Positions 1 through 64,000 of a stretch of DNA of 64,000 nt are shown here, piece by piece. The stretch is taken from contig JAGPFA010000001.1 of NCBI GenBank assembly GCA_018056765.1, forward strand, positions 1 to 64,000. Reading direction: 5' to 3'. The notes below the pieces were generated by a model that ran no database searches, was not told the DNA's origin, and worked only from the letters and a program-made list of their open reading frames with translations. The DNA is from Syntrophaceae bacterium (GTDB taxonomy: Bacteria > Desulfobacterota > Syntrophia > Syntrophales > Smithellaceae). Both the position numbers and the translations under genes were made by a program. Numbering within the stretch: position 1 is the stretch's first letter; every line of letters begins with the position of its first letter.

Positions 1-35
1 GTTTTCTTATGCAAGTCAATTCCTGTATAATACAT
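1..35 (-). CDS. IS110-family transposase, N-terminal fragment cut by window edge
   Basis: Reading leftwards from an ATG at 35 the first residues are MYYTGIDLHKK, the typical start of IS110/IS1111-type DEDD transposases, in which the D of GIDLHK is the first catalytic acidic residue. A strong Shine-Dalgarno (GGAGGT) lies about 7 bases before the ATG. Only 11 codons are in the window, so completeness cannot be judged. The assignment rests on this short motif plus the ribosome binding site. Confidence 0.6.
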   Translation of the reverse strand, partial: MYYTGIDLHKK

Positions 36-37
36 GG

Positions 38-106
38 TGGCTACCTCCTTTGTTTTTATTTCCCCTGGGTTCATTCTACTACAGAACCCGAAGGAAGGTA
101 GCTTTT
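38..106. repeat. Nested inverted repeats upstream of the transposase start
   Basis: GCTACCTCCTT near 41-51 is matched by an imperfect inverted copy, GAAGGAAGGTAGC, near 91-103. Inside it GGGTTC and GAACCC form a second hairpin. This lies just before the transposase start and overlaps its ribosome binding site, so it could fold the leader of the transposase mRNA. The role is inferred. Confidence 0.4.
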
Positions 107-114
107 TCATATGA

Positions 115-186
115 TCAAAGCTCTCTCACCATGAACGGCAGCAAAAGCTCAGCATGAACCTCAGTAAAGCTCGCCATGAACGGTGC
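115..186. repeat. Three imperfect direct repeats (AAAGCTC...CATGAAC)
   Basis: Three units of roughly 24 bases, each with (A)AAAGCTC followed by CATGAAC, stand in tandem between the transposase fragment and the stress-protein gene. They may be subterminal sequence of the insertion element. The rest of 187-430 holds no gene I can support. Confidence 0.4.
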
Positions 187-433
187 ACCACGGCGCAGGC
201 AAGATCATCAAATTAATTCCGGTCGCTTACTTGACATTTTTTCCAACTTTCATCACACACCGTTGTTTCAGCAATGCAAAAAATGTATTAAGTTGGATTT
301 AAAAATAAAGCTCATGTATATTAGAGCCGATGTTATGTGTAGTATGGAGTGTCGCCGCATAGATGCAGGCTGGTAGAGGTGAGGCCCGTATCCCTGATTG
401 TGTACAAAAGCGTAAGGAGACTTTTGAATAATA

Positions 434-567
434 CCTTCTCCAGTCATTCCTGGCTTGACCCGGAATCCAGAAAACACTTGATAACACTGGATACCGGCCC
501 TCCCGATTTCGCGCCGGCGGTATGACGACATTGGCGGTTACGTAGGGTTTGGCAAAGTTCTCGTAAG
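434..567. repeat. Dispersed intergenic repeat, family B (CCGGTATGACGACATTG type)
   Basis: This contains the dispersed pieces GGCTTGACCCGGAATCCAG, GATACCGGCC...CGGTATGACGACATTG and GGTTTGGCAAAGTTCTC. The same assembly recurs at 4351-4490, 9030-9175 (inverted), 10978-11120 (inverted), 21775-21830, 22190-22265, 24130-24205 and 57950-57990. It always lies between genes and contains an inverted pair (TACCGGC/GCCGGTA). Short reading frames in it are not genes. Confidence 0.8.
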
Positions 568-621
568 TGGTTAATTATATTATTTGGAAAGATGAAAAAT
601 TTATAGAAAGGAGAAATTTAT

Positions 622-1107
622 ATGTATAAGAAAATTCTTGTTCCTCTGGATGGTTCAAAACTTGCGGAATACGCTCTTCCTCATGTGAAAAAAATCATGA
701 AAGATGATTTGTCCAGCGAAGTCACCATAATTAGAGTATTTTCGGTGGATTTCCCTGAATTTCGAAATCTGCAGAAGCACCAGGCCTATCTCGAATTGAA
801 GGACAGTGCTATGGCAGATGCCAAACAATATCTGGCGGATGTCGAGGAGAAACTCCGTAAGGAGGGACTCAAGGTAAATTCCGTACTGATAGAAAGTGAC
901 CGTCCGGCCACTATAATCACCGATTATGCATCTGACAATGGAATTGAAATTATCGTCATGGTCACCCGCGGCTATACGGGGCTGATCGGCAAGGCGCCCG
1001 GTACGGGCAAAAGAACCATGCTGGGCAGTGTTGCTATGAAAATTCTGCACGAGGCCAGTGTGCCGGTTCTGCTGGTAAGGGCTGATTACTGCATGGGCAA
1101 GCAATAG
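622..1107 (+). CDS. Universal stress protein, UspA family
   Basis: A 161-residue single-domain cytoplasmic USP fold. The N-terminus MYKKILVPLDGS and the C-terminal VPVLLVR strand are typical, and a glycine-rich loop at residues 117-136 (GYTG, then LGS) corresponds to the ATP-binding G-x2-G-x9-G(S/T) motif, although the spacing is longer than usual. A good ribosome binding site (AAAGGAG) lies 8 bases before ATG. It is a lone gene, convergent with the sugar kinase and separated from it by 11 bases. Such proteins bind ATP or signal under starvation or redox stress; the particular role here is unknown. Confidence 0.9.
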   Translation: MYKKILVPLDGSKLAEYALPHVKKIMKDDLSSEVTIIRVFSVDFPEFRNLQKHQAYLELKDSAMADAKQYLADVEEKLRKEGLKVNSVLIESDRPATIITDYASDNGIEIIVMVTRGYTGLIGKAPGTGKRTMLGSVAMKILHEASVPVLLVRADYCMGKQ

Positions 1108-1118
1108 CCGCTTTGTCG

Positions 1119-2018
1119 TTAATCGATTTTAAACTTATTTTTCAGATCTGCCAATGAAGGGATGCCGGCGCGGCCGCCTATTTTGGTGCTGACCATGGCG
1201 GCTGCCCATGCGCCCAGATCAAGAGACTGACTGGGACTCCAGCCGCTTACAATCCCGTATGTAAGCCCGGCGTGAAAAACGTCGCCGCAGCCGGTCGTAT
1301 CAATGGCTTTTACCTGATAAGCTTCTTTTTGTATCCAGCGGCCGTCAGCCAGGGCTATATAGCCGTTTCGACCCAGTGTCACGCCTGCCAATTTAACCCC
1401 CATGCCGGCCAGCTTCAGGCATGTCTCGCGGGGTGTTTCGGAAAAGGAATTGGAAAACACTTCTGATGTGACAACGCAATCACTCAAACGGGCAATATCG
1501 ATCATGCCCTCGCGCAAGGTGCCGGCGTCCAAGATGACAGGAACGCCCGCCTTTTTCGCCCTGCGGCAAGCGTAGAGGCAGGCCTCGGTATAGAGTCCGT
1601 CGATATGCAAAGCGGAGCTTTGCAAAAGAATATCCGTATCAATTTCTTCTGCTTTTAGCTCTTCCCCGGTCGGGCGTTGCCAGAAAATCGTCCTGCGTGC
1701 CACTGACGGCTCGCTTACAATAAAGGCAAACTGGGATTGTTTTTGCGGGCGAACCACAAGGCCGGAGGTATCTATGTTTTCTGCAACAAGGAAGGCCCGT
1801 ATCTGTTTCCCGAAATCGTCATCTCCTACCACGCCTGCAATATGTACGCCCAGCCCCCAGCGTTTAAGAGCGACCATAGCCGTGGCGGCCGGGCCGCCGC
1901 CGTCGATGACCAGATCAGTGAATTCGCACTTGACGTCCGGTGTCGGGTAGGAACGAATCAGACCGAGATAATCAAGAGAGCACTGACCTATGCCGAAAAC
2001 GACAGGAAAGTTAGGCAC
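1119..2018 (-). CDS. PfkB-family carbohydrate kinase
   Basis: A 299-residue ribokinase-fold enzyme that phosphorylates a sugar or nucleoside with ATP. The substrate-side GGG is at residues 40-42, and the C-terminal PfkB signature is DTTGCGDVFHAG at 240-251, with D246 as the likely catalytic base. The start is GTG at 2018, preceded by AAAGGAT. The GCGD form of the anion hole is common in family members annotated as ribokinase or sulfofructose kinase, but the substrate cannot be read from sequence. It is probably co-oriented with the VOC gene 113 bases upstream. Confidence 0.88.
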   Translation of the reverse strand: MPNFPVVFGIGQCSLDYLGLIRSYPTPDVKCEFTDLVIDGGGPAATAMVALKRWGLGVHIAGVVGDDDFGKQIRAFLVAENIDTSGLVVRPQKQSQFAFIVSEPSVARRTIFWQRPTGEELKAEEIDTDILLQSSALHIDGLYTEACLYACRRAKKAGVPVILDAGTLREGMIDIARLSDCVVTSEVFSNSFSETPRETCLKLAGMGVKLAGVTLGRNGYIALADGRWIQKEAYQVKAIDTTGCGDVFHAGLTYGIVSGWSPSQSLDLGAWAAAMVSTKIGGRAGIPSLADLKNKFKID

Positions 2019-2131
2019 GTTATCATCCTTTAGCTAGTCGTATGAATTCCCGGCATAAACGATCGGGCTTCATCTTCAGGTGTTTCGTCCGCGGGAGATG
2101 CCCGGATGGTTTGAACTTCCAAAAAGCATTT

Positions 2132-2527
2132 TCAATCGAAGTAGTCACGCTGCTCAACCGGAAGGACGCTTTTGTCCACTTCAAAAAGCTCGATGAGAAC
2201 ATTGTCCGGTGCGGGGACCATGATATATTTCCAGAAACCGACATCCGTGATGGCTTTATTGAACTTTACACCCATCAATTTCAGTTTTTTCACGACTCCT
2301 TCGATATCATCGGTTTGAATACCGAAATGATGAATGCTTCCCCTTCCGGAATACGATGGGGCCTGGTCGTAGAAATGAATGCGTCCAGTCCCGATACGCA
2401 TAAACACGTTTCTGGCACCTGCCAGATTTTCATCAAGAATTATTTTTCCTCCAAAAGCCTCCTTGTAGAATTCCAGACTTTTTTCAATGTCGGAAGCAAA
2501 TAAATGCACATGATGGACATGATTCAT
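2132..2527 (-). CDS. VOC/glyoxalase-superfamily protein
   Basis: A 131-residue vicinal oxygen chelate protein. The start MNHVHHVHLFASDIEKSLEF is preceded by CAGGAGA at 5 bases, so I prefer ATG at 2527 over an in-frame ATG 54 bases further out. Paired beta-alpha-beta modules are visible (HVHHVHLF..., then IHHFGIQTDDIEGVVKKL), with metal-binding-type His and Glu (H at the first strand, IHHFG in the middle, LIELFEV near the end). It resembles lactoylglutathione lyase or methylmalonyl-CoA epimerase, but the reaction is not assignable. Confidence 0.85.
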   Translation of the reverse strand: MNHVHHVHLFASDIEKSLEFYKEAFGGKIILDENLAGARNVFMRIGTGRIHFYDQAPSYSGRGSIHHFGIQTDDIEGVVKKLKLMGVKFNKAITDVGFWKYIMVPAPDNVLIELFEVDKSVLPVEQRDYFD

Positions 2528-2689
2528 AACGTCTCCTGTTTTTGCATTTCCCTGTAGCAGCATTCCGGTGCACACAAGCAAGCCGCGTGTGCTTTTGTTT
2601 AAAGGAATATCATTTAAAATGAAAATGTTAAAGCAAATAAAACGACGGCAGCACCAGCCAGGCAGGGTATTTGCAAAGCATGAAATTCG

Positions 2690-2718
2690 TTGACAGGCGC
2701 AAGCTACATCCCTATAGT
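2690..2718 (+). promoter_or_regulatory. Sigma-70 promoter for the radical SAM gene
   Basis: TTGACA at 2690-2695 and TATAGT at 2713-2718 are separated by 17 bases. The promoter lies 55 bases upstream of the radical SAM start codon, in the divergent intergenic region. Confidence 0.7.
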
Positions 2719-2773
2719 CCTGTATCTGACCGATAACAAACCATGCATATTACAATGAAGGAGCCGCATTGAA

Positions 2774-4306
2774 ATGAAAATTGTGCTTATGTCCATGCCT
2801 GATGCAGTTCCGATTATCATGCACGAAAGCGCGTTTCACCTGCCTAATTGCGGTATTGCCAGCCTTGCCGCGAATATTGATGAAGGCCATGAAATCTACA
2901 TTGCCGATCTGATTCGGAAACGACGGCGGTTGCGGAGTTTTCTCAAAAAGACACTACTTGGGATACGACCCCGTCTGGTGGGGCTCTCCGCCATGGCCTG
3001 GCAGTATGAAACCTGTATATCAATTGTCCGTTATGTCAAAGAGCTCTTGCCGGAGGCGAAAATCGTGATCGGCGGGTACCATGCCACACTGATGTATGAA
3101 GAGATTGTCACCGCTGAGGGGAGTGAGTCAATCGATTTCATCATTCGCGGTGAGGGAGAGGAACCTTTTCGCCGCCTGGTCAATGCTCTGGATGGTAAAG
3201 ACGATTTTGAGCTAATCCCTTCATTGTCCTACAAACAGGAAGGGAAGTTTATTCACAATCCTCAAGGGAAGCTTGCCGATTTGTCGAAACTAAAAATACC
3301 CGTGCGGGATCAACGGCGCCTGACCTCCGGCTATCATGTCATTACCTCAAAAGTAGAGGTAATGGAAACTTCCCGGGGCTGCACCAGGAGTTGTTCATTT
3401 TGCAGTATGAATCATATGTACGGGCGCAACTTCCGCTCTTTCCCCATGGAAAGGATCCTGGCCGACATTGACGATATTTACTACAAGCGGAAAACACGTA
3501 CGATTTTTATTGCCGACGACAATTTCGTACACGACCCGCAGCGGGTGATCAGCATCTGCGAGGCGATTATCGCCCGCAACTACCGGGGGCTGAAACTCAA
3601 TATCCAGGCGGACTCGGTGACGATTGCCCGCAACGAGGAGATGGTCCGAAAAATGTCTCTGGCGGGAATGCAAACCATCTTTCTCGGTATTGAAAGTGCC
3701 TCCAAAAAAAACCTGGCCGCCTCCCGGAAGGGAGACATTGTTGAGGATTCCCGCAAGGCGGTGAATTTGTGTCATAAGTACGGTATCATGGTGATTGCCG
3801 GACTGATCTTCGGTTTTCCCGATGATGATGAAGAAGCCATTGTTGCAAATTATGAGTATCTCAAGTCGCTGGATGTGGACATACCCTACTGTCAATTTCT
3901 CACCCCATATCCCAGGACACTGATGCGCGACCGGCTTCTGGAAGGGGGAATGGTGGCCAACATCCATGATTACAAATGGTACAACGGCGCATGGGCAAAT
4001 GTCAGAACCAGGCATCTTGACGCCGCCACTTTGCAGTTCATGGTCTGGCTGCACCGTCGCAACATATTTGGGTGGTGGGAGCCGTCTGAGCTGGTCAAAA
4101 AAGAAAAAGGCGCCTGGCTGAAGATCTGGACACATTTCATGCGGCCGCTGATGAAATTGATTATCGGAAAAAGGCAGGAGAGGCTCGGTCCCGTAGAGTG
4201 CTTCAGGCGCGACATGAAAGCGTTGGCCGACATGAATATTTTTCACGGTCTGACGGATGTGGAAGGGCAGGGGTATCCATCTTTTCTGGTGGATGACAAT
4301 ACCTGA
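2774..4306 (+). CDS. B12-binding-domain radical SAM protein
   Basis: A 510-residue protein. Residues about 1-145 form a cobalamin-binding Rossmann-type domain (VIGGYHAT at 98-105; the base-off DxHxxG motif is not evident). The radical SAM core follows with CTRSCSFC, giving C203, C207 and C210 for the 4Fe-4S cluster, then FIADDNF and a GIES motif. Such enzymes methylate or rearrange unactivated carbons, for example in hopanoid, bacteriochlorophyll or peptide maturation. AAGGAG precedes the ATG by 10 bases. It is monocistronic here, with its own sigma-70 promoter, and the substrate is unknown. Confidence 0.9.
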   Translation: MKIVLMSMPDAVPIIMHESAFHLPNCGIASLAANIDEGHEIYIADLIRKRRRLRSFLKKTLLGIRPRLVGLSAMAWQYETCISIVRYVKELLPEAKIVIGGYHATLMYEEIVTAEGSESIDFIIRGEGEEPFRRLVNALDGKDDFELIPSLSYKQEGKFIHNPQGKLADLSKLKIPVRDQRRLTSGYHVITSKVEVMETSRGCTRSCSFCSMNHMYGRNFRSFPMERILADIDDIYYKRKTRTIFIADDNFVHDPQRVISICEAIIARNYRGLKLNIQADSVTIARNEEMVRKMSLAGMQTIFLGIESASKKNLAASRKGDIVEDSRKAVNLCHKYGIMVIAGLIFGFPDDDEEAIVANYEYLKSLDVDIPYCQFLTPYPRTLMRDRLLEGGMVANIHDYKWYNGAWANVRTRHLDAATLQFMVWLHRRNIFGWWEPSELVKKEKGAWLKIWTHFMRPLMKLIIGKRQERLGPVECFRRDMKALADMNIFHGLTDVEGQGYPSFLVDDNT

Positions 4307-4334
4307 CCGTCAAGGCCGGTTTTGCCCCCAGGCC

Positions 4335-4490
4335 TTTGAATAATACTTCCTCCGGTCATTCCGGGCTTGACCCGGAATCCAGCGCTTGATAACACTGGAT
4401 ACCGGCCCTCCCGATTTCGCGCGGGCAGGCCTGCGCCGGTATGACGACATTGGCGGTTGGGCAGGGTTTGGCAAATCTCTCTCCCCGGCC
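4335..4490. repeat. Dispersed intergenic repeat, family B
   Basis: A second copy of the GGCTTGACCCGGAATCCAG / GATACCGGCC / CGGTATGACGACATTGGCGG assembly, in the same order as at 434-567. It ends about 50 bases before the TPP riboswitch. No gene is supported between 4307 and 4540. Confidence 0.8.
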
Positions 4491-4540
4491 CGCATAATGC
4501 ACCGATTGACAAAAAACAAGATCACTGGTAGGAAAAAACC

Positions 4541-4618
4541 AATATCGGGGTGGCGGGACAAATTCCCGTCTGAGAAGATACCCGTTGAACCTGATCCGGG
4601 TAATGCCGGCGGAGGGAA
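4541..4618 (+). ncRNA. TPP riboswitch (THI element)
   Basis: The aptamer core is visible in order: TCGGGGTG, then CTGAGA with ATACCCGTTGAACCTGAT and CCGGGTAATGCCGGCGGAGGGA. These are the hallmark THI-box segments that bind thiamine pyrophosphate. It is followed at once by an intrinsic terminator and then thiM-thiE, so it should act by transcription termination when TPP is plentiful. Confidence 0.96.
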
Positions 4619-4634
4619 AATAAGATCTGTATGT

Positions 4635-4667
4635 AAAACCCTTTCTCCGTCGTGTGAAAGGGTTTTT
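4635..4667 (+). terminator. Rho-independent terminator of the TPP riboswitch
   Basis: A perfect 11-bp stem (AAAACCCTTTC at 4635-4645 with GAAAGGGTTTT at 4656-4666), a 10-base loop and a T-rich tail. Its position between aptamer and thiM makes it the expression platform. Confidence 0.9.
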
Positions 4668-4695
4668 ATTTATACTTGGGGGAAAAGGAGAAGAA

Positions 4696-5502
4696 ATGAA
4701 AATCAGCGCAGATGATATCTATAAGTCGGTTGGGAAAATTCGGGCGGTAAATCCCCTGATCCACAATATCACCAATTATGTTGCCATGAATAACACAGCC
4801 AATGCGCTTTTGGCTATCGGCGCGTCGCCGGTGATGGCGCATGCCGCAGAGGAAGTGAAGGAGATGACAACTCTGGCGCAGGCGCTGGTCATCAATATCG
4901 GCACATTGAGCTCCGCGTGGGTGCGGGCCATGGGCGAAGCTTTTCACACCGCCCTGAAAGAAGGTCTGCCGGTGATTATCGATCCGGTAGGTGCGGGAGC
5001 TACCGCATATCGGACGCGGACGGTCCGTGAACTACTGGACACAGGACATCCGGCAATGATCAGGGGTAATGCCTCTGAAATAATGTCTCTGGCAGATGAC
5101 CGTCTCAAAACAAAAGGGGTTGATAGCAGATCCCAATCTGATGAGGCGCTCCGGGCTGCACGGAGCATCAGCGAAAAGAATCAATGTGTTGTAGTTGTCA
5201 GTGGTGCCGTTGATTATGTTGTCGAGGGCCAGGATGTCGTTAAAGTGGCCAACGGTCATCCTCTGATGACGCGGGTGACGGGGCTTGGCTGCACAGCCAG
5301 CGCTCTTTGCGGAGCTTTTGCCGCTGTCGAAGAAGATGCATTGTCGGCTGCCGTGCAGGCAATGGCGCTCGTGGGGATTGCCGGTGAGTTGGCGGTAGAA
5401 AAGTCGGCAGGGCCGGGAAGTCTGCAGATGCACTTTCTGGATTGTCTATACAATATGTCGGCAGTGGAGATTCAGGAAAGACTCAAAGTGGAGGTTAAAT
5501 AA
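4696..5502 (+). CDS. thiM: Hydroxyethylthiazole kinase
   Basis: ThiM phosphorylates 4-methyl-5-(2-hydroxyethyl)thiazole with ATP, the salvage entry to the thiazole half of thiamine. The protein is 268 residues from ATG 4696, chosen because AAAGGAG lies 5 bases before it. An upstream in-frame ATG at 4654 lies inside the terminator. Ribokinase-like motifs are present: NPLIHNITNYVAMN near the N-terminus, the DPVGAGAT loop and the GLGCTASALCGAF anion hole near residue 200. It is translationally coupled to thiE (TAATG overlap) and controlled by the TPP riboswitch. Confidence 0.97.
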   Translation: MKISADDIYKSVGKIRAVNPLIHNITNYVAMNNTANALLAIGASPVMAHAAEEVKEMTTLAQALVINIGTLSSAWVRAMGEAFHTALKEGLPVIIDPVGAGATAYRTRTVRELLDTGHPAMIRGNASEIMSLADDRLKTKGVDSRSQSDEALRAARSISEKNQCVVVVSGAVDYVVEGQDVVKVANGHPLMTRVTGLGCTASALCGAFAAVEEDALSAAVQAMALVGIAGELAVEKSAGPGSLQMHFLDCLYNMSAVEIQERLKVEVK

Positions 5503-6140
5503 TGCGCGGGGTTTATCTGGTTACCGATCGCCGGCTGTGCCTTGGCCGCCCTCTGGAGGAAGTCGTTTTGCAGGCTGTGCGGGGAGGTGCGGCTTACGTT
5601 CAGCTCAGGGAAAAGGAAATAACCACGCGCGAATTTATTGAGGAAGCCCAAGCGATAAAAAAAATTCTTTCACCTTATCATGTGCCCCTGATTGTCAACG
5701 ATCGGGTCGATGTAGCACTGGCGAGCCGGGCTGAAGGAGTACACCTGGGGCAGAAAGATATGCCCTATAAGATTGCCCGTCGCCTGATGGGAGAAAAAGC
5801 GCTTATCGGACTTTCCGTGGAAACGTGGCAGGACGTTGAAGAGGCGCAGAAATATGACCTCGATTATATCGGCGTAAGCCCTGTTTTCGCCACTCCCACA
5901 AAAACGGATACGAAAAAGCCCTGGGGATTAGACGGCCTGCGCAGAATCAGGTCATTGAGTCGCCATCCGCTTGTGGCGATAGGCGGTATCAATGATGAAA
6001 CGGCGGAAAGTGTGGTTCTGGCCGGCGCCAAGTGCCTGGCCGTCGTGTCGGCGGTCTGTTCTTCTGACGATCCGGAGGCCGCGACCAGGAGGATAAAAGC
6101 GGTCATAGACGGAATTATTGCTCCTGAAACGGCAGAATAA
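5502..6140 (+). CDS. thiE: Thiamine-phosphate synthase
   Basis: ThiE joins HMP-pyrophosphate and thiazole phosphate to give thiamine phosphate. The protein is 212 residues, a TIM barrel with YLVTDRRL at the start, VQLREKE (pyrophosphate/HMP-PP binding), VNDRVDVAL, HLGQKDMP, GLSVET, IGVSPVFATPTK and AIGGIND, all in canonical order. Its ATG overlaps the thiM stop by one base. No thiD, thiC or thiG is present here, so the two-gene operon alone supports only thiazole salvage and coupling. Confidence 0.97.
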   Translation: MRGVYLVTDRRLCLGRPLEEVVLQAVRGGAAYVQLREKEITTREFIEEAQAIKKILSPYHVPLIVNDRVDVALASRAEGVHLGQKDMPYKIARRLMGEKALIGLSVETWQDVEEAQKYDLDYIGVSPVFATPTKTDTKKPWGLDGLRRIRSLSRHPLVAIGGINDETAESVVLAGAKCLAVVSAVCSSDDPEAATRRIKAVIDGIIAPETAE

Positions 6141-6163
6141 TTACCGGGGAGAGATTATCTGTT

Positions 6164-8305
6164 TTATGATTCATCGGTCGTGGCGAGTTTTTCCCGAAGG
6201 GAAACCAGTGAGCGGGCGGCAGCTGCTTTGACTTTGTCCGGAAAGGTACGACGCCGCAAAAATGATTTCGGTTCGGCAATTTTTTCAAGAGTACGGATGG
6301 CCCTGGGATCTCCGATGGCTCCCAGAGCCATGCAGATTTTTTCTTCCAGTACTGTTCTTGAAGCTGTGGCGATAAGCGGCCTTTGTCTGAGGATGTTAAT
6401 CATGACGGGGATAGCCTCGACAATTTTAGCCTGGCCCAGAACCTCGATAATTGCTGATTTGAATTCATCATCTGCTTCAGGAAGAGCATCCAGCAGAATT
6501 TTTCCTCTGAGATTCCCTCCGATTTTGTAAATGCTTTTGAGGGCTTCCATGCGCAACTTCTGATTACTGCTGGAAAGCAGCGGAGCGATACTTTCAGCGC
6601 TGTCTTCATCTCCCATCCTGCCCAGCAGGTAGGCAAGGTTACGCAGGTAATACCAGGGAGCATCCCTGGTGATCAGTACGTTAATCAGGGGCAGCGCCTC
6701 TTCTTTTGCGTAGGTGATCAGATGCATGGCGCTTACGCGATCATCACTGTCGGTACTGGTGCGCAGCTTCTCCAGCAGATACAGTACCGCGTCGCGACCA
6801 AGAGAGACGAAAACACGTCCCGCCTCATCCTGTTTATCTAAATCTTCCGGATCCATTTCAGATTGCAGGATCGCGATATTTTCAGGCGAGATAAGTTGTC
6901 TGATGCTTTCGAGCGCGCTGTTTTTTATCTCGTCCGGTTTGTCGTCGACAGACGAAACGATTGCCTGAAAAGTATCAAGGTAAACCTGGGCTTCCGGCAA
7001 TGATTTAAGCCCAATCAGCCTGTGCGTTTCATCTTTTAAAACCAGACAAATCCGATTATAGTCAGGCGAGTAAATATTTTCATTTATAAGCCAGGCGATC
7101 AGGCGCCGGGATAGTTTTTCAACTATTTCATGCTTTTGCCCGACGGGCAGGTTTTCCATGATATCGGCAAGCCCTCTTGCCGCGCTTAGGCGGACCTCAC
7201 TTTTTTCACTGGCGAGATTATCGGCCAGGCGCTCCAGCAGGGCTTCCATTGCCTCCTGCTCTTTGTGGGCGATGAGCTGAGTGATAATTTGCGGCAGGGC
7301 CGACATCAGACCTTCATCGAGGAGCATTTTTTCATTTTGGAGATGCAGGCTGAATTTGTCCGCCACATCAAGGAGTTTGGCTCTAATTGTTTCTGCGCTT
7401 CCGCCGCCGGCGCCTTCCTGGTCACCTTCGCCGCCGGCGCCACTGGCCAATTCGGCCATAAGAAATTGAAGAAGAAAACCGCCCAGCAGATGAGCCATGT
7501 TTTGAGCGGTGAGGTATTTGGTTATTTCCGGCACTGCCCCGGCAAGTGAGTGTCCGGCACTCTGTGCCAGAGAATTGATGTTCTCGCTGTCCATCCCTGC
7601 GGCTGTTTTGTCCAGCAGGGAAAGCATATGGGCAAGGCTTTGGGTGAGCTCCAGTTCAGACAGTTTGTCTTTTTGTGATAAAATACGTGCGATGGTTGTG
7701 TCAAATGCTCGTGCAAGAATTTCAGGCTTGCGGGCCATTTCCTGAAACTCGGCCGAAGCGGGGTCCATCTCCGGCAAAGCCTGCATGATAAAATGGACGA
7801 TTTGTTTGTCTGAAATGTCCAGTGTCGCCGCAAGTTGATGGTCTTTACTGACCGCGACAAAAACTTTTTCATCCAGCGTGATGTGGGTGATATTGCTCCT
7901 GGCCGTCATCTGTGCCAGGCCGCCTTCGTTTTTGATGCTTTCCGGCTTATGTGAGAAGAAATTAAGAAAGTCAGACAGTTCTTCCCGTAAGAGGCCACGT
8001 TCAAAGGAGATACTTTTCAGCTCATAACTAATCAGCAAATTGAGTATGGAAAGGACATAAGATTTTTCCTGATCGGCCGGCTTAAGCGGCTGGTCACCAA
8101 TCAGAAAGGTTTTTTCAGACTCGGCCAATAAAAGCCGTTCTTCATCGGCATCGGCGAGAAAATTGGAAATAGCATGGTACAGTCTGTCTATTGATTGGAC
8201 AACGGAGTCACTCGCCGGCGGGTAAAGACGGACATTTTTGACCGCAGCATTGAGGAGGGTGATAACAGTTAACGCTTTCAGAGTCGGATTTGTCTGATCA
8301 TCCAT
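6164..8305 (-). CDS. Large HEAT-repeat protein of unknown function
   Basis: About 713 residues. The ATG at 8305 is preferred, with GGTGAG just upstream; an in-frame GTG at 8317 is possible. The first 300 residues are mostly alpha-helical and acidic, with no family I recognise. From about residue 340 to the end there are successive HEAT/PBS-lyase-type helical pairs (for example RLSAARGLADIMENL, LRMEALKSIYKIGG, ALGAIGDPRAIRTLEKIA). There is no signal peptide or membrane segment, so it is probably a cytoplasmic scaffold. It is convergent with thiE, and the divergent neighbour at 8529 encodes a response regulator, so a signalling link is possible but unproven. Confidence 0.8.
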   Translation of the reverse strand: MDDQTNPTLKALTVITLLNAAVKNVRLYPPASDSVVQSIDRLYHAISNFLADADEERLLLAESEKTFLIGDQPLKPADQEKSYVLSILNLLISYELKSISFERGLLREELSDFLNFFSHKPESIKNEGGLAQMTARSNITHITLDEKVFVAVSKDHQLAATLDISDKQIVHFIMQALPEMDPASAEFQEMARKPEILARAFDTTIARILSQKDKLSELELTQSLAHMLSLLDKTAAGMDSENINSLAQSAGHSLAGAVPEITKYLTAQNMAHLLGGFLLQFLMAELASGAGGEGDQEGAGGGSAETIRAKLLDVADKFSLHLQNEKMLLDEGLMSALPQIITQLIAHKEQEAMEALLERLADNLASEKSEVRLSAARGLADIMENLPVGQKHEIVEKLSRRLIAWLINENIYSPDYNRICLVLKDETHRLIGLKSLPEAQVYLDTFQAIVSSVDDKPDEIKNSALESIRQLISPENIAILQSEMDPEDLDKQDEAGRVFVSLGRDAVLYLLEKLRTSTDSDDRVSAMHLITYAKEEALPLINVLITRDAPWYYLRNLAYLLGRMGDEDSAESIAPLLSSSNQKLRMEALKSIYKIGGNLRGKILLDALPEADDEFKSAIIEVLGQAKIVEAIPVMINILRQRPLIATASRTVLEEKICMALGAIGDPRAIRTLEKIAEPKSFLRRRTFPDKVKAAAARSLVSLREKLATTDES

Positions 8306-8528
8306 TCCACTCACCACGATTTCAAATCATGCTCATAGCTTTATTTTTTCCCCCCGGAACTCCGTAAAACCGGTTTCACATACAACTTAGAGTAAACCGG
8401 CACACCATGTCAAGGCGATTATTACAACGTAACACAAAAAAATCATATGTTTTCAATTGACTAAACATATTCTTTCTGTTAAAAAAACATGAGTCCACAC
8501 AGAGCATCCGGTGGCAAAAGGATGGTTC

Positions 8529-9029
8529 ATGGCAACGCTCGGCGACTTAAAAAAAATCCATAAACGGGTTTTGGTTGTTGACGATGATGAAGCGATACGG
8601 GACGTTCTGTCCCAGTATATGAAAATGATCGGTCTGGACGTGGTGTCAGCCGCCAGCGGCGAAGAAGGATTAAAAGCCTTCTCCAAAGGTCATTTCGATA
8701 TCGTAATCTCGGACATCAAAATGGAAAACATGGACGGGCTCACACTGCTCAATGAAGTAAAGCAGATTGATCCCGAGGTCCTCTTCATTGTCATTACCGG
8801 GTATCCCTCCATTGAAACAGTGCTTGGTGCGATGAAACAGGGTGCGGTTGATTATCTGGTGAAACCGTTTCAGTTTGAAGAGATCAAAATTAAAGTTGAA
8901 CGAGCCCTGGTCGAAAAAGACATGAACAGCCAACTCAAAAGCAACCGCGGGATGATCTGGTCATTGATTATCTCCATTCCGATCTGGCTGATCCTGGGAA
9001 TTATCCTCACAAAAATCTTGATGAAATGA
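8529..9029 (+). CDS. Response regulator receiver protein with C-terminal membrane helix
   Basis: 166 residues from ATG 8529 (AAAGGA 8 bases upstream; an in-frame GTG at 8511 is less likely). The receiver domain is complete: the VDDDE acidic pocket, phosphoacceptor D62 in ISDIKMENMDG, a switch Thr in VITGYPS, and K in YLVKPFQ. After residue about 135 there is no DNA-binding or enzymatic domain. Instead comes a basic stretch and one hydrophobic helix (WSLIISIPIWLILGIILTKIL), which would tether the receiver to the inner membrane. Such membrane-anchored single-domain receivers are uncommon. The cognate kinase is not adjacent. Confidence 0.88.
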   Translation: MATLGDLKKIHKRVLVVDDDEAIRDVLSQYMKMIGLDVVSAASGEEGLKAFSKGHFDIVISDIKMENMDGLTLLNEVKQIDPEVLFIVITGYPSIETVLGAMKQGAVDYLVKPFQFEEIKIKVERALVEKDMNSQLKSNRGMIWSLIISIPIWLILGIILTKILMK

Positions 9030-9300
9030 GAGCTTTGCCAAGCCCTGCCTAATCGGCAGTGTCGTTATACCGGCCCGCGCGAAATCGGGGGGGCCGGTAT
9101 CCAAAAAGCTTTGAAATAACTGGATTCCCGCCTGCTTCGACAGGCCGAGCAACCGGCGGGAATGACAATATTGTTGTTTTTATATGGTTATGCAAACGTC
9201 GCTTTCCATCCTCCCCCTGCGCCCCCTCCGAAGGGGGATACAAAATGGCTTGTCCCCCGCTGGCGGGGGAGGCCTGCTTCAGCAGGCCGGGGGTGGATGG
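9030..9300. repeat. Mosaic of dispersed repeats, families B, C and A
   Basis: Starts with an inverted family B copy (GCCAAGCCCTGCCTAATCGG, then TACCGGCCCGCGCGAAATCGG). It continues with CCATCCTCCCCCTGCGCCCC (family C) and GTCCCCCGCTGGCGGGGG with GCCTGCTTCAGCAGGC (family A, two hairpins side by side). It lies just downstream of the response regulator, so the hairpins may end transcription. Confidence 0.8.
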
Positions 9301-9366
9301 TTAGATGATTAGAAGTTTAGAGGGTTAGAAGTTTAGAAGATTAGATGATTTGAGGGTTAGAGGATT
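9301..9366. repeat. Short tandem-like repeat of TTAGA(A/G)G(A/T)TTAG units
   Basis: A purine/T-rich low-complexity stretch made of degenerate 9-11-base units such as GGTTAGAAGTTTAGA. It is not coding and its function is unknown. Confidence 0.55.
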
Positions 9367-9449
9367 GGCTAATAGCTCGTGGCTAAAGGCTAAAGGATGC
9401 TTCGACAGGCTCAGCACGAACGATCAATAAAATGCGAAGCTTACTACTT

Positions 9450-9589
9450 TGTGTCCCCCGCTGGCGGGGGAGGCCTGCTTTGGCAGGCCGGGGGTGGATG
9501 TTTTGCACATTGGAAGCAGCGGCTTGAAATTGTCTTCTGTCTCCTGCCTCCTGCCTCCTGCCTCCTGCCTCCTGCCTCCTGCCTCCTGC
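9450..9589. repeat. Family A hairpins followed by a 7-bp microsatellite
   Basis: A family A copy (CCCCCGCTGGCGGGGG and GCCTGCTTTGGCAGGC) is followed by TTGGAAGCAGCGGCTTGAAATTG and then seven perfect copies of CTCCTGC at 9541-9589. The same composite, with fewer heptamers, recurs near 13300-13370, 54600-54690 and 60850-60935. It sits directly downstream of the prsR stop codon. Confidence 0.85.
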
Positions 9590-9604
9590 CTCTGTACCTG
9601 ATGG

Positions 9605-10957
9605 TTACCTCGATATTTGCAGCTTATCCATTAAATCATAAAGGGTCGGGCGGCTGATGCCCAGTTCAGCCGCAGCCTTGGAGAGATTGCCGTCATTTTT
9701 GGCGACAGCCCTGATAATCATCTCTTTTTCCAGTTTTTCGCGGGCGTCTTTAAGAGTTACATGCTTTGATTCTATATCCAGAAATTCCATTTCCAGGTCT
9801 TCCAGGGAGATTTTTTTGTCATCGGACATGATGACCGCCCGTTTAATCCGGTTTTCCAGCTCCCGGACATTACCAGGCCAGGCATAGTTTTGAATTGCGT
9901 TGATGGCTTTTTCGCTGAAGCCCTTTATTTTTTTACGGTTTTCCTGAGAATAACGATCAAGAAATGTTTTGGCCAAAAGAAGAATGTCCGACTGCCTTTC
10001 CCTGAGAGGAGGAAGATTGATTCTGATGACGTTAAGGCGGTAATACAGGTCCTCACGGAATGTTCCGTTTTTAATTGCTTCTTCCAGATTCCTGTTGGTG
10101 GCGGCAAGAATTCGGGTGTCCACCTCGATCTGCTGCCTCCCGCCGATCCGTTCGATGGTTTTTTCCTGCAGGAAACGAAGCAACTTTACCTGAAGGAGGG
10201 AGGGAAGCTCGCCGATTTCGTCAAGAAACAGCGTCCCGCCATCCGCCATTTCGAAGCGCCCTTTGCGCTGTGTGTGCGCGCCGGTAAAAGTGCCTTTTTC
10301 ATGGCCGAACAGCTCGCTCTCGATCAGATTTTCCGGTATTGCACTGCAGTTTATCGGAATAAAAGGGCCGTCCTTACGTAACCCCAGCCGATGAACGGCG
10401 CATGCCACCAGCTCTTTGCCCGTGCCGGACTCGCCGATGATTAAAACCGGCGCATCTGTTGTCGCCACCTTGCGGATCATGGAGAAGAGATCCTGCATCA
10501 CCTGCGACGTGCCGGTCATAAATTCAAAGGTATCCCCGCTTAAACGCTTCTTGAGTTCAATCTGTTCGTTTTCCAGACGGGCGATATGGAAGGCGCGTCG
10601 CAGAACGATTTTTAACTCATCCAGTTCAATGGGCTTGTAGAAAAAGTCGTAGGCGCCTTTTTCAATAGCGCGTAGCGCATGTTCTTTTTCGCCGCGTCCG
10701 GTTATGATGATCACTTTAGTGTTACTGTATTCATCGAGAATCTGATCGAGGATGGCAAAACCCTCCTCCACGCCGGCCGGGTTTGGGGGGAGACCAAGAT
10801 CCAATGTGACGACATCAGGCTTTTCAGTGATCATGATGTTCATGGCGCTTTTTCTGTCTTCGGCCAGATACACCTCATAATCAGTTCCGAGCGCCCATTT
10901 CATTTGAGTGCGCAAATCTTCGTCGTCATCAACGATTAAAAGCTTTTCTTTGACCAA
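9605..10957 (-). CDS. prsR: PrsR-type sigma-54-dependent response regulator of the exosortase/PEP-CTERM system
   Basis: 450 residues: a receiver domain (acidic VDDDED, phosphoacceptor D53 in LDLGLPPNPAG), then an AAA+ sigma-54 activator domain with Walker A GESGTGKE at 175-182, the sigma-54 contact loop written GTFTGA at 222-227, Walker B TLFLDEIGEL and an R-finger region. A C-terminal Fis-type HTH follows (LSKAAAELGISRPTLYDLM). Domain order and the GLPPNPAGVEEGF insert match the PEP-CTERM-box response regulator family. It lies 3' of prsK on the same strand, and the pair should activate RpoN-dependent surface-protein or EPS genes. Confidence 0.93.
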   Translation of the reverse strand: MVKEKLLIVDDDEDLRTQMKWALGTDYEVYLAEDRKSAMNIMITEKPDVVTLDLGLPPNPAGVEEGFAILDQILDEYSNTKVIIITGRGEKEHALRAIEKGAYDFFYKPIELDELKIVLRRAFHIARLENEQIELKKRLSGDTFEFMTGTSQVMQDLFSMIRKVATTDAPVLIIGESGTGKELVACAVHRLGLRKDGPFIPINCSAIPENLIESELFGHEKGTFTGAHTQRKGRFEMADGGTLFLDEIGELPSLLQVKLLRFLQEKTIERIGGRQQIEVDTRILAATNRNLEEAIKNGTFREDLYYRLNVIRINLPPLRERQSDILLLAKTFLDRYSQENRKKIKGFSEKAINAIQNYAWPGNVRELENRIKRAVIMSDDKKISLEDLEMEFLDIESKHVTLKDAREKLEKEMIIRAVAKNDGNLSKAAAELGISRPTLYDLMDKLQISR

Positions 10958-10977
10958 ACTGTTGCCTTTACATCATA

Positions 10978-11120
10978 AGAGCTTTACACAACCCTGCGTA
11001 ACCGGCAAGGTTGTCATACCGGCCCGCGCTAAATCGGAGGGTCCGGTATCCCGTGTTATCAAGTGCTTTGGGGATTCCGGGTCAAGCCCGGAATGACTGG
11101 AGGAAGTATTATTCAAAGGT
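10978..11120. repeat. Dispersed intergenic repeat, family B (inverted)
   Basis: An inverted copy of family B fills nearly the whole gap between prsR and prsK: CCTGCGTAACCGGCAAGG, CATACCGGCCCGCGCTAAATCGG and GATTCCGGGTCAAGCCCGGAATG, which itself is a strong hairpin. It may attenuate read-through between the two regulator genes. Confidence 0.8.
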
Positions 11121-11132
11121 CTCATCATGTTA

Positions 11133-13247
11133 CTAAGGGGCAACGCGGATCGGCAGACGGATAGTGAATATGGAACCTTTGCCTTCCTCGCTTTCCACCG
11201 TAAGCCGGCCGCCGTGGCCCTCCACAATTGTTTTACAGTGATAAAGACCAATCCCCATACCTTGTTTTTTGGTTGTTTGGAAAGGACGGAACAAATTATT
11301 TTTTATAAAATCTTGGGAAATGCCGCATCCCGTGTCTGTCACCAGTACTTCCGCCCAGTTGTCTTTAATCCTTGTCGTCACCTCAATCTGACCTTGGTCA
11401 CCTGTGGCATCGTATGCGTTCATCAACAGATTTTCAAGCACTTTATATACTTGTTCCTGGTCTATGAAAAAAGAGGGCATGCCCGGGTCAAGATTGGTTT
11501 TTACGGGAATTGCCCCGTAACCTTTCAGATCCGCGATGGCCGAAGAAATCAGCTCATTGATGTTTGCTTCGCGGAAAGAAAGATTGATTTTCTGGCTCAA
11601 AAGCGAGAGCCGGCCGCTCATCTTGTTGATTTTGGTGACACTTTGAGAAATAGTCTTGAGCGCGTCTGCCTGAAATTCTGGGTTGTTGATATGCCGGGGC
11701 AGATTTTGCGTCACCAAAGACAATTTTGACGCCAGATTTTTTAAGTCGTGCATGAAGAAGGCGGACATTGTTTGAAATGCCTCCAGTTCCTTGGCCTGGC
11801 GCAGATGTTCGGCGAATCTCAGACTCAGCACGACAGCCGCAGCCTGGTCGGAAATAGTTTTTATAAGCTCCGATTCTTCAAAAGTCAGCCCCTCATAAAA
11901 AACTTTTTCACTTAACGTCATAACACCGATCAGTTCCCCGGCCGCCTTGAGCGGTACACAGTAACGCACCCGTGACTCTTTTGTATCCAGTTTATAGGTG
12001 TCGGTAAGATCTGCGATCCAGTCGTCTTCACGCCCTTTGAGGTCAACCGGCATGGTCTGATCGCTCATGGCGGCGATCATACGTGCGCCCCCGTCTTTAA
12101 ATAATTCCATTTTTACCGCTTGCTGGGAATCGAAGACCGTCGAGCCGCCGAAATAAAGAACCTTTTGTTTTTCGCCCACCAGCCAGATCGTTACGGAGAG
12201 AATCTCCAGCGCATCTGAAACCATCTTGACGATGATTTTACAAAGCTCTTCGGTACTAGTTACAGAAGTAGTCTTTTGCGTAAAATCCTCCCATATTTTA
12301 CGATAGTCATAAAGTGGACGCTTGAAATGACGGCTGATAAATCTTTTTCTCCTCGTGCGCATACGGTCGGAGAGCAGATAAACGGCAAGAGCCGCCACGG
12401 TGAGGAAAATGAAAAATATAAGCAGGTTGATGTTATTCATCAGCTCGAAATTGATGGCAATCCAGGCAATTATACCGAGAGCGATGAAATAAATGCCGAC
12501 GATGAAGACCGTCAATGAGGTGTATAAAAACTGATGAGACAACTGAATATTGACCCCCATCGGCCTGCCGCGGAACAGAGATCTCAAAATTAAAATGTCG
12601 GCGATAATAATAGAGCCCAGATTGATCAGGTAGTAACCGGTATTGACTCCCTTGAACAACACGACCTGGCTGTCTGTGAAAATTCTCACTACGAAGATGA
12701 AAATGACACCCAAAAACATGAACTTTGTTTGCCAGCGGACATGACCGGTGGAATGGCGGAAAGTTCTTTCCAGGTTCATCAGAACAAGTATGGATATGAC
12801 AATCGAAAGCAGGTGCCACAGATACCCTGCCTTGCCCAATCTGATAAACAAAGTGCGGGAATGTTCCGGAGACAGAACCAGTACGATGAAATTGCTGCCC
12901 GACAGAAAGTAGATTGCAAGTGGCACAACGCTTGCGGGCAGGAGCACCCATTTCCATTTCGATATCTGTTCGGTATAGCCGGCGCGGGCGAAGCTGATAC
13001 TGAACAAAAGCCAGACCGCCGGCGTTAAAGACGAGACAACGAACAAAAGGCTGTGCCGGGAAAGAAAATCAGTTACCGAGGAAGATTGAAAGATAAAGCC
13101 GATAAGCGCAGCCTCGGCCGCCACAAACAGCATGGCCAGAGAAAAAACATATAGCACCACAGAGCGTGGCCCGCGGTAAACACCAACTGCAACGACCCCA
13201 ACGGTCAGAGCTGCGGTCAAAAAAGCCAGTACAACATTAAAATCCAT
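11133..13247 (-). CDS. prsK: PrsK-type membrane sensor histidine kinase
   Basis: 704 residues. Residues about 1-300 carry eight or so hydrophobic helices. A GAF-like domain follows (about 330-490: LVGEKQKVLYFGGSTVF, RYCVPLKAAGELIGVMTL), then the dimerisation/phosphoacceptor helix FFMHDLKNL (His near 498), and a HATPase_c domain with N-, G1- (DTGCGIS) and G2-box (GMGIGLYHCKTIVEGHGG). This architecture is the PEP-CTERM system kinase PrsK. Its partner is PrsR encoded next to it. It probably senses an envelope signal; the ligand is unknown. Confidence 0.93.
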   Translation of the reverse strand: MDFNVVLAFLTAALTVGVVAVGVYRGPRSVVLYVFSLAMLFVAAEAALIGFIFQSSSVTDFLSRHSLLFVVSSLTPAVWLLFSISFARAGYTEQISKWKWVLLPASVVPLAIYFLSGSNFIVLVLSPEHSRTLFIRLGKAGYLWHLLSIVISILVLMNLERTFRHSTGHVRWQTKFMFLGVIFIFVVRIFTDSQVVLFKGVNTGYYLINLGSIIIADILILRSLFRGRPMGVNIQLSHQFLYTSLTVFIVGIYFIALGIIAWIAINFELMNNINLLIFFIFLTVAALAVYLLSDRMRTRRKRFISRHFKRPLYDYRKIWEDFTQKTTSVTSTEELCKIIVKMVSDALEILSVTIWLVGEKQKVLYFGGSTVFDSQQAVKMELFKDGGARMIAAMSDQTMPVDLKGREDDWIADLTDTYKLDTKESRVRYCVPLKAAGELIGVMTLSEKVFYEGLTFEESELIKTISDQAAAVVLSLRFAEHLRQAKELEAFQTMSAFFMHDLKNLASKLSLVTQNLPRHINNPEFQADALKTISQSVTKINKMSGRLSLLSQKINLSFREANINELISSAIADLKGYGAIPVKTNLDPGMPSFFIDQEQVYKVLENLLMNAYDATGDQGQIEVTTRIKDNWAEVLVTDTGCGISQDFIKNNLFRPFQTTKKQGMGIGLYHCKTIVEGHGGRLTVESEEGKGSIFTIRLPIRVAP

Positions 13248-13261
13248 ATATTACCTTTCGT

Positions 13262-13690
13262 TTTCCCTGCCGGCGAGGCTGGCCTGCTTCAGCGTAGCGG
13301 GGGTGGACGTTTTTCACATCGGAGACAGCGGCTTGAAATTGTCTCCTGACTTCCGCCTCTTGTCTTTGCTTGTCCCCCGCTGGCGGGGGTGGCCTGCTTC
13401 AGCAGGCCGGGGGTGGAAGTATTTTTTTGGTCTTTCCATCCTCCCCCTGCGCCCCCTCCGAAGGGGGACATTAAATGGCTTGTCCCCCGCTGGAGACTGT
13501 GTCGCAATCATCAAAAGCCGTCAACATCGTCATACCGGCGAAGGCCTGCCCGCGCGAAATCGGGGGGCCGGTATCCAGAAAATAATGAGAAAATAGCTCG
13601 TGGCTCGTGGTTCGCCGGGAGCTCTAAACTTAAGCCTTCCCATCCTCCTCCGTTCACCCTGAGCCTGTCGAAGGGCTGGCGGGGGTGCCC
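13262..13690. repeat. Mosaic of dispersed repeats between prsK and the exosortase
   Basis: Contains the composite GGAGACAGCGGCTTGAAATTG piece, family A and C hairpins, a family B fragment (GTCATACCGGCGAAGGCC...CGCGCGAAATCGG) and a family D fragment (CGTTCACCCTGAGCCTGTCG). The reading frames across it are by-products of the repeats and give proline- and tryptophan-rich nonsense proteins. Confidence 0.85.
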
Positions 13691-14155
13691 CGCTTCAGCA
13701 GGCCGGTGGTGGAAGTATTTTTTTGGTCTTTCCATCCTCCCCCTGCGCCCCCTCCGAAGGGGGACATTAAATGGCTTGTCCCCCGCTGGCGGGGGTGGCC
13801 TGCTTCAGCAGGCCGGGGGTGGAAGTGTTATTTTGGTCTTTCCATCCTCCCCCTGCGCCCCCTCCGAAGGGGGACATTAAATGGCTTGTCCCCCGCTGGC
13901 GGGGGTGGCCTGCTTCAGCAGGCCGGGGGTGGAAGTGTTTTTTTGGTCTTTCCATCCTCCCCCTGCGCCCCCTCCGAAGGGGGATATTAAATGGCTTGTC
14001 CCCCGCTGGCGGGGGTGGCCTGCTTCAGCAGGCCGGGGGTGGAAGTATTTTTTTGGTCTTTCCATCCTCCCCCTGCGCCCCCTCCGAAGGGGGATATTAA
14101 ATGGCTTGTCCCCCGCTGGCGGGGGTGCCCCGCTTCATCGGGGCGGGGGTGGAAG
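13660..14155. repeat. Tandem array of 110-bp units
   Basis: Units start at 13771, 13881, 13991 and 14101, exactly 110 bases apart, with a related unit before them (about 13690) and one earlier copy at 13366-13475. Each holds a family A pair of hairpins (CCCCCGCTGGCGGGGG; GCCTGCTTCAGCAGGC), a T-rich spacer (GTATTTTTTTGGTC), the family C block and GACATTAAAT. The units are almost identical, indicating recent amplification. The array lies directly downstream of the exosortase stop. Confidence 0.92.
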
Positions 14156-14185
14156 TTTTCTCCTTTCTGTTTTAACCTGCTACTT

Positions 14186-15076
14186 CTATTTTTTGTCCTT
14201 GAATTTTTCTGTTTTCCTCAACAGAAACAGTACCGGTGCCAACAAAATGAGGGCTACAGCAAAAAACGGGATGCCTCCCTCCCTGTGCAGAGAGCTTTCC
14301 AAAACACGCGGATCGACATAATTTGCCAGTAAAGAGAGAGTTAAAATACGGATGCCGTTTTTAAACATGGCGATCAACACCGCACAAACGGCAAGAACAA
14401 TCCTCTTCCAGCAGGTTTTCAAAAACATATTGCCGGCCAGGACTGCTAAAATGAAAATAGCCAACGCCGACCTTATCCCGCTGCATTCGGGCGCAACTTC
14501 CACACTGATGTGGGGTAAATGAAAGACAACCCCCTCTCTTAAAAAGGGTATGCCTGAAACAAGAAAAAGCAGGTTGGTGAATTCAGCCGATCCAGATTGC
14601 AGGAAAGAAATTAAAAAATCCATAATTGCCGTTGGAATAGGAACGGTGAAGATAAGAAACAAAAGAGGGAACATGGCAGCCTTGTAGGCCATAAACCCGT
14701 AAAGGAGAATGAACGCGCCGTTGATGAAAACGAACAGAGACAAGGCAATGATGGAGGCGTAATTGTTGCTGTCCAGATAAGGCCCCCAAATCAGGCCACA
14801 GCCTAATAAAATGATTCCCACCAGCAATACGGGGATCCCGGCACGTAACGAAAAGTATACCGTTGAAAAAATGGCTTTGCGCCGGATGAAAAATAAATAA
14901 ATCGTAATCAGGGGAATCAATGGAATATGTGAATAATGATGACTATTCTCTGAGGAATAGAGTGTCTTCACAAAAGTGTAAGTGACAGCCAGAGCCGCAA
15001 TGGCTGAAAAAAGAAAAAGGACGTTCCTTGCAGTGATGTAAGTTTTGATTTTATCCGCCAGATAATTTCTGTCCAT
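14186..15076 (-). CDS. Exosortase (EpsH-type transpeptidase)
   Basis: 296 residues with about eight membrane helices. The catalytic triad is clear: C198 in APECSGIRS, R243 in NGIRI and H264 in LHREGG, all near the periplasmic membrane face. Exosortases cleave C-terminal PEP-CTERM-type signals and are thought to attach the product to EPS or another surface anchor. It shares strand and neighbourhood with prsK and prsR. No EpsI extension is fused. The subtype is not assignable by eye. The nearest secreted candidates are the CFI-box proteins at 17399-28183 rather than classical PEP-CTERM proteins. Confidence 0.94.
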   Translation of the reverse strand: MDRNYLADKIKTYITARNVLFLFSAIAALAVTYTFVKTLYSSENSHHYSHIPLIPLITIYLFFIRRKAIFSTVYFSLRAGIPVLLVGIILLGCGLIWGPYLDSNNYASIIALSLFVFINGAFILLYGFMAYKAAMFPLLFLIFTVPIPTAIMDFLISFLQSGSAEFTNLLFLVSGIPFLREGVVFHLPHISVEVAPECSGIRSALAIFILAVLAGNMFLKTCWKRIVLAVCAVLIAMFKNGIRILTLSLLANYVDPRVLESSLHREGGIPFFAVALILLAPVLFLLRKTEKFKDKK

Positions 15077-15149
15077 ATCTACCTTTGAAAATAATTTACC
15101 AAGATTATTATTATATTGATGAGATAAATGCGACTAGTATTTTATGTTT

Positions 15150-15350
15150 TCCATCCTCCCTTTGGCCATCCAAAGGGGGACATTACAGGCGGTACGTTGC
15201 TCATTTTTTTCTGGATACCGGCCTCCCCCGTTCACCCTGAGCCTGTCGAAGGGCTGGAGGGGGTGGCCCGCCTCGCGGGCCGGGGGTGGACTTTGTTGTC
15301 TTGGCTTTTCGTCCGCCCCCTGCGCCCCCTCCGAAGGGGGACATTTGCGG
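15150..15350. repeat. Mosaic of dispersed repeats, families B, C, D and A
   Basis: Contains CCATCCAAAGGGGGACATTA (C-like), TTCTGGATACCGGCC (B), CCGTTCACCCTGAGCCTGTC (D), GGGTGGCCCGCCTCGCGGGCC (A) and a second C block. It lies upstream of the exosortase start at 15076, and no promoter is obvious within it. Confidence 0.8.
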
Positions 15351-15655
15351 TGTATTTCTTGTTTACTGATTTAAACTGCCCTGTCCCAGCCGGTGCATCG
15401 GCGGAGACAGGGCGAGACTCGAAAGAGATTAAAGGCTGGTAGCCGTGTTGGCCGTTCTTTCCCTACTTTACCCTCAAAAATGCACTTCTGGGGCCGCGTC
15501 TGAAGTAATTGTCGCTGATGGGAAGCCCCATGTGAGAAATATTTTTTCTTCTTCTTTCAAGAGCGAGGAGAAGTATCAAAAGACCCGCTAGGAAAATAAT
15601 TAGCGCTTCCGCGGGATAGGCCATCACATAAACAACAGGAGTCAGGGCAATCTTG
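15270..15655 (-). pseudogene. Truncated duplicate of the 3' end of a CFI-box surface-protein gene
   Basis: 15340-15652 is almost identical, with only a few mismatches, to 24960-25262. It includes the last ~60 codons of the protein encoded at 25082-28183 (membrane helix, ERRRK and the RGPRSAFLRVK tail) plus its downstream region. The similarity stops within the conserved C-terminal module, at GTCAGGGCAATC. The upstream part of the gene is missing, so this is a dead fragment left by duplication or recombination. Confidence 0.85.
15382..15462. other. Structured element duplicated 3' of CFI-box genes
   Basis: The plus-strand reading shows GCCCTGTC...GACAGGGC around an inner GCCGGTGCATCGGC hairpin, then CTCGAAAGAG (GAAA tetraloop), AAAGGCTGGTAGCCGTGTTGGCC. 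An identical copy lies at 24994-25074. It resembles parts of a class I cyclic-di-GMP (GEMM) aptamer but lacks a proper P2/P3 layout. On the minus strand it would be a 3' UTR hairpin region. Function is open. Confidence 0.35.
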
Positions 15656-15887
15656 CTTTATCCCAAATCAACCAAGCCTGTTCGCATTCGGTGTTCCATA
15701 TCAAACAGGAGGGCTTGCTGGCTGCTCTTGAATGCCAAGCCCACCATAGTATGTAATCGCTTCTTCGTCGGTATATCGCTGTTCATTACAAGATGTTACA
15801 TCTGTTGCTGACCCGTATTGGCGAAAGACTTGCTGAAGAAAAAAAGCTGCTAATACATGTTTCGTGTTTACAAAAGTAAAATAAATC

Positions 15888-15915
15888 TTGACTTCATATC
15901 TAATGTGGTTATAAT
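15888..15915 (+). promoter_or_regulatory. Sigma-70 promoter of the xre-immA pair
   Basis: TTGACT at 15888-15893 and a consensus TATAAT at 15910-15915 with a 16-base spacer, about 80 bases before the xre start. Between 15661 and 15887 I see no gene or clear repeat. Confidence 0.8.
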
Positions 15916-15930
15916 GATACCACATGTGGT
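15903..15930. promoter_or_regulatory. Operator palindromes overlapping the -10 of xre-immA
   Basis: ATGTGGT at 15903-15909 is inverted as ACCACAT at 15919-15925, and the second arm extends into a perfect 12-bp palindrome ACCACATGTGGT at 15919-15930. The sites flank and cover the -10 hexamer, as expected for autorepression by the Xre protein. Confidence 0.7.
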
Positions 15931-15996
15931 AAATAATTTACCGTGAGTTTTTGTGTTAACCGTACAAGAATTATAAAAAGACGAGGGGAGGTATTT

Positions 15997-16359
15997 ATGT
16001 ATGGTGAATTTATCAAGGCGCTAAGGATAAAACAAGAAATAGGCCTAAGGGAATTTTGTAAACAAGTTGAAATGGATGCCAGCAACTGGAGTAAAATCGA
16101 ACGCGGCATCTTAGCTCCGCCGCAGGATGAAGAAAAATTAAAGAAAATTGCCCGCGCGTTAGGTATTAAAATTGGTTCAGAAACCTGGAGGGAAATGAAA
16201 GACATGGCGAATATTGATGCGGGAATCATCCCGGATGATATCCGGTCAAATGGTGAGGTATTAAAAGCATTGCCGATGTTCTTTCGCACAATCAGAAGCG
16301 ACAAACCAACGGTCGAAGAGCTGGATAAGTTGATTGACATGATTAAAAAGGAGGGTTGA
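15997..16359 (+). CDS. Xre-family helix-turn-helix regulator (antitoxin-like)
   Basis: 120 residues from ATG 15997, chosen because GAGGGGAGG precedes it by 6 bases; an in-frame upstream ATG has no ribosome binding site. The HTH spans residues about 10-60: ALRIKQEIGLREFCKQ, then MDASNWSKIERG as the recognition helix. The C-terminal third is acidic and helical and probably contacts the partner. It is followed 3 bases later by an ImmA/IrrE metallopeptidase, the usual order for regulator-protease or toxin-antitoxin pairs. The promoter palindromes point to autoregulation. Confidence 0.88.
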   Translation: MYGEFIKALRIKQEIGLREFCKQVEMDASNWSKIERGILAPPQDEEKLKKIARALGIKIGSETWREMKDMANIDAGIIPDDIRSNGEVLKALPMFFRTIRSDKPTVEELDKLIDMIKKEG

Positions 16360-16362
16360 TAT

Positions 16363-16995
16363 TTGGACGTAAGCGAGTTCAAGTGTAAATGGATTAACAA
16401 AAGTGATCTCTGGTCCATCGCTGACAACTTCCGACAAAAATACTGGCCGGAAAATTCACTGCCGGTCGATATTGAAAAAATTGCTGAATTCCGCCTGGAT
16501 CTCATCCCTGAACCCAAGCATGGTCTCTTTTCCTCAACTGAGATGGATGCCTATCTTAAAATGGACTTAACAGCCATCGTGGTTGATTATGATTTTTACA
16601 TGAATGATAAATATGCGAATCGGATGCGCTTTTCATTTGCACATGAAGTGGGCCATTTCGTCTTACATAAGAACGTTTTAGCAGCCCTTGATCTGGTTGA
16701 TCCGGTGGCTTGGAAAAACTTTATTCTTAACTTACCTGAAGATGAGTACAGCAATTTCGAATGGCAGGCCAATGAATTTGCGGGCAGGCTCTTGGTTCCG
16801 CATCCTGATTTAGTTATAGCTGTCGAACAAGCCATCGACATTATCAGGAAGAATCATCTAGTGGATTATTTAGAAAATGATCCTGATGCTGTCTTATCAA
16901 GAGTCGCCCCCACTATTTGTAAACCGTTTGGAGTCTCCGCCGAAGTAATAAAAAAGCGTGTATCAAGAGAAGATCTATGGCCGCCTAAATTATAA
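16363..16995 (+). CDS. ImmA/IrrE-family zinc metallopeptidase
   Basis: 210 residues. The HEVGH zinc motif is at residues 94-98 (FAHEVGHFVLHK), with a downstream EWQANEFAGRLLVP segment supplying the third ligand. Start is TTG at 16363, with AGGAGGG 9 bases upstream overlapping the end of xre. ImmA proteases cleave Xre-type repressors in mobile elements, while related pairs act as toxin-antitoxin systems. Here the pair stands alone between repeats, without phage genes. Which role applies cannot be told from sequence. Confidence 0.9.
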   Translation: MDVSEFKCKWINKSDLWSIADNFRQKYWPENSLPVDIEKIAEFRLDLIPEPKHGLFSSTEMDAYLKMDLTAIVVDYDFYMNDKYANRMRFSFAHEVGHFVLHKNVLAALDLVDPVAWKNFILNLPEDEYSNFEWQANEFAGRLLVPHPDLVIAVEQAIDIIRKNHLVDYLENDPDAVLSRVAPTICKPFGVSAEVIKKRVSREDLWPPKL

Positions 16996-17084
16996 TTTTT
17001 GAAGGAAGCAAAACATTGTGGCAAAGAATCCATCCTATTGGGATAACCATTGGGTGATGTCAATCTTTAGTTGAAACAAAGTCA

Positions 17085-17330
17085 GCTTCGCCGGTATGAC
17101 GATACTGTCCCAAGCCGGCAGGGGTAAAAAAGCACTTTAATGAAAAGCGCGAAGCGCATACCACTAATCCCCCCGTTCACCCTGAGCCTGTCGAAGCCTG
17201 TCCTGAGCCTGTCGAAGGGGGCTGGCGGGGGTGGCCCGCTTCAGCGGGCCGGGGGTGGACTTGATGTCTTGGACTTTCCATCCTCCCCCTGCGCCCCCTC
17301 CGAAGGGGGACATTTGCGGTGGGCCTTGGT
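17085..17330. repeat. Mosaic of dispersed repeats, families B, G, D, A and C
   Basis: In order: CGCCGGTATGACGATACTGTC (B), AAAGCGCGAAGCGCATACC (G), two overlapping CCTGAGCCTGTCGAAG units (D), GTGGCCCGCTTCAGCGGGCC (A) and CCATCCTCCCCCTGCGCCCC (C). The 17335-17398 stretch resembles the 3' tail of the CFI genes (AAGCACTTCCGGAGCCGTG), extending the similarity to 25095. Confidence 0.8.
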
Positions 17331-17398
17331 TTTGCCTACTATACTCTCACAAAAGCACTTCCGGAGCCGTGTCTTAAGTAATTGTCGCTGATGGCAGT

Positions 17399-19504
17399 TC
17401 AAGCGGTGTTTCTTATTTTCTTCCTTCTTCTTTCAATAGCGACTAGCAGCATAAAAATACTGGATAGCAAAACAATGGCCGGAATAGGATAGGCCATCAC
17501 ATAAACAACAGGAGTTAAGGCAATCCTTGTCACAAAACGCAGTCCTTCAGACTCACTTATTATTTGGGCAATCACGGGAGAATTTGCATAGTAAAAGCTT
17601 ACAAATGCACGGCCGGGAGTGTTGGTAAGTAAAATATTATCTCTGAACTGTCGCAACACCATCACATGCGGGTCAAGATAAGAACCATAGGCAGCCGTGG
17701 CAATAAAACAGGCCACGCCACCTCCACCCCCGTCGCCTGCTACAACAGGTATGGTTGAGTCGTCTCCGCCAGATACTGGATTGAATATCGCCCCTACCGT
17801 CATGTTTGAGGTCAGTTGCACACTGCATGTGCCTATGCCCGAACAAGCATTCGACCAGCCGGCAAATGTGTAGCCGGCATCGGGGATGGCACTCAAAGTA
17901 ACCGGTGTTCCTTCTTCAAGACTTACCGAACAGTCGGAAGTGCAGGAAATAGCTGGTTGCGCGCTTCTAACGTTGCCGTTGCCGGATACGGAGATTGATA
18001 AGTTGTAATGTTGCACCGGGCCAGGGGGAGGTTCCGGTGTCACAGGTGCGCCAGCTATTCCATATCCGGCAACGCCGGCAATGGACATGTCGCAATGACG
18101 CTCTCCATTCGGATCAGCCAATGGATGAGGGCAGGTATAAGGCTCGAAGTATTTTGTCCAAGTATTGGTTTCGGAGCACTTATACAGTGTTCCCATATGC
18201 CCTGCATCAGTAGCAAAATAAGCAGTGTTTTTGGTGCATGTAGCAGACCGTTCTGCTAGAAGTCCTTTGCCCACTCCAGATGTACCGTTAAACGATACGC
18301 CCTGTTCATAGTAATCCCTATTTGCCTTGATGTGCTTGCCACAGTTGTTGTGAACATAAACCGTCGCTCTGTTGCCATTGATAGTATTTCCCCATATATA
18401 CGCTGGCATAAGAACTTGGCTATATTGAGATGGAGGGTCATGTGTAAACGCAGTTAAGTCATACCCCCTGCCTATCTGGTCACGGCAGGGATAGCCCGCC
18501 TCTTCGCCAACGCCCTCATTCCCATCCCACGAAGATGTTCCGTCGCAAGCGCCGCATATCCATCCAGGCGCGTCAGCTTGAAAACTGCGAACATTGTCGA
18601 ATGTTATGCTGCGGTTCCAAGGGCCGGTTATAACATTGTTAGCGATTATGCCTGTGCCAGCTCTTATGGAGAAGGCAGTCCATGTGGGGTTTGCTGCGGT
18701 AGAGATGACATTGTTATAATTTTCCCACCGCATGTACCCGCGAAGGCACGTTGAGTTTTGAACAGAGTGAGCTTCAATATACAATGAGACATCTCCAGCC
18801 GTAGAAGTACTTACTACGTTATTAAACCTAAAAACGTGCCTTGCGCTGAATCTACCGTCTATGACATTCATTACAGTGGCGTGAGTTTTTGTGAATGTAT
18901 TACCCTCTATATACACGACGTTTCTAGGGTCGCCGAGGGGATACTGCAAGGCCCAGGTCGGCCCCATGTTATCTAACGTGTCATATAGCGATGCCATAAG
19001 TATTGTGGCATTCTCGAATATACATGAGTGAATAACCCCATAAGGGTGATAACCATGTCTCCCTTGCACTTCGACAAGTCGCCAAGTTCCGCCTTGAGTT
19101 GGGTTTACAAACTTCATACGCGCAACAACAAAATCCTTACCGTCGATAAAGAGTCCGCCGCTTACAAAGGTCATGTCCGATATTCTGGTGGTGCTGTCAC
19201 CCATGTTAATCAGGGTGTACCCACCGCCGGTGAGTGTTATCACAGTGTTGTCTATGCCGGCTCCGACAAAGTTAATAGACTTCGCCCCAACAGATATTGG
19301 AGAGGTCCACGAAGCAGAACCTGCGGGAATGGTTATAGTATCACCACTTTGAGCAGCCTTGTTGACACATGCGGCAACTTCCGTGCGTGATGCATCCGCC
19401 GCTATCAAATTAGGGCTGCTACCACCACAGGCTGCAAATGCTTCCGCTGTAAAAAGACATGTCAGGAGTATCGTGATGAAAAAGAGCTTTTGTAGGACTT
19501 TCAT
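17399..19504 (-). CDS. Secreted beta-helix protein with InlB-type repeat and CFI-box C-terminal sorting module
   Basis: 701 residues from ATG 19504, chosen because GGAGGTG precedes it; an in-frame upstream ATG would hide the signal peptide. Order: signal peptide ([19 protein letters not shown]), a right-handed parallel beta-helix-like region with many Asn/Gly turns (about 25-480), one InlB B-type repeat (about 500-580, [20 protein letters not shown]), a Gly-rich linker, [10 protein letters not shown] near 596, a conserved module, then a hydrophobic helix and RRRKK tail. The tripartite end looks like a sorting signal. It probably forms an operon with the 679-residue paralog 74 bases upstream. 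Confidence 0.85.
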
Positions 19505-19577
19505 ATTACACCTCCATCCTTTATAACACCTCATATTGAAGCCAGCGATTCTGTAAATAGTATCACTCCTGAAATAT

Positions 19578-21617
19578 TTATCGCCTACCGTAGTTCGGCT
19601 TTGCCATAGTTCTTTTGCTACCGGAAAATACAAGCGGTACAGCTATAATGACAAACAGGAAAATAATTCCCACCGGAATAGGATAGGCCATCACATAAAC
19701 AACAGGAGTCAGGGCAATCCTTGTCACAAAACGCAGTCCTTCAGACTCACTTATTATTTGGGCAATCACGGGAGAATTTGCATAGTAGAATTTTACAAAT
19801 GCGCGTCCCGGCGTGTTTGTCAGTAAAATATTATCTCTGAACTGTCGCAATACCATCACATGCGGGTCAAGATAAGAACCATAGGCAGCCGTGGCAATAA
19901 AACAGGCCCCGCCACCTCCACCCCCGTCGCCTGCTACAACAGGTATGGTTGAGTCGCCTCCGTCAGATACTGGATTGAATCTCGCCTCTACCGTCATATC
20001 TGTGGTCAGTTGCACACTGCATGCGCCGGTTCCCGAACAAGCATTCGACCAGCCGGCAAATGTGTAGCCGGCATCGGGGATGGCACTCAAAGTAACCGGT
20101 GTTCCTTCTTCAAGACTTACCGAACAGTCGGTACTGCAGGAAATAGCTGGTTGCGCGCTGGTAATGTTACCGCTGCCGGAGACGGAGATTGATAAGTTGT
20201 AATGTTTAACAGGATCAGGGGGAGGGGGCGCTGGCGGTAGATCTGCACCGGTTCTCAATGGATGGGGGTAGGTGAAGGGGGTATACTTCAATGTCCAGCT
20301 GTTTGTTGACGTGCAAGTCCAGAGTTTACCGGAATCGGTAGCACCGTAATTAGCACCTGTCGAACAAGTTGATGGCAGGTTGGCCTCTAAACCATATAAG
20401 GGCATCCAGTAATCACGATTTAAGGCGACATAGACAGCCACCGTGCTTGTCGTTGGCGCGGGAGTCATATTGGAGCCGTTTTTCAGATTATTCCATACAT
20501 ATGTGCTTTGAACCTGGTTGGGAAGCGGGTAACAGGCTGAAAAGTCACTTGCTGTGGGTGCCTGTATATCGCATCGGGGCGCGTCACAGCACCAGGTTCC
20601 GTTGCAAGTTTTCCAATCAAGATATTGGGGGCCAAAAACACGGTATTCATTGATCTGCAAATAACCGGACTGTGTCGTATTATTGTGAACCATCCACTTG
20701 CCGCCGCGCATGTCAACGATTTGAGCAAAGGCGGACGGCCCCGTAACCGTGTTTTTATAAAATTCATTCGCAACAATGCCACAGGCATTATGGCCTGCGG
20801 TGTCCGCGCCATGGCCGTCCAGAACGCCCATACTGCCATTCGTATAATCGCTGGCTACTTCGTTATATCTGAGAACTACCCGGCCGCCACCACCAGATGT
20901 CTCCACGACAGTGTCCTGCATGTAATTATTTTCCCAGAAAACAAAATCATCCGTTCCGAAGCCGGTAGCTCTGTTTAAAGAATCATATCCATTGCAGGTG
21001 TAACTGCTGCCTTTGTAACTGTTTTGATATGAATTGTTTCCATATGGTTTTGGCGTGCTCGTTTTTAGATAATAAAAAACGTTGTTATCAACCAGACCGG
21101 TCATTTTACCGGTTGTACCATCCGTCAAAATGAGCCGCGATGAATATCCAACCTCGTTGAAGTAGTTGTTGTCAATTCTGAAAGCGCCTTTGCCATCCGT
21201 ACCGGTTCCTCTTCCCTGCACGCGAATGATCCAATATGGTGCACCGGAACCCTGGAATTTAAACCCGGTTACTCTATTAATTGGCTGATTAGACGCATTG
21301 GTGATTTGGATTAACGGACTGCTGCCCGTTAATGTTACATTGATAGTGAGCGGCCATGTTCCTGACGTACCACTGGATCCCTTAACACCAGCAGCACGTA
21401 GCGTTTTACCACCTGATAAAACAATTGGTGATGACCACGTAACGGTTCCTGTACATGCAACATCGATAATGTCACCTGAAGAGGCGGCAGTGATAGCTGC
21501 CTGCACTGCCGATGCCGAGCAGTCCCCAGAAACAGTATGTGTGGCGGAATGTGAGTGGTTGGCAGTGAAAACAAATGAGAAAATTACCAGCACTACGATT
21601 TTTTGTGAACCGCTCAT
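19578..21617 (-). CDS. Secreted beta-helix protein with InlB-type repeat and CFI-box C-terminal sorting module (paralog)
   Basis: 679 residues. The ATG at 21617 has GGAGGG 4 bases upstream. Signal peptide to ANHSHSA, then an Asn/Gly-rich beta-helix region with a phage-tail or pectate-lyase-like look, an InlB repeat near 475-550, and [10 protein letters not shown] near 570. The last helix differs ([17 protein letters not shown]) and the tail is [13 protein letters not shown]. The CFI module is almost identical to those of both paralogs, whereas the passenger regions are not. It is probably displayed at the surface and may bind glycan; that is inference. Confidence 0.85.
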
Positions 21618-21702
21618 GCACCCTCCATACGATTAATGTATCGAGATTTGGCCCAAAAACTCTGTGCCTGGAATTACATAATATCAATTACTGCTGATTG
21701 AG

Positions 21703-21718
21703 TGTGACTTATGGCACA
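21703..21718 (-). promoter_or_regulatory. CRP/FNR-like dyad in a conserved promoter block
   Basis: TGTGACTTATGGCACA on the plus strand (minus: TGTGCC-N4-AGTCACA) lies about 85 bases upstream of the CFI-box gene start, in a ~120-base block shared with 28190-28315. About 30 bases further on (minus strand) a TATTAT can serve as -10, giving class II activator geometry. Confidence 0.5.
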
Positions 21719-21769
21719 TATAGTGAGCTTTTACAATTGTTTTGCTGCTCAAAAGAATGACACCTCATG

Positions 21770-22270
21770 TCATTCCGGGCTCGACCCCTGGATACCGACC
21801 TTCGCCGGTATGACGATACTGTCCCAAGCCGGCAGGGGTGAAAAAGCACTTTAATGAAAAGCGCGAAGCGCATACCACTAATCCCCCCGTTCACCCTGAG
21901 CCTGTCGAAGGGGGCTGGCGGGGGTGGCCCACCTCGCGGGCAGGGGGTGGACTTGTTATTTTGGGCTTTTCATCCTCCCCCTATGCCCCCTCCGAAGGGG
22001 GACATTACAGGCGGTACGTTGCTCATTTTTTTCTGGATACCGGCCTTCGCCGGTATGACGATATTGTCCACCGCTGGCGGGGGTGGCCCGCTTCAGCGGG
22101 CCGGGGGTGGACTTTGTTGTCTTGGCTTTATATCCTCCACCTACGCCCCCTCCGAAGGGGGAGATTACTTGCGGTGTGTTGCTCATTATTTTCTGGATAC
22201 CGGCCCCCCGATTTCGCGCGGGCCGGTATGACGACATTGTCGGTTACGCAGGGTTTGGCAAAGTTCTCGG
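21770..22270. repeat. Long mosaic of dispersed repeats
   Basis: Family B, G, D, A, C, B, A, C and B pieces follow one another almost without a gap. Examples are ATACCGACCTTCGCCGGTATG, AAAGCGCGAAGCGCATACC, CCGTTCACCCTGAGCCTGTC and GGGGGACATTACAGGCGGTA. The last phrase also occurs at 15175-15195, so blocks have been copied as composites. No gene is supported here. Confidence 0.85.
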
Positions 22271-22305
22271 GTGGATATAAAAATCATGTGATCAATATAA
22301 ATGCG

Positions 22306-22340
22306 AAACGCTCGGAGGCTTTGGGCGGCTCCGAGCGTTT
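22306..22340 (-). terminator. Strong hairpin terminator downstream of the Gfo/Idh fusion gene
   Basis: AAACGCTCGGAG at 22306-22317 pairs perfectly over 12 bp with CTCCGAGCGTTT at 22329-22340 (11-base loop). It sits about 70 bases 3' of the stop at 22409. Run-on A/T at both ends suits a bidirectional intrinsic terminator. Confidence 0.75.
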
Positions 22341-22408
22341 GATTTCAAAATGATCTCATTGGAGAACTTATTGATTTAAATATGTAAAAGATTCTAATAC
22401 CAAGTGCC

Positions 22409-24001
22409 CTATTTTTTCAGTTTTCTTAATTTAGGATATTTGTTGCCGCACGCGCCGCAGACATTTTTGCTGTCCAGCTTACAGCCGCATTGGCATATCC
22501 AGTCAATCTGACGCGCCGGGTTTCCTGCTACCATGGCATGGTCCGGAACGTCTTTTTTTACTACGGCGCCGGCTCCGACAAAAGCGTATGATCCTATGGT
22601 TACACCACAGACGATAGTTGCATTGGCGCCGATGGACGCGCCTTTTTTGACCAGCGTGGGTTTTATTTCATCCATCCGGCGAATGAAGGCCCGGGGATTG
22701 TAAACATTGGTAAATACCATGGATGGGCCGCAAAACACGCAGTCTTCAAGGGTCACGCCTTTATAAATACTGACGTTGTTTTGAATCTTACATTGATTGC
22801 CGATGGTGATATCAGGCCCTAGCACGACATTTTGCCCGATATTGCAGTCATTACCGATTTTCGAACCGCTCAATATGTGCGAAAAATGCCATATTTTTGT
22901 GTTGTCGCCGATGGCCACGTTATTGTCGATAATAGCCGAGGGGTGAACAAAAACGTTTTGTCCAAACAGTTTTTTTGAAGATTTGGTTTTTTCCGTTGCT
23001 GCATCTTTCAGCTTGATTTTGGCTCCGTCCTGGTCCAGCGAATGCTGGCTGGCATTCAGCACCCTCAAGACCCGCAGTCCCTCATTGCCGTCGGTAAAGG
23101 GCTGTTTGCCTGTAGTGATGGCCTGAAGGAATACTTGACATTCATTTGCCAGCGGTTCCGTCTCAGGTATGTCGGATACTTTTTCGGGTTCAGTCTTTGT
23201 TGGCACCGGGATATTATCTTTCCACTTGATTTCATGTGGATACAAAAGAAGCTTTTCCTCCCAGGGGAGAGTGTCGTTAAATACGGCCATCTTCCGATCC
23301 CCTACGATAACCAGCTTTTGTTCCTTGAAGGGATGAAGCCACGACACGAAGATATGTGCCTGCAGGCCGGAGGAAAACTGCATATGTGTTGTGGTGACGT
23401 CGGCGATTTTTTTGTGCAGATAATTCCCGCCGGTGCTCTGGACTGTTTCAGGCATATCACCGGCAAGCGCCAGAATCATTGAAATATCGTGAGGAGCGAA
23501 CGACCATAGGGCGTTTTCTTCTCTTCGGATTTTTCCCAGGTTCAGTCGATGCGAATATATGTAGTTTATGCGGCCCAGGTCGCCACGGGAAACCAGTTCT
23601 TTCAAATGCTGGAAAAGGGGATGGTATTGCATTAAATGTCCGACCATCAGGATACGCTTATTCCTTTTGGCAAGCTCAATTAGTTGGGCAGCTTCTTCCT
23701 CGTCCAGAACCAGAGGTTTTTCTACAAAAACATGTTTGCCTGCCAAAAGCGCTTCTCTGGCAATGGTGAAGTGTTTTTCTGCAGGTGTCGCAATTACGAC
23801 GCCAGAAATATCTTTTCTTGGTAAGATGTCGTTGATCGTCAGGCAGACTTCAACGTCGGGATATTGCTTCTGGAAAACATTGATTACTGTTTCGTTATTG
23901 TCGCAAATCATTTTGAGGGCGCCAATTTGCGCATAATTCCTGATCAGGTTTTTGCCCCAGTAACCTGAACCAATGACTGCCACACCCGGGATATTTTTCA
24001 T
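22409..24001 (-). CDS. Gfo/Idh/MocA dehydrogenase fused to a left-handed beta-helix acetyltransferase
   Basis: 530 residues from ATG 24001 (CAGGAG 7 bases upstream). Residues 1-~330 form an NAD-dependent sugar dehydrogenase ([11 protein letters not shown] nucleotide loop, [15 protein letters not shown]). Residues ~345-500 are hexapeptide repeats ([13 protein letters not shown] through [17 protein letters not shown]). A short four-cysteine knuckle ends the protein (CQCG...CGACG). The fusion joins the activities of WbpB and WbpD, which oxidise UDP-GlcNAcA at C3 and later acetylate the 3-amino group. The intervening aminotransferase could be either DegT protein of this locus. Confidence 0.9.
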
Positions 24002-24129
24002 ACGGCACTCCTGAATCATTGCTATTTGTATAAATGAGAAAGATGGTTATTGGAAGAAAATAATCGGTTTTTGACGTTGGGCAACATTACGGAGTTACGG
24101 GCATAGAAAAAACATCGATGAAAAGTGCA

Positions 24130-24250
24130 CAGCGAGAGGTTTTGCGCAACCCTACGTAACCGCCAATGTCGTCATACCGGCGAAGGCCGGTGTGACGATA
24201 TTGTCCACCGCTGGCGGGGGAGGCCTGCTTCAGCAGGCCGGGGGTGGAAA
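24130..24250. repeat. Dispersed repeats B and A
   Basis: CAACCCTACGTAACCGCCAATG and CGTCATACCGGCGAAGGCC (B), then CCGCTGGCGGGGGAGGCCTGCTTCAGCAGGCC (A, shortened here to its hairpin cores). It lies between the fusion gene and tRNA-Glu. Confidence 0.8.
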
Positions 24251-24432
24251 GATAAGAACTTATAGCTCGTTACTTGTGTCTCATAGCTGGTGGTTTATAT
24301 GGGAACTTACCCAGCCCCGCTCAAGAGGTTTTTTTATAATTTTGAATTTGATGATTTTTGGGGATGTGTTGGAAAGGTTTATGTGGTTTAAATGTATATC
24401 ACCTTTATCTAACATGCCGGCGATAGAAAAAA

Positions 24433-24508
24433 TGGCGTCCCCAAAAGGATTCGAACCTCTGTCTTCGACCTGAAGGGCCGATGTCCTAGACCACTAGACG
24501 ATGGGGAC
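24433..24508 (-). tRNA. tRNA-Glu (TTC)
   Basis: 76 bases with an encoded CCA. The acceptor stem is GTCCCCA/TGGGGAC, the D arm GTCT...AGGAC, the anticodon stem TCGGC/GTCGA with loop CCTTCAG (anticodon TTC, T33 present), and the T arm contains GGTTCGAATCC. Everything matches bacterial tRNA-Glu. It is an isolated tRNA between repeat mosaics. Confidence 0.95.
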
Positions 24509-24589
24509 TCCCAATATTGAGTTAGGATCTATAAAATATTTTGGTTAAAAGATCAAGGGTTTAATGTTTGGGAGGGGGGGAGATTTAAT

Positions 24590-24970
24590 GGTGTATCCCT
24601 CGCTGGCGGGGGTGGCCCGCTTTAGCGGGCCGGGGGTGGACTTGTCGTCTTGGGCTTTCCATCCTTCCCCTGTGCCCCTCCGAAGGGGGACATTAAACGG
24701 ATTGTCCCACGCTGGCGGGGGTGGCCCGCTTCAGCGGGACGGGGGTGGACATTGTTGTCTTGGGTTTTCCATCCTCCCCCTGCGCCCCTCCGAAGGGGGA
24801 CATTTGCGGTGGTGCGTTGCTCATTATGTTTTGGATATCGGCGAAGGCCGGTATGACGATATTGTCCACCGCTGGCGGGGGTGGCCTGCTTCAGCAGGCC
24901 GGGGGTGGACATTGTTGTCTTGGCTTTCCATCCTCCCCCTGCGCCCCCTCCGAAGGGGGACATTTGCGGT
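24590..24970. repeat. Mosaic of dispersed repeats, three A/C units with a B fragment
   Basis: Three successive A+C units (hairpin GGTGGCCCGCTT(T/C)AGCGGG, then CCATCC...GAAGGGGGACATT) with an inserted B fragment (GGCGAAGGCCGGTATGACG) before the last. The unit length is near 110-150 bases, as in the 13660-14155 array, but less regular. Confidence 0.85.
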
Positions 24971-24993
24971 GTATTTCTTGTTTACTGATTTAA

Positions 24994-25074
24994 ACTGCCC
25001 TGTCCCAGCCGGTGCATCGGCGGAGACAGGGCGAGACTCGAAAGAGATTAAAGGCTGGTAGCCGTGTTGGCCGT
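24994..25074. other. Structured element 3' of the large CFI-box gene (copy 2)
   Basis: Sequence-identical to 15382-15462: a long GCCCTGTC/GACAGGGC stem, a CTCGAAAGAG hairpin, and GGCTGGTAGCCGTGTTGGCC. It begins just beyond the stop codon of the 1033-residue protein on the minus strand and may stabilise or end that mRNA. Confidence 0.35.
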
Positions 25075-25081
25075 TCTTTCC

Positions 25082-28000
25082 CTACTTTACCCTCAAAAAT
25101 GCACTTCTGGGGCCGCGTCTGAAGTAATTGTCGCTTATGGGAAGCCCCATGTGAGAAATATTTTTTCTTCTTCTTTCAATAGCGAGGAGTAGTATCAAAA
25201 GACCCGCCAGGAAAATAATTAGCGCCTCCGCGGGATAGGCCATCACATAAACAACAGGAGTCAGAACAGCCCTGGTAGCAAAACGTAACCCCTCAGATTC
25301 GCTTATTATTTGGGCAATCACGGGAGAATTTGCATAGTAGAATTTTACAAACGCGCGTCCCGGCGTATTTGTCAGTAAAATATTATCTCTGAACTGGCGT
25401 AAGACCATCACATGCGGGTCAAGGTAAGAACCGTAAGCAGCCGTGGCAATAAAACAGGCCCCGCCACCTCCACCCCCGTCGCCTGCTGCAAGAAGCATCC
25501 CGGAGGATCCGCCTGAGGTGGCATTGAATCTGGCTTCAACTTCCTCTTCTCCGGAAACATTAACGGTACACTGTCCGGAACCGGCGCAGGCGCCTGACCA
25601 GCCGGCAAATGTGTAACCGTCTTCAGGGATGGCCTCCAGGGTGACAGTAGTCGGACTTGCATACTCTTCAACGCAGATGTCGCCACAGTCAATGCCGGTA
25701 TTTGTCGCGATTCCGTTACCGAAAAATGACGCAATTATACTCTTAATTCTGCCTTTGCCAAAATATCGTACACGCAGAATGTTGGTGTACAACACGGAAA
25801 AATTCGCATTAACTGTTTTGGCCGTGTCCATGGTTACTGTGCATGGATCAGTACCAGAGCAAGCTCCGGACCAGCCTCTGAATACATAGCCGTTATCCGG
25901 CTTCGGGTTCAGAGAAACACTCGTACCGGATCGATATTCATAAGTGCAGGCTGAACCGCAATTTATTCCGCCCTCTGCGCTGGTAATGGTCCCGTTTCCC
26001 GAGTTATTGGTTGTTAGAGTGTAGTAAGGGGCATTTTGCGTGAAAATTGCTCTTATGGCTTTATTGCTGTTCATTGACACAGAGCATGGGCCGGTACCTG
26101 TGCAGGCGCCTGACCAGCCGGAAAAAGAATAGCCGGCATCCGCCGTGGCAGTCAGATTTACTGAAGTGCCTGACTCATAGTTATGAGAACAAATAGTCCC
26201 GCAGGAAATTCCCGCGGGGCTGCCATTGATTGTACCGTTACCTTCTTTGGTTGCCGACAGTGTGTAGTATGTTTTATTTTGAGTGAAAGTGGCGCTTACA
26301 GATCTATTGGCCGTCATGGCGATTGTGCAGGCGCCTGTTCCCTGGCATGCACCGGACCAGCCGGTAAAAGTATTTCCAGAATAAGCGGTGGCGGTCACGG
26401 TCACATTTGTTCCCGTCGTATACTCAAAGCAGTTACTGCCACAGGATGTGCCGGCGGGATTCACCGAAACAGCGCCATTTCCCGTTTTGGAAGTATTCAA
26501 TCTGTATTTAACTGCGTTTTGTGAAAACGATGCAGTGACTGATTTATTTGAATTCATCTGCACCACACAGCTGCCTGCACCGGTGCAATCGCCCGACCAG
26601 TTGGCAAAAGTGGATCCGTTGGCAGGTGTGGCGGTTAAAGTTACGGAAGTGCCTGTGGTATAACTTTCAGAACAGTCAGCCCCGCAGGAAATACCGGAAG
26701 GGTTGCTGGTGATTGTGCCGCCGCCGCTGCCTGATACGGTTGTGTTTAGATTGAAAGACTGAGGCGGTGCAGGCGCAGGTGCAGGGGGGGCTGGGGCTGG
26801 TGGGGCAGGTGGCGTTGCCGGTAGGCCAGCTTCTGTTCTCAAAGGATGTGGATAGGTATAGGGGGTATAATATGGAATCCACGAGGTTCCGTTCCACCTA
26901 TATAGAGTTCCAGAAATAGGGACTTTTGGGTGTGCACCTACATAATCTGCCAAGTTTGTACAGGACTGATTTGTAACCCAAAATCCTATGCCAACATTCC
27001 TTGGCGATAAGGAGTTCATTTGATTCATGGTTCCGCAACCTACGCCAGCCGAGCCATCAGCCTGCCAATCGGTCTGATTCCAGAAGTGAACACTTGGGGC
27101 GGGGACACCGTTCAAGGTACCAACTATAGAGTGAGCTAGTAGAGGACCTGTTGTATTCCTTCTGTTGTTGAAAAAGTAGGAATTAGCAATGTGTTGAGGT
27201 TGCCCTGTTACGCTATTATAGGCGGGCCCCGGTGAGTTGCTGTCGGCAACTTCCTCTTGTACCTTAATGGTCGCCGCATAAGCAGTGGACTGCCAATCAT
27301 TAAAGAAAATAAAAGACTGCCCACCCCGCAGTCCGTGCATTTGTCCGCCGTTGTTCCCGGCAACGAATTTATTCCCATATAAATTAGATATTTGAACAGA
27401 AGTATAGTCTCTGGAGTTATTCCCATGCGCATCAAAGAACGAAAAACTTGACGAGTTTACGTTGAAGGTGTTGTATCTGAAAACCCACCTGTGTGGCGAC
27501 TGGCTTGACGTTCCTACATTGTTTTCTGACGCTAAATAATTAAACACGTTATCTTCAATAAAGATAGCGTCTCCAGTACCAGGTGTCCATCCCCAATATT
27601 GCCATCCCGCACCACCATCGGTATTAGAAGTTGCTCTAAAAGCGTATGTGTAAGCATTAAAAATATTATTGTCAAAAACTCCATAGGTTCCAAGATACAT
27701 CCAAACCAACGGAGTAGATCTGCCTGTAGTTTCAAAGATATTGTGGTCAACTCTACCTTTAGTAAGTTTGTTATTATTTAAAGCAGTAGGCGCATTATTG
27801 ATGTTGCCCCATTGGAGGATAGGCGATGATGAGGTTGTTGTGAACTTGAAGCCAGACAATCTGAATGGGTTATCCGGAGCACCAACGGAAGGGGCATACG
27901 CTATACCAGGCGTAGCAGTTGTTGTTATTATAGTGTTTTCTGAACCGGAACCGATTAAGTATATGCCCTTGTTAATCGTCAGAGTAGATGTCCACGTCGC

Positions 28001-28183
28001 ACTACCAGAGGCCACATTAATCGTATCTCCTACAGTTGCCCGTGATAAACATGAACTTACTGAAGTATAATCAGGCGTAGATGTCCAGGTAGGGCTTGCC
28101 CCTGTGCAGGCTGCATAAATATTAGTAACACCCAAAGTAGCTGAAAAAACAACCAATGCAACGATTTTAATAATTTTGCTCAT
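25082..28183 (-). CDS. Large secreted beta-helix protein with five InlB-type repeats and CFI-box sorting module
   Basis: 1033 residues from ATG 28183 (GGAGGTTTG upstream; upstream in-frame ATG rejected because it precedes the signal peptide). Signal peptide (KIIKIVALVVFSATLG...YA), Asn-rich beta-helix region (about 25-455), a Pro/Ala linker, five repeats of ~75 residues with paired Cys and a GWSGAC core (about 475-895), a Gly linker, [10 protein letters not shown] near 908, a hydrophobic helix and the ERRRKN tail plus 25 extra residues. The repeats and the Cys pairs suggest a rigid extracellular stalk presenting the beta-helix. Confidence 0.87.
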   Translation of the reverse strand: MSKIIKIVALVVFSATLGVTNIYAACTGASPTWTSTPDYTSVSSCLSRATVGDTINVASGSATWTSTLTINKGIYLIGSGSENTIITTTATPGIAYAPSVGAPDNPFRLSGFKFTTTSSSPILQWGNINNAPTALNNNKLTKGRVDHNIFETTGRSTPLVWMYLGTYGVFDNNIFNAYTYAFRATSNTDGGAGWQYWGWTPGTGDAIFIEDNVFNYLASENNVGTSSQSPHRWVFRYNTFNVNSSSFSFFDAHGNNSRDYTSVQISNLYGNKFVAGNNGGQMHGLRGGQSFIFFNDWQSTAYAATIKVQEEVADSNSPGPAYNSVTGQPQHIANSYFFNNRRNTTGPLLAHSIVGTLNGVPAPSVHFWNQTDWQADGSAGVGCGTMNQMNSLSPRNVGIGFWVTNQSCTNLADYVGAHPKVPISGTLYRWNGTSWIPYYTPYTYPHPLRTEAGLPATPPAPPAPAPPAPAPAPPQSFNLNTTVSGSGGGTITSNPSGISCGADCSESYTTGTSVTLTATPANGSTFANWSGDCTGAGSCVVQMNSNKSVTASFSQNAVKYRLNTSKTGNGAVSVNPAGTSCGSNCFEYTTGTNVTVTATAYSGNTFTGWSGACQGTGACTIAMTANRSVSATFTQNKTYYTLSATKEGNGTINGSPAGISCGTICSHNYESGTSVNLTATADAGYSFSGWSGACTGTGPCSVSMNSNKAIRAIFTQNAPYYTLTTNNSGNGTITSAEGGINCGSACTYEYRSGTSVSLNPKPDNGYVFRGWSGACSGTDPCTVTMDTAKTVNANFSVLYTNILRVRYFGKGRIKSIIASFFGNGIATNTGIDCGDICVEEYASPTTVTLEAIPEDGYTFAGWSGACAGSGQCTVNVSGEEEVEARFNATSGGSSGMLLAAGDGGGGGGACFIATAAYGSYLDPHVMVLRQFRDNILLTNTPGRAFVKFYYANSPVIAQIISESEGLRFATRAVLTPVVYVMAYPAEALIIFLAGLLILLLAIERRRKNISHMGLPISDNYFRRGPRSAFLRVK

Positions 28184-28271
28184 AACAAACCTCCATGCGT
28201 ATAAATAATCGAGGTTTGGTAAAAAAAACTCTGTGTCTGAAATCACACAATGATAAGTTCTAATAAATGAG

Positions 28272-28287
28272 TGTGACGTATGACACA
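28272..28287 (-). promoter_or_regulatory. CRP/FNR-like dyad upstream of the large CFI-box gene
   Basis: TGTGACGTATGACACA, in the same position relative to the start codon (~90 bases) as the dyad at 21703-21718. The flanks CAATTGTAAAA (minus strand, before it) and CACAGAGTTTTT, CCTCGAT, ATGGAGG (after it) are shared too, so the whole leader is conserved. Confidence 0.5.
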
Positions 28288-28442
28288 TATAGTATGATTT
28301 TACAATTGTTTTTACTGATTAAAAGACGGGGGGTATAGATTGATGTTGTCTTGATTGTCGTGAATGTTGTATAATATCAAGTGGTTGTGGCTTATTGGGA
28401 TCTGTTGTTTTATTTGAATACTCAATTTTTAATGGGGTGTCG

Positions 28443-29942
28443 CTATCTTGAAAAGAATTCTTTCCGGTAAGACAAGAATTCTGTAAGTTGTTTCCTTCCT
28501 GTAGGGATTAAAAACAGAATAACTAGATAGATAAGTGAAAAAACAAAGAAAGAAGCAGTTGTGTCGAAAATTATGTTAGAGAACGAAAATTCAGGTAACA
28601 TAGCTTTAAGGATGATACCGGCGCCTAGACATGATATCGCTATTGGTAAGATATTCTTTATTACAACGGAGGCGTTTATAGGCGTATTTATGAGGCAGTA
28701 GGCGAATGATGATAGAAAAAGGATATAGCTGGTACTGGCTGAAGCATAAGCAACTCCAATTGCACCCCAGTGTATACCTATGACATACGATGTAATTGTC
28801 AGAAAACCACTTATAATGCCCCATGACAGAAAACGGCGGGTATTTCCACAAGAAACCATAACCAGCTGAAGTGTTGCAATTATAGGTGTGACAAATCCGG
28901 CAACTGCAAAGATTCTTAGTATCGGAGCACCTTCTATCCACGCATCGCCAAGCATCAGTTGGATTACATTTTTTGATTCAAGTGCAATAAAGACTATGAT
29001 TGGGAGATATATGAAAGATTGAATTGCGATCATTCTTCCAAAAAATCTCTTGTAGCGTTCGGCATCATTTTGCAGGGTACTCAATGGCGACAGGCCCACA
29101 TCCCAAAATATCATCTGAATATTCACTATCGGCATCATTGCCAGCTGTTGTGCTTTTGAATATAAACCCAACGGTGTTGCCCCGGCAAAGCGACCAATAA
29201 GAATTTTATCTACATTTTGAGTTAAATACTGAATAAAGCTGACACCGGATAGATGAAAACCAAATTTGAGGCTTGATATGACGTTAGTACTAAAGTTTGG
29301 AAGCGAGGGTATCCAGCGACAAAAAATCCATGTTCCTGCGGCGTAAAGGAATACATAAACTAATTCACGCCATACAAGAGACCATACACCGAAACCAATC
29401 CAAGCAAATATTACCGCAACCGCAAAACTTAGAAAATTCGATGATATGTTGATTATTCCTAAATAACCGAAATGCATCTGGCGCTCAAGAAGCGCACGGT
29501 GTTCAACAAGTATCCCCCTGAAAAAGAAAGTCAAAGACAATGCCAAACACAATTTTATAAGACTGCTGTCATCATAAAACCATGCAATTGCAGGTGATGC
29601 GGCTGCCACAGCAAGCGCCAGAACCAAGCCGATAAAACAGTTAATCCAAAAAAGCGCGCTTACCTCTTCATGTGTGATATCTTCTTTTTGTACAATGGCT
29701 GTGCCAATACCTACTTCCATCAAGTAGCGCGCGATTTCAGTAAATGAATACACCATGGCAAAAATCCCAAAAACTTCTGGAGCCAAAAGGCGCGCTAGAA
29801 TCATTGCCGAGGCTAATGTGATAATAATGGACGCGCCGCTGGTGATCATTTTATTCAATGCGCTATGGACCGACCTTTTTTTTAACTCAACCTTCAGTTG
29901 ATCTCTGCTGAAAAAATTATCTTTGCGACTGCTGCGATTCAT
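28443..29942 (-). CDS. Oligosaccharide flippase (Wzx-like, MATE/MOP superfamily)
   Basis: 499 residues with about 12-14 hydrophobic helices. The N-terminal segment SALNKMITSGASIIITLASA and the RLLAPEVFGIFAMVYSF motif are typical of polysaccharide flippases that move undecaprenyl-linked repeat units to the periplasm. It is the most downstream gene of the minus-strand EPS operon region. No ribosome binding site is clear. A non-Wzx transporter of the same superfamily cannot be excluded. Confidence 0.9.
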   Translation of the reverse strand: MNRSSRKDNFFSRDQLKVELKKRSVHSALNKMITSGASIIITLASAMILARLLAPEVFGIFAMVYSFTEIARYLMEVGIGTAIVQKEDITHEEVSALFWINCFIGLVLALAVAAASPAIAWFYDDSSLIKLCLALSLTFFFRGILVEHRALLERQMHFGYLGIINISSNFLSFAVAVIFAWIGFGVWSLVWRELVYVFLYAAGTWIFCRWIPSLPNFSTNVISSLKFGFHLSGVSFIQYLTQNVDKILIGRFAGATPLGLYSKAQQLAMMPIVNIQMIFWDVGLSPLSTLQNDAERYKRFFGRMIAIQSFIYLPIIVFIALESKNVIQLMLGDAWIEGAPILRIFAVAGFVTPIIATLQLVMVSCGNTRRFLSWGIISGFLTITSYVIGIHWGAIGVAYASASTSYILFLSSFAYCLINTPINASVVIKNILPIAISCLGAGIILKAMLPEFSFSNIIFDTTASFFVFSLIYLVILFLIPTGRKQLTEFLSYRKEFFSR

Positions 29943-30025
29943 ATTTAATGGTTATTTTGTAAAAAAAACTTGAGATAAGGGACACTCGGATATGGTAGAA
30001 TATCTGATGGTGTTTGTACGTATTT

Positions 30026-31546
30026 TCATGAAAGAGTTATTTTTTTGCCCAAATATAATAGATAGCTTAGCTGGTATTTTATCTCTTTCAAGAAATTTAG
30101 CATCTTGATTCTACGCAAAAAATCTAAAACTTTGTCTCGCCTAGTAAAGGGGGGATTCATCGGCCACTCCATCAATTCCGGCCATGAGTGACTGACCATT
30201 TTCTGATATAAAAGACAACAAGGTTGTTCATCGTATTGTGTATATTTCTCATCTACGCCCAGCAAGAGCTCCAAGAGGTAATGGCTCCCATAAGGATCAA
30301 ATTCCTCAATAGCAATGTCGGACTCTGAATTAACGATTGTTCCCCAGTTGCCAATTTTCTGCTCCCAGTAAAGGAGGGTTAGCAAATTCAGTCCATATTT
30401 TGCCGCAACGGGAGACAATTCTGAAAGAATTTTACGACATTGGATATCTACATAACGGCAATTCGGATTCTGTCCCATCTTGAATGCAAGAAGGTGACTG
30501 TTGATTTTTCGCTTTGTGACCCCGTATCGGCTTCTTCCTATTTCGCCTGTTGATGTGATGTTTACCTTGTTGCTATGATTCAGGTAGTAGATGTTGTAGA
30601 TTGCCGTTAAAAGCCGCTCTGTTTTAAAAAAAACATTATCAGTATAAGTTTGTTTAAAGTTCTCGCACACTTCATCTGGAATATCGTGAATGTGAAAGGG
30701 GATTCCGATTTTGTCCAACATTGATTTAGGGACAGTAATATCAGGATGATCATACCCCATGTATTCGTGGTTGTTCACAAAGTAATATATCTTATCCTTA
30801 ATTTCCTTCGACGCGGCGAGGAGTGTTCTGCTATCCGTGCCCGAGGTAACTGCAAGCATAAGTGAATGGCGATTTGAGATGGATTTTAAAATTCCGCTTA
30901 AGAATGCGCTAATTGGTTCAACTGCATCCTCCAGCTTTAATCTTCGAATTGGTTCATTAGGCCAGTAACGATATACTTTTCTTTCTGAAATATCCAAATA
31001 GTGATTAGGCAACAAATGCTTTATCCCATGAAAAAGCGTCTCGTCACCGATCCAGCTATTGTTCACCATGTAATTTTCATAAAAATCTATAATATCAAGG
31101 TTATCTGTTTTAGACACATGAGGTTTTGCAAAAGCGGCAATCAAATTCGGTTGAGATCCGCAAATAATATTATTTTCAACTGTGCAGTAGTATATTTCAC
31201 GTAAAGACAGCGCATCTTGTAAAATAATAATATTTTTGCTTGATTTGTACAAAAGGGCGTAGTTGCCTGAATACCTCTTTACGTTTATGAATAAATCACC
31301 CAATGACTCGGTACTTGCGGTGATATCCCTGATGATTTCAATGTTTGTTTTTTCTGGGTATTCAGCATCGAAAATGCTTCCTAATAGTATGAGCTCAGTA
31401 TCTTTGCTCTTTATACTTTGGACTTCAAGATCCGGGTGCGCCTGTATATAGATATTTCCAGTGTTTAAACATGTCCAATTATCAAAAGATTGAACGGGTA
31501 TTTTCGAGATTAAAAATTGTCGCCGATAACGAAGGTGATTATTCAT
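30026..31546 (-). CDS. Asparagine-synthase-like protein lacking the N-terminal cysteine (copy 1)
   Basis: 506 residues. Residues ~1-195 follow a degenerate class II glutamine amidotransferase fold (DALSLREIYYC, GSQPNLIAAF), but the start is MNNHLRYRRQF and there is no Cys2 nucleophile. The synthetase half has a PP-loop SGTDSRT at 235-241 (usual SGGxDS), and SESDIAIEEFDPYGSH near the C-terminus in place of the usual acidic motif. Adenylation of a carboxylate remains possible, but glutamine hydrolysis should not occur. A tandem paralog lies 42 bases upstream. Probably it amidates or modifies a glycan or amino sugar precursor. Confidence 0.85.
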   Translation of the reverse strand: MNNHLRYRRQFLISKIPVQSFDNWTCLNTGNIYIQAHPDLEVQSIKSKDTELILLGSIFDAEYPEKTNIEIIRDITASTESLGDLFINVKRYSGNYALLYKSSKNIIILQDALSLREIYYCTVENNIICGSQPNLIAAFAKPHVSKTDNLDIIDFYENYMVNNSWIGDETLFHGIKHLLPNHYLDISERKVYRYWPNEPIRRLKLEDAVEPISAFLSGILKSISNRHSLMLAVTSGTDSRTLLAASKEIKDKIYYFVNNHEYMGYDHPDITVPKSMLDKIGIPFHIHDIPDEVCENFKQTYTDNVFFKTERLLTAIYNIYYLNHSNKVNITSTGEIGRSRYGVTKRKINSHLLAFKMGQNPNCRYVDIQCRKILSELSPVAAKYGLNLLTLLYWEQKIGNWGTIVNSESDIAIEEFDPYGSHYLLELLLGVDEKYTQYDEQPCCLLYQKMVSHSWPELMEWPMNPPFTRRDKVLDFLRRIKMLNFLKEIKYQLSYLLYLGKKITLS

Positions 31547-31588
31547 AAATAAATTGAGTGCGAAAAAATTGTTTTAAACATCACGTTT

Positions 31589-33082
31589 TTACTTCATGTA
31601 TCGCCAGTAAAAATAACTGAATCCATATTTCATACGATCCAGTGGCTTGAATATACCCAGCATCTTTAATATATTTTTCATTTTATCTTTTATTGTGTAA
31701 GGAGGATTAACAGGCCAAGTAAGTAATTCTGGCCACATGTTATGAATTATTTTCTTGAAAATTATAGGATTTTCATAATCTGTGTACATGTCGTCAACGC
31801 CTAAAAAATATTCATACAGTAAATGGCTATCAAACGGATCGATTTCTTCGATTGCGATATCGGATTCCGAATTTCCAACTACCCATCTGTTACCCTTATT
31901 TTGCTCCCACTGAAATATAGTCATTATATTTAAACCTGCCATCTTTGCAATAGGTGTAAGTTCAGACAATATTTTTTCGCATTGTTTCACGGCATAAGGG
32001 CTTTTATGATGTTTCATCTTGTAGGCTAAATAGTGTCCGTTTATCCATCGTGGGTCTTTCCCAAAACGCGTTCGTCCAATCTCACCAGTCCCCAAAATAT
32101 TGACTTTATTTGAATGGTTTTTAAAATACACATTATAAATAGTGGGGAGCATTCTTTCGGAAGCAAGAAATACATTATTCAAAAATATTTTTCGAAATTC
32201 TAAATCTATATTACCAGAATTGTCATGTACATGAAATGGTTCTCCAATAGTGCGAAATATTTTGCAAGGTATGTAAATGTCTGGATGATTATGTCCGATA
32301 TTTTCATCATTAACAAAAAAGTATATTTTATCTTTAACGTATTTTGATGCCGCAAGAAGAGTTCTACTATCAATGCCTGCAGTTATTGCCATCATGATCT
32401 GATGTCTTTGCACCAAAGCATTCATAATACCCTGAAGATAGTTGCAAATACGTTGGACGGCGTCATCTAGATCAATTTTTTTAATATGTGCAGATGGCCA
32501 GTATCTAGATGCTTTACCTTGATTTAAATCGAGGTAGTGATTAGGTAATAGGTGTTTAACGTCTTTAAAATAAGTATTATCACTAATCATGCTAGAGTTT
32601 TTAAGATGGTTGTTAAAAAAATCGAGAAATAACGGGTCGTCAGTTACACGGATTGGTGGTTCGGAAAAATCGGCAATCAAATTCGGCTGCGATCCACAAA
32701 TAATGAGATTTTCTGAAGTACAGTAATATATTTCTCGTATTCCCAATGCATCATGGAAGATAATATAATCGGTTGAATTTTTATAAATGATTGCATATGC
32801 CCCGGCAAATCGTTTGACTTGGCAAAACAAATTCGTAATGCTATTTGAGTTTTTATGTATGATTTCTAAAATATCATGGTTTGTTGCATCAGGTTGTTTC
32901 GGGTTGTAAATATTACCCATTAATACGATAAGTTTTTCTAAATCTTGAAACATGATCGTATCCAGGTCAGGATGTGTATATAGGTATTGTGAACCTATTT
33001 GTAATGAATTCCAATTATCAAAAAATTTTATTTTTTCTTTTGCCAATAGAAATTGACGACGAAAGGTGAGATTGTCGTACAT
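31589..33082 (-). CDS. Asparagine-synthase-like protein lacking the N-terminal cysteine (copy 2)
   Basis: 497 residues, a clear paralog of the preceding gene product (shared FLLAKEKIKFFDNW, GIREIYYCTSENLIICGSQP, IGRTRFG and SESDIAIEE). The PP-loop is AGIDSRT. The start MYDNLTFRRQF again lacks Cys2. AAAGG lies about 9 bases before the ATG. The tandem pair diverged at the protein level and codons, so the duplication is old. Both are AT-rich relative to the exosortase region, suggesting acquisition with the glycan locus. Confidence 0.85.
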   Translation of the reverse strand: MYDNLTFRRQFLLAKEKIKFFDNWNSLQIGSQYLYTHPDLDTIMFQDLEKLIVLMGNIYNPKQPDATNHDILEIIHKNSNSITNLFCQVKRFAGAYAIIYKNSTDYIIFHDALGIREIYYCTSENLIICGSQPNLIADFSEPPIRVTDDPLFLDFFNNHLKNSSMISDNTYFKDVKHLLPNHYLDLNQGKASRYWPSAHIKKIDLDDAVQRICNYLQGIMNALVQRHQIMMAITAGIDSRTLLAASKYVKDKIYFFVNDENIGHNHPDIYIPCKIFRTIGEPFHVHDNSGNIDLEFRKIFLNNVFLASERMLPTIYNVYFKNHSNKVNILGTGEIGRTRFGKDPRWINGHYLAYKMKHHKSPYAVKQCEKILSELTPIAKMAGLNIMTIFQWEQNKGNRWVVGNSESDIAIEEIDPFDSHLLYEYFLGVDDMYTDYENPIIFKKIIHNMWPELLTWPVNPPYTIKDKMKNILKMLGIFKPLDRMKYGFSYFYWRYMK

Positions 33083-33099
33083 AATCAGTGCCTTTCAGA

Positions 33100-33942
33100 T
33101 TAATATGATTTTAAAAATGTTTCTTTTAAAAGTTTAACTAGTTCATAATTTCCGTAAATACGCGCTTTAAAAACTAAACTTGACATTGCTGCGCTTGTAA
33201 GATTACGGCGTAGCAGAAATGCATTTGTCTTCTTGTCATTATAACCTGATATTGTAGTTACTGCGCCCTGGTATCCAACTTCCTGTAAAATTTTGATAAT
33301 ATCTATATTAGGATTATTATGGAATCCAAAAGGATAAGAAAAGTAGTGGATTTTTTTTTCGATTATATTTTCCAGAAATATTTTGTCCTTTTCAATTTCT
33401 CTTCTAAGTGCAGCCTCATCATGAAACGCTGAAAGGTCACAGTGGCTCAATGTATGACCTCCTATAGTAAAACCATGGTCGCTAATATTTCTAATATCAT
33501 CGTTGGAAAGGCCGCCACTCGATGTTAATTGATATGATTCATTTAACAGAAGGTTTGATCTCAAGAAAGATGTGGTTTCATGCTTGTTAAGCCCTACAAA
33601 GCCTGTTGATATAAAAAAAGTCGCCGGCAGTGACAGTTTTCTGAGTATTGGAACTGCATGGGTAACCCAGCTTTTAAAGCCATCGTCGAAGGTGATAACG
33701 ATATTGACTTTTGATGTTGATAAATTTCCTGTCATGTAATCATCAAAACTGATGACATTTAAGTTTTGTTTGAGAAAAACAATATTGCTTTCAAAGTTAG
33801 CGACAGCTGAAGGTTCAATATCATGAAACGTGATGAAACGCGTCATTGGTTTACGTCGAACTCGAAGCAAAAAATTTCTAAGTCGAGAATATCCGAGAAT
33901 ATAAAACAATAACACTCCTATATCCTGGCGACTAATTGTCAT
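33100..33942 (-). CDS. Polysaccharide deacetylase family protein (NodB homology domain)
   Basis: 280 residues. A hydrophobic N-terminal stretch is followed by motif 1 TFDDGFKSW (84-92), motif 2 GGHTLSHCDLS near 157 with the two metal His, and a YPFGFHNN segment near 190. These residues bind the metal and the acetyl group in carbohydrate esterase family 4. AGGAG precedes ATG by 5 bases. It probably deacetylates GlcNAc-type residues of the exported polymer. Confidence 0.9.
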   Translation of the reverse strand: MTISRQDIGVLLFYILGYSRLRNFLLRVRRKPMTRFITFHDIEPSAVANFESNIVFLKQNLNVISFDDYMTGNLSTSKVNIVITFDDGFKSWVTHAVPILRKLSLPATFFISTGFVGLNKHETTSFLRSNLLLNESYQLTSSGGLSNDDIRNISDHGFTIGGHTLSHCDLSAFHDEAALRREIEKDKIFLENIIEKKIHYFSYPFGFHNNPNIDIIKILQEVGYQGAVTTISGYNDKKTNAFLLRRNLTSAAMSSLVFKARIYGNYELVKLLKETFLKSY

Positions 33943-33966
33943 AAATACTCCTGAATTTTATAAAAA

Positions 33967-35328
33967 TCACGAGTTTATAGCATTTTCATTGTTTTCAATG
34001 CTTACTTCACCCACAATGCTCGGTGTTGAGACAATGGCCAAGAATATGAGAAGGGCTGTCAGATGTGTTGCAAATGCGCTGATTGATGATTCGGATATGT
34101 TATGTATAACTGCCATGAATAAAAAACAGGACCAGAGAAGCGACCAGAACAAATCTTTTTTTAGCAAAGTGATTGCTTTATGGCAAGACGATAACAAAAA
34201 CATTGTCGTTAAAAACAAGCCCAGAAAGCCCGTGTCTAAAATCATATCAAGATATCCGTTATGCGCATCGCTGATCATAAAATGATCACGGATTTCTTGA
34301 GTCCAAAACCCGCCGAAACCATAGCCTAAAAGCGGGCGCTGCATTGCTACGGGTAAAAGACTATTCCAGACATCTGTTCGCCCCGTCAGTGTTGTATCGC
34401 GTCCCACGGAGCCAGTAAGGGAGGCAACGGTAGAGCCACTTGTAAATACTGTAACTATACCCACGATGATAAACAGAAGCATAATTGTTGCTACGAGATT
34501 GGGATTTGGAAATATCTTGAAACGATTTAATAATAACAAAACAGCCAAGACAGCTAATCCCACGGATGTTGAAAGGAGTGCCGTGGCTGACATGGCATAA
34601 ATGCTGGGACCCTTTAAAAGCCATAGAGTTAAACACAGCAAAAATATTTCCGCTGTGACGAGATATCTCACTTCTGTAATTTGTGCTTGGTTTCTTCTTT
34701 TGAAAAATGACCATATTAAAAAAAATAAAGAAATCATACAGAGGCGTCCGATCCCGTTTTTTTGTAGAGTGACTCCTACCCACATCAATTCACCTGTCCA
34801 TCTGGAATATTCAACGCCGTAGTGAGGATAATATTTTATTAGAAGCACAGAAAAAGGTATGAGGATATATGTTGTTCTTCTTAATACGCTCAGCATTGCT
34901 TCGCGTGGATTATTTTCTGTAAGCAAAAGAAAACCCATTATTAACGCCGGAGTTGCCCTTACCCAACGAACAAAGGATGTATAAACGCCTACCGATGACC
35001 ACAAAGTGCTTATTAACATGTATAATGTTAATATTATCAACCAGGTATTGCCCTCGATTGCTTTTGAAAAAGAAAATCTCCGCTTTACAAGGATTGTAAC
35101 TCCAATAATAATCAGAAGAATAATGAAATTCCGATCCAAGGGGCTTCCATACTCGCCTTCCCCCGCTGAATGCGAAAACCAGATAGCCAATGGTTTACTG
35201 GCAATAAGAAGCACCCATATAGTAGGTATCCAGACAGCAAAAGAACATTCATGGGATATTTTGTGATCCAGCGTGAGAAGCCAGAAGACAAATAATGAAC
35301 AAAGTATGAGTGCAACAACTGATGGCAT
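33967..35328 (-). CDS. O-antigen ligase / polymerase family membrane protein (Wzy/WaaL-like)
   Basis: 453 residues with about 11 hydrophobic helices and a large loop containing GRTDVWNSLLPVAMQRPLLG, the hallmark (GRxxxW...) of the O-antigen ligase domain, followed by DAHNGYLDMILDTGFLG with the conserved His. It joins or polymerises lipid-linked oligosaccharides in the periplasm. With a flippase in the same cluster, a Wzy-type polymerase role is most likely. Confidence 0.9.
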   Translation of the reverse strand: MPSVVALILCSLFVFWLLTLDHKISHECSFAVWIPTIWVLLIASKPLAIWFSHSAGEGEYGSPLDRNFIILLIIIGVTILVKRRFSFSKAIEGNTWLIILTLYMLISTLWSSVGVYTSFVRWVRATPALIMGFLLLTENNPREAMLSVLRRTTYILIPFSVLLIKYYPHYGVEYSRWTGELMWVGVTLQKNGIGRLCMISLFFLIWSFFKRRNQAQITEVRYLVTAEIFLLCLTLWLLKGPSIYAMSATALLSTSVGLAVLAVLLLLNRFKIFPNPNLVATIMLLFIIVGIVTVFTSGSTVASLTGSVGRDTTLTGRTDVWNSLLPVAMQRPLLGYGFGGFWTQEIRDHFMISDAHNGYLDMILDTGFLGLFLTTMFLLSSCHKAITLLKKDLFWSLLWSCFLFMAVIHNISESSISAFATHLTALLIFLAIVSTPSIVGEVSIENNENAINS

Positions 35329-35374
35329 TCGAAAGCATGAACCCCAACGGATTGTTCGTCATTAGACGAAAATC

Positions 35375-35890
35375 TTATTTGTGTAAAAAATTTGATTTGA
35401 ATTCTTGGTGAAGAATGTCGAAAAGAATTCTGTCCTTAAAAATTCCGTCAAAGAGATGACATTCACGTTGGCGGCCTATGCATTTGAAACCTAATTTATG
35501 AAAGATTTTAATTGTGAAGTTGCTTTCTGCAGCCCAACCGCTCACGGAGTGCAAATTGAGATCATAAAATGCTTTGTGGAGTGTCAAAATAAAGCCAGTT
35601 GTGGAGACGCCTTTTTTTCTGTATTCTAGATTGCCAATGACGCTCCATATCTCTGCAGATTTGTTTTTCTCATCAATTTTTGTCAAACCCATTATCCCTA
35701 CAGGGATATCATCACAAATAATAAGAAATGTCCTTTTATCTCTTCGCATCAAGAAAAAAGCGAGTTGCTCGTCTCGGAGATCTTCATTCTGAAAAAATGG
35801 ATCCAGAAATTGCGCATTATCTTTATCTATAAGCCAGGGTTTGACTATCTGGATGTTGTCATGTTGAATCTCTTTTAAAGCTACTTCCAT
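35375..35890 (-). CDS. GNAT-family N-acetyltransferase
   Basis: 171 residues with the RimJ/RimL-like layout: SAEIWSVIGNLEYRKKGVSTTG carries the acetyl-CoA pyrophosphate loop (R/KxxGxxT), and the C-terminal half holds WAAESNFTIKIFHKLGFK. AAGGAG precedes ATG. It is 22 bases downstream of the PLP decarboxylase and co-transcribed with it. It may acetylate an amino group on a sugar or on the amine made by the decarboxylase; substrate unknown. Confidence 0.87.
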   Translation of the reverse strand: MEVALKEIQHDNIQIVKPWLIDKDNAQFLDPFFQNEDLRDEQLAFFLMRRDKRTFLIICDDIPVGIMGLTKIDEKNKSAEIWSVIGNLEYRKKGVSTTGFILTLHKAFYDLNLHSVSGWAAESNFTIKIFHKLGFKCIGRQRECHLFDGIFKDRILFDILHQEFKSNFLHK

Positions 35891-35911
35891 CGTGATTCTC
35901 CTTGTGAAATT

Positions 35912-37123
35912 CTAGGCAATGATTTCAGCCGGTAGTTCGTGGCCGAGGAAGTTTATCGGGCTTGCCGTTAATCCATAAGCACCGGAATTAAAGAAGATAA
36001 TACGGTCACCCTTGTGCAGTTCACGCACGGACTGAAAATTAGTGGCAAGTATATCTTGAGGAGTGCAAAGACAGCCGGCGATATCGTAAGTTGTTGGTGT
36101 CATGTCTATGTGTTCGCTTGCTGTAAAAACGTCCATCTCGAAATTTCTTCTGACGACCTGACCCATGCCGCCGACAAGCAGATAGTGATGATGCATGCCC
36201 CCATCAACAATCAGAAAATTTTTCTTTATCCCATGCTTTCGATACAAGATGCGTGTCGCATACAGCCCGCACTCGCCCACCAGAAACCTACCCGGTTCCA
36301 CGATATAACGCGTTTGTGCAAACTTGGCATATTTACCCTCGCAAAAAAGTTCTTTCAGCCCGTCAGACAGTTGTTTTAAGTCAAGGCTTGTTTGATTGGA
36401 AAAGTAATTGATGCCCCAGCCGCCGCCAAAATTTATTTTATTAATGGGAAAAATACCAAGATCAAACGTCGCTACTGCTGTATCCAGTATCATTCGAAAG
36501 TTATCAATGAGAGCTGTGCTTGACAAAATCTGGGACCCTGCATGGACATGCAAACCGGAAAAAACCATGGTATCTGCATGTGACCGAATAAAATTCAATG
36601 CTTCTTTGATCATGGTCATGGGAATTCCGAATTGAGTATCACCGCTCATTTTTATACCTGCAGTATCCGCTGTCTGGTGAGGATTGATTCTAATACCGAC
36701 ATTCGCCTTTATACCCATCTGCCGACTGATTCGTGCAATAGTTTCTAGTTCAGGTAGACTGTCGGCGTTGATTGCTGAAATTCCATGCCGGATAGCTTCA
36801 CCGATCTCATCTTCGGACTTGGCAGGTCCGGAAAATTCTATGCGATCAGCCTTGATTTTGTGATGGCGAGCTCTTTTGAGTTCGCCCAAAGAGGCAACGT
36901 CGGCCCCGACCCCTAAGGATGACAATTCCTGCAAAATGCCAGCAAATGGATTAGCCTTTACAGCGTAATAGATCTGAAAAGACGGAGGAAGGCAACTGAC
37001 CAGATCGGTATACCTTTTATGCATGATTTTTCTAAAATAGATGTAGGCAGGCGTTGGGACCTCTTTAATGATGTGTGCGACGGCATCTTTGCCAATAATA
37101 GAATAAAATTCTTCTTTATTCAT
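35912..37123 (-). CDS. PLP-dependent decarboxylase, exosortase-locus type (Orn/DAP/Arg decarboxylase group 2)
   Basis: 403 residues, a fold III PLP enzyme. YYAVKANP places the Schiff-base lysine at K56, SGLHVHAGSQ and EPGRFLVGECG bind phosphate and substrate, and CLCTPQDILA occupies the position of the GPxCESxD motif of diaminopimelate decarboxylases. It matches the family that accompanies exosortase A loci. AAAGGA precedes the ATG, and the start overlaps the AMP ligase stop by 8 bases, so the two are translationally coupled. The amino acid used is unknown; alanine racemase shares the fold. Confidence 0.9.
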   Translation of the reverse strand: MNKEEFYSIIGKDAVAHIIKEVPTPAYIYFRKIMHKRYTDLVSCLPPSFQIYYAVKANPFAGILQELSSLGVGADVASLGELKRARHHKIKADRIEFSGPAKSEDEIGEAIRHGISAINADSLPELETIARISRQMGIKANVGIRINPHQTADTAGIKMSGDTQFGIPMTMIKEALNFIRSHADTMVFSGLHVHAGSQILSSTALIDNFRMILDTAVATFDLGIFPINKINFGGGWGINYFSNQTSLDLKQLSDGLKELFCEGKYAKFAQTRYIVEPGRFLVGECGLYATRILYRKHGIKKNFLIVDGGMHHHYLLVGGMGQVVRRNFEMDVFTASEHIDMTPTTYDIAGCLCTPQDILATNFQSVRELHKGDRIIFFNSGAYGLTASPINFLGHELPAEIIA

Positions 37124-38732
37124 GGTATTTCCTTTCCACTTCCGCTAATCTGATCTTACCTGATGGTGTGCGAGGGAAAGAGTTAACGAAGAATATTTTT
37201 GATGGAATCATATATGGCGGAAGCTTGTCCGATAAGAATGTTTTCAATTCGCTTACTGTCAGTTCCTGGTTTTCTTTTAGTTGAACTTCTGCATATATAG
37301 CTTTCCCAATGTTTTTATCAGGTATGCCGAAAACAACAGCATCCTGTATGCTTGTGTGGCGAAGAATCTGGTCAGATATCTCCTTGGGATATATTCTATA
37401 GCCTGAAGATTTAATCATCTTGTCTTTTCGTCCCTGGACGTAAAGATATCCGTCTTCATCAATTTTACCAATGTCTCCGGTAAAAACGGCCTTTTGAATG
37501 TAGGGGCTGCGTTTATTTTGATGTGGGTTGGTTCGTATTTTTCGTGCAGTTCCCCGGGCGTCTCCAATATATCCCAGCATCATCCCATCACCATAATGGA
37601 TAATTTCGCCCATTTCATTAGGGGCCGCGAGCTTACCTTTACTGTTCAAAATTGATATTTTTGTGCCTTTAACCGGCCGTCCAACAGAGAGCATTTTCAG
37701 ATGATATTCCGATGGCAGCAGGATACCGCTTCGAAATGTTTCTGATTGACCGTATGTTTTGAATATCTGTGTGCCTTGAAGTAACATACCCAAGCGTTTG
37801 AGCTGTTCCGGTGCAAGGTCGCCACCGGAAATAGTGATATAGCGAACCGATTTGATGGCTTCCAGCGACTCTTTGCTGTCAGACAGATTCAGAAATGATG
37901 CCCAGATTGCCGGTACGCCGGAGATGCCGGTGATTTGGTGTTGCTTGACTGTTGAAACAATATCGGCGGGCATCCATGAATTCAAGATAGTTAATTGCGC
38001 GCCTGTTACAAGAGCAGTAAACAACTGATTTGTTCCCACATCAAAGGAAAAGGGCAGGAGATTTAGCAAAACATCCGAACGTGTGATTCCATAATATTCA
38101 CATTCAGTAAGGGTTCGATTATAAAGGTCCTGATGTGAAATTAAAACACCCTTGGGAGTGCCGGTAGATCCGGAGGTAAATAAAGCAAGCGCAACATCGC
38201 GGGGGACAATAGCTTCTCGGATCGGTATATTGTCTTTGGGTAGAAATACTTGTGGCAACCGGCTTAAAGGGAATTTTTCGTTGATCCGGGCAATGATCTG
38301 CTCATGAAATAGCGATGTCACATCACTCGAATAGTGAGTTAAGTTAAAAGAATTTTCTTTATGATTGTATATGTCCTGCAGATTTAGTAATGCACTGTCA
38401 TCAATAAGAACGACAGGTGCTCGTGAAAGACGCGCCGTGTAGATGACCTGCTCCTGAGTTGTGCGTGGATTGAGGCTATAAAATGCTGCACCTGCTTTCA
38501 TAATACCTAGAATAGATGTTACATGATCAATGGATCTGCTCATGTAAACACCAACAAAATTGCCACTTTCAATACCTTGATCTGTCAGATAACCGGCAAT
38601 TACATCCGATCTTCTATCAAGCTCAGCAAAGCTAATCTTGGAATACTTTCCTTTGCTCCGGCAGTGAAGGACCGCTGTCTGTGTAGGGTACTTGAGGACT
38701 ATTCTCCGAAAATTATCGAGGATGATTGGCAT
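37116..38732 (-). CDS. AMP-forming acyl/aminoacyl ligase, exosortase-locus type
   Basis: 538 residues of the ANL superfamily. P-loop FTSGSTGTPKGVLISH near 190, KTYGQSE, GDIGKIDEDGYLYVQGRKDKM hinge, and catalytic lysine in TPSGKIRLAE near the C-terminus. It activates a carboxylate with ATP and should load it on the phosphopantetheine of the carrier protein whose gene ends 2 bases upstream. AGGAGAG precedes the ATG. The gene set (carrier, ligase, MBOAT, SGNH) is that of Dlt systems, where DltA plays this part. Confidence 0.92.
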   Translation of the reverse strand: MPIILDNFRRIVLKYPTQTAVLHCRSKGKYSKISFAELDRRSDVIAGYLTDQGIESGNFVGVYMSRSIDHVTSILGIMKAGAAFYSLNPRTTQEQVIYTARLSRAPVVLIDDSALLNLQDIYNHKENSFNLTHYSSDVTSLFHEQIIARINEKFPLSRLPQVFLPKDNIPIREAIVPRDVALALFTSGSTGTPKGVLISHQDLYNRTLTECEYYGITRSDVLLNLLPFSFDVGTNQLFTALVTGAQLTILNSWMPADIVSTVKQHQITGISGVPAIWASFLNLSDSKESLEAIKSVRYITISGGDLAPEQLKRLGMLLQGTQIFKTYGQSETFRSGILLPSEYHLKMLSVGRPVKGTKISILNSKGKLAAPNEMGEIIHYGDGMMLGYIGDARGTARKIRTNPHQNKRSPYIQKAVFTGDIGKIDEDGYLYVQGRKDKMIKSSGYRIYPKEISDQILRHTSIQDAVVFGIPDKNIGKAIYAEVQLKENQELTVSELKTFLSDKLPPYMIPSKIFFVNSFPRTPSGKIRLAEVERKYHE

Positions 38733-38734
38733 TT

Positions 38735-38995
38735 TTATCTCTCCTGGGAAAGTTTTGATTTTATAAAATCACAAATAAATTGAATAGTATCAAAATTGTC
38801 CAGTGTCATGTCTGCCATCGAGATAGTAATGCCGAACGCATTTTCAAGTTGTCCGACAAACGTCACAACACTTAGTGAATCGATCATGCCGCTGTCAATC
38901 AGCGAAGTATCGGGTGAAGGTTTTGCTTTTATGCCTCTTTCAAGCAGCATTTCGGTAACAAATTGAGTAACGGTTTCTTCAATCTTCTTTGTCAT
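38735..38995 (-). CDS. Acyl carrier protein (DltC-like context)
   Basis: 86 residues from ATG 38995, chosen because AGAGGG precedes it; a more distal ATG would overlap the MBOAT gene and add no conserved sequence. The phosphopantetheine serine is S40 in SGMIDSLSVV, within a four-helix acidic carrier protein. It lies between the MBOAT and AMP ligase genes, with gaps of 52 and 2 bases. It should carry the activated group to the membrane acyltransferase. Confidence 0.92.
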   Translation of the reverse strand: MTKKIEETVTQFVTEMLLERGIKAKPSPDTSLIDSGMIDSLSVVTFVGQLENAFGITISMADMTLDNFDTIQFICDFIKSKLSQER

Positions 38996-39047
38996 GATTT
39001 TCCCTCTTCTTAAGTATTGTATTGCGTGAATTCTTGTTCGTTTTGAG

Positions 39048-40484
39048 TTAAAACTGGAAATAAACAAAAGGAACGCTGTCGGTTGCGCCAAGTGTGACAA
39101 GCAAGATAAGAAGGCATGTGTATACCAGGATGCGGATGATCGGCGCTTTGGCCGGTATTTCCTGAGACCAGTTACGGTTTTTATTCACGAACAAATGGAC
39201 AAAAAACACGGCCGCTACTCCTGGCAGAATATACGGTGATATCATGTTGGTACCGTTTGGTGTCCAGAAAATTAAACGGGTAAGATAAGTACAAGCATTT
39301 GCGACTGATTCCGATCGGAAAAAAATAAGGCTCAAAAGCAAAACGCCAAGAGTCAATATATGAGAAATGAATGTCCAAGCTACTTGAAATAATCTTGAAT
39401 CTTCTAAAGAGACAAATAAATTCCATCTTTTCCAAAGCACCTCAATTGCCATTGCGACGGCATGGATTCCGCCCCATATCACAAATCCCCATCCGGCACC
39501 GTGCCATAGACCGCAAACAAGATATGTTATAATGAGGTTGCTGCATGTACGAAAGATGGGGTAAAGACTTTTCCGCCTTGCCATTTCAAGCGGAAAAAAG
39601 AGGTAATCACGGAACCAATTAGACATTGTGATGTGCCATCGACGCCAGAATTCAGTAATAGTAGCCGCTGAAAAGGGCATTTGAAAGTTTTCAGGTAATT
39701 TGTAACCTAGTAATCTTGCTGCACCTATGGCCATGTCAGAATAACCAGAAAAATCACAGTAAAGTTGAACGGTATAACCCAACAGCCCCTGAAGAAGGGT
39801 GTAAGCATCATATTGCCCTGGTGAGGAAAAAATCATATTAACATGGCTTGCAACTTGATCCGCAATGACTAATTTCTTAACAGCTCCCAACAGAATGTAT
39901 GCAAGACCGGTTTCTAAATCCAATGCAGTTATCTGAATTCTTTGCTTCAGTTGAGGAAGGAAATTGACGGCGCGTGCTATCGGACCTGACAACAGCTTCG
40001 GGAAAAAGCTGAGAAAGAGCGCGTAATCCCTGAAGCTGTGGCACGGTTTTAGTCTATTGTAGTAAACATCGATAATATAACTTACGCTGGCAAACGTAAA
40101 GAATGAGATTCCAGGTGGAGCAGTAATATTCAGTTTAATTTGAGAGGTCTTAATATTCATGATTCCAAGAACAAACCAAATGTTTTCCAGAAAAAAATTT
40201 GTGTATTTAAAAAAACCTAGAAGTCCAAGGGTAATTACTAAACTGAAGATTAATAGCCTTTTACGATGGTGTTGATTCTGTATTTGTCCGAGTTTTCGAC
40301 CTATGAAGAAATCGACAAACGTTATAAATAAAATCACAATGGCACAAGAAACACTTGAAATAAGGCAGAAAAAAATGCTGGTAACCAACAAAAACCATTT
40401 TGTTACCGTATTGTTTCGTGTCACGCAGCGCCCTAAGAGGACAAACAGGAAAAAGGCGAAGAATTCAAAAGAGGTAAAGGTCAT
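39048..40484 (-). CDS. MBOAT-family O-acyltransferase (AlgI/DltB-like)
   Basis: 478 residues with 11-12 membrane helices. The signature FWRRWHITMSNWFRDYLFFPL (about 265-285) and LWHGAGWGFVIWG with the catalytic His near 328 are both present, together with a preceding YCDFSGYSDMAIGAARLLG. MBOAT proteins pass acyl groups across the inner membrane. The start overlaps the SGNH gene stop by 4 bases (ATGA), pointing to a functional pair, as for AlgI-AlgJ or DltB-DltD. Confidence 0.94.
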   Translation of the reverse strand: MTFTSFEFFAFFLFVLLGRCVTRNNTVTKWFLLVTSIFFCLISSVSCAIVILFITFVDFFIGRKLGQIQNQHHRKRLLIFSLVITLGLLGFFKYTNFFLENIWFVLGIMNIKTSQIKLNITAPPGISFFTFASVSYIIDVYYNRLKPCHSFRDYALFLSFFPKLLSGPIARAVNFLPQLKQRIQITALDLETGLAYILLGAVKKLVIADQVASHVNMIFSSPGQYDAYTLLQGLLGYTVQLYCDFSGYSDMAIGAARLLGYKLPENFQMPFSAATITEFWRRWHITMSNWFRDYLFFPLEMARRKSLYPIFRTCSNLIITYLVCGLWHGAGWGFVIWGGIHAVAMAIEVLWKRWNLFVSLEDSRLFQVAWTFISHILTLGVLLLSLIFFRSESVANACTYLTRLIFWTPNGTNMISPYILPGVAAVFFVHLFVNKNRNWSQEIPAKAPIIRILVYTCLLILLVTLGATDSVPFVYFQF

Positions 40485-41536
40485 GGCAGACGTCCGGAAT
40501 GATCAAGGTGAGTTAAGAAAGCAGATGTCATGATCTGTTGTCCATAGTGATTAGCGTGTACAAAATCCCAGTACATGGAATTATCTTGAAGAGGCGGCAA
40601 TTTGTCTAATCGGATTAGTTTTGCCTGTGGCCATAAGCTTTGAAAATCTGCCAATTCCATTTCAAATTCATGTTTAACTTTGGCAGTTAAAAATTCCTCT
40701 TGATAGATTGGTGACACTGGCAATACAATAAAGATCAATTGGCCTTTTTGTTTAAAATTCTGAACGAGCCTCGTTAATGCCATCTTCTTGAGTCCATTGA
40801 AAGAATGCTTTCCTTGGCATGCTGCCCGTGTCAGAGCTAAACGGCGCTGAAGTCGTCCGGGAGGCCAGTCGCTTACTTTTTCTTCGAGCCCCGAGTCACC
40901 CTCCATCTTAAACCTGAAAGCTTCATCTGGCTCCGATGAGCTGCCGATTCTGGTCATTTTTTTGAGCTCATCCCGTATCCCAGTCATCACTCCGTCGGAT
41001 CGGCCTACTGTTGGAAACAGAACTCGTAGAGCTCTTGTAGGGTATTGGCTCAGGACTCTTTTATTGAAGGAGAAATCAGCCTGTACTTGCCACAAATCAC
41101 GGATCGTCTGTGTTAGTGGTACGTAATCGACTCGAAAATCGCTAAGAGCGTGTTCATTCAAATCGACGGGCGAAATGGCGATAAAAATACGTTTGATTTC
41201 TTTTGATGGCCGGGGAGAATACTCCCACTCTGAGGGGGTCTGTCCGAGTGAAGCCCAACTCTCAATTGGAGCACCCAGTATTTTTGAAATTTCGCTCCAG
41301 TCGATTGCGGAGTATGCAACTGATGAACCATATAATCTGGTTGTGGCAACACGATCATTAGCGCCATAGTTTTGGTATTTACCAGGCGATGTTGAAATTC
41401 TGAGGAAATGGACTGTAAAATGACTGATTAATGAAACAATGACTATGACAGCGCAGAAGATAAAAACTAACTGGTACCAATGTCTTGTTTTGGAAATATA
41501 ATTTGAGAAAAGAGTTAATAAAGCGTTATGTTTCAT
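40481..41536 (-). CDS. Membrane-anchored SGNH-type protein (DltD/AlgJ-like) paired with MBOAT
   Basis: 351 residues. One N-terminal membrane helix (WYQLVFIFCAVIVIVSLISH, 20-39) is followed by a periplasmic domain with LYGSSVAYSAIDW (nucleophile Ser at 71 or 72) and DFVHANHYG near the end (D324 and H327 of the Asp-x-x-His pair). DltD has the same anchor, GSS and DxxH layout. It should take the group delivered by the MBOAT partner and transfer it to the glycan. No ribosome binding site is clear; 41537-41678 upstream contains no gene and may hold the promoter. Confidence 0.85.
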   Translation of the reverse strand: MKHNALLTLFSNYISKTRHWYQLVFIFCAVIVIVSLISHFTVHFLRISTSPGKYQNYGANDRVATTRLYGSSVAYSAIDWSEISKILGAPIESWASLGQTPSEWEYSPRPSKEIKRIFIAISPVDLNEHALSDFRVDYVPLTQTIRDLWQVQADFSFNKRVLSQYPTRALRVLFPTVGRSDGVMTGIRDELKKMTRIGSSSEPDEAFRFKMEGDSGLEEKVSDWPPGRLQRRLALTRAACQGKHSFNGLKKMALTRLVQNFKQKGQLIFIVLPVSPIYQEEFLTAKVKHEFEMELADFQSLWPQAKLIRLDKLPPLQDNSMYWDFVHANHYGQQIMTSAFLTHLDHSGRLP

Positions 41537-41678
41537 GATTAATTAGGTACTTATAAATTTGAGCTGTCTAAAATTTAAAGTGAACTCTTTAAAGATAATA
41601 ATAAAGCGGGTCTCTCTTTGCAATTGCTAAATGAAGTCTAAAAAATCTGAAAAAAATTGTTGAGTTAAAAAGCATATG

Positions 41679-42758
41679 TTACTTTTTGATCTGTGAAAAT
41701 ATGGCGTCCATGATTTTTGAGGTTAAAATTATTTCACGGTAGGAAAGAGGCAGCGGTGCATTCCCTTCAATTGATTGATAGAAAGACGAAATCAATAATT
41801 TTAATCCGGCATCGTTTGGCAGATGAAAATCCCTTTTTAAAAACTTCTTAAAATTGGTTCTGAGATTTCCAAGATACTGCTTTGCATACTGAACAGGCGG
41901 TATAAAGTAGTTTAAATAACTTTTATATTCTTTATCATCAACCTTGATCACAATCTGATGATCGTCATCAACGATCAGGGAATTCCTTTTACCGTAGAGT
42001 CTTAATTGGTGCGGTACAGGTTTAATCTGTGACGAAAAAGTAAAATATGCAGTTATATTGTTTTCATCTTTAATAATTACACGAACCTCATCAATGATAC
42101 CGGTTTCACCAGCTTCCTTAAGAAAATTACTAGTGAACCCGTTAGCTATTACAGTGGGTTTATCGCCTGATAGAAATTCTGCAATTTTACTGATGCCGTG
42201 GCTTATTATATTTTGTAGTAATGAGCCGGGTAGTTTCCGCACCCAGTGGTTGTCGTCTCCCAATATTGCTTTAGCGTAGCTTATATCACCAAAATCATAG
42301 CAGTAGTGACTTTCTATGTGGACAGGCGCACCACCCAGATAACCGTTTTTTACAAGCTGTCTCATTTTAATCATTGCATGCGTAAACTGTGCATTGTGTC
42401 CGGCGGTAATTTTCAGGTTCTTTTGGTCGGCAAGCCTGATCAGTGCTTCAGCTTCCAGTGTGTCTAATGTAAAAGGTTTTTCCACATAAACATTACATCC
42501 CGAATCCAGGCACTGCTTAGCCAAAGGATAGTGGCTTGCGGGTGGGGTGGTTATATGCACCACATCCGGTTTTGTCTTATCCAGCATTTCCTGAACATCT
42601 GTAAAGCACATTTCTATATTAAAGCGCTCTGCCATTTGTCTTGCCATTAAGGGCTCACTGTCGCAAACTGCTACTATAACGGCATCAGAAATACGCTGAA
42701 TTTGAACTGCATGTTGATCGGCCATTTTGCCGCAGCCGATAATGGCAACTTTGATCAT
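41679..42758 (-). CDS. Gfo/Idh/MocA-family oxidoreductase
   Basis: 359 residues with an N-terminal Rossmann domain (VAIIGCGKMADQHA), VEKPFTL at 94-100 supplying the catalytic Lys, and a C-terminal alpha/beta domain. AGGTGA lies upstream of ATG, and the start overlaps the epimerase stop by 4 bases. It reduces or oxidises a nucleotide or glycan sugar with NAD(P); the substrate is not readable. The stand-alone protein lacks the acetyltransferase fused to the homolog at 22409. Confidence 0.9.
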   Translation of the reverse strand: MIKVAIIGCGKMADQHAVQIQRISDAVIVAVCDSEPLMARQMAERFNIEMCFTDVQEMLDKTKPDVVHITTPPASHYPLAKQCLDSGCNVYVEKPFTLDTLEAEALIRLADQKNLKITAGHNAQFTHAMIKMRQLVKNGYLGGAPVHIESHYCYDFGDISYAKAILGDDNHWVRKLPGSLLQNIISHGISKIAEFLSGDKPTVIANGFTSNFLKEAGETGIIDEVRVIIKDENNITAYFTFSSQIKPVPHQLRLYGKRNSLIVDDDHQIVIKVDDKEYKSYLNYFIPPVQYAKQYLGNLRTNFKKFLKRDFHLPNDAGLKLLISSFYQSIEGNAPLPLSYREIILTSKIMDAIFSQIKK

Positions 42759-43822
42759 TGCTTATTCACCTGAATACTTTTCATATATTTAAAAAAATTG
42801 TCCAAAGAAATATCCATCGGAATTTTGGGTTGCCAATTCAAAAGATGTTTTGCTTTCTCATTGGAGTAGTTGACACGTTTCCAATATACCTCGCATGAGC
42901 GTTTGTTAAAAACCGGCGGTAACTGGCCACCAGACCATTTAGAATATTTTTCCCATATTGTGTTGAAGAAATACCAAAGAGGGTAGGGCACAGGAATTGA
43001 CAGCATTTTTTTTACCTGCTTTTTATATTGGCGTAAAAATTGTCTGCTTGTAGGTAGATTGTCATCCGTAATATTGAATACCTCACCTTCAATGCCGGGC
43101 TGAAGTCCGGCAAGTACGATTGCCTCTGCACAATTATCAAGATATGTGAGAGGGATAGTATTTCCTAATCCCAAGTGAAGAAATATCCCGAAAGTATCTG
43201 TGCCAATCCTATCAGTAATTTTAGCTTTTCCGGGACCGAAAATGACACTGGGCCGGACAATTACATAAGGTAACTTGAATTTATTACCATATTCTATAAC
43301 AAGTTCGTCCTGTTTCGCTTTTCCATATGTATAAGCTTCAAAACGTTCTACAAATTTTGTATCAACTTGGCAGTTTTCATCCAGTATGCCGCCTTTTTTA
43401 ATATTTTGGTTGGTGTAAACTGCGATAGAGCTGATATTCACAAAACGTTTAAGTGACGTTTCCTGCAAGGCGGCATCAATTAAGTTTCTGGCTGTAACAA
43501 CGGAATTAAGAAAACACCCGGGGAAAGATTTTTCCACACCGGCGGCAAGATGATATATTATGGAAACATCTTTCACGGCGTTCTTACAGGTATTACGATC
43601 AAGTAAATTGCCCTGTATAAATTCTATGGTGCTATTCAGGCCAGAGGTGATTTTCTTTAACGCTAAAATATTATTGTCCGACCGAATAAGACATCGGATG
43701 TTTTTAAATCCGAAAAGAGAAAGAGTTTCGACTACTTTTGAGCCGACAAAACCGCCTGCGCCTGTGACGAGAATTTTATCTGAAGAGTTAATTATGTAAT
43801 TGCTATTATTTTCTGATGACAT
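42755..43822 (-). CDS. NAD-dependent sugar epimerase/dehydratase (extended SDR)
   Basis: 355 residues. The nucleotide loop VTGAGGFVGSKVVE begins near residue 17, an acidic VDTKFVERFEAYTYGKAKQDE segment carries the YxxxK catalytic pair (YTYGKAK), and VIRPSVIFGPG follows. It acts on an NDP-sugar or on a glycan alcohol. Its ATG follows the glycosyltransferase stop directly (TAAATG), so the three genes 41679-44728 form one tightly coupled transcript. Confidence 0.9.
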   Translation of the reverse strand: MSSENNSNYIINSSDKILVTGAGGFVGSKVVETLSLFGFKNIRCLIRSDNNILALKKITSGLNSTIEFIQGNLLDRNTCKNAVKDVSIIYHLAAGVEKSFPGCFLNSVVTARNLIDAALQETSLKRFVNISSIAVYTNQNIKKGGILDENCQVDTKFVERFEAYTYGKAKQDELVIEYGNKFKLPYVIVRPSVIFGPGKAKITDRIGTDTFGIFLHLGLGNTIPLTYLDNCAEAIVLAGLQPGIEGEVFNITDDNLPTSRQFLRQYKKQVKKMLSIPVPYPLWYFFNTIWEKYSKWSGGQLPPVFNKRSCEVYWKRVNYSNEKAKHLLNWQPKIPMDISLDNFFKYMKSIQVNKQ

Positions 43823-44728
43823 TTAAACACCAACGTATTTTTCATTAACCAAGTTAAAACCAAAAAAGGCGGTAACCTTCCCAATATGATCGCAAGTTTT
43901 GATCAGGTATTTCATAAAAACATGATAGCCGAAAAGCAAAGATAGGGGCAGGAAGCAGGCATATAAAGTTATTGCCAGAGACGAAAATAAAGTGCTTAAC
44001 AATTTTGATTTTGCTGCGTTAAGCGCCATTTTACCCCTCAGTAATGCACGCTTAAGTAAAACTTTTTTATCCCACCGTTGTGGTGGTATTGTTTCAAAGA
44101 CAGGCGCATCGATTGACCATATAAATATTCGACCATCAGCAATCATTCTTCTGAAAAAATCACGATCCTCGCCGCCGCTGCCAAAAGCCGGATCAAACCA
44201 GACTTGACCATCAGCGAAGATGTTTCTTTTTAACAATGCATTACCTGTGCGTGTATCTTGCCAACTCAACTCCTGGCCGGTTATGGGTTTGGGTCTGTCA
44301 AAAAAGTTACCTTTTAATACCCATTTAGGTGGTTCAATTTCAAAGTGGGGCAGTACAGGGCCAAGAATGCCATCGGCTCCATATTGTTGAATTGCTTTAT
44401 AAAGATGGAGAAGCCATTGTGTATCCGGAAATTCGTCATCATCGATTAAAGCCACATAATCACCGGAAGCATTTGCAATTGTCTTATTTCTGGCCATGGA
44501 AATGTTTTGTTCCGGCTCGCAATGGTAATTAATAGGTATAATGGATTTGGACTGCCATTCACGGATAGTTTCTCTTGCGGATTGAAGAGCATCATTGTCC
44601 ACTATAACGGCTGAATAGGTGAACAGGTTTTCGGTCACCTGAGTTTGCAGCTTATTTAATAACTTCGCAAGCAAGTGCGGTCTTTTATATGTGCAAATGC
44701 AAACTGTTATATGGTGTACTGAAGTCAT
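43823..44728 (-). CDS. Family 2 glycosyltransferase
   Basis: 301 residues. GT-A fold: VCICTYKRPHLLAKLLNKL at the N-terminus, metal site DDDEFP near 96-101, and a GSGGEDRDFFRRM acceptor loop near 193 (catalytic ED-type). One hydrophobic helix near the end (ITLYACFLPLSLLFGY) suggests membrane association. CCGGAG precedes ATG. It probably adds one sugar of the EPS repeat unit in the cytoplasm. Confidence 0.92.
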   Translation of the reverse strand: MTSVHHITVCICTYKRPHLLAKLLNKLQTQVTENLFTYSAVIVDNDALQSARETIREWQSKSIIPINYHCEPEQNISMARNKTIANASGDYVALIDDDEFPDTQWLLHLYKAIQQYGADGILGPVLPHFEIEPPKWVLKGNFFDRPKPITGQELSWQDTRTGNALLKRNIFADGQVWFDPAFGSGGEDRDFFRRMIADGRIFIWSIDAPVFETIPPQRWDKKVLLKRALLRGKMALNAAKSKLLSTLFSSLAITLYACFLPLSLLFGYHVFMKYLIKTCDHIGKVTAFFGFNLVNEKYVGV

Positions 44729-44764
44729 TATTGCTCCGGCAATTAAATATATAAATACTTTCTG

Positions 44765-44880
44765 TATGTCCTCCGCTGGCGGAGGTGGCCCGCTTTAGCG
44801 GGCCGGAGGTGGAAAAAAACAGGTTGTAAAATTGCGTGATTCCTCCCCCTGGCCCCCTCCAAAGGGGGACATTCAAAAAG
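44765..44880. repeat. Dispersed repeat unit, families A and C variants
   Basis: TCCTCCGCTGGCGGAGGTGG and GCCCGCTTTAGCGGGCC hairpins, then CCTCCCCCTGGCCCCCTCC. This copy differs from the rest (CTCCGC instead of CCCCGC on both arms, so pairing is preserved by compensation). It lies upstream of the glycosyltransferase start at 44728. Confidence 0.8.
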
Positions 44881-44952
44881 GTGGAATATTTGCCTCTTTA
44901 ATTGCCGGAGGAATAACTAGAAGAATGGGCAGGAGGCCTTGATTTTTTACCG

Positions 44953-45942
44953 CTATAGTCGGGAATTGGATTCTTTGAATGTACATATTTGGATATTATT
45001 TTGTTTTAAATGTGCAAGGAATAAAGAGATGGTATCAAAGTCTGTCAGATCTTTTGTGTGACCTATGGTTGCAATCGGCTTATATTCATCTGGTTTGAAT
45101 TTATCATCTCTAATGATCTTATTGGTGATGGTAATCAACTCATCAAAGGTCATTCTGCAAAAATCGAGCTTCAGGGGATGGAAGGGCCGCGCCAAGTCTC
45201 GCAGGCGATCGATCAGTTCTCTTAATGTTTTTCTGCCCGTGGCGGCTTTTTGTTGAAGCGCAAGGCGTTTCTTTGTAGCCATACGCCAGGGGGGAACCAT
45301 TTCTGTGTAAATTGGTATTTCAATTAAGTAACCGGTGTGTGCGGGCTCATTCACATCGTCCTGAAATTGCCAGAAATAGCCGTTTTTAAGGGAGCGACGA
45401 TAATCCAGCCTCGTTTGGTGTTGAAGCCCCCCTTTAAAGACCGAGGAATCAATTCTGATACCGTGATTGAAAAGTATCAGGGCGGCAGGTTGAGTCGGTT
45501 GAAAAAGCCAGTTCCCTGCTCGAAAAGAGAATGGTTTATACTCAGGCTCACACAGGATTTTACGCAGGTAATTAATGGCGCGTTCAACTATCTGATTAAT
45601 TCTTGTTTCAGGCAAAGTACAAAGGTTGTATTCGGAATAATCCAAATCCCATTTGCCGTTTTTCCAGGTTCCATTATACCATTGCGGGTGAAGATGAAGA
45701 GCGATTTCATGCCCTTTTTCATGCAACTCTTTGATTTGATTTTTTACGCTGTCAATTGCAGGATCAGATTTGGCCTCTTCAATCTTCTCGAGTTCGGCTG
45801 CTTCTATAAAAAAAACCATTTTGCAGTTTTCGCGATCTAATATTTTTTTTAATTGGCATGTTGGTTCAAACACCAGATCTTTTAATGATCCTTCGCCATT
45901 GCCGTAAATTTCGTAATCAATTGTGAAAATAAAATCGATCAT
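44953..45942 (-). CDS. Polysaccharide deacetylase-like protein (NodB fold, divergent)
   Basis: 329 residues. Begins MIDFIFTIDYEIYGNGEG, the motif 1 position in which DYE replaces FDDG. HEIALHLHPQWYNG supplies the metal His pair near 93-100, FSFRAGNWLF is motif 3, and the TIGHTKDL stretch near the C-terminus carries the last His. This form is common in surface-glycan clusters. Metal ligands are retained, so activity on a glycan N- or O-acyl group is plausible. Confidence 0.82.
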   Translation of the reverse strand: MIDFIFTIDYEIYGNGEGSLKDLVFEPTCQLKKILDRENCKMVFFIEAAELEKIEEAKSDPAIDSVKNQIKELHEKGHEIALHLHPQWYNGTWKNGKWDLDYSEYNLCTLPETRINQIVERAINYLRKILCEPEYKPFSFRAGNWLFQPTQPAALILFNHGIRIDSSVFKGGLQHQTRLDYRRSLKNGYFWQFQDDVNEPAHTGYLIEIPIYTEMVPPWRMATKKRLALQQKAATGRKTLRELIDRLRDLARPFHPLKLDFCRMTFDELITITNKIIRDDKFKPDEYKPIATIGHTKDLTDFDTISLFLAHLKQNNIQICTFKESNSRL

Positions 45943-46060
45943 ATACTGAAAAAAGTTTTCATGGAAAAAGAGGAGTACGAAAAAAGATGTCTTTTGCTGT
46001 AAAACAAGAAAAGAAAGGAATCTAAATATTAAGGCCGGCTATTACGGCAAAATTTATTAT

Positions 46061-46136
46061 TGGTAGGCGATGAGAGGATTTGAACCTTCGACCCCCTCCA
46101 TGTATTGGAGGTGCTCTACCACTGAGCTAATCGCCT
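46061..46136 (-). tRNA. tRNA-Val-like gene (anticodon TAC) with unusual features
   Basis: 76 bases with an encoded CCA. Acceptor AGGCGAT/ATCGCCT (7 bp), D arm GCTC...GAGC, anticodon stem CCTCC/GGAGG, variable region GGGTC, T loop TTCAAAT. The anticodon loop is AATACAT, so the anticodon reads TAC (Val) but position 33 is A instead of the near-universal T, and the T stem needs a bulged C (GAAGG with CCTCTC). It may be a functional variant or a decaying gene. It interrupts the EPS genes. Confidence 0.65.
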
Positions 46137-46203
46137 GCATTAAGAATCTTAATAACATATTGTTGATATTAATTAAACCCAAAAATGATAAAATACTTTG
46201 ATT

Positions 46204-47385
46204 TCAGTTGTTTATTTTTTTGAGACCATCTTTTATACAGTGAGCTATATGATAAATTTCATGTTCTTCAAGGTTATAGTGATTCGGCATAACAAGAACT
46301 CTATCAGCTATTTGTTCAGCCACGGGACAATCGCTTTTATAGCCATAGTAAGTGGCAGCAACCTTTGCAATGTCATGATAAGGTTTGGCTGTTCCGATTT
46401 GCAGATTATGGAGATATTGGATCATTTTGTCACGCTGGCCGACTGAATCTAAAAAAATAGGGTAAAGGTATCTGTTGTAGAATGCTTCAGGTATTTCAGG
46501 GCAATACATGTTGGACGGCAATCCCAATTCATGCGTGAATATATCTGCATAATGACGCTGTGTTTTGATAAATAAGTCCAGGTTGTTAAGCCGTTTAGCT
46601 GCAGTTAGTGAGTCGGAAATGTAGCTTTGAGTAAATGCTATGGGGGATTTTGCTGAATAATCTACTTTTTTGTTATAAAACTTCCAAAGAGGATAACCTA
46701 TTAATCCATATAGAGGCCTGGTGCGCAGCTTTGTACGAATGTATGTTTCAGCCAGATGCTTTATTTCTTCCGGAAGTTTCGGCCTGGAAAAGCCGGCATT
46801 TGTTTTTTCGAGTTTTTGCATAATAATGGGTTCATTAGAGAACAATGCGCCTCCTTCGCCGACGCTTAAATATTTACCCGATCTGAAACTGAACGCCGCT
46901 GCTATACCATAAGTACCGGTCATTTTCCCTTTAAACATACTTCCCAGTGATTGGGCGCAGTCTTCAATAATGGGTTTTCCTTCAGCGACATCTTCCAGTG
47001 CATGCATATCACAGGTATTGCCGAACATGTGTACGGCAATAATTGCATCAAGATCATTTCGTTTTCGTAAAAAATCATCTGCGGAAATGCAACAGGTTGT
47101 ATAATCTATGTCAATAAAACAATGTTTGCATCCCGCTGCCTCAACCGCTTTAAACACTACCGGACAGCAATAAAGAGGAACCCCCACGCGTGAGCCTTTA
47201 GACAGATTCAAAGATTTAAGGATTGTATAAATCCCGGCTCTTGCTGATCTTACAGGAACACACTGGCCGATGCTGTCTATGTTGATGATATTGGTATCAA
47301 TTTGTTCAAATAATATATTAAACAACGCATTGAGGGCATCTGAAATCCCATATTGCCAATTTTCAACAGGCAATAATCTTAACAT
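46204..47385 (-). CDS. DegT/DnrJ/EryC1/StrS-family aminotransferase
   Basis: 393 residues of the PLP-dependent sugar aminotransferase family. AAAFSFRSGKYLSVGEGGALF carries the PLP lysine near 197, IIEDCAQSLGSMFKGK the cofactor-binding Asp, and the N-terminus RSARAGIYTIL the phosphate-binding loop. The protein aminates a keto-NDP-sugar (3- or 4-amino sugars). It is 12 bases downstream of the FemAB-like gene. It could supply the amination step between the two halves of the 22409-24001 fusion enzyme, which is inference. Confidence 0.92.
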   Translation of the reverse strand: MLRLLPVENWQYGISDALNALFNILFEQIDTNIINIDSIGQCVPVRSARAGIYTILKSLNLSKGSRVGVPLYCCPVVFKAVEAAGCKHCFIDIDYTTCCISADDFLRKRNDLDAIIAVHMFGNTCDMHALEDVAEGKPIIEDCAQSLGSMFKGKMTGTYGIAAAFSFRSGKYLSVGEGGALFSNEPIIMQKLEKTNAGFSRPKLPEEIKHLAETYIRTKLRTRPLYGLIGYPLWKFYNKKVDYSAKSPIAFTQSYISDSLTAAKRLNNLDLFIKTQRHYADIFTHELGLPSNMYCPEIPEAFYNRYLYPIFLDSVGQRDKMIQYLHNLQIGTAKPYHDIAKVAATYYGYKSDCPVAEQIADRVLVMPNHYNLEEHEIYHIAHCIKDGLKKINN

Positions 47386-47397
47386 AATCTATAATTC

Positions 47398-48387
47398 CTA
47401 ATGTTCTTCTGTTGTGGTTTGTAACTTGTGCCTTTCTGCGTCAACAATGTCGCCGCCACTTCTCCATTTGGCGGCAAGATTGTATAGTTTAAACATTAAT
47501 GGATTTATGGAATGTTTCCATATAAAACCTTCTTTAAGCTCCGCTCCGAAGCGTCGTTTTAATGCGTTGATGGATTCTTGCTTTGATCCTTTTTCGGGCC
47601 TGATGCGTGCGCCAACGAAGTCATAACTGCGCACTCCCATGCTTTTGAAAAGTTTTATTGCCTCCCAATATAATAATTTGTTGGCCCCCGACTGTTGATT
47701 TTCTATATTACCGGCATAGATTGCGTATGCGCGGTAATCGCTATAGCCAAAAACTGCATAGCTTTGAGGTATGCCATCGCAATCTGCAATTAAAATCTTG
47801 CCGTATTTGCCCAGCCCTTTAACAAAACGGTAAAATTCTTCATATCCCATAAAGGGTAGTTCTGATCTTTTAAATGTTTCTACTATTAGGTTGTGAGCAG
47901 ATTGTATATCTTCTGACCCGTCTCTGATGGTAACTTCTTTTTTTATGGCTGTCTTTATGTTTTGTCGCATTATTCTATCAATATTTTTCCAAATATTATC
48001 TTCCGGCTGTGTCAGGTCTATGATGTAGCTCCCATAGGGTGCAGCATCCGCTTTATCAGGATATGTGCGAAAAATTGTATTAGTTGTTGCCGGAATGATC
48101 AGATGCACACCCAAAGAACTGAAATATTTTACGCAATTATTTAAAAATATTTTTTCATCTTCAATAGACAATGGTTGATCAACTTCTATTGTTTCAACAC
48201 GGAATCTTGCCATCCTAAATATTGTTTTCCTGATTATTGTGTACGGCAGAATACAACGCAATGTCCCTGTGTTTTCATCATGTCCGCCGAGCCAGCCATA
48301 ATCGTCGCCGACTGCTTTTAGAAATGACTCCATGGCAAAGATGGGAAGATCTGGGTGCCAATTTATTGGAATTGGTTTTACTTTCAT
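47398..48387 (-). CDS. FemAB/GNAT-like aminoacyl- or acyltransferase of the EPS locus
   Basis: 329 residues with two GNAT-like halves. The second has GKYGKILIADCDGIPQSYAVFGYSD, a helix NKLLYWEAIKLFKSMG, then DFVGARIRPEKGSKQESINALKRRFGAEL, which resemble FemX/MprF-like lipid II glycyltransferases. The family adds aminoacyl groups (from tRNA) or acetyl groups to cell wall or glycan precursors. GAGAAG is a weak ribosome binding site. Close relatives accompany exosortase loci. A sister protein is at 62750-63787. Confidence 0.83.
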   Translation of the reverse strand: MKVKPIPINWHPDLPIFAMESFLKAVGDDYGWLGGHDENTGTLRCILPYTIIRKTIFRMARFRVETIEVDQPLSIEDEKIFLNNCVKYFSSLGVHLIIPATTNTIFRTYPDKADAAPYGSYIIDLTQPEDNIWKNIDRIMRQNIKTAIKKEVTIRDGSEDIQSAHNLIVETFKRSELPFMGYEEFYRFVKGLGKYGKILIADCDGIPQSYAVFGYSDYRAYAIYAGNIENQQSGANKLLYWEAIKLFKSMGVRSYDFVGARIRPEKGSKQESINALKRRFGAELKEGFIWKHSINPLMFKLYNLAAKWRSGGDIVDAERHKLQTTTEEH

Positions 48388-48443
48388 TGTCTTCTCTTTT
48401 TTTTAATATTTTATTATTATTTTGATGAGTAAGTGCTTTATTG

Positions 48444-49331
48444 TCATAGGGACAGTCGTAATGCCTTTAAAAAATATTCTTTCAACCATTGCATTTGTTC
48501 TTTGCCTCTAAAAATTACAAATTCCTGTGAGACTGGCTTAGGTGCTTGCCTGATCCAGGCCCAAAAATAACTCGTAAGTAAAATTAAACCACCAATAACG
48601 AAAGGCTTTCTGCTCATCTGATATAATGACCTGAATATTTGCCATAAGGGATGCACGCCCATCCGGTAGTCACCGTAACCGCTTATGAAAAGCGCCTTGT
48701 AAACGTGGTGTTTTGCCGTTCCCATTGTGCGATGGTGAACGCAGTGTTTCTCTGTAAAGGTTCTTGTTTGCCACCCTTTCATTCTGGCAGTAACGACGGC
48801 GGTAAGATCAATGGCTCCTTCTTTTATTGGTGTGTATCCACCTATATCTTCAAAACAGGTCCTGCGAAATAATTGGCACGCGCCGGATACATGCTCTTTC
48901 CTGGAAAATCTATAGTTGTATTGAGTTTCGCCTTCTCTGAAGGGTGTTCCAGCAACTCCTAATTCAGGCAAGTCTTTAAACTTGCTCAAGAGAAAGTCAA
49001 AATATTCATCATCAAAAGAAATATCGGCATCCAGGCTGCCGATGATGTCGTAATCAAGATATTTTACTTTTTCGTAACCTGCGTTAAAAGCCATTACTTT
49101 TCCGGCAAAATGCCTCTCTTGCCGTTCCGGTGTCCTGAGCAGTTCCATCCATGGATGATCGGGCAGATATTTTTTGACTATGTTATCGGTCTCGTCTGTC
49201 GAGCCGTCACTGACGATAACCCATTTTAAGGGGAGACGGGTTTGAGAGATCATGGATTTAATGGTCAGCTCAATGAATTCTGCTTCATTGCGGGCGGGGG
49301 TAATTATGATGTATGACAGTTGACGGTTCAC
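48444..49331 (-). CDS. Family 2 glycosyltransferase with rewritten start
   Basis: 295 residues. GT-A signature IITPARNEAEFIELTIKSM, VSDGSTDETD, the metal site SLDADISFD and the acceptor region GGYTPIKEG; a C-terminal membrane helix (PFVIGGLILLTSYFWAW). The start GTG at 49331 and first residues MNRQLS derive from the CAGTTGACGGTTCAC minisatellite, and GTGA overlaps the upstream stop. The native start may have been IIITPARN... a few codons in, so the repeat probably supplied the initiation site. Confidence 0.85.
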   Translation of the reverse strand: MNRQLSYIIITPARNEAEFIELTIKSMISQTRLPLKWVIVSDGSTDETDNIVKKYLPDHPWMELLRTPERQERHFAGKVMAFNAGYEKVKYLDYDIIGSLDADISFDDEYFDFLLSKFKDLPELGVAGTPFREGETQYNYRFSRKEHVSGACQLFRRTCFEDIGGYTPIKEGAIDLTAVVTARMKGWQTRTFTEKHCVHHRTMGTAKHHVYKALFISGYGDYRMGVHPLWQIFRSLYQMSRKPFVIGGLILLTSYFWAWIRQAPKPVSQEFVIFRGKEQMQWLKEYFLKALRLSL

Positions 49332-49398
49332 AGTTTCCAGTTATAAAGACAGTTTACGGATAAAGACGGTTTACAGTTCACGGTTTCCAGTAGAGTCG
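49319..49398. repeat. GTTGACGGTT minisatellite tract, 3' end of the 526-residue gene
   Basis: Units such as CAGTTGACGGTTCACAG, GTTTCCAGTTATAAAGAC and AGTTTACGGATAAAGACGG. It encodes the last ~24 residues of the alpha/alpha protein and the first six of the glycosyltransferase. Confidence 0.85.
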
Positions 49399-50908
49399 TA
49401 AGCGCTAAAAGCATCCAGGCTTGAGACCAGCGCATGTAGCTTATCCGGTTCTTATAATAAGGGGTTATCTGGTAGTGAAAATAACCACGTTTGTCCCACA
49501 TATTTGCAACAGTCCAGTCAAAAATCCTGCAGGCAAGCTCTATATTGTTGTGATCAAGGTCTTTCATTTCCAGAAGTGTAATGATGCTTTGTGCCACGCT
49601 GTGAATGTCAAATGGATATGCTTTGTTATGAAAATACTTGGGTGCTCCGTTTTGACGGAAAAAGTGATTTGTATAAAACTGTAAACCACGTTTTATGTTG
49701 AGAAGAAATTCATCTGTGTTTAAATATTTGCTTATTGTTTGCAATGCGACAAGATTATACCCGGTGTGAAAATTGTCGATCCAGCGTTGCGTGGGAAGTT
49801 CCCCGTAGTTCCATGAACCATCGTGTTGTTGCATCCGGGCGGAGTAGCGTGCAGCCTTCAGCGCCGGCTCAAGATATTTTTTATTGTCGGTATGTCTATA
49901 TATACGGCACAGGAGAGCGGCACCCAGAAAGTTGGCGTTATGAACTTTTGTTTTTATCGACGGTACAGGATAACTGAATCCCGCTTCGTCCCCGTCTGTC
50001 CAAAACAATTCATTCATTAAGTAATCGGCGGAACTTGAAGCAATATTAAGCAAGTTATCAGCTGACAGTTGACAGTATCCGGTTTCCAGTTTACGGTTCA
50101 CTTTTTCTAGTTGACAGAGTTGTGCTTCGTAGAGGTCCAAAAACGCGTTGGCGACAAAAACGGTACAGACAAGATTAGCTTCGCCGCGGGACGCGAGGAC
50201 AGATCGGCCTTGCCAGGGGAAGCTGTAGCCCCAGCAGTAATAGCGGTTAACGGTTACCGGTTCACAGTTCACAGTTTCCAGTTGGCGGTTAGAAAGACGG
50301 TTAACGGTTACCGGTTCACAGTTGTCAGTTGACTGATAACGATGATTACAGGTTGACGGTTTCCGGTTCTCAGTTAAAAGATTGTTATCTGAGCGGAGGG
50401 CGATGATGTTCTGGACCATTGAAGGAATAAGGCTTGTGTCATTCAACATGCCTGAATTTTCTAATTTTAACAAGGCCATCAGAAAAAGTGCAAGTGCCTT
50501 GGGATTTTGGGTTTTAGGTATCATGAGAAGCGGGCGAAAATTAATGGGGCTTCTTTTCAATATCTGCGTCATTGCCAAACGCGTCAACCGCCAATCCAAA
50601 AAAGGCAATTTTTTGAAAAGTTCGCTGTTGAGGGCGTCGTAAGGGTCGTAGCCGGCCCAGTTGTTTGAAAGGCAGTAGTTAAATAGTTCACGGGTAACAG
50701 TTTTCAGTTTCCGGTTCATAAAGGCAGTTGACAGTTTACTGATAAAGACAGTTTTCGGTTGACGGTTGGAAATACAGTTAACGGTTGGCGGTTCACAGTT
50801 GTCAGTTGACGGATAAAGACAGTTTTCGGTTGACGGTTTCCCGTTGTCAGTTGACGGATAAAGACAGTTTTCAGTTGACAGTTGACAGTTTACGGTTAAA
50901 GACATCAC
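49328..50908 (-). CDS. Alpha/alpha-barrel protein of the EPS locus, invaded in frame by minisatellite repeats
   Basis: 526 residues from GTG 50908 (or ATG 50905). Native segments resemble (alpha/alpha)6-barrel proteins of EPS loci: VTRELFNYCLSNNWAGYDPYDAL, a helical region, then HNANFLGAALLCRIYR, QHDGSWNYGELPTQRWIDNF, HTGYNLVALQTI, IHSVAQSIITLLE and SYMRWSQAWMLLAL. Four stretches are instead encoded by the minisatellite: residues ~1-72, ~171-221, ~263-283 and ~503-526, rich in TVNC, STDN and LSNRQ. No frameshift arises, and the start and stop codons lie in repeat. A start at ATG 50719 would avoid most of the N-terminal one. Enzyme activity is unknown. Confidence 0.75.
   Translation of the reverse strand: MMSLTVNCQLSTENCLYPSTDNGKPSTENCLYPSTDNCEPPTVNCISNRQPKTVFISKLSTAFMNRKLKTVTRELFNYCLSNNWAGYDPYDALNSELFKKLPFLDWRLTRLAMTQILKRSPINFRPLLMIPKTQNPKALALFLMALLKLENSGMLNDTSLIPSMVQNIIALRSDNNLLTENRKPSTCNHRYQSTDNCEPVTVNRLSNRQLETVNCEPVTVNRYYCWGYSFPWQGRSVLASRGEANLVCTVFVANAFLDLYEAQLCQLEKVNRKLETGYCQLSADNLLNIASSSADYLMNELFWTDGDEAGFSYPVPSIKTKVHNANFLGAALLCRIYRHTDNKKYLEPALKAARYSARMQQHDGSWNYGELPTQRWIDNFHTGYNLVALQTISKYLNTDEFLLNIKRGLQFYTNHFFRQNGAPKYFHNKAYPFDIHSVAQSIITLLEMKDLDHNNIELACRIFDWTVANMWDKRGYFHYQITPYYKNRISYMRWSQAWMLLALTTLLETVNCKPSLSVNCLYNWKL
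50058..50118. repeat. GTTGACGGTT minisatellite tract inside a gene
   Basis: GCTGACAGTTGACAGTATCC, then GGTTTCCAGTTTACGGTTCAC. In frame, it adds about 20 residues to the alpha/alpha-barrel protein near residue 270. Confidence 0.8.
50244..50395. repeat. GTTGACGGTT minisatellite tract inside a gene
   Basis: Two copies of GGTTAACGGTTACCGGTTCA with CAGTTTCCAGTTGGCGGTTA and GTTGTCAGTTGACTGATAAC in between. The length is compatible with an open frame of 51 codons. Confidence 0.85.
50690..50903. repeat. GTTGACGGTT minisatellite tract at a gene start
   Basis: The longest tract: units such as GATAAAGACAGTTTTCGGTT and GACGGTTTCCCGTTGTCAG are repeated at about 45-60-base spacing. It supplies the first 60-70 codons of the alpha/alpha-barrel gene. 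Confidence 0.9.
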
Positions 50909-51252
50909 GGTTTTAAAGAAGAATATAGGGCTTGGAGCATTTTAGAAATGATTTTCAATTCTTCAATCAAGCGATTTGCATCTTGTTCCGTTAGAAGTTT
51001 AACCTCTTTGGCAATGTAAACCTGTGTCCTTAATTCGGCTGCGGAACCCTGGGCAATAGCTATAAATCTTCTGAAGTCGGGGATACTCCTTCTTTCAGAA
51101 CCCTCCGCTATATTGGATGGAATCGATACGGCGGCACGGAGGATTTGATCTTTGAGGCCGTAGTCGCGGCAATCCTTTAATAATTCATATAGACGTATAG
51201 ATAGGGCACAAGATCTTTTCCATACATCTAAACCTTCAAAAGAACGGGACAT
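50905..51252 (-). CDS. Four-helix-bundle protein (23S rRNA intervening-sequence-protein family)
   Basis: 115 residues. DVWKRSCALSIRLYELL, LKDQILRAAVSIPSNIAEGS (the family signature), RRFIAIAQGSAAELRTQ and a C-terminal ISKMLQALY helix. Family members are encoded in rRNA intervening sequences or diverse repeat-associated positions; function is unknown. Both ends adjoin minisatellite tracts (50690-50903 and 51253-51437), and its stop overlaps the next GTGATG start. It may be cargo of, or a marker for, the recombination that spread the repeats. Confidence 0.9.
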   Translation of the reverse strand: MSRSFEGLDVWKRSCALSIRLYELLKDCRDYGLKDQILRAAVSIPSNIAEGSERRSIPDFRRFIAIAQGSAAELRTQVYIAKEVKLLTEQDANRLIEELKIISKMLQALYSSLKP

Positions 51253-51437
51253 AATAAATTAGTTTCCGGCTCACAGTTAGAAATACAGTTAACGGTTCAC
51301 GGTTTCCAGTTTCCAGTTTGCGGTTAAAGACAGTTGACGGTTCACAGTTGACGGTTTACGGATAAAGACAGTTGACGGTTGACGGTTGCCGGTTTCCAGT
51401 TTACGGATAAAGACCGTCAACCGGTAACTGTCAACTG
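51253..51437. repeat. GTTGACGGTT minisatellite tract between two genes
   Basis: Units such as CAGTTAACGGTTCACGGTTT, CCAGTTTGCGGTTAAAGACA and GTTGACGGTTGACGGTTGCC, ending in an inverted copy (CGTCAACCGGTAACTGTCAA) next to the wecB stop codon. The terminal inversion makes a hairpin that could terminate wecB transcription. Confidence 0.88.
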
Positions 51438-52546
51438 CCGGCTAGTATTTTAATGATTCTTTCGGCTGTTTTGCCGTCCCACAGCGGGGGGACGCGCCTT
51501 TTTTTGTTCTTTGCCTCAAAAAGTATTTTCATATCCTCATTTAGTGTTTTCAGGGTTGTCAACTTGTTTGTGCCGTGCGTAATGGTGACCGGTCTTTCGG
51601 TGTTGGGCCTTAATGTAAGGCAGGGGATGCCAAGAACGGTTGTTTCTTCCTGCAGGCCGCCGGAGTCGGTAAGTACGAATGCACTTTTATCGACCAGGCC
51701 GATGGTTTCATGATAGCCGATAGGGTCGGTGATGATCATGTTTTTTGTTTTGGCGATTTTATCCTGTAACCCGAAGGAGATCAGATTTTTTCTGGTGCGC
51801 GGGTGCATGGGGAAAAATACCGGAATTTTTTTGGACAAGTTGGTTAAGTGCCTTATGATTGTTGTTAAAGATTTTTTCTCATCCACGTTTGATGGTCTGT
51901 GCAGTGTGACAAAAACATATTGTCCGTCTTCCAGGTTGTATTTCTTTTGAGGTTCAAGTGCCCTGGCTTTTTCGGCATGTCGAAGAAGCGTATCAATCAT
52001 AATATTGCCGACAAATTTGATTTTATCTTTACTAACCCCTTCGCGCAGTAGATTTCTGTCTGCGTCTCTTGACGGTGTCAGAAGTAAATCGGCAAGCGCA
52101 TCTGTGACCAGGCGATTAATCTCTTCAGGCATGGTTCTGTCAAAGCTTCTCAGGCCTGCCTCGACGTGGGCTACACGGATGCCAAGCTTAGATGCCACAA
52201 TTGTACAGGCCATTGTGGAGTTAACATCTCCCACCACGACAACCCAGTCCGGCTTTTCCTGAAGACAGACTTTTTCAAAACGGACCATGATTTCTGCGGT
52301 CTGGACGGCGTGTGAACCAGACCCCACTTCAAGGTTGAAGTCCGGTTCAGGGATGTCCAGGTCGCGGAAAAAAGCTTCAGACATTTTCACATCGTAGTGC
52401 TGACCGGTATGAACAAGCAGTGGCTTTATTTTCGCGTGACTTTTGGTGTTACGATTGTGCTTTTCAATGGCAAAGATTAGCGGTGCAATTTTCATGAAGT
52501 TCGGCCTGGCACCGCAGATTAAGGCCAGTTTGATTGTTTTTTTCAT
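51431..52546 (-). CDS. wecB: UDP-N-acetylglucosamine 2-epimerase (non-hydrolysing)
   Basis: 371 residues interconverting UDP-GlcNAc and UDP-ManNAc. CGARPNFMKIAPLI at the N-terminus, VHTGQHYDVKMS, the catalytic-region DVNSTMA and HVEAGLRSFDRTMPEE, FVTLHRPSNVD, and TDSGGLQEE near the C-terminus. The ATG follows the TAA of the upstream gene directly. WecB or WbpI-type activity would feed ManNAc-derived sugars of the EPS. The last residues (LAGS) end in repeat-derived sequence. Confidence 0.96.
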   Translation of the reverse strand: MKKTIKLALICGARPNFMKIAPLIFAIEKHNRNTKSHAKIKPLLVHTGQHYDVKMSEAFFRDLDIPEPDFNLEVGSGSHAVQTAEIMVRFEKVCLQEKPDWVVVVGDVNSTMACTIVASKLGIRVAHVEAGLRSFDRTMPEEINRLVTDALADLLLTPSRDADRNLLREGVSKDKIKFVGNIMIDTLLRHAEKARALEPQKKYNLEDGQYVFVTLHRPSNVDEKKSLTTIIRHLTNLSKKIPVFFPMHPRTRKNLISFGLQDKIAKTKNMIITDPIGYHETIGLVDKSAFVLTDSGGLQEETTVLGIPCLTLRPNTERPVTITHGTNKLTTLKTLNEDMKILFEAKNKKRRVPPLWDGKTAERIIKILAGS

Positions 52547-54529
52547 TTAAAATCTTTCCGCTAGAATTTGTTCTATCTTGTCCACAATGGCGTTTAGCGC
52601 TGTTTTGTCCCGATCCGCCAATTTAATGTTTTTTGGTCTCTTGACCAATTTAAGTTTGGTTTTCAGGTCATCCGGTTTTTCCAGAAGCACAAGTCTTCCC
52701 ACATCCGATAGATAACGATCTACGGCGCCGATGGTTCCCCGGAAAATACTGTAAACAGGCACGTCCAGGGCCGCTGCCTCACGGTTCATGGTGCCTCCGC
52801 CGCTTATCACAAGGTCTGAATACCACATAAGATCAAGGCCGTTGACTGCACGAGCGGGAATGATCACCCTGCCTGAAGAAATTGCCTGAGGCCATGTTTG
52901 ATTTATAAAATCCTTTTGATTGTTATTCCTCGGAAGCAGGATTATTTGTGTGTTTTCTTCCAGTAGAAATTTCATTGAAGCTTCAAACAGCTCTTCGCTG
53001 GCTTCACAAAAATAATGGGCTTCTGTTGCGGGTGGGCGTACCGTGACTACAACTTTGCTTTCATCAATATTGAGCTCATCTATGATTGAGTGATTGGGAG
53101 TATAGCTCACTACATAAACATCTTCTTTGATGCCGGGATATTGAGATATTCTGTCGGGTGACATTTTAAAAGAAGATCCTGAAATGACATCAGGAGTCAT
53201 TACATAATTCGGTTTTATGGATACGAGGCCACGGGCATGTTCATAATCAATCAGGACAAGTGACGGAATTCCTAATAATTTTGAAGCTACAAGTTGCGTT
53301 CTCGAGCCGTGTGAGACTGCAACGGAGGGTTTCTTTTTTATGATGAAAGGGAGCATTTCCGTGGTTCTTATAAGAGTTCCCGCAACCTTCATGAGCTTGT
53401 TCTTACCGTAATGATGACCGATTTTTGTATATTTCATGCCGTAGCGTTCAGCCATGTCAAGAACCTGGTAGGCATCACGTGCCGTGACAACACATTCGTA
53501 ACCACGTTTCTCGAGCTCGGCAATGATTGGCTGGAAAAAAGGGATATGCGGAGTATTGTCAAGGTCAATCCAGACCTTATTCCTGCCGGGAGATTTCTGA
53601 TTGAATTTTGTCATGTCGTTATTACCAAGCCTTGTTTTCCAGAGGCGTGACATTTCTTTGGGAAGCACTTGCCAGTATTGCCCCTCATATTTGGTTTTTA
53701 TGTAACCGAGAAGCTCTTCGTAAAGATTATAAGGATATTTTTCATAGTGCCCTGTATGGTGAAAATCCATGTAGTCGGAATGAGTGATAAACAGAGCCAT
53801 GCCACCATGTTGAGCGATCCAGTCGAGCTTTTTCTTCCAGATGTCAATACCTTTTTCCTGCAAAAGAATAAACAGAAGAAAGTCCTGGGGAAGGGTGTAA
53901 GGCAGTTCCACATATCCCGGTCGCCCATTTTTACCCTGTACCCAGAAAGGAAAAATTGTGCCGACACCGTCGGGTTGCGGCTCGAAAGGGTCAGTATCGA
54001 AGGTGGAAGCGTCATATTCGATATCCAAAGAGTGAAGCATATCCAGGTTATGGTACATACTCGGCGCCCGGAAGCCGACGGCATTCCACTCTTTTAAATA
54101 GCGATTAATTTTCGGGGCTAGTTTTTGAAAGTGTGCTTCAGATTTAAACTGGTTTTCATGGTTGATGCCGTGTACGCCGACTTCAAAGCCCCTGTTTTGC
54201 AAATTACGGATTAAGTCTTTTGAAATATTGAAATCTTCTGCCACGAAGTTGAAAGAAGAGCGAAATCCAAGGCCTTCTTCTAATTTTGCCAGTGGAAGGA
54301 CCGTGTCGTGTCCTTCTTTTGTGTCAACGTCATGGGTAAGAACGAGGGCGAATTTTTTACCATCCGGCCAGCCCTGCCACCCTGCAGGTGGTTTTGCCGA
54401 TGATGGGTCGATTGGCCAAACATCTTTATATGAGCCCAGCCTTGCACGAACGAACATCCTGCGCAAGGCGATCTGTATGCGTCTGGGTATGAAGGGCTTC
54501 AGGGCGGAAAAGAGGTTGACATGCAACAT
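52547..54529 (-). CDS. Two-domain fusion: polysaccharide deacetylase plus DUF354 glycosyltransferase-like domain
   Basis: 660 residues. Residues ~50-300 are a NodB-like deacetylase (VLTHDVDTKEGHD as motif 1, EVGVHGINHEN with the metal His, VGFRAPSMYHNLD as motif 3, FITHSDYMDFHHTGHY). Residues ~320-660 belong to DUF354, a GT-B-like fold: VWIDLDNTPHIPFFQPII, HGSRTQLVASKLLGIPS, then ISGGGTMNREAAALDVPVYS near the end. The linker is short and there is no internal stop. Fusion suggests deacetylation is coupled to transfer of a nearby sugar. It is adjacent to wecB (TAAATG). Confidence 0.88.
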   Translation of the reverse strand: MLHVNLFSALKPFIPRRIQIALRRMFVRARLGSYKDVWPIDPSSAKPPAGWQGWPDGKKFALVLTHDVDTKEGHDTVLPLAKLEEGLGFRSSFNFVAEDFNISKDLIRNLQNRGFEVGVHGINHENQFKSEAHFQKLAPKINRYLKEWNAVGFRAPSMYHNLDMLHSLDIEYDASTFDTDPFEPQPDGVGTIFPFWVQGKNGRPGYVELPYTLPQDFLLFILLQEKGIDIWKKKLDWIAQHGGMALFITHSDYMDFHHTGHYEKYPYNLYEELLGYIKTKYEGQYWQVLPKEMSRLWKTRLGNNDMTKFNQKSPGRNKVWIDLDNTPHIPFFQPIIAELEKRGYECVVTARDAYQVLDMAERYGMKYTKIGHHYGKNKLMKVAGTLIRTTEMLPFIIKKKPSVAVSHGSRTQLVASKLLGIPSLVLIDYEHARGLVSIKPNYVMTPDVISGSSFKMSPDRISQYPGIKEDVYVVSYTPNHSIIDELNIDESKVVVTVRPPATEAHYFCEASEELFEASMKFLLEENTQIILLPRNNNQKDFINQTWPQAISSGRVIIPARAVNGLDLMWYSDLVISGGGTMNREAAALDVPVYSIFRGTIGAVDRYLSDVGRLVLLEKPDDLKTKLKLVKRPKNIKLADRDKTALNAIVDKIEQILAERF

Positions 54530-54544
54530 TTAAAATATCCGGGA

Positions 54545-54905
54545 TTATGGTTGATGGAAGCCTTCCTCTTTTGTCCCCCTTGGGAGGGGGCAGGGGGGAG
54601 GATGGGAAACGAGGATACAGGAGACAGAAGACAGGAGATAATTTCAAGCCGTTGCTTCCAATATGCAAAACATCCACCCCCGGCCTGCTGAAGCAGGCCA
54701 CCCCCGCCAGCGGTGGACAGTAGGGATGCGCTTTCGCGCGGTTTTGTTAAAGTGTTGTTTACTCCTGGCCATCCACCCCCGGCCCTTCGAGCCACCCCCG
54801 CCAGCGGTGGACAGTAGGGATGCGCTTTCGCGCGGTTTTGTTAAAGTGTTATGTCCACCCCCGGCCTGCTAAAGCAGGCCACCCCCGCCGGCGGGGGACA
54901 ATAGA
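54545..54905. repeat. Mosaic of dispersed repeats (A, C, F, G; inverted)
   Basis: Family C (CCCCCTTGGGAGGGGGCAGG), the AAGCCGTTGCTTCCAATATG composite piece, family A hairpins (CCACCCCCGGCCTGCTGAAG), and three G pieces (GATGCGCTTTCGCGCGGTTTTG...AAAGTGTT), which link hairpins at a near-constant spacing of about 70 bases. No gene is supported. Confidence 0.85.
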
Positions 54906-54927
54906 TGTTGTTTTAATGATGTGGTGG

Positions 54928-55935
54928 TTATGGTTTGCCGCCTCCGTCGCCGATTTCAGTAACTTCATCTACAAGCAAAGGTGGAAGGTGCAGATAATTT
55001 GTGGTGGCTCTTTTTTGATCGATGTCTTTGAAAACTCTTTCCACTTCTTCAGGTGTCAGCCCGGTTACCTCGGCGGTTTGTTCTTTGGAAATGGCGTTGT
55101 TTTTGGCATACAGGCACAGATCCATTTTGTCATAGGGAAGGGCAAAGTAAAATTCATCCTGCCCCTGCGACAATGAGTATGTATCGGTGGTCGGTTTACG
55201 AAGCCGTATTGCATCGGGAATTCCCAGATATTCCGCCAGTTCGAAAACTTGAGTTTTGTATAGATGGGCAATGGGTTTCACATCGGCCGCGCCGTCACCC
55301 AGCTTTACAAAAAATCCCTGATCGTATTCCAGGCGGTTGGGGGTTCCGGTAGTCGCATAATTCAGGCGGTCGGCATGATAATACTCCATCATTTTACGGA
55401 TGCGTTGTTTAAAGTTGGTTGCCGCAAGTATTTCCAGGTATGGCTTGAGAGGCAGTCTTTGCTTGATCTGTTTTCCCTGCGGTGATTGCGCGACAATGGA
55501 ATAATAGGAAATTGTCGTTTGGCGAACGATATCCGGAAGGACAATTTTTGATTTCCAGCCCGCTCCGTATTCCGGGATGACCGACCTGACGGCGTTATCG
55601 TATTTATCATAAAATCCTACCGCTTCAAGGATGCCCGATATATCTGTCAGGACTGTTTCCACTTCCAGGTGCCGGGCAAGCATTGAGGATAGTGTTGCAG
55701 TGTCGGAAGACGAGTGCTTTTCCGGCATTTGTATTGTAAAGACACGTTCCTTGCCGATGGCCCGTACACAAAGTGCGGCGGTCACGCTGCTGTCGATCCC
55801 GCCGGAGATGGCCACGACGAAACCTCTTCTTTTTAACTTATCGCGTAGCAGCTCTCTGAGCCGGGAGGTAATGCGGAAGGTTTCCTTTTCACAATCCAAC
55901 TTTAAAACGTCAGCACTGAAAAATTTTGTTGTCAT
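54928..55935 (-). CDS. nadE: NH3-dependent NAD synthetase (NadE-like)
   Basis: 335 residues from ATG 55935, one base after the asparagine-synthase stop (TGAAATGA). The PP-loop is ISGGIDSSVTAAL, followed by LEILAATNFKQRIRKMM, YDQGFFVKLGDGAADVKPIAHLYKTQ and RKPTTDTYSLSQGQDEFYF, all in the order of the NadE ligase. There is no nitrilase domain. Proteins of this type accompany exosortase-associated asparagine synthases and may amidate a different carboxylate, so the name rests on fold and motifs. Confidence 0.85.
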   Translation of the reverse strand: MTTKFFSADVLKLDCEKETFRITSRLRELLRDKLKRRGFVVAISGGIDSSVTAALCVRAIGKERVFTIQMPEKHSSSDTATLSSMLARHLEVETVLTDISGILEAVGFYDKYDNAVRSVIPEYGAGWKSKIVLPDIVRQTTISYYSIVAQSPQGKQIKQRLPLKPYLEILAATNFKQRIRKMMEYYHADRLNYATTGTPNRLEYDQGFFVKLGDGAADVKPIAHLYKTQVFELAEYLGIPDAIRLRKPTTDTYSLSQGQDEFYFALPYDKMDLCLYAKNNAISKEQTAEVTGLTPEEVERVFKDIDQKRATTNYLHLPPLLVDEVTEIGDGGGKP

Positions 55936-55936
55936 T

Positions 55937-57913
55937 TCATATATCCCTCTTGTCAATAATTGTTGCGGGGTGAATGGTTTTATTTATCGTTACGCGCCGG
56001 TTTTGGACAAAATGATAATCCAGAAGCTGGCTCGAATATATTCCTGTCAGAGCCATGGCATCGACTTCAGAAACATTTTTGTTAGAAGTGATTTTTTTTA
56101 AAAGATGCTGCACTTTTACCGGATTGAAAAATCCGCTTTGCCCTAAAGACTCCACCGAAAGATGGAAATAAATATCGTCACGTGCGGAAGATGAGCACAA
56201 TGATTGGTGGACCGGCGCACGATAAGGGTGCTTGGTGCGCCCGACGATCGTATCCGGCAAGATGCCTTTGAAATATTTTTTGAGCAGATATTTTTCTTTA
56301 ATCCCCAGAATTTTCCAGACTGGCGGAACTTTGGCCATAAACTCAACCAGACGATGATCAAGGAAGGGAAGGCGCATCTCCAGCCCATGTGGCATGGCCG
56401 AGCGGTCACCCTGCGATGAGAGCAGGTAATTCGTCATAAAAATGATCATTTCCAGATATTGCGCTTTGGCCAGACAATCTCTTTTGGAAAATCCATCCGG
56501 TAAAAAAGAGGCAAGGTCTTCATAGACATTGTACTCGCCTATGGAGGCGCGCAGCTTGTCGGAAAAAAATATTTTGCTGCGGCTGGTGTTCCCCCATCTG
56601 ATTGAGTGAGAATAAAATTGGTCCTGTCCATCGTCGGGTGTTGCACCGAAAAAAAGAGCCAGAGATTTTTTGGCGCGCTCATTTTTGAAAATGTCAGGAT
56701 AAAGATGCTCAAACGGTAACCTTCGGCAAGACGATTGCGGTTGGCGCGCCAGGAAACGGCGTAGAAGAGCTTCTTTGAAAATATCGTAGCCGCCGAACAC
56801 TTCATCAGAGCCCTCGCCGGTCAGAACTGATTTAATACCTTTTTTGCGGGTAAAATCAGACAACAAAAATAATGGTGCTGCGGCTGTTCGCAAGAGTGGT
56901 TTTTCCGCATACAGGATCTGTTGGGCAAAGGCCCGGGCGATGTCATCATTGGAAGCGTTTAGTTCTGCGTGCTTGACGTTCAGGAAGGACGACATCTGGT
57001 TTTGGTAAACACCTTCATCGAAATCCTGCTCTTCAAATCGAACGCCGAAAGTATGCAGGTCGGAATTAAAGTGTTGTGCCACCAAAGCGCAGATGCCGGA
57101 TGAATCGAGCCCTCCGCTCAAATAGGCCCCCACCTGAACGTCAGAGCGCAGCCGTAACCGGATGGCATCTTTGAGGAGCTCTCCTGCCTGCGCGGCCAGC
57201 TCACGGGGGTCTTCCTTCAGGTGGTCTTCATGGGGGCAATATGGGATGTCCCAATATTTCTTTTCCGCGAAGGAATCGGCTGAAACAATGGCAAAATGCC
57301 CCGGCCTTAATTCTGAGACATTTTGAAATGCAGTACTTCCGGGCAGGGGCGCCCACATGGTGAATATCTGTTCAAGAGCCAGCGGGTCCAGTGCCCGAGG
57401 TATCTCGCCAGTGGCGAAGATGGATTTAATTTCCGATCCGAAATAGAAGTTTTTTTCGTGAAATGTATAATGCAGGGGCTGGACGCCGAATCGGTCGCGG
57501 GCCAGAATTAATATTTTCTTTTTTGTGTCCCACAGTGCAAAAGCGAATTGTCCGTTGAGGCGCAAAAGAAGTTCCATACCAAGTTGTTCATACAAATGAA
57601 CAATGACTTCCGTATCGTACAGTGTATAAAATTTATGTCCGGACCCTTCCAACTCGTTTCGCAATTCCTGGTAGTTGAAGATCGCTCCCGCACATACAAG
57701 CCATAGAGTTTGCTCTTCATTATAGATCGGTTGGTTGCCAGTTTGTGTGTCGATTGTACTTAACCGATTGTGCCCGAGTGCGACATAGTTGTCCAGATAC
57801 ATGCCGGATCCATAGGGACCGCGATGCTGGATGGCAGACATCATAGCCAGCAGATGCTCAGATGCATCAGGGATGCTCTGGGTAAAATATGTAAAACCTG
57901 CGATGCCACTCAT
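55937..57913 (-). CDS. asnB: Asparagine synthase-type amidotransferase with Ser in place of Cys2
   Basis: 658 residues. The N-terminal domain is a class II GATase (GFTYFTQSIPD, HRGPYGSGMYL, HNRLSTIDTQTGNQPI, DTEVIVHLYEQLG), but the first residues are MSGIAGF, whereas the family has MCGI. The synthetase domain follows: GAYLSGGLDSSGICALV PP-loop, TGEGSDEVFGGYD, and PYRAPV near the end. Without Cys2, glutamine cannot form the thioester, so ammonia or another nucleophile is expected. The gene is close to the exosortase-amidotransferase family. The codon is AGT (TGT in the family), one base away. Confidence 0.9.
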   Translation of the reverse strand: MSGIAGFTYFTQSIPDASEHLLAMMSAIQHRGPYGSGMYLDNYVALGHNRLSTIDTQTGNQPIYNEEQTLWLVCAGAIFNYQELRNELEGSGHKFYTLYDTEVIVHLYEQLGMELLLRLNGQFAFALWDTKKKILILARDRFGVQPLHYTFHEKNFYFGSEIKSIFATGEIPRALDPLALEQIFTMWAPLPGSTAFQNVSELRPGHFAIVSADSFAEKKYWDIPYCPHEDHLKEDPRELAAQAGELLKDAIRLRLRSDVQVGAYLSGGLDSSGICALVAQHFNSDLHTFGVRFEEQDFDEGVYQNQMSSFLNVKHAELNASNDDIARAFAQQILYAEKPLLRTAAAPLFLLSDFTRKKGIKSVLTGEGSDEVFGGYDIFKEALLRRFLARQPQSSCRRLPFEHLYPDIFKNERAKKSLALFFGATPDDGQDQFYSHSIRWGNTSRSKIFFSDKLRASIGEYNVYEDLASFLPDGFSKRDCLAKAQYLEMIIFMTNYLLSSQGDRSAMPHGLEMRLPFLDHRLVEFMAKVPPVWKILGIKEKYLLKKYFKGILPDTIVGRTKHPYRAPVHQSLCSSSARDDIYFHLSVESLGQSGFFNPVKVQHLLKKITSNKNVSEVDAMALTGIYSSQLLDYHFVQNRRVTINKTIHPATIIDKRDI

Positions 57914-57949
57914 TTTGATTAACCGTCGTTTTTGTCTTCTGTTGGGCGT

Positions 57950-58065
57950 GGGACGGTATCGTCATACCGGCGAAGGCCGGTATCCAGAAAATAATGAAGC
58001 CTTCCTTTCATGTCCACCGCTGGCGGGGGTGGCGCGAAGCGACGGGGGTGGATTTCTCCAATTGT
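57950..58065. repeat. Dispersed repeats B and A at the 3' end of the DUF559 gene
   Basis: CATACCGGCGAAGGCCGGTAT (a hairpin) and CCACCGCTGGCGGGGGTGG. The A piece provides the final ~14 codons of the DUF559 gene. Confidence 0.8.
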
Positions 58066-58427
58066 TCTATGATTGCAGTAAGGCGAACTTCTACCCCGCT
58101 TATATTGTTTAAGACTTCCTCATCTGTGAAACGCACAACTTTAAAACCGTTCTTTTCCAGAACTTGTTGTCGTCGTATATCCTTTAAAACGGTGGTTTCT
58201 GTGTCATGTGTAATGCCATCGACTTCTATGATCAGCATCAAATCTTTGCATAAAAAGTCCGCAATATAATTCAAAACAGGTCTTTGCCTGCGAAACTGGT
58301 ATCCCTTAAGTTGTTTCTTTCTTAGGACATATTTCCATAAGCTGGCTTCGGCTTTTGTCATGTTTTTTCTCAACGCTGAGGCAAGGGGTTGAAGGTTTTT
58401 ATTGTAGCCGAAGTTGTTATGGTTCAT
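58008..58427 (-). CDS. DUF559 endonuclease-like protein with repeat-derived tail
   Basis: 139 residues from ATG 58427 (MNHNNFGYNK). PD-(D/E)xK-type fold: RKNMTKAEASLWKYVLRKKQ, FRRQRPVLNYIADFLCKDLMLIIEVDG carries the D...ExD core, RRQQVLEKNGFKVVRFTDEEV follows. This is the DUF559/Vsr-like family often next to repeats. The last residues STPVASRHPRQRWT are encoded by a family A repeat, so the original C-terminus was replaced. Function unknown; the family includes putative single-strand or mismatch nucleases. Confidence 0.85.
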   Translation of the reverse strand: MNHNNFGYNKNLQPLASALRKNMTKAEASLWKYVLRKKQLKGYQFRRQRPVLNYIADFLCKDLMLIIEVDGITHDTETTVLKDIRRQQVLEKNGFKVVRFTDEEVLNNISGVEVRLTAIIEQLEKSTPVASRHPRQRWT

Positions 58428-58434
58428 CTGTGTG

Positions 58435-58570
58435 TCCACCCCCGGACATCCACCCCCGGCCTGCTGAAGCAGGCCACCCCCGCCAGCCCCCCCTTCGACA
58501 GGCTCAGGGCGGGCTTCGACAGGCTCAGGGCAGGCTTCGACAGGCTCAGGGTGAATGGGGGGATTTAAGG
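58435..58570. repeat. Dispersed repeats A and D
   Basis: CCACCCCCGGCCTGCTGAAG (A) and three consecutive CTTCGACAGGCTCAGG units (D) spaced 22 bases. The D units here are a short tandem array, unlike the single copies elsewhere. Confidence 0.85.
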
Positions 58571-58575
58571 TGCGT

Positions 58576-58821
58576 TTAAGCAGACTGTTTCCTTTTCAGG
58601 AATGCATCTATGTTGTCCAAACTGTCCAGGTTTTCCGGCAGCAGCTCGTCATCGTTTATTTTAATACCGAATGTTTCTTCAAGGAAGGTGATGACTTCCA
58701 GCATGCCGGTTGAGTCAATAATATGTTCTTCCAGAAAGGAAGTGTCGTTTTTCAGTGATGTGTCGTCGCCGAACAGAAAGTTCTCCACAATAAACGCTTT
58801 AACTTTTTCAATGTTGCTCAT
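58576..58821 (-). CDS. Acyl carrier protein (second carrier)
   Basis: 81 residues from ATG 58821 (AAAGGA 8 bases upstream). EEHIIDSTGMLEVITFLEE includes the phosphopantetheine serine in DSTGMLE near 38. Acidic, four-helix. It overlaps the 3' end of the AMP ligase gene by 14 bases, so translation is coupled. It differs clearly from the carrier at 38735. Confidence 0.92.
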   Translation of the reverse strand: MSNIEKVKAFIVENFLFGDDTSLKNDTSFLEEHIIDSTGMLEVITFLEETFGIKINDDELLPENLDSLDNIDAFLKRKQSA

Positions 58822-60430
58822 GATCTGATCCTTTGTTGTTTTTTTTATGTTGAGCAGCATCATTGCTGTTTTCTTTGGCAATCAGTTCCATGCAGGCGTT
58901 TTTGTCTATTTTCCCGCTGATTTTTTTAGGCAGCGAAGGGGCCAAGAGCATGGTTTGCGGCATTTTATACTTGGGCATCGTCCGCGTGCATACTGACAAA
59001 ATATCCTGCACATCAGTTTGCTTATTTGCCGCGACAACCACCGCAACAAGTTTATTGCCAAGCATGGCATCGGGGATGCCGGTGACGAACGCCTCTACGA
59101 CAAGCCCCGTTTCCAATATGAGATCTTCTATTTCCTGGGTGTTTATTCTGTTTCCCCCGACTTTGAGCTGGTTGTCTTTTCTGCCTTTTATATAGATAAA
59201 TCCGTCTTCGTCGATGTATCCGAGATCTCCTGTGTGGTAACCCATCTCATCGAGAACCTCCGATGTAGCTTCAGGGTTGTTCCAGTAGCCACGCATAATG
59301 CCCGGACCGCTGGCCACAAGTTCACCTTCGACGCCTGCCGGAACCGGTTTGCCATCGTCATCAACAATTTGGATTGTTGTATCCAAAACCGGTTTACCCA
59401 CGGAATCCATTTTGGCCTCATAAAAACGCGGATCCAGGTACGTCAATCTGGCCGAAGCCTCGGTTGCCCCATACATGATAAATATTTTCGTGTGTTCGGG
59501 CAGAACATTGCGCAGGGCGACTTTTATGGCTTTACTCATATGCCCGCCTGCCTGTGAGCAGTATCGCAAATGGGGAAGCTGGTCGCGGTAGCTCGCCAGT
59601 GGTGAGCGGTGCAGCAAAAAAGCGTATGTGGAGGGAACTCCGGAAAAACCGGTAACTTTTTCTTCGGACATTTGTTTGAGCACGGTGGCCGGGTAAAGGA
59701 AGGTGTTGTTTATAACCACCGTTCCCCCTATGGCGAAATGGGTGTTTAGCAGAGATTTACCCATTACATAAAAAAATGGGAGCACAACCATCTGGATGTC
59801 CGCATCGGTCAGCTCAAGTGAGGCGCAGATCGCACGAGTATTGGAAACGATGTTTCGATGTGAGAGGACAACGCCTTTGGGGTTTCCGGTGGAGCCGGAA
59901 GTATATATGATGCTGGCCGGTGCTTCATTTTCTACGACTACTTCCGGAGGCGATGTTTTGTTTGACAAGACAGCCTCATCCCAGTTTATCGTCGGAATGC
60001 CGAAGTCCTTTTGCCCTGTTTTGGGGTTGAAAAGGATGATGCTGCCTATGTCTGTATCCGCGAAGTTGAAATCATTTAAGACACGGTAAAAGCCTGATGA
60101 ACTGATAAGGATTTTCGCGCCTGTGTCTTGGATAAGCCACCCGAGACTCGCTGGCTTAATATCCGTATTGACCGGCACTGCCACTGCTCCGGATTTCATA
60201 ATACCGTAATAGCTGATTACATATTCGGGACGGTTTTCTAAAAGAAGAAGGACCCGGTCACCTGTCTTTGCTCCCATCTCAAGCAACTTCCAGGCAAGTG
60301 CATTGGCGCTATTGTCGATTTCCCGATAGGTGAGACGTTGCTTTTGAAAAATTACTGCCTCTTTCTCAGGGAAGCGCTGAGCGCTGTGTTCAAGGAATTG
60401 ATGAACAAAAAGAGTTTTATCTGGATTCAT
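58808..60430 (-). CDS. AMP-dependent acyl-CoA/ACP synthetase (second ligase)
   Basis: 540 residues of the ANL superfamily. SIIYTSGSTGNPKGVVLSHRN P-loop near 175, IMYGATEASARLTYL, GYHTGDLGYIDEDGFIYIKGRKDNQLKVGG hinge, and KKISGKIDKNA with the catalytic lysine near 508. It activates a carboxylate for the co-transcribed carrier. The C-terminal extension reaches into the ACP reading frame. No MBOAT lies next to this pair, so its product probably feeds another transferase, perhaps the LbH or FemAB protein nearby. Confidence 0.92.
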   Translation of the reverse strand: MNPDKTLFVHQFLEHSAQRFPEKEAVIFQKQRLTYREIDNSANALAWKLLEMGAKTGDRVLLLLENRPEYVISYYGIMKSGAVAVPVNTDIKPASLGWLIQDTGAKILISSSGFYRVLNDFNFADTDIGSIILFNPKTGQKDFGIPTINWDEAVLSNKTSPPEVVVENEAPASIIYTSGSTGNPKGVVLSHRNIVSNTRAICASLELTDADIQMVVLPFFYVMGKSLLNTHFAIGGTVVINNTFLYPATVLKQMSEEKVTGFSGVPSTYAFLLHRSPLASYRDQLPHLRYCSQAGGHMSKAIKVALRNVLPEHTKIFIMYGATEASARLTYLDPRFYEAKMDSVGKPVLDTTIQIVDDDGKPVPAGVEGELVASGPGIMRGYWNNPEATSEVLDEMGYHTGDLGYIDEDGFIYIKGRKDNQLKVGGNRINTQEIEDLILETGLVVEAFVTGIPDAMLGNKLVAVVVAANKQTDVQDILSVCTRTMPKYKMPQTMLLAPSLPKKISGKIDKNACMELIAKENSNDAAQHKKNNKGSDHEQH

Positions 60431-60469
60431 GGTTTTGTGGTCTTTGAAATGGGTGTGTTTTTCCTTTTT

Positions 60470-61075
60470 TGTCCCCCTTTGGAGGGGGCGCAGGGGGAGG
60501 ATGGGAAGCCGAAGTTAACAAGTCCACCCCCGACCCGCTGAAGCGGGCCACCCCCGCCGGCGGGGGACATTGGGGATGCGCGTCGCGCCGTTTTGTTAAA
60601 GTGTTATGTCCACCCCCGGCCCCCTTCGACAGGCTCAGGGCAGGCTTCGACAGGCTCAGGGTGAACGGGGGGATTAGTGGTATGCGCTTCGCGCCGTTTT
60701 GTTAAAGTGTTATGTCCACTCCTGCTGGCGTGGGACGGTATCGTCATACCGGCGAAGGCCTGACCGCGCGAAATCGGCGGGTCGGTATCCAGAAAATAAT
60801 GAAGCCTTCCTTTTTTGCCCCCCTTCGGAGGGGGCTGAGGGGGAGGAAGGGAAACGAGGATATAGAAGACAGGAGGCAGGAGGCAGGAGACAATTTCAAG
60901 CCGCTGCTTCCAATGTGCAAAACATCCACCCCCGGCCTGCTGATGCAGGCCACCCCCGCCGGCGGGGGACATTGGGTATGCGCTTCGCGCCGTTTTGTCA
61001 AAGTGTTATGTCCATCCCCGGCCTGCTGATGCAGGCCACCCCCGCCGGCGGGGGACAATAGGGATGCGCGTCGCG
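60470..61075. repeat. Long mosaic of dispersed repeats (A, B, C, D, F, G)
   Basis: Contains C (CCCCCTTTGGAGGGGGCGCA), A with CCCGCTGAAGCGGG, two GATGCGC...TTTTGTTAAAGTGTTATGTCC units (G), a double D unit, B (GTCATACCGGCGAAGGCC), and AGGAGGCAGGAGGCAGGAG, the inverted heptamer microsatellite (two to three copies) next to AATTTCAAGCCGCTGCTTCC. No gene is supported. Confidence 0.85.
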
Positions 61076-61095
61076 TCACCTTTTACCGGCGGTTC

Positions 61096-61932
61096 TTACA
61101 GGCCGGAAAGCAAAATCAGAAGTTGTTCTGCTGCCGCCTGGCGGCCTTTTTCGTTCAAATGGCCTCCATCGTAGGTGTATTCGGGCACAAGGGCATAACC
61201 TGTCTCGCCTTTGTGTACAAACCCCACTCGAAAACCCGCCGGGTTTGTGGATTCGACAAGTGCCAGATCAAAAACCGGTTCCTTGCCTTCATAATGGCCA
61301 CGCAGTTTCTCATTGAATTTCTCTCTTACGATATTGTCGGCATAGCCGGAAACCTGTTTGCCGATAATCTTTTTTATCATCGCTTTTAAGCCTGTCTGCT
61401 GTGTGGTGAGTGGAGTGGTGACATGAACAAATATCGTTTGCGGGTATTTTGACTGCAGAGATGATATTGTGTTTTTGTACGTCTCAAAAACTTCATCCAC
61501 ATTTGTGTCGGGGAAAAAATCAATGTAGCAGAACTTGAAAAACGCGATATCCGTTTTTTCACCCAACCCATTGTTCATTGCCTCTGCAAAAGCCTCGCAT
61601 TTACTTTTGGGATTCGTATTTTCTCCGACAGGCGAATGCGCAAAAGCTGGTGCATCCAGATCCGCAGGATTTTTTGTTTCAATAATGTTTAACTTGATTT
61701 GCGGGTTTGTGCTCATCAAATCGCGAACTCCATCGAGGATATTGTACCCGACGGACTGATGCCCGAAATAGATTTTCTTCTGGGATAGCTGTTGCCATTT
61801 TTCGGCAGTTACACTGTTTAGTTGGGGCAGGGTGCTTTTTTGGGTTTTCATTTTATCTCCTGTGCATCCAAAAAAAATTGTTAAGACAAGGCTGATTGCA
61901 ATCACGCCAAAACGCGCGGCCATATTTTTCAT
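61096..61932 (-). CDS. SGNH-hydrolase-like lipoprotein
   Basis: 278 residues from ATG 61932 (GGAGGG 6 bases upstream; an in-frame ATG further out is disfavoured). N-terminal signal with lipobox TIFFGC (C23), so an outer-membrane or periplasmic lipoprotein. KIYFGHQSVGYNILDG includes a possible Ser nucleophile, FVHVTTPLTTQQTG follows, and DGGHLNEKGRQAAAEQL near the end matches the D-x-x-H pair of SGNH esterases. It may remove or transfer acyl groups on the EPS. Stop lies at the edge of a repeat mosaic. Confidence 0.8.
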   Translation of the reverse strand: MKNMAARFGVIAISLVLTIFFGCTGDKMKTQKSTLPQLNSVTAEKWQQLSQKKIYFGHQSVGYNILDGVRDLMSTNPQIKLNIIETKNPADLDAPAFAHSPVGENTNPKSKCEAFAEAMNNGLGEKTDIAFFKFCYIDFFPDTNVDEVFETYKNTISSLQSKYPQTIFVHVTTPLTTQQTGLKAMIKKIIGKQVSGYADNIVREKFNEKLRGHYEGKEPVFDLALVESTNPAGFRVGFVHKGETGYALVPEYTYDGGHLNEKGRQAAAEQLLILLSGL

Positions 61933-61983
61933 ACATATCCCTCCCGGAGGTGTTTTTGTAAAGGTCACGGCTTGTATTGATGC

Positions 61984-62538
61984 CTATGTTACTTTTGCAT
62001 CCTGCGGGGCATCAAGTTTCTGAATAGGTCGCGCCGGGTTGCCGGCAATTAGAGAATGAGGTGGCATCGATCTCATGACTACAGACCCCGCCGACACGAT
62101 GCAGCCCTCTCCTATGGTGACTCCCGATGTGATCGTCACACGGGCGCCGATCCAGCAACCATCTCCGATGACTATTGGCTCCCCGAAAGTCTCTCCAGCA
62201 CGTTTTTCCGGTGCCCCCCTTTCATGAGTGCCGGTGACAATCAGAACTTGCGGGGCAATGCGGACATTATTGCCAATGGTAACTTGAGCGAGCGCATCAA
62301 TATGGGATTGTCCGAAGATGAACGAGTTGTCCCCGATGAAAATGTGTTTGTGGTACTGGATATAAATATGTTTTTTTATTTTGCATTTCTTTCCACAGTT
62401 CAAGCCAAACAGTCGCGCTATATAAGGTCGTACATAAGAATTGGAAAAACTGTCGTCAGGAGGAAGATTTATAATAAAATTGACAAATGCAGGATAAAAG
62501 CCCTTCAAATAAGCTATCAGCTTATGCTTCAGAGACAT
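61984..62538 (-). CDS. Left-handed beta-helix O-/N-acetyltransferase (WcaF/maa-like)
   Basis: 184 residues. Hexapeptide repeats run from about residue 55 to 165 (HKHIFIGDNSFIFGQSHI to SAGSVVMRSMPPHSLIAGNPA), with the catalytic-type His in TGTHERG. Residues 1-50 contain an amphipathic helix suited to membrane contact. AAGGAGG 4 bases upstream of ATG is a strong ribosome binding site. It uses acetyl-CoA to acylate a sugar. Confidence 0.92.
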   Translation of the reverse strand: MSLKHKLIAYLKGFYPAFVNFIINLPPDDSFSNSYVRPYIARLFGLNCGKKCKIKKHIYIQYHKHIFIGDNSFIFGQSHIDALAQVTIGNNVRIAPQVLIVTGTHERGAPEKRAGETFGEPIVIGDGCWIGARVTITSGVTIGEGCIVSAGSVVMRSMPPHSLIAGNPARPIQKLDAPQDAKVT

Positions 62539-62684
62539 TTTGCCTCCTTATAAAAACTTAAAAGAGCCGATGATCAAAGCACCTTGATGATTGACTGTGC
62601 CCAAATACAGCTCCGCCCCCTCGGTTACATATGTGTTGCCGAGAAGCTTTGATAACATTTATGCAACTTGTTTTTGCCGCATAT

Positions 62685-62714
62685 TTGAACAATATTACAT
62701 ATAATATTGTTCAA
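62685..62714. promoter_or_regulatory. Perfect 13-bp inverted repeat
   Basis: TTGAACAATATTA at 62685-62697 and TAATATTGTTCAA at 62702-62714 separated by CATA. It lies 36 bases 3' of the FemAB stop and ~150 bases upstream of the acetyltransferase start, in the only sizeable gap of this region. The AT-rich dyad resembles a TetR-type operator. As a transcript it would be a weak AU hairpin. Confidence 0.6.
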
Positions 62715-62749
62715 TAATTTACAATGTTTAATAGCAAGTCAGGCTTTTT

Positions 62750-63787
62750 TCAGCCCACGTGGCGGTACAAAATTCTGCCTGCGGTTTTTAAAATGGGAAC
62801 AGGCAGTTTTGAGATAATATTTTGTAGTTTTCCGGGGATTACTTTATCGCTTCCGCGGAATGAATTTTTACTAAAGTCATACCTGTAGTATTGAATTTTA
62901 TATGGTTTTGCTCCCCATCCGTCTTTGAACTGCATAAGCCCTTTGTGATGAGGCTCGGTGCGGCCGAATTGCAATTTTTCGAAACCCTTGTCGCAACAAT
63001 GCTTGATTGCCTCCCACATTACCAGGTTGTTTGCCCGTAGCTGGAGGTGGCGCTTATCTGACGCTCCGTATTTGTAGATTACTTCATTGCCGAAATGCAG
63101 GTACACATTGGCGGCAATAACCTGTTTGCCGATGGAAGCCGTGGCAATGAATCCCATATTTTGCTCGATGACCTTGTCCTGTAAAATTCTGAAAAACCGG
63201 TCCGGCTGTGGCGGCAGGCCATGGTCCCTGCGGGTTAAAACATTGAGGCGGCAAAACTTTTTCATGGCATCCAATGAGGTGGATACGTTGATTTCCACCC
63301 CCTTAGCGGAAGCTTTTTTTAAGTTTCGGCGCGTTGAGTCACGCATCAGTGACAACAGCCTGTCATGTCCCGGCCGCAGGTCGAGCTCATGCCCCCAATA
63401 AACTCCGGAAGAGGGCATTCGCTCCAGATATGTGGCACCTCCCCTAATTTCCAGATACTTCCAGCGGCGCCCGCGGCCCAGCTCAAGTACCTTGTCCAGG
63501 AGCGCTTTAAAGCTCTCTGCATTAGCGGCCAGGGGTTCACAAAAGTCGGTGAAGGGCAGGCAGACGCCTCTTTTGCCGGTCAGCATACTCTTTACTTCCA
63601 TTAGGGGAAGCAGATCCGCAGGGCCGCTGTTGTGGTTTCCACACAGATATAGCGGCTGATAATTATAAGCGGCAGTCAAGACTTCTGCCCATTGTGCCGT
63701 ATGAAAAAAGGAATGGCCTGCTGTTTGCACAAGCAGGTCATTCCAGTTAGTTGTCTCCAAAGGATTGACAACAAGAATGTCAGGCAT
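62750..63787 (-). CDS. FemAB-family protein of exosortase/EPS loci
   Basis: 345 residues. TAGHSFFHTAQWAEVLTAAY at the start, LPFTDFCEPLAAN, RRWKYLEIRGG, a basic CRLNVLTRRDHGLPPQPDRFF segment, and ANNLVMWEAIKHCCDKGFEKLQFGRTEPHHKGLMQFKDGWGAKP near the end, as in the FemAB family associated with exosortase A. It probably transfers an aminoacyl or acyl group. The start overlaps the aminotransferase stop by 8 bases. Confidence 0.9.
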   Translation of the reverse strand: MPDILVVNPLETTNWNDLLVQTAGHSFFHTAQWAEVLTAAYNYQPLYLCGNHNSGPADLLPLMEVKSMLTGKRGVCLPFTDFCEPLAANAESFKALLDKVLELGRGRRWKYLEIRGGATYLERMPSSGVYWGHELDLRPGHDRLLSLMRDSTRRNLKKASAKGVEINVSTSLDAMKKFCRLNVLTRRDHGLPPQPDRFFRILQDKVIEQNMGFIATASIGKQVIAANVYLHFGNEVIYKYGASDKRHLQLRANNLVMWEAIKHCCDKGFEKLQFGRTEPHHKGLMQFKDGWGAKPYKIQYYRYDFSKNSFRGSDKVIPGKLQNIISKLPVPILKTAGRILYRHVG

Positions 63788-64000
63788 AGTACTCTTTTAT
63801 CTGGTCAACAACATAGGTAACCTGTTCGTCGGTCAGTTCGGCAAACATCGGCAGCGACACGTATTCAGCGGCGCACTTCTCCGCAATCGGGAAGCTGCCC
63901 GGTCCTTTATTCATGAATGAATATGCTTTTTGCAGATGCAGAGGCACCGGGTAATGGATGCCGCAGGCAATGCCTTTCCCGTTGAGGTAAGCCATGAACT
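63780..64000 (-). CDS. DegT/DnrJ/EryC1/StrS aminotransferase, C-terminal fragment cut by window edge
   Basis: Only the last 73 codons are in the window; the frame continues beyond 64000. FMAYLNGKGIACGIHYPVPLHLQKAY and AAEYVSLPMFAELTDEQVTYV are the characteristic end of DegT-family sugar aminotransferases. It is the upstream member of the transcript entering from the right and overlaps the FemAB start. Confidence 0.93.
   Translation of the reverse strand, partial: FMAYLNGKGIACGIHYPVPLHLQKAYSFMNKGPGSFPIAEKCAAEYVSLPMFAELTDEQVTYVVDQIKEYYA

Follow-up and report, generated by a model that had tools for sequence, protein, structure and literature searches.

What kind of acylation could be encoded by six consecutive genes that combine the division of labor of Gram-positive D-alanylation with enzymes of the kind that accompany exosortase A, all within a single exopolysaccharide (EPS) locus? 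The question is raised by a stretch of 64,000 nucleotides from a Syntrophaceae bacterium (hereafter, the window). We consider it rather probable that the six-gene cassette mediates carrier-based beta-aminoacylation of EPS. The case starts from features that are read directly, namely, the gene set, the protein families, the key residues, the recurrence of the set and the exchange of gene content in one slot.

The cassette and its genomic setting

The ORF check in the window verified all six minus-strand ORFs at the positions given earlier. The cassette genes, in the order of transcription, are followed below by the flanking genes and the exosortase.

40481..41536, minus strand, SGNH acyltransferase, predicted periplasmic, with an N-terminal membrane anchor (GSS 70-72, D324, H327)
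39048..40484, minus strand, MBOAT O-acyltransferase (PF03062, 4e-21; His328; C-terminal FVYFQF with Tyr475)
38735..38995, minus strand, stand-alone acyl carrier protein, ACP (PF00550, 1.6e-9; Ser40 in a DSL motif)
37116..38732, minus strand, predicted VinN-type adenylation ligase (AMP-binding, 2e-67; D231, ITIS serine, R334, K526)
35912..37123, minus strand, BtrK-type fold III PLP decarboxylase (Orn/DAP/Arg decarboxylase, 4e-38; BtrK, 1.5e-72)
35375..35890, minus strand, GNAT acetyltransferase (PF13302/PF00583 over cut-off; GNAT, 6.5e-6)
33967..35328, minus strand, Wzy/WaaL-type polymerase-ligase flanking the cassette (PF04932, 2.8e-15; kept in loci L051 and L062)
41679..43822, minus strand, GFO/IDH oxidoreductase and SDR on the opposite flank (syntenic in L051, present in L062)
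14186..15076, minus strand, exosortase of the EPS locus (PF09721, 7e-47; TIGR02602 over cut-off)

Pfam and NCBIfam assign five of the six cassette genes to a family. The ACP has 86 aa when started at ATG; the listed ORF extends further upstream from a TTG. The earlier note described six mostly overlapping genes in an exosortase EPS locus: the genes and the residues that it named (GSS 70-72, D324, H327, ACP Ser40, the MBOAT His) are all present, but only two of the five junctions overlap (SGNH/MBOAT by 4 bp, ligase/PLP by 8 bp), the others being short gaps of 52, 2 and 21 bp. Its view of the context also stands. The only exosortase in the genome lies in the same window as the cassette, at 14231-14995 within the ORF listed above; XrtC is the nearest subtype, but every subtype cut-off of NCBIfam is missed. 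Between the exosortase and the cassette are flippase, Wzy-type, glycosyltransferase, deacetylase, FemAB-like and asparagine-synthase-like genes, and with these genes present, the assignment to EPS is right. The GC content is 34-45% across 28-54 kb, compared with 46-52% outside that stretch.

The ligase and its predicted substrate

When the core fragment of the ligase from a further cassette locus (L055), which is 52% identical to the window ligase, was compared with solved structures, HitB (2.4e-19) and VinN (9e-15) ranked above the single-domain amino-acid-activating structures DltA (8e-9) and GrsA (2e-8); two-domain LgrA and another multi-domain synthetase were also high-scoring. With a short segment of the window ligase as the query, HitB again came first in the structure database, with VinN next. 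The identification of the ligase as DltA was rejected given this ranking of the L055 homolog and the score of the window ligase against NF003417 (182 bits vs a cut-off of 476).

The features that characterize VinN-type enzymes, namely, equivalents of Asp230, Ser299 and Arg331 together with a short beta13-beta14 loop, are present in the window ligase. Its Ser (in ITIS) and Arg (in YGQSETFR) align on VinN S299 and R331, with no gap across the shortened loop (window residue numbers are derived from a 16-residue chain offset), and the spacing of 192 residues between the Arg and the Lys equals that of R311-K503 in AfcQ. Alignment with LgrA shows that the A4 Asp, which contacts the amino group, is present as well. 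Across the family, all 78 ligases have the Arg and at least 76 have the A4 Asp, and the Arg is absent from two other ligase-like proteins (in L054 and L091). In VinN, BolO and AfcQ, such residues have been assigned the binding of the amino and alpha-carboxyl groups of the substrate, the side-chain carboxylate thus being adenylated (PMC7756342, PMC12186527, PMC11253843). Judged by its sequence, the window ligase is of the VinN/HitB kind, predicted to activate either beta-amino acids or the carboxylate of a side chain. The leading candidate substrate is aspartate, short of proof; because VinN F231 and K330 are replaced by V and F, respectively, the recognized side chain may differ from that of Asp.

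The PLP enzyme

The closest solved relative of the window decarboxylase is BtrK (1.5e-72), and the best diaminopimelate (DAP) decarboxylase follows at 2e-39, 33 orders of magnitude apart. The PLP enzyme contains BtrK-like MHHH and CTPxD motifs, in contrast to the MND and CE-type motifs of DAP decarboxylases. A tree built from 40 proteins places BtrK inside the exosortase-companion family and the DAP decarboxylases outside it, with support of 100/100; the exact position of BtrK is unsure because its branch is long. BtrK decarboxylates glutamyl-ACP. AfcP has been shown to decarboxylate carrier-bound Asp, VinO acts on methyl-Asp on the carrier, and on-carrier decarboxylation has been proposed for BolN, a relative of BtrK (PMC7756342, PMC12186527, PMC11284099, PMC11253843). 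Being BtrK-like, the window enzyme most likely acts on an ACP-bound amino acid, after loading rather than before it. The earlier suggestion that the PLP enzyme makes the group to be loaded thus survives in the sense that the enzyme would shape that group, but not in the sense that it acts before loading.

MBOAT, SGNH, ACP and GNAT

Searched against the PDB, the MBOAT matches DltB at 1.8e-32, and it carries the features of MBOAT-SGNH polymer acyltransferases: PF03062 over cut-off, His328 and FVYFQF. Acetyl-CoA is a common donor of MBOAT-SGNH pairs, and the sequence of the window MBOAT carries no sign of ACP donor use, a point against the carrier route. In PatA, which uses acetyl-CoA, the FXYXXF motif is the site of an acyl-Tyr intermediate; in Dlt, the motif with this role resides on a protein of its own, DltX (PMC12148441). 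All 24 MBOATs whose C terminus was read have this motif, which is therefore a hallmark of MBOAT-SGNH chemistry at large rather than of a carrier donor. Equating the MBOAT with DltB was rejected (TIGR04091, 189 bits vs a cut-off of 375), and DltB-likeness was dropped as a sign of a carrier donor because, in a control, the score ranges under the DltB model overlap (142-167 bits for MBOATs without carrier genes, 150-189 for cassette MBOATs).

The SGNH protein has no match in Pfam or NCBIfam. In particular, the DltD family PF04914 matches neither the window SGNH nor that of L062 and gives 14.5 bits, below cut-off, for the L055 partner; the AlgJ/AlgX family PF16822 does not match the window protein and gives 13.1 bits, also below cut-off, for the L065 partner. 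The Asp and His are nevertheless invariant among six cassette SGNHs, and the protein is an anchored partner with a Ser and an Asp-x-x-His. AlphaFold models, with pLDDT of 49.5 and 46.3, are too low in confidence to separate DltD, AlgJ/AlgX and PatB. With the model of pLDDT 49, DltD tops the Foldseek list at an insignificant E of 0.09; with a low-confidence model, VIA-align aligns SGNH/GDSL hydrolases from about residue 71 onward, and nearly all of its 50 rows are SGNH-type hydrolases, with DltD absent from them. Searches of 59 relatives, and of 395 genomes of the phylum with a two-row profile, found the SGNH in the window only, and a search of plasmids gave no match.

For the ACP, the best NCBIfam models are DltC (36.5 bits) and the OlsHI ACP (36.1 bits), both below cut-off, and its identification as DltC was likewise rejected (NF003464, cut-off of 68). 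The nearest equivalogs of the GNAT are SpeG and PseH, both amine acetylases, far below cut-off (NCBIfam). The cassette loci L055, L056/L066 and L062 encode relatives of the GNAT, and none of the canonical exosortase-A loci does; because of this distribution, a step tied to this particular output fits, and the GNAT probably caps the free amine of the acyl group.

The arrangement of ligase, carrier, MBOAT and SGNH that the earlier note likened to DltA, DltC, DltB and DltD, respectively, holds as a working analogy, with the ligase, MBOAT and carrier falling outside the Dlt families and the SGNH possibly of either the DltD or the AlgJ/AlgX kind: the division of labor stood up, but the identities with DltA and DltB did not, HitB and VinN being nearer to the ligase and the DltB model being non-diagnostic.

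Recurrence and exchange of the acylation genes

The survey of other genomes bears out the recurrence of the gene set. It is present in four further loci, from Acidobacteriota, another class of the same phylum, KSB1 and Gammaproteobacteria, as well as in one locus truncated by a contig end and in a looser assemblage. Since the genes reappear together in other phyla, chance does not account for their grouping. In L062 (Acidobacteriota), the order SGNH-MBOAT-ACP-ligase-PLP-GNAT is identical to that in the window, and homologs of the Wzy, SDR and GFO genes are there too. The order differs in L055 (ACP-ligase-PLP-GNAT-MBOAT-SGNH) and in L064 (KSB1) and L065 (Ca. Venteria, Gammaproteobacteria), where ligase-PLP occurs with ACP-MBOAT-SGNH; in L064, the decarboxylase and the SGNH are each split between frames. 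In the truncated locus, L056, whose contig is apparently that of L066, GNAT-PLP-MBOAT-SGNH is located at the contig start; in the looser one, L058, ACP-ligase-PLP is followed by MBOAT-SGNH about 2.5 kb away beyond other genes.

A BtrK-like decarboxylase at E of 1e-60 or better is present in one of the 155 genomes of the order, that of the window, and BtrK-like decarboxylases are found in seven of the 395 genomes of the phylum sample; class-level searches around G419 and G256 (the same 17 genomes) yielded L055 as the sole further cassette. In the sample of genome contigs, an MBOAT is encoded within 2 kb in three of four cassette-clade loci, compared with none of 44 canonical loci within 5 kb (Fisher p 2e-4, a guide only, since decarboxylase similarity governed the sampling of the loci, which are non-independent); the window and L055 add two more cases of an MBOAT beside the set. 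Another clade member, L063, has the ligase and decarboxylase with no MBOAT within 10 kb. The cassette MBOATs belong to about four lineages and require four changes on the MBOAT tree, two or more of them forced by well-supported branches, so that, from the phylogeny, the coupling of an MBOAT to the ligase/ACP/PLP set looks to have been assembled repeatedly.

The EPS locus L051, from the same family as the window, contains homologs of the Wzy, GFO and SDR genes (417-609 bits); the position of the six window genes is taken up by an MBOAT gene together with another gene that has no Pfam match (8391-9575). We read the two loci as one acylation slot with exchangeable content, and we infer that the L051 pair uses acetyl-CoA.

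The predicted pathway and its alternatives

Under the proposed mechanism, for which we infer the substrate and the acceptor as well as each step of transfer, the VinN-type ligase would adenylate the side-chain carboxylate of L-aspartate (glutamate or a 3-substituted aspartate being less likely) and load the amino acid on Ser40 of the holo-ACP. The BtrK-type enzyme would then strip the alpha-carboxylate on the carrier, yielding beta-alanyl-S-ACP (or GABA-S-ACP), and the GNAT would acetylate the free amine, shielding the thioester. Tyr475, in the C-terminal FVYFQF of the MBOAT, would next take over the acyl group from the ACP, and the SGNH serine would then accept it in the periplasm and esterify an EPS hydroxyl.

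The most serious, albeit unlikely, alternative is that two independent systems are neighbors: the MBOAT-SGNH pair would O-acetylate EPS from acetyl-CoA in the style of AlgI or PatA, and the ligase, ACP, PLP enzyme and GNAT would make an N-acyl group for attachment to a cytoplasmic amino sugar. Of the 155 genomes of the order, 37 encode MBOATs of this family, most of those examined without adjoining carrier genes and with the same C-terminal motif; in Paracoccus L144, a ligase, ACP and PLP enzyme occur with an aminotransferase and a serine-acetyltransferase-like gene, with no MBOAT listed; and the canonical exosortase-A loci have no MBOAT nearby. The same comparison, however, sets these loci apart from the cassette clade, where three of four have one, and, furthermore, separate MBOAT lineages are involved in the pairings and the six-gene order is identical in L062.

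The remaining alternatives accept the coupling but change the chemistry. In one, free DAP, ornithine or lysine would be decarboxylated by the PLP enzyme and the resulting amine or amino acid then loaded. The enzyme's place in the wider fold III family, which includes decarboxylases of DAP, ornithine and arginine, would agree with this, but the alternative appears improbable given the gap between BtrK and the DAP decarboxylases, the MHHH and CTPxD motifs and the fully supported split in the tree. Less likely still is true Dlt-type D-alanylation, in which the ligase would load a plain amino acid, D-Ala or another, and a separate task would fall to the PLP enzyme. The four shared functions, DltC as the best model for the ACP and the A4 Asp are all in keeping with it; however, the ligase family is nearer to VinN and HitB than to DltA and has the carboxylate-binding Arg, and the PLP gene, which overlaps the ligase gene, encodes a BtrK-like enzyme, of a kind without a role in D-alanylation.

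The exosortase-A companion families

Beta-aminoacylation might extend beyond the cassette. The earlier note placed the ligase and decarboxylase in the families that accompany exosortase A, which is right in the wide sense, but the curated cut-offs of NCBIfam are not reached (TIGR03098, 388.4 bits vs 592.35 for the ligase; TIGR03099, 336.6 vs 478.45 for the decarboxylase). The canonical exosortase-A ligases have the same Asp and Arg as the window ligase and their decarboxylases group with BtrK, and we therefore offer a function for TIGR03098/TIGR03099, for which no proposal was found in the searched papers. Conceivably, although we put this at somewhat below an even chance, all ligase/ACP/decarboxylase sets of these families are routes from aspartate to beta-alanyl-ACP that feed polymer decoration, with exchangeable outputs (MBOAT-SGNH here, possibly a FemAB-ACP fusion in KSB1, others elsewhere). 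Such sets are also present in polysaccharide regions of Sinorhizobium pSymB and of a plasmid from Paracoccus; the gene tables for these plasmids, which are incomplete, list no annotated exosortase. Members of both families over cut-off are encoded in Burkholderia L145, together with KAS III, acyl-CoA dehydrogenase and LuxR genes; its identification as the afc cluster was not borne out.

Relationship to known systems

If the proposed pathway is correct, on-carrier beta-amino acid making, as in antibiotic pathways, is joined with MBOAT-SGNH polymer acylation to place amino acids on an exopolysaccharide, and the exosortase-A ligase and decarboxylase gain a testable function, with aspartate as the predicted substrate and a beta-alanyl group, possibly N-acetylated, as the predicted product. 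In the open-access literature searched, no paper links an exosortase with an MBOAT, and none brings together exosortase, acyl-CoA ligase, decarboxylase and exopolysaccharide; with this scope, the novelty of the coupling is provisional.

The Dlt system (DltABCDX) shares with the cassette the ligase, carrier, MBOAT and SGNH, the acyl-Tyr shuttle motif and aminoacyl esters on a surface polymer (predicted here). Unlike Dlt, the window has a VinN-kind ligase, an added on-carrier decarboxylase and a GNAT, and its shuttle motif is fused to the MBOAT rather than residing on DltX, in an EPS locus of an exosortase-bearing genome. The dra genes of Bordetella represent Dlt-type D-alanylation in a Gram-negative bacterium and are not known to include a BtrK-type decarboxylase. 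The TIGR03098/TIGR03099 sets share the two families in the wide sense, the ligase Asp and Arg and, often, an ACP; they differ in that the sampled canonical loci lack an MBOAT within 5 kb and the window proteins score below the cut-offs.

The VinN-VinL-VinO, BtrI-BtrK and AfcQ-AfcK-AfcP systems of vicenistatin, butirosin and AFC-BC11 biosynthesis, respectively, resemble the predicted route in that a side-chain carboxylate is loaded on a stand-alone ACP and decarboxylated on the carrier, and N-capping is known in these pathways; the butirosin ligase is of a different kind. Their output is an antibiotic or lipopeptide, whereas the window has a membrane MBOAT-SGNH pair in a polysaccharide locus. 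Finally, PatA/PatB and AlgI/AlgJ/AlgX share with the cassette the MBOAT with a C-terminal FXYXXF and the SGNH partner, but differ in the acetyl-CoA donor (shown for PatA, PMC12148441) and in operating without a ligase, carrier or decarboxylase.

Locus architectures

FemAB proteins are among the companions of exosortases, and in the KSB1 locus L064 one is fused to an acyl carrier domain; ACP-bound amino acids may therefore be a FemAB substrate. The fusion ORF adjoins the MBOAT-SGNH and ligase-PLP genes:

L064:13870-15462, minus strand, FemAB and acyl carrier domain in a single ORF (PF02388, 2e-11; PF00550, E = 0.006)

Another clade member, the Omnitrophota locus L063, encodes the ligase, the decarboxylase and a FemAB-like protein, with neither an MBOAT nor an ACP found within 10 kb.

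Ligase-decarboxylase-carrier sets are also present on plasmids:

L143:14917-18046, Sinorhizobium meliloti pSymB, polysaccharide region that encodes a ligase, a decarboxylase and a carrier protein
L144:5772-15020, genes for a ligase, an ACP and a type III PLP enzyme on a Paracoccus plasmid

On pSymB, exosortase is absent among the annotated genes listed nearby, the plasmid gene tables being incomplete. The Paracoccus set neighbours genes for GDP-mannose dehydratase, an aminotransferase and a serine-acetyltransferase-like protein.

The window exosortase scores below the cut-off of every subtype model, including the closest, XrtC, and three repeat proteins lie between it and the EPS genes:

14186-15076, exosortase (XrtC, 161.6 bits)
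17399-28288, minus strand, genes for the three repeat proteins, all large and of the InlB/Flg_new_2 type (PF18998)

Comparison with lipopeptide clusters

Burkholderia cenocepacia encodes members of both exosortase-A-associated families, TIGR03098 (ligase, 700 bits) and TIGR03099 (decarboxylase, 559 bits), each above the cut-off:

L145:6656-16830, TIGR03098 and TIGR03099 members with KAS III and acyl-CoA dehydrogenase genes

These surroundings resemble lipopeptide clusters, which likewise contain KAS III and acyl-CoA dehydrogenase genes.
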